A stretch of DNA of 20,704 nt from a virus, in the IMG/VR virus record IMGVR_UViG_3300021959_000515, positions 1 to 20,704 of that record; one strand, 5' to 3'. A model generated the notes under the pieces. That model made no database searches. It was not told where the DNA came from and saw nothing but the letters and a program-made list of their open reading frames with translations. Shown here one piece after another: positions 1-20,704 of this stretch. Positions within the stretch are counted from its first letter, which is position 1. Every line of letters starts with the position of its first letter. The position numbers were made by a program, and so were the translations under genes.

Positions 1-7
1 ATGAATA

Positions 8-11
8 CTCC
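8..11 (-). promoter_or_regulatory. Ribosome binding site for a gene starting at the left window edge
   Basis: GGAG on the coding strand is followed by TATTC and then AT at bases 2-1. If the next base outside the window is G, an ATG would start there with 5-base spacing. The operon or a new transcript therefore probably continues to the left. Confidence 0.5.
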
Positions 12-48
12 TTTTATATATTATAGCACATACGCGAGGGTTTTACAA
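12..48 (-). promoter_or_regulatory. Candidate sigma70-type promoter with extended -10 at the left edge
   Basis: On the coding strand TTGTAA (43-48) and TATAAT (20-25) are separated by exactly 17 bases, and TG sits one base before the -10 box (TGCTATAAT), which makes an extended -10 element. The -35 box matches TTGACA at 4 of 6 positions and overlaps the stop codon of the 457-aa gene. Transcription would begin near 12-14. The AT-rich context makes chance a real possibility. Confidence 0.4.
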
Positions 49-1416
49 GTCTAATTTCATTTTAAATGTAAATTCGTCGTTAAGAGTTTTTTTGACAGGC
101 TTTGCCATTGATGTAATGGCTATTAGATTTCCGGATTCGTCATAAATGTGAACTTTGGAAATGTAAGTTGTTTTCTCGAATGAAGCAGAGACATAAGATG
201 CTGATACAATATTGGTCAATGGCATTTCTCCTTCGGCAAACATTTTCCCAGATCCTGTTGTGTGAGTTGGTGTGAAAGTTAAATCCTTATATGTTGGATT
301 ATTAGAATGATTTAAGTGTCCTTTACGGGCATGCGCAAACATTGTCATTGTGTTTACATAAGATGTGCCCTTAAAGTTTAAATCATATGATGCTGACGAT
401 AATCGATTGGCGACAACATCGGTAGCAAAATTGTCGTTCAAGCCAGTTCCATAATATAGCCACGAAGATGCTGTTGAGCTTGTGCCATTATATCTAATGT
501 TAGGCGATACATTCTCTAGGTTTGCAGAAGAGGTGAGCATAATGATCCCCTCGTCATACATTACTAACCCGACAACGTGTCCTGTTGTTGAGCCTGTTGT
601 TCCAATTAATTCTCCGTTGTGATTTATATCAGCGCAGGTCGCCATCTTTGAGCCAGTTATGTAAAAGTTTAACTCAACAGATCCTTTCTTGATTGTTGAC
701 CCGTAATACATGTTTGGGATGAATATAAAGTTAATATCATTAGATCCTCTGATAAGATCTCTGCCTCCTAGGAAGTTGGTGACATAGTCTCTTTCGTGCG
801 GGGTTGACCCAGAGAATATAAAGTGTGGAGAAAGGACTCTATATTTCCTTGCAGAATTATGAAGAGCTGAGGCAGTGAGATTAATTGGAGACGGAGAGTC
901 TCCGCTCGTGGTGGGGATTTGAGCAAATTCAATATTAGCAGATAATGTGTTATAGTATCTAATTTCAGTCGAATTAACAGCAGACGTTAGTCTTCTCTGT
1001 ATTTGAACTTCGGATGCATAACTTGATTGATATACGCTTTCATTATCTATAGTATCAAAAGGGGAACCATAGCTCGATAACTTCCTTCTGTCTTCAACTC
1101 TAGCCTCGTATTGTCTGGTAAAAAATGCATCGGAAGAGAAGTTTTTTACCAATGGTTGATATAGCTGAGCTTTGAATACAGTCTTATCGGATCCAGACAC
1201 AACGAACGGAGTCACTGCTCGGTTGGTTACGTGCTCCAAGTCCGTATTGGACCCTGAAGGTCTGTTGATATCATAAACAACCAAACCACCATTACCAGCC
1301 CTATTAGCTTGGCGGTTATTATACATCTGGCCCTGATAAATGTATATATTATATTCAGGGTATGTTTTTAGTCGATTAATAAAGAGGTCATCTGATTTAA
1401 ATTCAAATTTATGCAT
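43..1416 (-). CDS. 457-aa virion structural protein, paralogue of the previous gene
   Basis: The ATG is 6 bases after the preceding TAA, with AAGGTG as ribosome binding site. The N-terminal part is specific to this protein (YPEYNIYIYQGQMYNNRQAN, YEARVEDRRKLSSYG, SEVQIQRRLTSAVN). From about residue 225 it follows the 373-aa protein: INFIFIPNMYYGSTIKKGSV, GSKMATCAD, VGLVMYDEGIIMLTSSANLE, FAHARKGHLNHSNNPTY, TYISKVHIYDESGNLIAITS and PVKKTLNDEFTFKMKLDL. The conserved SNNPTY and the terminal P-[VI]-[KR]-K...F-[TR]-x-[KR]...LD strand are the clearest markers. It probably assembles beside its paralogue in the tail or baseplate. The stop codon overlaps a promoter-like -35 box for the next gene. Confidence 0.93.
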   Translation of the reverse strand: MHKFEFKSDDLFINRLKTYPEYNIYIYQGQMYNNRQANRAGNGGLVVYDINRPSGSNTDLEHVTNRAVTPFVVSGSDKTVFKAQLYQPLVKNFSSDAFFTRQYEARVEDRRKLSSYGSPFDTIDNESVYQSSYASEVQIQRRLTSAVNSTEIRYYNTLSANIEFAQIPTTSGDSPSPINLTASALHNSARKYRVLSPHFIFSGSTPHERDYVTNFLGGRDLIRGSNDINFIFIPNMYYGSTIKKGSVELNFYITGSKMATCADINHNGELIGTTGSTTGHVVGLVMYDEGIIMLTSSANLENVSPNIRYNGTSSTASSWLYYGTGLNDNFATDVVANRLSSASYDLNFKGTSYVNTMTMFAHARKGHLNHSNNPTYKDLTFTPTHTTGSGKMFAEGEMPLTNIVSASYVSASFEKTTYISKVHIYDESGNLIAITSMAKPVKKTLNDEFTFKMKLDL

Positions 1417-1422
1417 GACACC

Positions 1423-2544
1423 TTAGTAGTCCACTCTGGCTCGGAATGTCATCTCAATATTATTATCTTTTCTGATAGGTTCTGAGAACTTCCCGATTGC
1501 CAACAATTCATTATCCACTGAATAAAGCCCAATTGATGTGATGTATGAAATAGGAACATCTCCTGTTTCGTTCTTCACTCTGATTTGGGACCCAGTTAAG
1601 TAAGTAGGGTTTGAACTGTAGTTAAACTCATTGTGCTTAACGCGGCAGAAATATACTGTTGAGTTTAACTCAATTGTGTTGTTGAATTGAATGTTGACAA
1701 TTCTATTTCTCAAATAATCCGCAGAAGCTGTAGTCGGATAATTCTGCATAGCACCTGTGATGAAGTGTCCACCTGCGGCATCCCATTCAACAGATGATGA
1801 TAGCAATCCATTACCAGCATTACCACCGGCGCTTCCTTCAAACATAGAAGAGGTCAGAACAACTACACCAGCTTGATAGTATATTAAACCACAAGGAACA
1901 ATGTTGGCTGTTCCGTTCGCAGTTACCATTTTTGAGCCTTGAACTTTATTGCTACCGGCAGAATTAGATAAGTATAGAATACCATACTCTCCAGCAGGGG
2001 AGTTAACTTTATAAGATTGAGCAGCACCAAAGTCCTTAATTGTCCCTTTCGCTGCATTGGGTGTCCCATAAGCAGCATTTAGTCCCACTTCCATTTGGAA
2101 GGAGCCTTTCTTGATCTCATCTTTAACTACTAATCTCGAGAAAGTTAAAAACAGAGCGTCCGTAATTTTTGTTCCACCCGAGGCAAGGTCGCCGTCTTCA
2201 TCAAATCTTTGGATGTTACCATCTTTATCGTAACCCATAAGAACTTGCGCCATTTGATTATACAGATTGTTCTTCTTAGCTTTCTGTGATGTAGCAGCGG
2301 TATAACGACCACTGGTGTGGTGAAATCCTAAAGATATATCAAAGATATGGTTAGCCGACGAAGAGAGGTAGGGGTAGTCATATACTGACTGAAACATGCC
2401 ATGTGTAAAGTTCTGAATGTTTCTCTCGTTTGGAAACGTTCCATATGTGTTAGCCACAATTGTTCCCGTTAGGGGAATTGCTTCATGAAGCAGGGTCTTA
2501 GTCGAAACTCTATCGTCTGCTGATAATGTTTTAAAAATTGTCAT
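1423..2544 (-). CDS. 373-aa virion structural protein, paralogue of the next gene
   Basis: The ATG lies 10 bases after the preceding TAA, with AAGGA 7 bases upstream. Residues 15-60 (TLLHEAIPLTGTIVANTYGT, HGMFQSVYDYPYLSSSANHI) are distinctive, and I recognise them from marine phage structural operons without a known function. Residues about 125-245 (FSRLVVKDEIKKGSFQMEVG, GSKMVT, GLIYYQAGVVVLTSS) and about 295-373 (FCRVKHNEFNYSSNPTY, SYITSIGLYSVDNELLAIGK, EPIRKDNNIEMTFRARVDY) match the 457-aa protein in order and spacing. The C-terminal half is therefore a shared beta-rich module, which may join both proteins to the same virion partner. Confidence 0.93.
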   Translation of the reverse strand: MTIFKTLSADDRVSTKTLLHEAIPLTGTIVANTYGTFPNERNIQNFTHGMFQSVYDYPYLSSSANHIFDISLGFHHTSGRYTAATSQKAKKNNLYNQMAQVLMGYDKDGNIQRFDEDGDLASGGTKITDALFLTFSRLVVKDEIKKGSFQMEVGLNAAYGTPNAAKGTIKDFGAAQSYKVNSPAGEYGILYLSNSAGSNKVQGSKMVTANGTANIVPCGLIYYQAGVVVLTSSMFEGSAGGNAGNGLLSSSVEWDAAGGHFITGAMQNYPTTASADYLRNRIVNIQFNNTIELNSTVYFCRVKHNEFNYSSNPTYLTGSQIRVKNETGDVPISYITSIGLYSVDNELLAIGKFSEPIRKDNNIEMTFRARVDY

Positions 2545-2554
2545 ATCTTGTTCC

Positions 2555-3508
2555 TTAAACTGATTTTGCGAATCTTACTGGAATATCGACTGCGTAGCCT
2601 GTGGTCAGCCCACTTACTCTAACAATTGAGTCGATAATCTTAACGGTTGCAGAAGAGCCTGCTTTGTTATTATATGTCGAGGTGTCTTGAGATCCCAGCC
2701 TATCAAACAAAAAGTTTGATACTCTAAGGTCTTGAGATGATCTAATTTTGAATTTCAACCTTGCACCGACGGGTCCATTAAGTGGAGAGTCAGAATCTCC
2801 AAAGTCAGATTGGTTTACGTTTGTCACAAACGAGGATTGTCCGCCTGCGGCTGAATTTAGGTCCAGCATGTATGTTGCAATATTATCATCATCGACTTTA
2901 GAAACACCAGCCATTTGTCGACCATCGGCACTCATGATAGATCCCAATCGACTATCTATCTCTATCATGAAACTAGTTTCAACTAAAGACCTATCGATCT
3001 CACTCACATTTGATGAGTCAATACCAGAATCAATTACAATGTGTGCCCCTAATTCGTTAGTAGAGAGTCCGTATATCATACCTTTGGTCTGGCCAGATAT
3101 GTTTCCAATCGCCTTATTATTACCTGTAGATCCATCATCCCAAGTCTGCTTATTGACACAGACGATGAAGTTTCCCTGATCTGAAGTTTGGTTATCTCCA
3201 GAATTAACTCCTTCGTTTAGTTTCAACACTGGTAAATATAACAGATTAGGGTTCGGTAGTGACAAAAGTCTAGATTTCATCATTGAAGTATTGTTCGTAA
3301 ATGCTTCCAAAATTGGAGTTTGCAAAATACTAAGATCCTGTAATGCGGTTGTCGAGCCGGTTTGAAACAAAGCATAGTTTATTTCATCATCAGCAAGACC
3401 AAATTGTGTTACTTGGAAACTGCCGTCTCCTAGAGCCAAGCGTCTGCGACCCTCATCCGTTAAGACAACATCCATTATGATGTCTCCGTTGTTTAATTGA
3501 AATGCCAT
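2555..3508 (-). CDS. 317-aa virion structural protein (GD-x-LTDEGRR-type N terminus)
   Basis: The ATG is preceded by AAAAGGAGA with 7 bases of spacing. The first 50 residues hold a compact motif: NNGDIIMDVVLTDEGRRRLA, LGDGSFQVTQFGLADDEINY. The same layout opens the 331-aa protein of this operon, and I associate it with marine phage structural proteins of no known function. The middle is beta-rich and Ser/Asn/Asp-rich (FIVCVNKQTWDDGS, IVIDSGIDSSNVSEID, SFMIEIDSRLGSI). The C-terminal part (GARLKFKIRSSQDLRVSNFL, SATVKIIDSIVRVSG, AVDIPVRFAKSV) looks like a beta domain ending in a closing strand. There is no enzymatic motif. It is probably a minor tail or baseplate component. Confidence 0.93.
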   Translation of the reverse strand: MAFQLNNGDIIMDVVLTDEGRRRLALGDGSFQVTQFGLADDEINYALFQTGSTTALQDLSILQTPILEAFTNNTSMMKSRLLSLPNPNLLYLPVLKLNEGVNSGDNQTSDQGNFIVCVNKQTWDDGSTGNNKAIGNISGQTKGMIYGLSTNELGAHIVIDSGIDSSNVSEIDRSLVETSFMIEIDSRLGSIMSADGRQMAGVSKVDDDNIATYMLDLNSAAGGQSSFVTNVNQSDFGDSDSPLNGPVGARLKFKIRSSQDLRVSNFLFDRLGSQDTSTYNNKAGSSATVKIIDSIVRVSGLTTGYAVDIPVRFAKSV

Positions 3509-3559
3509 TTGATATTCTCCTTTTCTCCAATAATTAGATTCTTTTTAAGTTTATCTCTT
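3509..3559 (-). other. Only sizeable intergenic gap of the operon (51 bases)
   Basis: The gap between the TAG of the 735-aa gene and the ATG of the 317-aa gene is AT-rich. It holds two GGAG-type sites, at 3525-3528 and 3517-3520; the nearer one is correctly spaced for the ATG. I see no convincing -35/-10 pair and no hairpin followed by T residues. Confidence 0.6.
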
Positions 3560-5767
3560 CTAATTCAAGCCATCGCCTTTATTTAATTTAAAAGCAATAT
3601 TGAGATCAACTTTTTTTCCAGTATGTTTCGATGTGATTCGTATTTTAAAAGTTCTATGCTCTGTTCCATAGTTTGACACAAGTGTTCCATCTCCCAGTTC
3701 CCAATTGTTAATACCATCCTCTTCCGTAAATACCAATCTTTCTGGGTTTGGAACAAGTCTGAGTAGCCTTTTCATATTCTTTTCGAATTGATCCCTATCG
3801 TTGGACGGGTATTCATACAGTTTTATGTTTAGCTTATATTCGTCTGAATCTCTCTGTAGTTCAACCTCGATAGGGTGTGTTAGTTGAGATGGTGTGCCAT
3901 GATATGTCAAAGACCTGAACACGTAGTAATATTTCTGATTTGGCATTATTTTGTCACTGAACGATGCTGTCGTTATATCTATATCTTCGGGTGGAAGATT
4001 TTGTGTAACATATTCGTAAGTAGCTGTTTCGTCAACTCTGGCTCGAAAATTATCAGCAAAATCCTCTTTACTTCTAGGAGGATTCTTGGTTCTATACACT
4101 TCATAGATTCCTGTGAAATATTCATGAGTCGCGCGAGATTCTCCGGAATGCTCATAGAGGTTCGCAATATTCTGATCAGAAGGTCTCAAATCTCCCACTC
4201 CTGTCATCTCCGGATCCTCAGACTCACCTATAGAGAAGAACCTAGGTCTAAGCAGAAAGTTAACTGACGGGTCATTTTTTATACCATAAAACTGAATATG
4301 AGGTGGCAGTGTTGGATAATCAACATAGGCAGACTGCAGTCCGTCATTTGGTGTTAAATTTATTTCTATAATTTGAAATGAAGGAACAACTTCGACATCT
4401 ACTTGTGCCCAATATTTAGAGGAGTTGTCACCCAATGATGCAGGTATTTCCTCAACTTCTCCAATCTCGGATGTTGATGTTATGAGATTGGAGTAAGTAT
4501 ATGAACTACCCATTATTCCAACCAAAGCTGTTACCTTGTAGACATACATTATTCCATATTTTAATTGAGTATCAATTAAATTTGGGTTGGTGACATAGTA
4601 TGTCTGAACTGGTGATCCTTGGAAACTGTTTAGATATTTTTCTATCTTATATCCCACAATAACATAATCACTATGTTCCGTATCGAATATAGATTCGATA
4701 TTTCTAGTTTTTTCAAATAGTGTCAATCTAAATTTAGATAGAAATCTAGCAGCAAACACTTGATTGATAAACCTATTTGAATTTCTAGAATCTTGTTGCT
4801 CTTCTTCTGGGAGTAAAAATAATTCATCATCTAAGGATTCAAAACTAGAAATAGAAGTTGATAACAACAAGGATTTGGCATCATGTGTCTTTACGGCCTT
4901 TAGTGATGCGCCAAAACTATCAGACATATAGAAATTGACATATGAAAAGTTCACATTTGTTCGGACGGATTGAATCAAGTTTTTTTTCTTATTATATTGA
5001 TCAATTTCCGGAAATATGTCGCTGATATTATTTGGAATTACAGAATTAGAATTCGAATATATTGCATTAAAATATGGTAATTCAAAATCATATCGGCCCG
5101 TATCTGGATTTATAATCAAAAGATTATTGATGGTAGATGGATTGTTTAAGTTGTATATATTTTCTTGTTTCTTGGCTGCTTGAGCTATGTTGCCACGGAA
5201 GTTTTTTATTCTGTTTCTAAAAGTATCTAGAAGTTCGCTATATCTAATCCCAAAAGTCGAGTTCTCACTATCAAACTTGGTTCTTATTAATCCAATATCA
5301 AACACTTCAGAATCTCTGTAATGGCGAGCATACTCTATCAGGTTGTAGTTTAAGAGCTGGTTCGATGGCAGGTCTTTTGTTGCATCTTCATATTCCGGAT
5401 TGTGAAAGCTCCGCATCACTTCTGATGTCATTGTAGGTAGATTAGTGCTTGTTTGGTGGTCTAAAAAGGGATTGTTAGTTGTGATTGTTTCGCTAACATA
5501 ATTATTCCACTGTGTTTCATCTCTGAAGCTTCGTTCTTTTCCAACAATATTTATTCTGTGTTTTTTTGACTTGAATAGTAGTTGGCTGTCGGAATCTAAA
5601 CTAACTATAGTGTGAGATTGAAGAAGGTTTGATTTATGGGTTGATGGTGGTTCTAAATTAGAATTAACACCATCCCATCCATAATACTTTCCCAATTCGG
5701 CCCTCAGCTTGTCCGGTGCCTCTGCTCTAGAGGATATTGCATTCGTAGAGTCTACTATAGTTGTCAC
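3560..5767 (-). CDS. 735-aa virion protein with fibronectin-III-like regions, GTG start
   Basis: Translation starts at GTG (5765-5767), which overlaps the previous TGA as GTGA. GGAGG lies 6 bases upstream and there is no in-frame ATG for about 110 codons. The N-terminal part is polar (APDKLRAELGKYYGWDG; HKSNLLQSHTIVSLDSDSQL). Residues about 160-215 contain an Arg-rich helix (ELLDTFRNRIKNFRGNIAQA). Residues about 365-430 (YVIVGYKIEKYL, YYVTNPNLI, YGIMYVYKVTALVG) and about 583-637 (YEYVTQNLPP, NQKYYYVFRSLTYHGTPSQL) have the strand order and aromatic pattern of fibronectin type III modules. The last segment (TFKIRITSKHTGKKVDLNIA) looks like a closing beta domain. A structural or tail-tip role is inferred from the modules and the operon; the protein is not recognised by name. 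Confidence 0.92.
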   Translation of the reverse strand: MTTIVDSTNAISSRAEAPDKLRAELGKYYGWDGVNSNLEPPSTHKSNLLQSHTIVSLDSDSQLLFKSKKHRINIVGKERSFRDETQWNNYVSETITTNNPFLDHQTSTNLPTMTSEVMRSFHNPEYEDATKDLPSNQLLNYNLIEYARHYRDSEVFDIGLIRTKFDSENSTFGIRYSELLDTFRNRIKNFRGNIAQAAKKQENIYNLNNPSTINNLLIINPDTGRYDFELPYFNAIYSNSNSVIPNNISDIFPEIDQYNKKKNLIQSVRTNVNFSYVNFYMSDSFGASLKAVKTHDAKSLLLSTSISSFESLDDELFLLPEEEQQDSRNSNRFINQVFAARFLSKFRLTLFEKTRNIESIFDTEHSDYVIVGYKIEKYLNSFQGSPVQTYYVTNPNLIDTQLKYGIMYVYKVTALVGIMGSSYTYSNLITSTSEIGEVEEIPASLGDNSSKYWAQVDVEVVPSFQIIEINLTPNDGLQSAYVDYPTLPPHIQFYGIKNDPSVNFLLRPRFFSIGESEDPEMTGVGDLRPSDQNIANLYEHSGESRATHEYFTGIYEVYRTKNPPRSKEDFADNFRARVDETATYEYVTQNLPPEDIDITTASFSDKIMPNQKYYYVFRSLTYHGTPSQLTHPIEVELQRDSDEYKLNIKLYEYPSNDRDQFEKNMKRLLRLVPNPERLVFTEEDGINNWELGDGTLVSNYGTEHRTFKIRITSKHTGKKVDLNIAFKLNKGDGLN

Positions 5768-5976
5768 TGGTAGCCTCCAGTGGGGGCAGAAGGACTAATT
5801 GTTGGTCCTTGAGAAGACGTTTGTGCTGCTTGAGCCGCTTCGCTTTCTTCTAAGAGGAATAATATTCCAGATTTTCCCTGGTCTTGTTTGATGACTATTG
5901 AAGTTTGAAACTTCCTATTGTTGGCGGAAACATCCATTGGCTCATCAAACCCATCTGTGTCATAAAAATTGCTCAT
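5764..5976 (-). CDS. Small 70-aa protein, unknown function
   Basis: The ATG is 2 bases after the previous TAA, with AGAGGA a few bases upstream in the preceding reading frame. The first 30 residues (MSNFYDTDGFDEPMDVSANN) are acidic and polar. The middle KFQTSIVIKQDQGKSGILFL could form two beta strands. The rest is Ala/Gln/Ser/Pro-rich (EAAQAAQTSSQGP, SAPTGGYQ) and probably disordered. Its stop overlaps the next start, and the ribosome binding site of the next gene lies within its last codons, so it may also serve as a coupling element. The intact frame, ribosome binding site and position in a packed operon support a real gene. It could be a small linker or accessory virion protein. Confidence 0.85.
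   Translation of the reverse strand: MSNFYDTDGFDEPMDVSANNRKFQTSIVIKQDQGKSGILFLLEESEAAQAAQTSSQGPTISPSAPTGGYQ
5774..5778 (-). promoter_or_regulatory. Ribosome binding site for the GTG-started 735-aa gene
   Basis: GGAGG on the coding strand lies 6 bases before the GTG at 5767, inside the codons for the last residues (TGGYQ) of the 70-aa gene. With the stop-start overlap this points to translational coupling. Confidence 0.75.
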
Positions 5977-5978
5977 AC

Positions 5979-8081
5979 TTATCCTCTTACGTATAGAAGG
6001 TTATTATAAATAGTTGGCATGAATTTATCTTTTACTATACCCAATTCTGGGACTTCATAATTATATGCTTTTGCCATAAATTGCTTACCAGACAATGTTG
6101 CCTGCGATACATCTTCCATAATTGGTCTATTAAGGTCTGGGAATCCATTTGGATCTTTCTCAAATCCAGTATGGGCTCTTACTAGAAATATATTCTTTTG
6201 TGTTTCTTCTATAATTGCTCTAGATTCTTTATTGTGCAAAGGATCTATATTGGGATTGGGTTGGAAATTCTTAGACATCATAGATTTTATTTGAGGAGGG
6301 ATATCCGATAAGCTTAGAGATTTTTCTGCTACTATTGATCTTATTTTTGATTTTTTATTAGAAAATTGTAAATCCTTGATTGTTTCAATGGATCCAGGAT
6401 GTCTTAAAAATCTAGCCGGTATTACGTCGGAAACGATGGCAAATATCTTCTGGTCTTCTAGATTCTCGATTCTTCTAAATGCTCTAAATATTGACGACGG
6501 ATTGTCAGTAACAAAGAAGCTTCTGCTTCCGACATAATGTTTTGCATCAACTAGTGGGTCAATTTCTTGATCAGATGCTCTTGTAAGCAAAGTCTTTTTT
6601 GGTGGCCCTATCGTCAAATTAAATTCCGACATTACATTTTTGGAAAGCGAAAAAGATCCCAGTAGCCCATTTTTAAAATTTGATTTTCTTATTTGTGAAG
6701 CGCGTGCAGATTTTGCAATCCTAAACATTCTTACATCTTCAATATTTATATTGTTCATACCTCGCGAGGTAGTTATTTTCTTGTTTCCCATTAGTAAATT
6801 TGCAGGGGTCAGAAACGATGGAGCATTATCTAGTTTGGAAAAGTCTGACTTTTCTTTTGAGGTCATAAAACCAGACTCATCCGCAACCTCTATAGAGGGA
6901 TAATACTTAGCCTGTTCCCTTACAAACCTATCTCTATATTTTTTCGAAGACATTTTGTTCAATCCACTTTGTTGTTCGCTAAAGATGTTATACCCTAGAA
7001 CACTTTGGTCCATTCTATAGGACCTAGATTTGGCTGTTAACTTGTTGAGTAGTGGCTTTTTTATTGAACTAATTTTCATTTGTCGATTATTTCTAGAATA
7101 TTTGTCATTACCAACATCATAACTCTTAATCACTGACGTATACAGGTTTGAAAAATTACTCAACAATCTTTCCATTGCATTTGCAGACGTCAGTGAAGTC
7201 GGCAATAGTGACCTAATAATTTTGCCATATATCGACTTGTTAACGGTGGGTCGCAACAAGATTGAGGCATTATAAAAAGCCAATGCTGCAGTTCCAAACT
7301 CAGAATTCTTTACTCTATCAGAACCTATATTCGCACTACTTACACCAGAAAGGCCAAGCTGCTTCAAGACACTATTTGAATACTCTGGCTTGAACTGCAT
7401 TGTTACACCATTATAGTTTCCTGCTAATCTTATTGAGTTTACATAGTTTGTTATAAATGTTATGGATTTTGATAGTTGCTCTAGGACATATTTTATGTGT
7501 TCTTCAAACTTTGTTTCTACTGATATCTCCATCCTATAAGAGACTTCATTTATACCAGTTGTATCTTGCATATAATCTTTCAATATAAAAGATCGAACTC
7601 CAACATCTTGAAACAGAGAAATCTCTTCAAAATCAGAAACCTTATGTGAATTGATAATATCATCGTTGGTTAGATTCATAGGATCTACTGAAGTCAATAA
7701 GTTGTTTATTTCTAGATTTTCTGGGTCATAGTCGACCAAAGCGCCTGAGCTTATTTTGATTCTAGATTGCTTTTTTAAAAAGTCTCCTGATAGATTTACT
7801 TTTACAATTTCCTCTTCCAAGTTCTCATAATTGGCATCAACCATCACCATTAATTTATTTAGGTAGTTTTGTTTTTTGACTACAACTTGTCTATAAATTA
7901 CTCCGCCATTTAATGTTGTTGACTTGTTTAACTTATTGAATAGATCCTTGTTTAGTTTAAACATTTTTCTTGCGAACCTTGAGTGGTCTAGGGCGACTTG
8001 TTTTTCGTTCAGGTGGCACATAGCTAATATTTCATTGTTTTCAGTTTGAGTTTCAATTGTAAATTTTAAAGATTTTTTCAT
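5979..8081 (-). CDS. Basic 700-aa virion structural protein of unknown fold
   Basis: The ATG is one base after the preceding TGA, with CGGGA as a modest ribosome binding site. The N-terminal part (KKSLKFTIETQTENNEILAM, RQVVVKKQNYLNKLMVMVDA) looks like paired beta strands. Residues about 155-220 contain VGVRSFILKDYMQDT, SYRMEISVETKFEEHI and a helix (YVLEQLSKSITFITNYVNSI). The middle, residues about 230-400, is rich in Lys, Ser and Asn, and later parts contain KKTLLTRASDQEID and a Lys/Ser-rich segment (NKKSKIRSIVAEKSLSLSD). The end is ELGIVKDKFMPTIYNNLLYV. No enzymatic motif, signal peptide or membrane segment is seen. I remember similar proteins beside giant LamG proteins in marine phages, without assigned function. 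Confidence 0.93.
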   Translation of the reverse strand: MKKSLKFTIETQTENNEILAMCHLNEKQVALDHSRFARKMFKLNKDLFNKLNKSTTLNGGVIYRQVVVKKQNYLNKLMVMVDANYENLEEEIVKVNLSGDFLKKQSRIKISSGALVDYDPENLEINNLLTSVDPMNLTNDDIINSHKVSDFEEISLFQDVGVRSFILKDYMQDTTGINEVSYRMEISVETKFEEHIKYVLEQLSKSITFITNYVNSIRLAGNYNGVTMQFKPEYSNSVLKQLGLSGVSSANIGSDRVKNSEFGTAALAFYNASILLRPTVNKSIYGKIIRSLLPTSLTSANAMERLLSNFSNLYTSVIKSYDVGNDKYSRNNRQMKISSIKKPLLNKLTAKSRSYRMDQSVLGYNIFSEQQSGLNKMSSKKYRDRFVREQAKYYPSIEVADESGFMTSKEKSDFSKLDNAPSFLTPANLLMGNKKITTSRGMNNINIEDVRMFRIAKSARASQIRKSNFKNGLLGSFSLSKNVMSEFNLTIGPPKKTLLTRASDQEIDPLVDAKHYVGSRSFFVTDNPSSIFRAFRRIENLEDQKIFAIVSDVIPARFLRHPGSIETIKDLQFSNKKSKIRSIVAEKSLSLSDIPPQIKSMMSKNFQPNPNIDPLHNKESRAIIEETQKNIFLVRAHTGFEKDPNGFPDLNRPIMEDVSQATLSGKQFMAKAYNYEVPELGIVKDKFMPTIYNNLLYVRG

Positions 8082-8082
8082 A

Positions 8083-8991
8083 TCAATATCCCGTAGGTTT
8101 AATTATGCTAGTTAGATTCCCTACTAGGTTAAAATTTGGACGCTGTGCTTGATTAAAAGCCTCAACATTGAGTTCATAGGAAGTGTTAGTTAATGCCGGT
8201 GTCCTTACGGAAGGATCAACATTGAGTTCATAGGAAGTGTTAGTTAATGTTGGTGTCCTTACGGAAGGATCAATAAGTATCGCATCATCATATCCTCTGG
8301 GGTCAGTGTCGTCGAATACCTCTGTGTTTTCAGGGGTGACACTCTCAAAATCATCGATAAAAGCTTCGATCTTGTAGTTCTCCTCCTCTACCATAACTAG
8401 TTTTCTATGTGGCTTATTTGAGTGACTAGACATTTCCATAAACCCCTCAGTTGGGTGTTGGTGGACAGGTCCTCCGTATTCCTCGTTTGTATCGGGATAG
8501 TAAAAATATTTCGATATTGTATTGATTCTTCTCCCTACAAATAACTGCTCTCCTACCATGGGACCGTAAAACTTATCAAATATTGGATTGTTAAACCCTA
8601 GATCGTCAATAAAGCATGCGACATACACGTTCAAATTGTTTGGCTCAAAAGGAATTATCGCGCGAACTGTAGATGAGTATGTGCTATAATTACCAGATGT
8701 TTCAGATTCATAAAACATACTGGGGGATAAGATCATTGTCATAGACTGCTGTGGTTCATAGTCGAACAAACTAGATAGTCCTGAGTTCAAATTTGAGATC
8801 CCTAGTGGGTCCGTGACAAAACTAACCTTTACTTTTAAATCATCTATCCTATCTCTCCATGAAGGTTCGGACGTGTGGTCATACATGCTTAACATTAATA
8901 CTACTTCATACCCACCCACAGTAGAGTAAATAGAGACTTTGTTAATATATATATTTGGGAGATTCTCCATCCCTACGGTCATATCATTCAT
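8083..8991 (-). CDS. Virion-associated protein with C-proximal 18-residue tandem duplication
   Basis: This protein has 302 residues from the ATG at 8989-8991, which overlaps the preceding TAA by one base (TAATG). The frame also contains an upstream TTG at 8998-9000. I prefer the ATG because the GGAGGA at 9001-9006 lies 9 bases from it but touches the TTG directly. The N-terminal part (NIYINKVSIYST, GGYEVVLMLSMYD, LKVKVSFVTDP) looks like a beta sandwich and is followed by MTMILSPSMFYE and NLNVYVACFIDDLG. After about residue 190 the protein is acidic and low in hydrophobics. Residues 241-276 are two copies of an 18-residue unit beginning DPSVRTP. The end is SIIKPTGY. The function is not recognised; its place in the operon implies a virion part. 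Confidence 0.92.
   Translation of the reverse strand: MNDMTVGMENLPNIYINKVSIYSTVGGYEVVLMLSMYDHTSEPSWRDRIDDLKVKVSFVTDPLGISNLNSGLSSLFDYEPQQSMTMILSPSMFYESETSGNYSTYSSTVRAIIPFEPNNLNVYVACFIDDLGFNNPIFDKFYGPMVGEQLFVGRRINTISKYFYYPDTNEEYGGPVHQHPTEGFMEMSSHSNKPHRKLVMVEEENYKIEAFIDDFESVTPENTEVFDDTDPRGYDDAILIDPSVRTPTLTNTSYELNVDPSVRTPALTNTSYELNVEAFNQAQRPNFNLVGNLTSIIKPTGY
8164..8271 (-). repeat. 54-bp in-frame tandem duplication (two copies)
   Basis: The units at 8164-8217 and 8218-8271 differ only at two adjacent bases (CC at 8196-8197, TT at 8250-8251 on the plus strand). On the coding strand this changes one codon silently (Pro) and one from Thr to Ala. The copies encode DPSVRTPTLTNTSYELNV and DPSVRTPALTNTSYELNV. 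Near identity over 54 bases implies a recent slippage or recombination event. Confidence 0.97.
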
Positions 8992-9986
8992 TAGTCGCAA
9001 TCCTCCAAATCATCAGGTCCGACGCGTGTAGCATAGATATCAAATCGATCAGTTCTTCGATCAGGACAAATAAGCTCTTCGTCTAGAAATTGATTCGTTA
9101 TTTCTAATTTGTCTACCACCTTACAGAGTTCCTCTTGTGATATTTCCTGATCTACATAGAGGTCAAAATAATATTCAACATAGGAACCATCAAGGACAAT
9201 ATAATCCTCAGCAGCTAAGTCAAAAAATGCAGTGTCTCTCTGATTTTCTTCAGGGTCTACACTATCTGATGAATCTAATAACATTTCATTTCTTATGAAG
9301 CTTGACTCTTTCATAAACTTTAAAGGAACTAGATTTTCATCTTCAGATACTTGAAAAACTTCTATTTCAAAATTTTCTTTTTCATAAAAAGAACCGAACT
9401 CTTTTATGTGCATAATGGGGTCAGAGTATTGTATATCGATATAAGATCCATCATCAAATATTTTTGATATATCCTCCCTCCCAAATGATGACACAAGGAT
9501 ATCATTTAATAAAGATGCCTCGAATACGAAGTCTATGTCGACTTGAGGTATCAGCACTGCTCCGCTGGTTGGTGTTTCATATTGAATTTTTGTGCTGTTC
9601 ATATTACCCCTTAACATTGAAACTTGCAAAGCGGGGGCAGTGTCAACAGAATAAGAGGATTTTCCAAGAGCGAAAAGTGAATTTTGTTTTTGATCCATCT
9701 TTTTGTTCATATATCTTTGATTTCCAATTCTAGCTGGGGATTCTAATTGCGGAGCTTCATCTTGAAAAGCTCTATTGATTTTTAGTTTTGGAGTTTCTTC
9801 CATAATTCTTTTGTGAGCAGTGCCTTGTCCTTCTGCAGATTCTTGCGAACCAGCATTTCCATATAGGATATCATCGTCAACAAACTCGTATGAGTGTGGC
9901 TTGAACTTTCCAATAGAATAGAGATAGCGACCATAAGGAGTCATTTCAATTTGCATTACTTCTGTTTTTTTGTTAAAAAATGTCAT
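8991..9986 (-). CDS. Virion-associated protein, N-terminal module shared with the 317-aa protein
   Basis: This protein has 331 residues. The ATG overlaps the previous TGA as ATGA, with GGGAGGA 5 bases upstream. The first 45 residues (KTEVMQIEMTPYGRYLYSIG, then KFKPHSYEFVDDDILYG) follow the same pattern as the start of the 317-aa protein of this operon: a hydrophobic strand, T-x-x-GR, S/A-x-G, F and finally DD-x-I-x-Y. Residues about 50-120 are polar and probably extended. The second half is strongly acidic (LDSSDSVDPEENQRD, DQEISQEELCKVVDKLE) and ends with DDLEDCD. There is no signal peptide or membrane segment. I recognise the type from marine phage structural operons but know of no assigned role; a tail or baseplate component fits the neighbours. 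Confidence 0.92.
   Translation of the reverse strand: MTFFNKKTEVMQIEMTPYGRYLYSIGKFKPHSYEFVDDDILYGNAGSQESAEGQGTAHKRIMEETPKLKINRAFQDEAPQLESPARIGNQRYMNKKMDQKQNSLFALGKSSYSVDTAPALQVSMLRGNMNSTKIQYETPTSGAVLIPQVDIDFVFEASLLNDILVSSFGREDISKIFDDGSYIDIQYSDPIMHIKEFGSFYEKENFEIEVFQVSEDENLVPLKFMKESSFIRNEMLLDSSDSVDPEENQRDTAFFDLAAEDYIVLDGSYVEYYFDLYVDQEISQEELCKVVDKLEITNQFLDEELICPDRRTDRFDIYATRVGPDDLEDCD
9001..9006 (-). promoter_or_regulatory. Ribosome binding site deciding the start of the 302-aa gene
   Basis: GGAGGA on the coding strand lies 9 bases before the ATG at 8991 and inside the last codons of the preceding gene. The competing TTG at 9000 would have no spacer at all, so the site selects the ATG. Confidence 0.75.
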
Positions 9987-12900
9987 ACTATTCCTCCCGG
10001 ACTATTCCCGTCGCCGGAATTGTTACCAGAAAGACCAGCAGAATCATTGCCATCACCTTCGTCAATTTCTCCTAGTGCTCCGCCTAAAGCCCCAGTAATT
10101 CCACCTGCTGCACCTGATGCTTCATCTAGTTCACCGGCCATTGCTGTCATTCCGCCGGGTTGTGCTAACGGAGAGTCAAATCCTTGACCCATTTTGCCGG
10201 CGATATTAGCTTGAATTTCATCAATTGTGGCATCTAGTTGCTCTTGTCTTTCTGCAAGGAAAGCATTTCCAGCTCCGCTTTGAGGTCCGGGATCGTCTCT
10301 GTCAGTGCCCAGTTGCTGCTCCTCTGATGGGGGAGGTAGTGGGTCAAGCACTATGTCGTCTTCCATACCGGCAGCGATTGATATAATTTGTTCGGGCTCT
10401 GCTGTTACAGGGTCCCACGCAGGTATTCCTTCTGTGTAATTCTCTATTGCTTCTTTGCTAAAGTTTCCAAATTCAACCTCGGCATCAATCTTAACTAACT
10501 CAATTAGCGAGAAGAAGTCATAAGGCCAATTGTATTGAATCTTACCTTGAGCTCCAAACTCATCCGTTGTGCTAGAGTTGCTATTGTTATCGCTGGTTTG
10601 TAGGTCCGGATTTTTTTCAATTGTCTTTTTGAAATAATTTGACGCAGCACGCTGTTTGACTTTGAATACCATCCACTTTAGTTCGTGAGGCATATCGATC
10701 AAGGTGTTTCCTGCTGGGCCGCCATTACCAAGCAATTCTTTTTTGAGCAATGGATGGGTAATAGCAACCTCAGAAATCTCCATCTCAGTTCCAATGTCTG
10801 GTGGTAAGTTCTGCCAAATATCAGAAAGATCTTGTTGAGATAATGTATGAGAGAATTCAAAAATATACATTGCGATTGGATCAATATCGTCATAATTGAT
10901 GAAATCAAAAGACGGAGGGAAGATGTATTTGTCCATTTTTTGCATTTGTTTAAGCAAGGTCCTGCCAATTTGAGATTGGGGATCGCCCGTAATTAAACTA
11001 TTGAATAGGGTTGTGTCTCCATTCTTGACTGCTGTTTTATAAATTGTGACCTTATCTTCATCAAGTTTGAAAAATTTCTTTCTAGATCCCTCGACGATAA
11101 AGGGGACTGCTACGACAGCTTCATGAATTTTCTTAGAAGGCCGAATTCTACCAATTTTGGTAGCTTTTCCGGAGAATCCAAGTTTTGCAGCTAAGTTCTG
11201 CATTAAATTAGAATCTGTTTTTCCTAAAACTTGCTTCTGCCAATTTGTCTCAATTGCTTTTACTCCCATGTAAACACCTTCAGTTTCCTCAGGTATCCTA
11301 CCATATTGATGCCAGAGACCTCGAGGCACCACTTCAGATCCATTGGTTGGTAGTGTTATGTTGTTGCTTTCGTGCGATATGTGATTGAAGTTTAACATTG
11401 GACTTTCAAACTTAGTCTGAATAATCCAGCGGTTATCCTGATCAAGTCCTGTGTCAACTACAAAATTACCAGCAGCAGAGCCCCCTTTTATATTATTGAT
11501 AGTTCCTACCGATTTTAAATTTAAAGAGGCAGATAGCTGCAGTGCGTTTGAATTAATAGCGGATGGTCTTTGAGGACCAAGTTGACTAGTTATGGATCGT
11601 CCAGTAGGAGATGTATAGAAAGAGTCATCAAATCTTGTATAATTGTATATGGATGCACTTTGTATTTGCTCAATTGTCATTGCTTCACCAGTGCCCTCAA
11701 CTATAATGTCACACCATGCCTCTCCATGATAATAAGGGGGTGTGAAAGGAAAGTTGTAGCCTAACGAAGAATCTTTTTGAATTATATTTGTTCCGCCATC
11801 AAATCTGTCTTCGTCAAAGTTTAATACCGCACCATTGTAAGTTGTTTTTCCATGAGTTGGAGGACCAAATGCTGATGGTCTTGAATACATCGTAAATGTT
11901 TCTCTAACAGCATTGTCACCAGTTAATATGATGTCTTGAGGTGGTAAATATGTAAGATCTATTTTGCCATCATGATATACTTTGATCCTCTCTTTGTCAT
12001 AAGATCTTTTCATGAAAACTCTCATTCCATAAGTCACACCGGCATCTAATAGTATTCCAGCGCCTTGCTTTTTCGATGCAACTGCTGAGAAGTTTCCATT
12101 AGGTAAGAAGAATTCCGGAATTTCCGCTAAGAAATTATTCATCATTGAAGTGTATAATTGATCTCCAGTTCCACCCCAATAAGCAGAGGCAGAAAGATTA
12201 CCGCTTATATGCGGCTCCATGGATGGAATGTTTTCACCAGCTAAGAAATCCGCTGGTTCTACTAAAGCTTCAAAAGGTATTCTTCTACCAAATGAGTTGT
12301 TTTTGATTTTAAAATCGATTGCATCACCATGGGTGGTATCGCGGACAACAAATAGAGATCCAGAAATTACTGGGTAGTCTACAGCAACACCTGATCTTAT
12401 AGAGTTAAAAAGAATACCCGGTCCAAAAAGAGGAGCGGCAACAAGGCTTTTCCCATAGTTAAATCCGGATATGGTATTGCCTTCGGCATTATAAGTATTT
12501 ATATGTGGTCCATATGAATCATGAAATTGTTTGGCTAAATCGACAGTTCTTTGGCAAGGATAAAAGCCTTCATAAGGCAAAAATTTCTTTATGGCTTTGC
12601 ACCTAAGAGATAAAACTTTTCCGTTAGTAAATTCTTCATGATCTTTATCAACTAGTTCAAATTCCCTCATGAAATCAGAATTAGAATATATCTTATAAAA
12701 ATCTGATTGAGAAGAGTTTTGGGCATTTGCTGCCCCGCCTGTGACATCGAACATGTCTAGTTCTAATGATTTGGGGTTACTAATATAGTCTGCTACTTGT
12801 GTGCTCATTCTAAATTCAGGAACGACTGAATAGTTTTTACCAAATCTCCTAGCTTCTTCGACATATCCCTCGTATGAATCATAAGATGGTTGTCGAGGAG

Positions 12901-14884
12901 CGGAGACATAGTTTCCATTAGAATCTTTAACTTCTCTTTGGCCACCAGCTTCCCACAATGCATTCCCTTCAAATAGAGACGCAGTATTAACAGGAATGCT
13001 TCCAGTTTGTGGAATTGATAAACCGGATGGGTTTGATACAGATGCAGTATTTTGAAGAGCATGTCTTCTAGCATATATTGGATATGGAGACAGAATCATG
13101 TCAAATGCTCGAACGGCTTCATTAGCTAAGACATCATTGCTACTCGTCAAGTATGCAGAGTATGTGTCGGTCATTACATTAAACGTATTGGCTTTAGATG
13201 TGAGAACTCCGTTGCCTTTAGTCTTATAAATATTCCAAGAAGTGTTCGAGCTTATACTGAAGTTTCTAGTTAAAAAGTCTTTGTCGACATCTAAGGGCCA
13301 AGTGCTTGCTTGATAATCTGACCTAGTTGTTGGCCAACCAAACGGTTCTATAGAGCCAGTTTTTAAATATTTGTTTCTATCTTCTCTTCTTGTTCTATAG
13401 AAGCTTTTAAAGTTTGGTCTTTCTAAGTTTTCGTTTTGAAATTGATTTTTCATATGTGGCCAAACAGTTTCTCTGTATTGTAGAAACTCCCAATAGGTCA
13501 AAGGAGATTTTTGAGAATTTAAGCCACCGTCCGCATAAAGTTTATATATTTCAAAATATTCGGTATTGTCTTCTTTTGGTTTGACTTTTAAAAGTTCATC
13601 AACTTCCTTGTTTGCAAAATTAATCAATTGATTACTGAAGCTTGATATTATTGAAAATTTTTGAGGATTATTAAAATCTAGATTACCGTTCTCATCCTTT
13701 ACGTGTCGTCCGACATTCCAAACCAAAGGGTATGCTTTTTGAGCAATAGCTGGTTCAGTGAATCTGTATAGTTTAGAGTATCTATCTTTCACTCTGAACT
13801 CGCCATTTGCCAAAACGTTTCTAGTTGGTCCCGGTTGCACAACAAAACTAAGTGTGCTATTTGCTCTATGATATCTTGTAATTGGGTTTTCTGATGCTCG
13901 AAGTTGAGTCCATGTTGAATATCCGTATGGCCCATTTCTGTGAGTATTTAAAGCTGCGAACTCTTCCACTGCTGTTGGAGTAGCAGGAAAGCCGGCAGCT
14001 TGAAAGGTTCCGGTTCCCGTTGGATTGTCGGAAGTAGTTCCGGTAAACAATTCAAGGTTATTGGCTCCTGTTAAATTGTTGGTTCCGTATGAAGAAGCTG
14101 TGATTACTGTGTTTAGTGCAATACCAGACCCAACAGCTCCTGCCAATTGATTTCCTAAGACCCAATGATCCCTAACACTTCCGGAGTCATAAGGAACATC
14201 TCTGACGATACCATTGTTATAAATTTGATCAACTTCGCTCACCGGAGTGTGAGTAAGTTTTCTATTGTAAGTTGTAACTGTCTGCAGCGATCCTTCTAGT
14301 TCATATATACCAGATGAAAAATAAGCATCCAAAAGGTAAATGGTCGTTGTTGCTGGAAAAGATGATGGAGTTCCAGTTGTATTATTGAGCGCCAGTGGTA
14401 GAAATCCGGCTAATCCATTAATAAAACATTCTGGTTTGTCATCAAAATCGCCAGTCCAAGTTACAGTAAGATTAAACCATTCGCCAACAAATTCCTCAGC
14501 AAAATTACTTAAAGTTGAATAATATGTTTTGTGGTTCGTAGCATCTTGTAATAATTGAATGTTGAATTGGCCTGTGCTGATTGAAATTGAAAGGTTTTGA
14601 ACACCAGTTGAGGCTACTCCTTGATAAATATATCTACTTCCGGCGGTCGAACCGTCCAGATAAACCCAAAATGATAAAGTTATTGGTGTGTTTGCTGAAT
14701 ATCCCGTGACACTGGTATTGCGTAAAAAAGCAAAATTCGTTAAAGTTGCGGGACTTCGAATTGCCTTATCGATAAGGATTTCCGATGTAGTTCTTTTAGA
14801 GAACCCAAGTTTAGTGTTGGTCTCCGTATTTAATTCGTCATTAATTACAGAATTTAACCCTACATGGTCAACAAATATTGGCAT
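9983..14884 (-). CDS. Giant virion structural protein with N-terminal LamG domain and Gly-rich C-terminal tail
   Basis: This protein has 1633 residues. The ATG lies 2 bases after the TAA of the previous gene, with CGGGAG 6 bases upstream inside that gene, so translation is probably coupled. Residues about 1-35 (MPIFVDHVGLN...) are a short leader. Residues about 55-280 form a LamG domain. The long core carries NGPYGYSTWTQLR (about 13905-13945), YEGFYPCQRTVDLAKQFHDS (about 12510-12580), ETFTMYSRPSAFGPP (about 11860-11905), FTPPYYHGEAWCDI (about 11700-11750), SKKIHEAVVAVPF (about 11100-11150), SHTLSQQDLSDIW (about 10820-10860) and NWPYDFFSLIELVK (about 10490-10535). I recognise these as typical of giant structural proteins in uncultivated marine phages but know of no assigned function. 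A helix (ERQEQLDATIDEIQANI) precedes a Gly/Asp/Ser/Asn tail. It likely works with the upstream giant protein in the baseplate or tail fibres. Confidence 0.95.
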   Translation of the reverse strand: MPIFVDHVGLNSVINDELNTETNTKLGFSKRTTSEILIDKAIRSPATLTNFAFLRNTSVTGYSANTPITLSFWVYLDGSTAGSRYIYQGVASTGVQNLSISISTGQFNIQLLQDATNHKTYYSTLSNFAEEFVGEWFNLTVTWTGDFDDKPECFINGLAGFLPLALNNTTGTPSSFPATTTIYLLDAYFSSGIYELEGSLQTVTTYNRKLTHTPVSEVDQIYNNGIVRDVPYDSGSVRDHWVLGNQLAGAVGSGIALNTVITASSYGTNNLTGANNLELFTGTTSDNPTGTGTFQAAGFPATPTAVEEFAALNTHRNGPYGYSTWTQLRASENPITRYHRANSTLSFVVQPGPTRNVLANGEFRVKDRYSKLYRFTEPAIAQKAYPLVWNVGRHVKDENGNLDFNNPQKFSIISSFSNQLINFANKEVDELLKVKPKEDNTEYFEIYKLYADGGLNSQKSPLTYWEFLQYRETVWPHMKNQFQNENLERPNFKSFYRTRREDRNKYLKTGSIEPFGWPTTRSDYQASTWPLDVDKDFLTRNFSISSNTSWNIYKTKGNGVLTSKANTFNVMTDTYSAYLTSSNDVLANEAVRAFDMILSPYPIYARRHALQNTASVSNPSGLSIPQTGSIPVNTASLFEGNALWEAGGQREVKDSNGNYVSAPRQPSYDSYEGYVEEARRFGKNYSVVPEFRMSTQVADYISNPKSLELDMFDVTGGAANAQNSSQSDFYKIYSNSDFMREFELVDKDHEEFTNGKVLSLRCKAIKKFLPYEGFYPCQRTVDLAKQFHDSYGPHINTYNAEGNTISGFNYGKSLVAAPLFGPGILFNSIRSGVAVDYPVISGSLFVVRDTTHGDAIDFKIKNNSFGRRIPFEALVEPADFLAGENIPSMEPHISGNLSASAYWGGTGDQLYTSMMNNFLAEIPEFFLPNGNFSAVASKKQGAGILLDAGVTYGMRVFMKRSYDKERIKVYHDGKIDLTYLPPQDIILTGDNAVRETFTMYSRPSAFGPPTHGKTTYNGAVLNFDEDRFDGGTNIIQKDSSLGYNFPFTPPYYHGEAWCDIIVEGTGEAMTIEQIQSASIYNYTRFDDSFYTSPTGRSITSQLGPQRPSAINSNALQLSASLNLKSVGTINNIKGGSAAGNFVVDTGLDQDNRWIIQTKFESPMLNFNHISHESNNITLPTNGSEVVPRGLWHQYGRIPEETEGVYMGVKAIETNWQKQVLGKTDSNLMQNLAAKLGFSGKATKIGRIRPSKKIHEAVVAVPFIVEGSRKKFFKLDEDKVTIYKTAVKNGDTTLFNSLITGDPQSQIGRTLLKQMQKMDKYIFPPSFDFINYDDIDPIAMYIFEFSHTLSQQDLSDIWQNLPPDIGTEMEISEVAITHPLLKKELLGNGGPAGNTLIDMPHELKWMVFKVKQRAASNYFKKTIEKNPDLQTSDNNSNSSTTDEFGAQGKIQYNWPYDFFSLIELVKIDAEVEFGNFSKEAIENYTEGIPAWDPVTAEPEQIISIAAGMEDDIVLDPLPPPSEEQQLGTDRDDPGPQSGAGNAFLAERQEQLDATIDEIQANIAGKMGQGFDSPLAQPGGMTAMAGELDEASGAAGGITGALGGALGEIDEGDGNDSAGLSGNNSGDGNSPGGIV
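9986..10275 (-). other. Predicted helix plus Gly-rich, probably disordered C-terminal tail of the second giant protein
   Basis: A charged helix (FLAERQEQLDATIDEIQANI, about 10205-10265) with hydrophobic spacing suited to a coiled coil is followed by about 70 residues dominated by Gly, Ala, Asp, Ser and Asn, with AGGITGALGGALGEIDEGDG and a terminal SPGGIV. Nothing in the core of the protein has this composition. It could be an oligomerisation element with a flexible end. Confidence 0.55.
14040..14715 (-). other. LamG domain at the N terminus of the second giant protein
   Basis: Markers in order: TPITLSFWVYLDG, WFNLTVTWTG, ECFINGLAG, TIYLLDAYFS, YELEGSLQTVTTYNRKL, DQIYNNGI, DHWVLGNQ and NNLTGANNLEL. 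The domain is homologous to the C-terminal LamG domain of the preceding gene. It probably contacts glycans or other virion proteins; no metal or sugar ligand can be inferred. Confidence 0.75.
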
Positions 14885-14886
14885 TC

Positions 14887-17800
14887 TTAACTCCCGAGAA
14901 TAGTAGATATTGATGGAAAGACAATTGCCTCATGGTATCCATCTGATGAAGACACAAATCCATTTCTTGGAGCGTAGCCCAAGATTCTTTGGACTGGTGC
15001 GTCTGATCCAGATGTTGCATTACTAATCCACGAGTATTGTAACTCGCTTCTCGGCATCGTTGTATTGATAAAAGCATTGTCATGATTACTACCAGTAATT
15101 ATGCTCGAGCCTGAATATTCCATTCTTTTGCTTGTGTTTCTATGTTGCTTGTTGAAGGATCCATTTGTGGGATAACCATCAACACTTATAACTCCGTATG
15201 TCGCATCAGTTCCAAACTTGCCCATGTGAAGCGCTCTGAGGCTATTCAAGCCCCTTCTGTGGCCCAAGTGGTCTTCCACCCTTATGGCTCCAGTCTCGCC
15301 GCTGTCGGTCAATACAGATAGGTTTCTGAACGGTATTGCATTGTGTGTAGAATATGTCTGTGTGTATGCATCTAGATAACTAGTTGTTTGAACCTCAGGG
15401 CCGCCTGGTGCCGAGAATCTTGTCACAATGTTTCTTTCTGAGCTCGTTAAGTCTGTTCGAGGTATCGTTATGACATTATTTAGTTCCGGTGTCAGAATAT
15501 ATGGCGTAGTTTTTCTTGTTGCAGTATTGTTACCTGCAATCACAGTGAGGTCTCCGGAAGACGTTAAATTATTCTTTCCTCCATAAGATGAAGAAAATAT
15601 TGTTCCAGCAGGGACCGATAGGCCTAATGATAGATTTGGATTTTCGTTCCCTAAAGTCCAATGATCGTAAAGATCACTTGTTCTTATGGGGGTATTCAAA
15701 GATACTCCACTATTATATATTGATTGAGCGTTAGCGAGTGTCAAAGATCCAGAGTATATGGCAAAATTCTGAAGCGCTCCTTGGAGCTCATATGCATTAC
15801 TATTTGAAGTTCCATCATCAAATAGGTAAATTCTTGCTGGTTGTCTAACGGTTGTTACACCATCTGGGCCTGATGTAACTGTGCCGGCTACACCAGACGC
15901 CCCATCCAAAAATAAAGTTGGTGGCTCGGTTGTATCTCCACTCCATGCAATCGCTACATGTCTCCATGTATCAACAAAGGAGTCATACGATATAGTCCAT
16001 CTCCACAATTTGGTGCCACCAGCACCCGCAACTCTATAGTATAATCTACTACTGGTTGAAAAAAATAAAGAAAATGACTCATTATTACTCGAGTCTTGTG
16101 CTCGAACAATGGTCCTGCCTGTTTGGGTATCATTGTTTAAGTTAACCCAAAATGAAAGAGACTTGTGTCCAGTCGTATAATTTGCATATCCGGATACACT
16201 TGTTGACGATGCCATTCTGTAATTGTCAGATGTTGTCTCGGCTGAATTTAAGGCTATGGATTGGACTTCATTTAAAGAGTCGTCAAGTTGTCTATTGTTG
16301 TTGTGTGATCCGAAGATGTTACCAACCTCTTGAGCTCCTTGGCCTACTAGGGTGTGATAGTGTGTGGAGTCGGGAAGTTGTCCTGCGATGCCTGTCGGCA
16401 ATATATCTATGCTTGGATCATCACTTGCTCGTTTCGCCCATGTTTTTTGAAAGGTTGGAGATACTTGAAATATTTCAAGCTCATTCTTGTAGTTACCAAC
16501 CTTCCATGATCCTACTGTGGTCTTAATATTCCTGACGTTTACAGGTCGCTTTGCATGCTCGTCTCGATATCTAGTTGCTTTTTTGGAACCTGTGGAAGGA
16601 TATGGCGCTTCATAATCTGCACCTACAAATCCAAATGCGCCATCATCCGATCCTGATGCAATTGGGTGTGCAGAGATTAGCAACCCCCACCCTTCAGGTC
16701 TATCTGATTGAGTATTGATTCTACCTAGAGTCGTATTGTATTGGTTAATATCGATATGCCTATATTGCAATCCCCCAACATGCTGCTCGGTAAAGGGGCC
16801 CTGCATAGAGGTTTCGTTATAATTGCCCACGACGTCATTGTGTAAGTTGGTAAAGTGAACACCATTTTTGTATTTCTCGTGGACTGTTTTATTGAAGCCC
16901 GTAGTAATAGTTCCGGACATTACGTTCATCGGAACTACGGAGTTGCCCAATATGTTATATGCATATTCGTTACTTTCTTTATTTCCGATTAGGGCGCTAA
17001 AGTTAATTTTTCTTTTTCTCGGAGGGTCATCTATATCATACTCTCCCATTGATCCAGAAATTATTCCTTGACCGGTTCCTACACCTACGGTTATAACGTT
17101 TTGTGGGACTTCCGAGGTTGATCCAAGAGCACCGGCGGGTGCGATTGATTCATGGAACAGTTGAAGATTCTTCTTTCTTCCAAAGTTGGTTCCGCCATGA
17201 ATTGTTTCTTGAGAAACCATCGAAATATCATATAGTTTTGCAAACCTTCTAACTGAAAAGGTATCACTTATTCTAGTGGTTCCGTCGATTTCCCTTCTTA
17301 TCAATCCTGAGGATTGAATCGAGTGATTATTTCTAGAAACTCTCAGAGTTTCTCGTAGGCCAGTTTTCTTCTTTCTATCTATATGCCATAGTGCATTTTG
17401 CTCCTCATTATCAGAGCCGCCAGTAAAGTTTGAAGAGGTTCCGATGCCGTGAGCAGGCCAAAGTGCCGATCCATCAACATGAGTTGCTTGCGCAATCAAC
17501 TGAGTGTTTCCAGATGGACCTGGGACAGATTGAGTTAAACGCAATATCTTACTATCTGATGAGTCAACTGTAGCCACAATACTACCTGCATGACCATTGG
17601 CAGAAGAGATAGCTGTCACTAATTGAGCCGTAACTGTTGTGGAGCTTAATCCTTGAATACCTACTACTACGTGGTTTACAGCACCAGAGCCTGGATCTAA
17701 AGAAACCGTTGTTCCAGTATTTGATGTTGCGGTATTTTGTAGGATATATCTCTTTGTAACGTTATTGTAATCAGTGATTCTTATAGCTGTGTTGTAGAAG

Positions 17801-20704
17801 TTTCCAATCGCTATGGCGTTTAAAGATACGGTAGCTGTTGCTTTCGGTAGAGTTGGGGCATGACCAAGTCTCCAGTTGTATTTCATTTCCGCCAAACCTT
17901 TTATCGAACCTTCTGTTGACTCAAAGTTTGAAAGGATTGGTATTTGATGAACGTATTTGTTTCTTTCTAGGACGTGACTCTCGATAACGTTGTTTATCTT
18001 CTCAGAGAACCTAGCGGATGCCGGCACAAGTTGTTGAAGAGCGATTGATATTGAATCGTCAATCCATTTATAGAATGATGTAAACTTTTCAATATCTGGT
18101 TCGTTCTCAACGTCATCAAAGAAACGATCTCTTAAAAAGTCAGCCATAGAATATCTGTGATGATATCTCTGGTTTGGTTGACCTATAAGATTGTTTAAGT
18201 CCAATGCAGTCGAGAACATACTCATCATCTCATCAGAGATGGTTCCCCACATTGACTTTTCAAAAGAGTAAAAATTGTCAGATACATCTTCGTCAACAAA
18301 GAATTGTTCAGTCTCGTCTGTTTTAATTGTTGTTAAGTCAGATGACATTAGATCATCTGGTAATCTTTTTCTTGCAGAGTAGAGATAGTTCTTATCCAAC
18401 ACCGTTGATGTTGAAGTATTAAAACCAATTCCTTTTGCCGGTATATATCTTTGTATTATGTTTGACAGCGAGCCATAATCATTACGTGCTGATCCAGAGG
18501 AAAGGTCTGAGACCATAAATTCGCCGGATGAATCCGAGCCAGTTAAATCATTAAAGGCCCAATGGAAAGCTAAGGTTTTCTCTCTAGGAACTTCTACAGG
18601 ATAAACGTTAACAATATCTTGCTCAAATGGTTCGTTTGTTCCAAAGGTTTCTGAATCAAAAGCATGTTGATCAATTGCATCATTTGACAAATAACTATGC
18701 CAGTAACGAACGTAGCCAAGTTTAATATCTGAATTGTGGATTACTGACCCTGTAAACTTGGTCCTGTTGGCACCGGCATAGAATATCTTGTCGGAGGAGT
18801 AATAAGATCGTGCTAAGGATGTCGCCGACAAGTGAAAATAGTTTCTCTTCGTATTTCCATCTGCCTCAACACCATAGAACTCTACTAAATAGTCGTCTGG
18901 TGTGCTTATTACCCTATTCGGTCGAGGATAGCTTGAATGTTTCATTCTAACGGCCAAAGACCATTTGTTGTTTTCATATTGTCCAGTATACCAGTCGGTG
19001 TGTATTTTAATATTGGAGCCTGTTAAAACAAATTTAATTCGATGTGAATCACTAGGATCTAGGTTGCTTTCTAATCTATCTCTAACGACATAAACCCGCA
19101 ATCCACTAGTATCTTCTGCTGCGTTATATTCTTGCCCTTCTTTGTAACCCATGATTGATGATGATAGATGTGGAAAAGGATTATAGTTTACTTCATTTTT
19201 TCTTTGTTTTCTTGGAAGAATTATTTCAGATTGCAGCGAAAAGGAACCAATGTAACTTGAGTCCGCTGGTATATATCTTTCGCCGGGCATTTGCGTGTTT
19301 GAGGAAGTTTGGAAAAGAGTTGCATCAAAGTGACCATCAACATTAAAATCAATAAACTTTCTTTCGTATGATTTAAATTCGTAATTGTTTCTCAAAACAA
19401 ATGTGGAGTCATCAGCATACATCTTGAGTTTGACCAAGTCTTGTCCAATACCTAAAGATCTAAAAAAGTTTCTAAATGATTTCTCCGTTCCTTTTGACTT
19501 GTAAATGCATTGTAAATTGTTATATAAATTGTGATATATTGTGTTTCTAACTTCGTTTATTTCTTTTTCGTAAATTTCGTTAGAATCTTTTTGTCTAAAT
19601 GTTTCTAAAATGTTTGCGTCTACAAAAAGATCGGGCATAACGAACCCTTGGTTGTAGAGTAATTGTTTTGCAAATGGTAGCGGTTTGTTTGATCCGCTTA
19701 TATAGTGGTTGTCGTGTATCTTGTTGACAAAGTCTATTTGGTGCCAAAGGGTGTCAAAGTATGACCCCATGATTTGAGCTAGGTGTTTTAGTTGTTTCCC
19801 GTTTTGCTCGTCTTCTTCTTGCATCCATCCCGGAAAGTAACTGTAAAGCATTGACGAGTTTTCCAAGTCCGCTAGAGACCCAGATGTTTTGTATTCTGCT
19901 TTCTTCGCAACTACAGTTGGGTGCGTGGAATATATAATTGGATCTTTAAACTCTGTTAGTCCAAGTTTCTCGGTTATTGCGGAAGATGTAGATCTTGCAC
20001 CAGTGGTTGTTCCAATCATCTTACCATTATTAAATCGACCAGAATAGTCCAACACTGTATCATCTAAAGCGCTATTGCCCGTCACACCTTCGTTAAATTT
20101 AAAGTAACAACCTAAGTCTATGTTGGAATCATGCTTGTTTGTTCCACCACCTACCGGTATAAACCAAGTGTTGTAAATATCTTCGGGCGTTCTTGCCTTT
20201 TTCCAATATCTAAACTCGTCAATAGAAGCACCTCTTAGCTTGTCTGAGCCATCATCATTAGCACCCAATGTTAAGTTTAGTCCACCTTCCGCTGGTAAGA
20301 TTTCAGAGATACCATAAGCAGCAGAGGTTCCAACTTTTTGCCCTGCAAGTTCGCCATTTTTAAATGATTTAAAAACAAGTCCAGAACCTGTTGTCTTTAT
20401 GGTAAATGCAAAATGATTCCACTCATTTCCTGTGGTAGCGTTTGTGACCATGTCTTCAATTACTGTGCTCAAAGATCCTGAGTTCATAACTACCTGCAAT
20501 TTGTCTGTTGATGTTAATTTTATTTTTATATCGCCAGCTTTTGCTGATGATGATATATGCATAATAGTTTTGTCGACAGCCGCATTCATCTTAAGCCAAA
20601 ATTCTATCGTGGCCCCGTCGTCTCCGCGAAACTCAAAAGCAGATGTTCGTTTTTTCTCGGCATCATAAATTGATGAGTTCTCGAAAGTATCGGCAAACTT
20701 TTTA
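14887..20704 (-). CDS. Giant multidomain virion protein with LamG domains, probably baseplate/tail (5' end outside window)
   Basis: The frame stays open to the right edge. The first ATG in the frame (20587-20589) lies inside a LamG domain (TIEFWLKMN spans it), so the true start is outside the window and 1938 codons are visible before TAA. Domains in order: the rest of a LamG/concanavalin A-like domain (about 20000-20704; FWLK, WNHFAFTI, IDEFRYW, DYSGRFNNG); a helical region ending in IYKSKGTEKSFRNFFRSLGI (about 19447-19512), resembling the KGT motif of tail protein I baseplate proteins; a second LamG-like region (about 18530-19290; NKWSLAVRMK, VRYWHSYLSNDAI); a helical stretch with LQQLVPASARFSE and ESHVLERNKY (about 17955-18080); a compact beta insert (17415-17850); a long unassigned part with MQGPFTEQHVGGLQYRH; a third LamG (about 15535-16205); and an end segment with RFSAPGGPEV and PRSELQYSWI. 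The likely role is a large baseplate or tail-tip subunit; function is inferred from domains only. The stop lies 2 bases before the next gene. Confidence 0.93.
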   Translation of the reverse strand, partial: KKFADTFENSSIYDAEKKRTSAFEFRGDDGATIEFWLKMNAAVDKTIMHISSSAKAGDIKIKLTSTDKLQVVMNSGSLSTVIEDMVTNATTGNEWNHFAFTIKTTGSGLVFKSFKNGELAGQKVGTSAAYGISEILPAEGGLNLTLGANDDGSDKLRGASIDEFRYWKKARTPEDIYNTWFIPVGGGTNKHDSNIDLGCYFKFNEGVTGNSALDDTVLDYSGRFNNGKMIGTTTGARSTSSAITEKLGLTEFKDPIIYSTHPTVVAKKAEYKTSGSLADLENSSMLYSYFPGWMQEEDEQNGKQLKHLAQIMGSYFDTLWHQIDFVNKIHDNHYISGSNKPLPFAKQLLYNQGFVMPDLFVDANILETFRQKDSNEIYEKEINEVRNTIYHNLYNNLQCIYKSKGTEKSFRNFFRSLGIGQDLVKLKMYADDSTFVLRNNYEFKSYERKFIDFNVDGHFDATLFQTSSNTQMPGERYIPADSSYIGSFSLQSEIILPRKQRKNEVNYNPFPHLSSSIMGYKEGQEYNAAEDTSGLRVYVVRDRLESNLDPSDSHRIKFVLTGSNIKIHTDWYTGQYENNKWSLAVRMKHSSYPRPNRVISTPDDYLVEFYGVEADGNTKRNYFHLSATSLARSYYSSDKIFYAGANRTKFTGSVIHNSDIKLGYVRYWHSYLSNDAIDQHAFDSETFGTNEPFEQDIVNVYPVEVPREKTLAFHWAFNDLTGSDSSGEFMVSDLSSGSARNDYGSLSNIIQRYIPAKGIGFNTSTSTVLDKNYLYSARKRLPDDLMSSDLTTIKTDETEQFFVDEDVSDNFYSFEKSMWGTISDEMMSMFSTALDLNNLIGQPNQRYHHRYSMADFLRDRFFDDVENEPDIEKFTSFYKWIDDSISIALQQLVPASARFSEKINNVIESHVLERNKYVHQIPILSNFESTEGSIKGLAEMKYNWRLGHAPTLPKATATVSLNAIAIGNFYNTAIRITDYNNVTKRYILQNTATSNTGTTVSLDPGSGAVNHVVVGIQGLSSTTVTAQLVTAISSANGHAGSIVATVDSSDSKILRLTQSVPGPSGNTQLIAQATHVDGSALWPAHGIGTSSNFTGGSDNEEQNALWHIDRKKKTGLRETLRVSRNNHSIQSSGLIRREIDGTTRISDTFSVRRFAKLYDISMVSQETIHGGTNFGRKKNLQLFHESIAPAGALGSTSEVPQNVITVGVGTGQGIISGSMGEYDIDDPPRKRKINFSALIGNKESNEYAYNILGNSVVPMNVMSGTITTGFNKTVHEKYKNGVHFTNLHNDVVGNYNETSMQGPFTEQHVGGLQYRHIDINQYNTTLGRINTQSDRPEGWGLLISAHPIASGSDDGAFGFVGADYEAPYPSTGSKKATRYRDEHAKRPVNVRNIKTTVGSWKVGNYKNELEIFQVSPTFQKTWAKRASDDPSIDILPTGIAGQLPDSTHYHTLVGQGAQEVGNIFGSHNNNRQLDDSLNEVQSIALNSAETTSDNYRMASSTSVSGYANYTTGHKSLSFWVNLNNDTQTGRTIVRAQDSSNNESFSLFFSTSSRLYYRVAGAGGTKLWRWTISYDSFVDTWRHVAIAWSGDTTEPPTLFLDGASGVAGTVTSGPDGVTTVRQPARIYLFDDGTSNSNAYELQGALQNFAIYSGSLTLANAQSIYNSGVSLNTPIRTSDLYDHWTLGNENPNLSLGLSVPAGTIFSSSYGGKNNLTSSGDLTVIAGNNTATRKTTPYILTPELNNVITIPRTDLTSSERNIVTRFSAPGGPEVQTTSYLDAYTQTYSTHNAIPFRNLSVLTDSGETGAIRVEDHLGHRRGLNSLRALHMGKFGTDATYGVISVDGYPTNGSFNKQHRNTSKRMEYSGSSIITGSNHDNAFINTTMPRSELQYSWISNATSGSDAPVQRILGYAPRNGFVSSSDGYHEAIVFPSISTILGS
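15535..16205 (-). other. LamG domain 3 (C-terminal third of first giant protein), homologous to the LamG domain of the next gene
   Basis: The domain contains SVSGYANYTTGHKSLSFWVN, TWRHVAIAWSG, LFLDGASG, YELQGALQNFAIYSG, QSIYNSGV, YDHWTLGNEN and SSYGGKNNLTSSGDLTVI. The same ordered markers (SVTGYSANTPITLSFWVYL, WFNLTVTWTG, CFINGLAG, YELEGSLQ, DQIYNNGI, RDHWVLGN, SSYGTNNLTGANNLEL) occur at the start of the following gene, so the two domains are homologous over about 220 residues. It interrupts the path between SLNEVQSIALNS and a conserved-looking RFSAPGGPEV segment. Confidence 0.75.
17415..17850 (-). other. Compact repeat-type beta domain inserted in the first giant protein
   Basis: About 145 residues of low-charge Thr/Ser/Ala/Val sequence start at TATVSLNAIAIGNF and close with SSNFTGGSDNEE. 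Inside are KRYILQNTATSNTG, VTAQLVTAISSANGHAG and LRLTQSVPGPSGNTQLIAQ. I remember domains ending in a LTQ-x-x-x-G-x-x-GNT...NFTGG pattern as recurrent inserts in giant virion proteins of marine phages; this was not searched. It sits between the LERNKY helical segment and the conserved ALWHIDRKKK segment, and looks like an add-on rather than part of the core. Confidence 0.5.
18530..19290 (-). other. LamG-like beta region 2 of the first giant protein
   Basis: This beta-rich stretch contains HRIKFVLTGSNIKI, NKWSLAVRMK, VEFYGVEADG and KLGYVRYWHSYLSNDAIDQH, and ends with LAFHWAFNDLTGSDSSG followed by VSDLSSG. The order of expression strand, ligand-face strand, RYW strand and WxFN/D-SSG closing strand is the same as in the LamG domain nearest the right edge. 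Sequence divergence is large, so the fold is an inference. Confidence 0.5.
19430..19900 (-). other. Helical region resembling tail protein I (P2 gpI-type baseplate protein)
   Basis: The segment runs from HLAQIMGSYFDTLWHQIDF through PFAKQLLYNQGF and EVRNTIYHNLYNNL to YKSKGTEKSFRNFFRSLGI. Tail protein I family members (Pfam Tail_P2_I; P2 gpI, functionally linked to T4 gp7) typically show an early helix around L-A-x-x-L, a run of helices, and a late KGT-x-x-x-[IL]-x-x-x-[FL]-x-x-x-G motif. That order is matched here. The match is by eye. If right, it places this giant protein in the baseplate wedge next to a baseplate J-like protein that would be encoded just upstream, outside the window. Confidence 0.4.
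20000..20704 (-). other. LamG/concanavalin A-like domain 1 of the first giant protein (cut by window edge)
   Basis: The translated stretch has the usual LamG-3 order: a beta strand with FWLK, then WNHFAFTI, KNGELAG, then LRGASIDEFRYWKKARTPED, and finally a second strand set with YFKFNEG and DYSGRFNNGK. Such jelly-roll domains bind glycans or act as protein-protein modules in phage fibres. The N-terminal strands lie partly outside the window. No ligand can be named from the sequence. Confidence 0.7.

What the first reader, a model, noticed from the sequence alone, without database searches (positions are those of the whole stretch)
19430..19900. Tail protein I-like region inside a LamG-decorated giant protein
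A helical segment ending in YKSKGTEKSFRNFFRSLGI follows the pattern of the P2 gpI/tail protein I family, which sits in contractile baseplate wedges. If true, this giant protein is a wedge subunit with lectin domains on both sides rather than a free fibre, and it would give this otherwise anonymous virion class an anchor to known baseplate architecture.
Basis: inference. Interest (0 to 1): 0.55.

Follow-up and report, generated by a model that had tools for sequence, protein, structure and literature searches.

The report
Lectin-decorated gp7-like baseplate wedge protein
A very large phage protein seems to be a core building block of a contractile tail's baseplate with sugar-binding-type domains built into and around it, which links a common but poorly described group of aquatic T4-like viruses to known tail machinery.

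Summary
The segment is real: YKSKGTEKSFRNFFRSLGI lies at 19447-19503 (-), in an ORF of at least 1938 residues that runs off the right window edge. No Tail_P2_I model reaches its cut-off, so it is not filed in that Pfam family. Several lines still place the protein in the gp7 / P2 gpI / Tri2 class of wedge subunits. In 73 of 80 relatives it closes a contiguous block gp25 - gp6 - X - giant. The NCBIfam "phage tail protein domain" is the commonest, always sub-threshold, family in two non-overlapping sets of relatives (23 of 55; 17 of 38), though not in the window sequence itself. The KGT helix aligns with P2 gpI and with T4 gp7 ~732-751, weakly. At E <= 10 only six of 50,697 phage records (three lineages) match the motif, exactly those with a full-length relative of this gp6. 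The module is split: KGT half, inserted pentraxin/LamG-like domain, "PA" helix half; both halves match lineages with and without that insert. Long relatives carry a T4-type portal (13 of 18) and sheath (6 of 18), so this is a Far-T4-like contractile phage. Models of the helical part are weak. New variant of a known kind.

The parts
14887..20703 (-). Giant ORF (>=1938 aa; 5' end beyond the window; by comparison with L001 about 135 aa are missing)
20176..20631 (-). LamG-1 (Laminin_G_3), residues 25-176, N-terminal to the wedge-like module
   Evidence: family E 6e-28 for the whole protein, two stretches
19369..19902 (-). gp7/gpI-like half A: helical part with the KGT motif, residues 268-445
   Evidence: TIGR02242 sub-threshold in relatives only
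19447..19503 (-). Motif YKSKGTEKSFRNFFRSLGI (KGT itself at 19486-19494)
18370..19371 (-). Inserted ConA/pentraxin/LamG-like domain (LamG-2), residues about 445-778, between the two halves
   Evidence: AF2 blocks mostly of pLDDT 86-94; best Z 16.8; no Pfam LamG hit
17944..18186 (-). gp7/gpI-like half B: helices with LVPASARF and ESHVLERNKY, residues 840-920; P894 corresponds to invariant P334 of A3
15733..16185 (-). LamG-3 (Laminin_G_3), residues 1507-1657
   Evidence: E 6.4e-13
9983..14884 (-). Next gene downstream, 1633 aa, also with an N-terminal LamG; neighbour, role unknown

Best explanation
The giant protein is the gp7 / P2 gpI / Tri2-class subunit of a contractile-tail baseplate wedge in a Far-T4-like phage. 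Its split helical module (half A with KGT at 19369-19902, half B with the PA helix at 17944-18186) is the wedge part. By analogy it pairs with two copies of the gp6-like protein encoded two genes upstream, under gp25, in a (gp6)2-gp7 wedge. LamG domains lie N-terminal to this module, inside it and C-terminal to it, and would be displayed at the baseplate rim, where they bind host surface glycans or hold fibres. Shown: gene order in relatives, homology of both halves across lineages with and without the LamG insert, and the register of the KGT match. Inferred: membership of the gp7 class, heterotrimer formation, position in the virion, glycan binding.
For: (1) Synteny: gp25 - gp6 - X - giant contiguous in 73 of 80 relatives, near-duplicates included; gp25 by Pfam E 4.6e-12, gp6 by phrog_219 E 5e-18 in L003. 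(2) NCBIfam TIGR02242 'phage tail protein domain' is the commonest family in 23 of 55 members of A2 (best E 0.0023; next family 4 of 55) and in 17 of 38 members of A5, which shares no locus with A2 (best 0.0026; next 2 of 38); where the position is shown (L278) it covers the KGT segment. (3) Window family vs immuto family 98.7%, E 2e-16, 157 columns; vs Mel 97.8%; vs LR 96.6%. (4) The KGT segment aligns in register with P2 gpI (P 0.0011-0.015 with lineage profiles as target; 0.00035-0.021 the other way round; joint 0.0023), and the window family with T4 gp7 732-751 (P 0.0024-0.017). (5) A 66-aa motif query at E <= 10 finds 6 of 50,697 phage records (three lineages), exactly the 6 with >=80% coverage by the gp6 query. 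(6) Half B of the window family matches that of Mel (E 1.4e-7) and immuto (E 1.2e-7). (7) Of 16 PDB chains aligned in the second look the only two with Z >= 2 are a Streptomyces contractile-injection baseplate chain and a T4 baseplate chain at residues 632-908. (8) T4 portal in 13 of 18 records, sheath in 6 of 18.
Against: No Tail_P2_I or TIGR02242 match reaches a cut-off (L278 14.2 of 51.85 bits); the window's own 261-residue segment has no NCBIfam hit at E <= 1; five full-length KGT proteins (L001, L070, immuto, Mel, LR) give none either. No gpI/gp7 PHROG appears among 48 members, and Pfam lists none in the 25 of 26 families shown. PDB profile searches find no baseplate protein. The window-family profile vs gpI (P 0.0038 and 0.021) is not separable from its reversed decoys (0.009, 0.011) or from control X (0.0095). 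Half B does not match gpI. The immuto profile aligns elsewhere on gp7, and LR only at P 0.14 on the slice. The model used for the fold search has mean pLDDT 51; Z 4.5 and 3.3 at 8.2 and 10.6 A are below what the tool trusts; plain Foldseek ranked the T4 chain fourth of four at E 9.5. The gene is not adjacent to gp6.
Confidence: 0.77

Rival explanations
1. It is a baseplate-attached giant fibre or adhesin whose helical module is only an anchoring domain with its own KGT-like motif; the wedge gp7 role is filled by another protein.
For: Length varies widely (39 of 40 complete ORFs 1673-3767 aa, one 725); the N-terminal module is not shared with immuto or Mel; three LamG-type domains are typical of adhesins.
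Against: In 73 of 80 loci (chosen by this module) it is fixed behind gp25-gp6-X; immuto-type relatives keep both halves with a much shorter spacing.
Confidence: 0.14
2. Gene X, directly after gp6, is the true gpI/gp7, and the giant is a later wedge protein (gp8/gp10-like).
For: X occupies the gpI position next to gp6; X vs the P2 gpI profile P 0.0095.
Against: That match is 21 columns downstream of KGT in gpI; X gives only weak Pfam hits, best Disaggr_repeat E 0.0025 in L003. The KGT segment and the tail-protein-domain signal are in the giant's relatives; X was not scanned against NCBIfam.
Confidence: 0.06
3. The KGT resemblance is a chance short motif with no relation to baseplates.
For: Individual profile scores to gpI and gp7 are weak, and reversed decoys and one control reach similar P.
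Against: Two non-overlapping sets give the same family; the motif search returns the same phages as gp6; gene order.
Confidence: 0.03

Closest known systems
T4 gp7 (baseplate wedge initiator)
   Same: Large protein of the gp6/gp25-type wedge set; YKSKGTEKSFRNFFRSL aligns with T4 gp7 ~732-751, and the weak structural match falls on residues 632-908 of a T4 baseplate chain.
   Different: No significant match outside the KGT segment; carries LamG domains; one gene (X) separates it from gp6, whereas T4 gene 7 directly follows gene 6.
P2 gpI / Tail_P2_I; pyocin Tri2 PA0619
   Same: KGT helix followed by a strand; gene set W/gp25 - J/gp6 - I; the 'PA' residues of half B resemble P2 DAKPASRH by eye.
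   Different: 176-177 aa against >=1938 aa; below the Pfam/NCBIfam cut-offs; half B match to gpI not detected by profile.
AlgoCIS Alg11/Alg12 and Vp4 Gp119 (passages read, PMC8894135, PMC11406892)
   Same: Carbohydrate-binding modules built into baseplate wedge proteins; the gp7-like part of Alg12 is called an evolutionary hotspot that binds fibres.
   Different: There the CBMs are in Alg11 (partner of the gp6/gp7-like Alg12) or in wedge protein 3, not inside a gp7/gpI module; no LamG in the passages read.
Flavobacterium phage immuto_161, Microcystis phage Mel-JY01 WWT39511, LR756508 ORF
   Same: Homologous KGT half in all three and PA half in the immuto and Mel families, with a gp6-like gene upstream.
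   Different: Annotated hypothetical or not annotated; immuto type has no LamG-size insert (spacing 168-227 in 17 loci); different N-terminal module in immuto and Mel.

Membership tests
Tail_P2_I (PF09684) / TIGR01634 | Curated HMM score over cut-off | tested here: not met
   No PF09684 match in the window or in 15 related records; TIGR01634 in 1 of 55 at E 0.13
TIGR02242 phage tail protein domain | Score over 51.85 bits | tested here: not met
   14.2 bits for L278; weak in 23 of 55 and 17 of 38, none for the window segment itself
gpI / gp7 class wedge subunit | Encoded with gp25 and J/gp6 | tested here: met
   73 of 80 relatives contiguous gp25-gp6-X-giant; one intervening gene; not visible in the window itself, which ends inside the giant
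gpI / gp7 class wedge subunit | Conserved KGT helix after a helical N-terminal part | tested here: met
   K180 and G181 invariant and T182 at 90% or more in the 55 rows of A2; in register with gpI and, for the window family, T4 gp7, at weak scores
gpI / gp7 class wedge subunit | Fold: helix-turn-helix core bundle plus trifurcation domain | tested here: inconclusive
   AF2 mean pLDDT 51, N-terminal helical pair about 80; Z 4.5 and 3.3; Foldseek E 9.5
gpI / gp7 class wedge subunit | One copy with two gp6 copies per wedge in the virion | not testable with these tools
   Needs cryo-EM or biochemistry
Far-T4 / T4-superfamily phage | T4-type portal (gp20) | tested here: met
   In 13 of 18 long relatives over cut-off, E 2.0e-81 to 1.8e-78; the 20.7-kb window record itself was not searched for it

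The most novel reading that the evidence does not exclude
In this widespread aquatic clade the wedge core subunit itself is the receptor-binding organ: LamG lectins between the KGT half and the PA helix half, and on both sides of the gp7-class module, bind host glycans and pull directly on the (gp6)2-gp7 iris, so that recognition and firing are coupled in one polypeptide rather than through separate fibres.
Probability: 0.25. Interest if true: 0.65.

Novelty: new variant of a known kind. Interest (0 to 1): 0.47.

Why it matters
It gives a likely function and structural address to a giant protein whose closest predicted-structure neighbours carry no functional name. If right, the gp7/gpI class tolerates whole lectin domains inside its fold, with a KGT-to-PA spacing that runs from 60 residues (P2, by eye) to 821 (a Mel-type relative). 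It makes the coupling of glycan binding to baseplate opening testable in isolated relatives such as Flavobacterium phage immuto.

Tried and rejected
tblastn of the whole giant against 50,697 phage records found nothing at E 0.01. PDB profile searches with A2 and A3 found no baseplate protein: best DotG E 0.067 and ribosomal eL6 E 0.32. phrog_32859, the best PHROG in the region (E 0.005-0.019; 3 of 48 members), has no known function and was not pursued. The 50 rows shown for the 711-aa window model all align within residues 217-604, mostly 221-554, chiefly with LamG/pentraxin-type folds, so they say nothing about the KGT half. The second model (immuto-type, L278 first) was too low in confidence to prove the fold; tail-I-like chains other than 9gtp_A and 5iv5_BJ are absent from its list, which is uninformative. 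I considered whether the module resembles the phages' own gp6: no clear match (prob 0.3-7%). That half B equals the PA helix of P2 gpI rests on eye alignment only; the profile test was negative. IMG/VR relatives of P2 gpI were too alike (99-100%), so 13 further phage gpI sequences were fetched.

Rows dropped: A1 holds 47 of 63 full-coverage loci of 80, and A2 54 of 80 (near-duplicates removed). A3 holds 12 of 17 immuto-type, 28 of 66 usable Mel-type and 44 window-type loci plus the window. The LR profile is a single sequence. The KGT-to-PA count gave a value for 52 of 80 window-type ORFs, by a loose text pattern, and for 59 Mel-type loci. The count 'KGT in 79 of 80' only asks whether the string occurs anywhere in the ORF and is not used as evidence.

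Paper searches: six. No listing showed a LamG-bearing gp7/gpI; that speaks of those listings and the passages read only.
Full report
What is there. The window is a 20,704-base virus record. Nine ORFs longer than 300 aa, all on the minus strand, fill it. The first, 14887-20703, is open at the right edge; comparison with relative L001 suggests that about 135 N-terminal residues lie outside.

Relatives. A scan of IMG/VR with residues 236-460 gave 246 stretches, 236 of which encode a relative; 80 were kept. Of 40 complete ORFs one has 725 aa and 39 have 1673-3767; incomplete ones reach 4121. The part equivalent to window residues 1-930 is the shared core (58-80 of 80 by 30-residue block); residues 954-1098 are an insertion relative to L001.

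Neighbourhood. In L003 the genes before the giant are a 133-aa gp25 (GPW_gp25 E 4.6e-12; phrog_261 E 4.5e-13), a 598-aa gp6-like protein (phrog_219 baseplate wedge subunit E 5e-18; Baseplate_J E 0.028, below cut-off) and X, 465 aa. L001 agrees for gp25 and gp6. Baseplate_J matched in 3 of 15 records, none over cut-off. Of the 80 loci, 73 hold gp25, gp6, X and giant in contiguous order; X was found in 79, gp6 in 77, gp25 in 73, and in one locus the giant itself is cut at its 5' end. These loci include near-duplicates. T4-type portal was over cut-off in 13 of 18 long records; sheath matched in 6 of 18, one over cut-off. The nearest phages by portal are LR756508, immuto, Mel-JY01 and then Rhodothermus phage RM378, the sole Far-T4-like isolate according to PMC7198788 (passages read).

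Is it gpI/gp7? Sub-threshold but consistent. NCBIfam TIGR02242 is the most frequent family among 55 members of A2 (23; next 4), though the window row itself has no hit, and among 38 members of A5, which shares no locus with A2 (17; next 2). hhalign of the window family against T4 gp7 aligns YKSKGTEKSFRNFFRSL with FYSTKGIEASYKFLFKVL at T4 732-751 (P 0.017 with A2, 0.0069 with the shorter profile, 0.0024 on the 601-900 slice). Against P2 gpI the four lineage profiles gave P 0.0011-0.015 as target and 0.00035-0.021 as query, at the KGT segment. Of 36 reversed-decoy comparisons 33 had P >= 0.067; the other three were 0.009 and 0.011 (window family with gpI) and 0.021 (immuto with Mel). Of 18 control comparisons (gp25, gp6, X, LamG-2 and two further parts of the giant including half B, each against three targets) the best was X vs gpI at P 0.0095 and the other 17 were >= 0.046. 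So the window-family score to gpI alone is not separable from noise; the Mel score is better, and the case rests on agreement between lines.

The cultured bridge. The gp6-like protein finds 195 phage records; six are covered by 80% or more: four immuto records, Mel-JY01 and the uncultured LR756508 (29.9-32.0% identity). A 66-aa query around the KGT motif finds exactly these six of 50,697 records at E <= 10 (E 0.01 to 6), three lineages in all. Their KGT proteins lie two or three genes after gp6. Profiles of the window, immuto, Mel and LR families are homologous over 153-182 columns (96.6-99.9%).

The split module. In an 85-row alignment K163, K165, G166, G179, P334 and R352 (L278 numbering) are invariant. 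The C-terminal helix half of the window family matches those of Mel (94.0%, E 1.4e-7) and immuto (94.2%, E 1.2e-7), with reversed controls at most 0.4%. The KGT-to-PA distance is 168-227 residues in 17 immuto-type loci and 456-458 or 821 in 59 Mel-type loci; 367-532 in the 52 window-type ORFs that gave a value, 522 in LR and 60 in P2; 490 in the window protein. There the gap is filled by a ConA-like domain (most pLDDT blocks 86-94; Z up to 16.8). The N-terminal module with LamG-1 is not shared with Mel or immuto (prob 2.0 and 0.4%), although Mel and immuto share theirs (99.9%). The inserts of the window and Mel families match each other only weakly (prob 30.6%, P 0.0005; reversed 0.39).

Structure. 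The 711-aa window model has mean pLDDT 68 with a poor helical part. The 362-aa immuto-type model has mean 51, its N-terminal helical pair near 80. VIA-align aligned the 16 chains that Foldseek offered; two had Z >= 2: 9gtp_A (Streptomyces contractile injection baseplate, Z 4.5, 159 aligned, 8.2 A) and 5iv5_BJ (T4 baseplate, residues 632-908, Z 3.3, 179 aligned, 10.6 A). That BJ is gp7 is inferred from its length and from 5iv5 holding the gp7 sequence. That 9gtp_A is the tail-I-like chain is inferred from 9gtp_E, 190 aa, which the gpI profile hits at E 0.082 with an RGT in the KGT place. Foldseek alone put 5iv5_BJ fourth of four at E 9.5. In BFVD the closest entries to the window model are long proteins without a functional name.

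Mechanism. Vibrio phage XM1 gp17, whose T4 ortholog is given as gp7, forms the core bundle with two gp16 and binds tail spikes through residues 80-106 and 201-242 (PMC10457771, passages read). TssG, T4 gp7 and P2 gpI are named as proposed counterparts in PMC6300606 (passages read). By this analogy halves A and B hold the wedge and the LamG domains take the place of the spike-binding loops. Lectin-type decoration of wedges has precedents: Alg11 of AlgoCIS with two CBMs, where the gp7-like part of Alg12 is called an evolutionary hotspot (PMC8894135), and Vp4 Gp119, which binds cells (PMC11406892; passages read in both). Glycan binding by these LamG domains is inferred, not tested.

Verdict. Not a member of Pfam Tail_P2_I by its own test, but probably a gp7/gpI-class wedge subunit with LamG domains on both sides and one inside. 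New variant of a known kind.

Noticed in passing
window 9983-14884 (-): The next gene (1633 aa) also begins with a Laminin_G_3 domain (E 1.8e-6).
   Followed up: no
L003:7449-8846 and equivalents: Gene X between gp6 and the giant is conserved (79 of 80 loci) and only weakly resembles a Disaggregatase-related repeat (E 0.0025 in L003); in L001 it is 131 aa longer, apparently by an internal insertion.
   Followed up: partly
alignment A5 (one of 38 members; the tool does not name it): A FISUMP domain (TIGR02145, E 1.8e-17) lies inside the stretch around the wedge-like module in one relative; L296 has KGT displaced to residue 741 and may be that member.
   Followed up: no
L361: A Mel-type relative with 1693 aa and a 1025-residue module stretch (about 660 in the others printed), so probably the one with the 821-residue gap: perhaps a second insertion at the same site.
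   Followed up: no
window residues 954-1098 of the giant (about 17410-17844): A stretch absent from the closest relative L001; its middle is covered by about 2 of 80 relatives.
   Followed up: no
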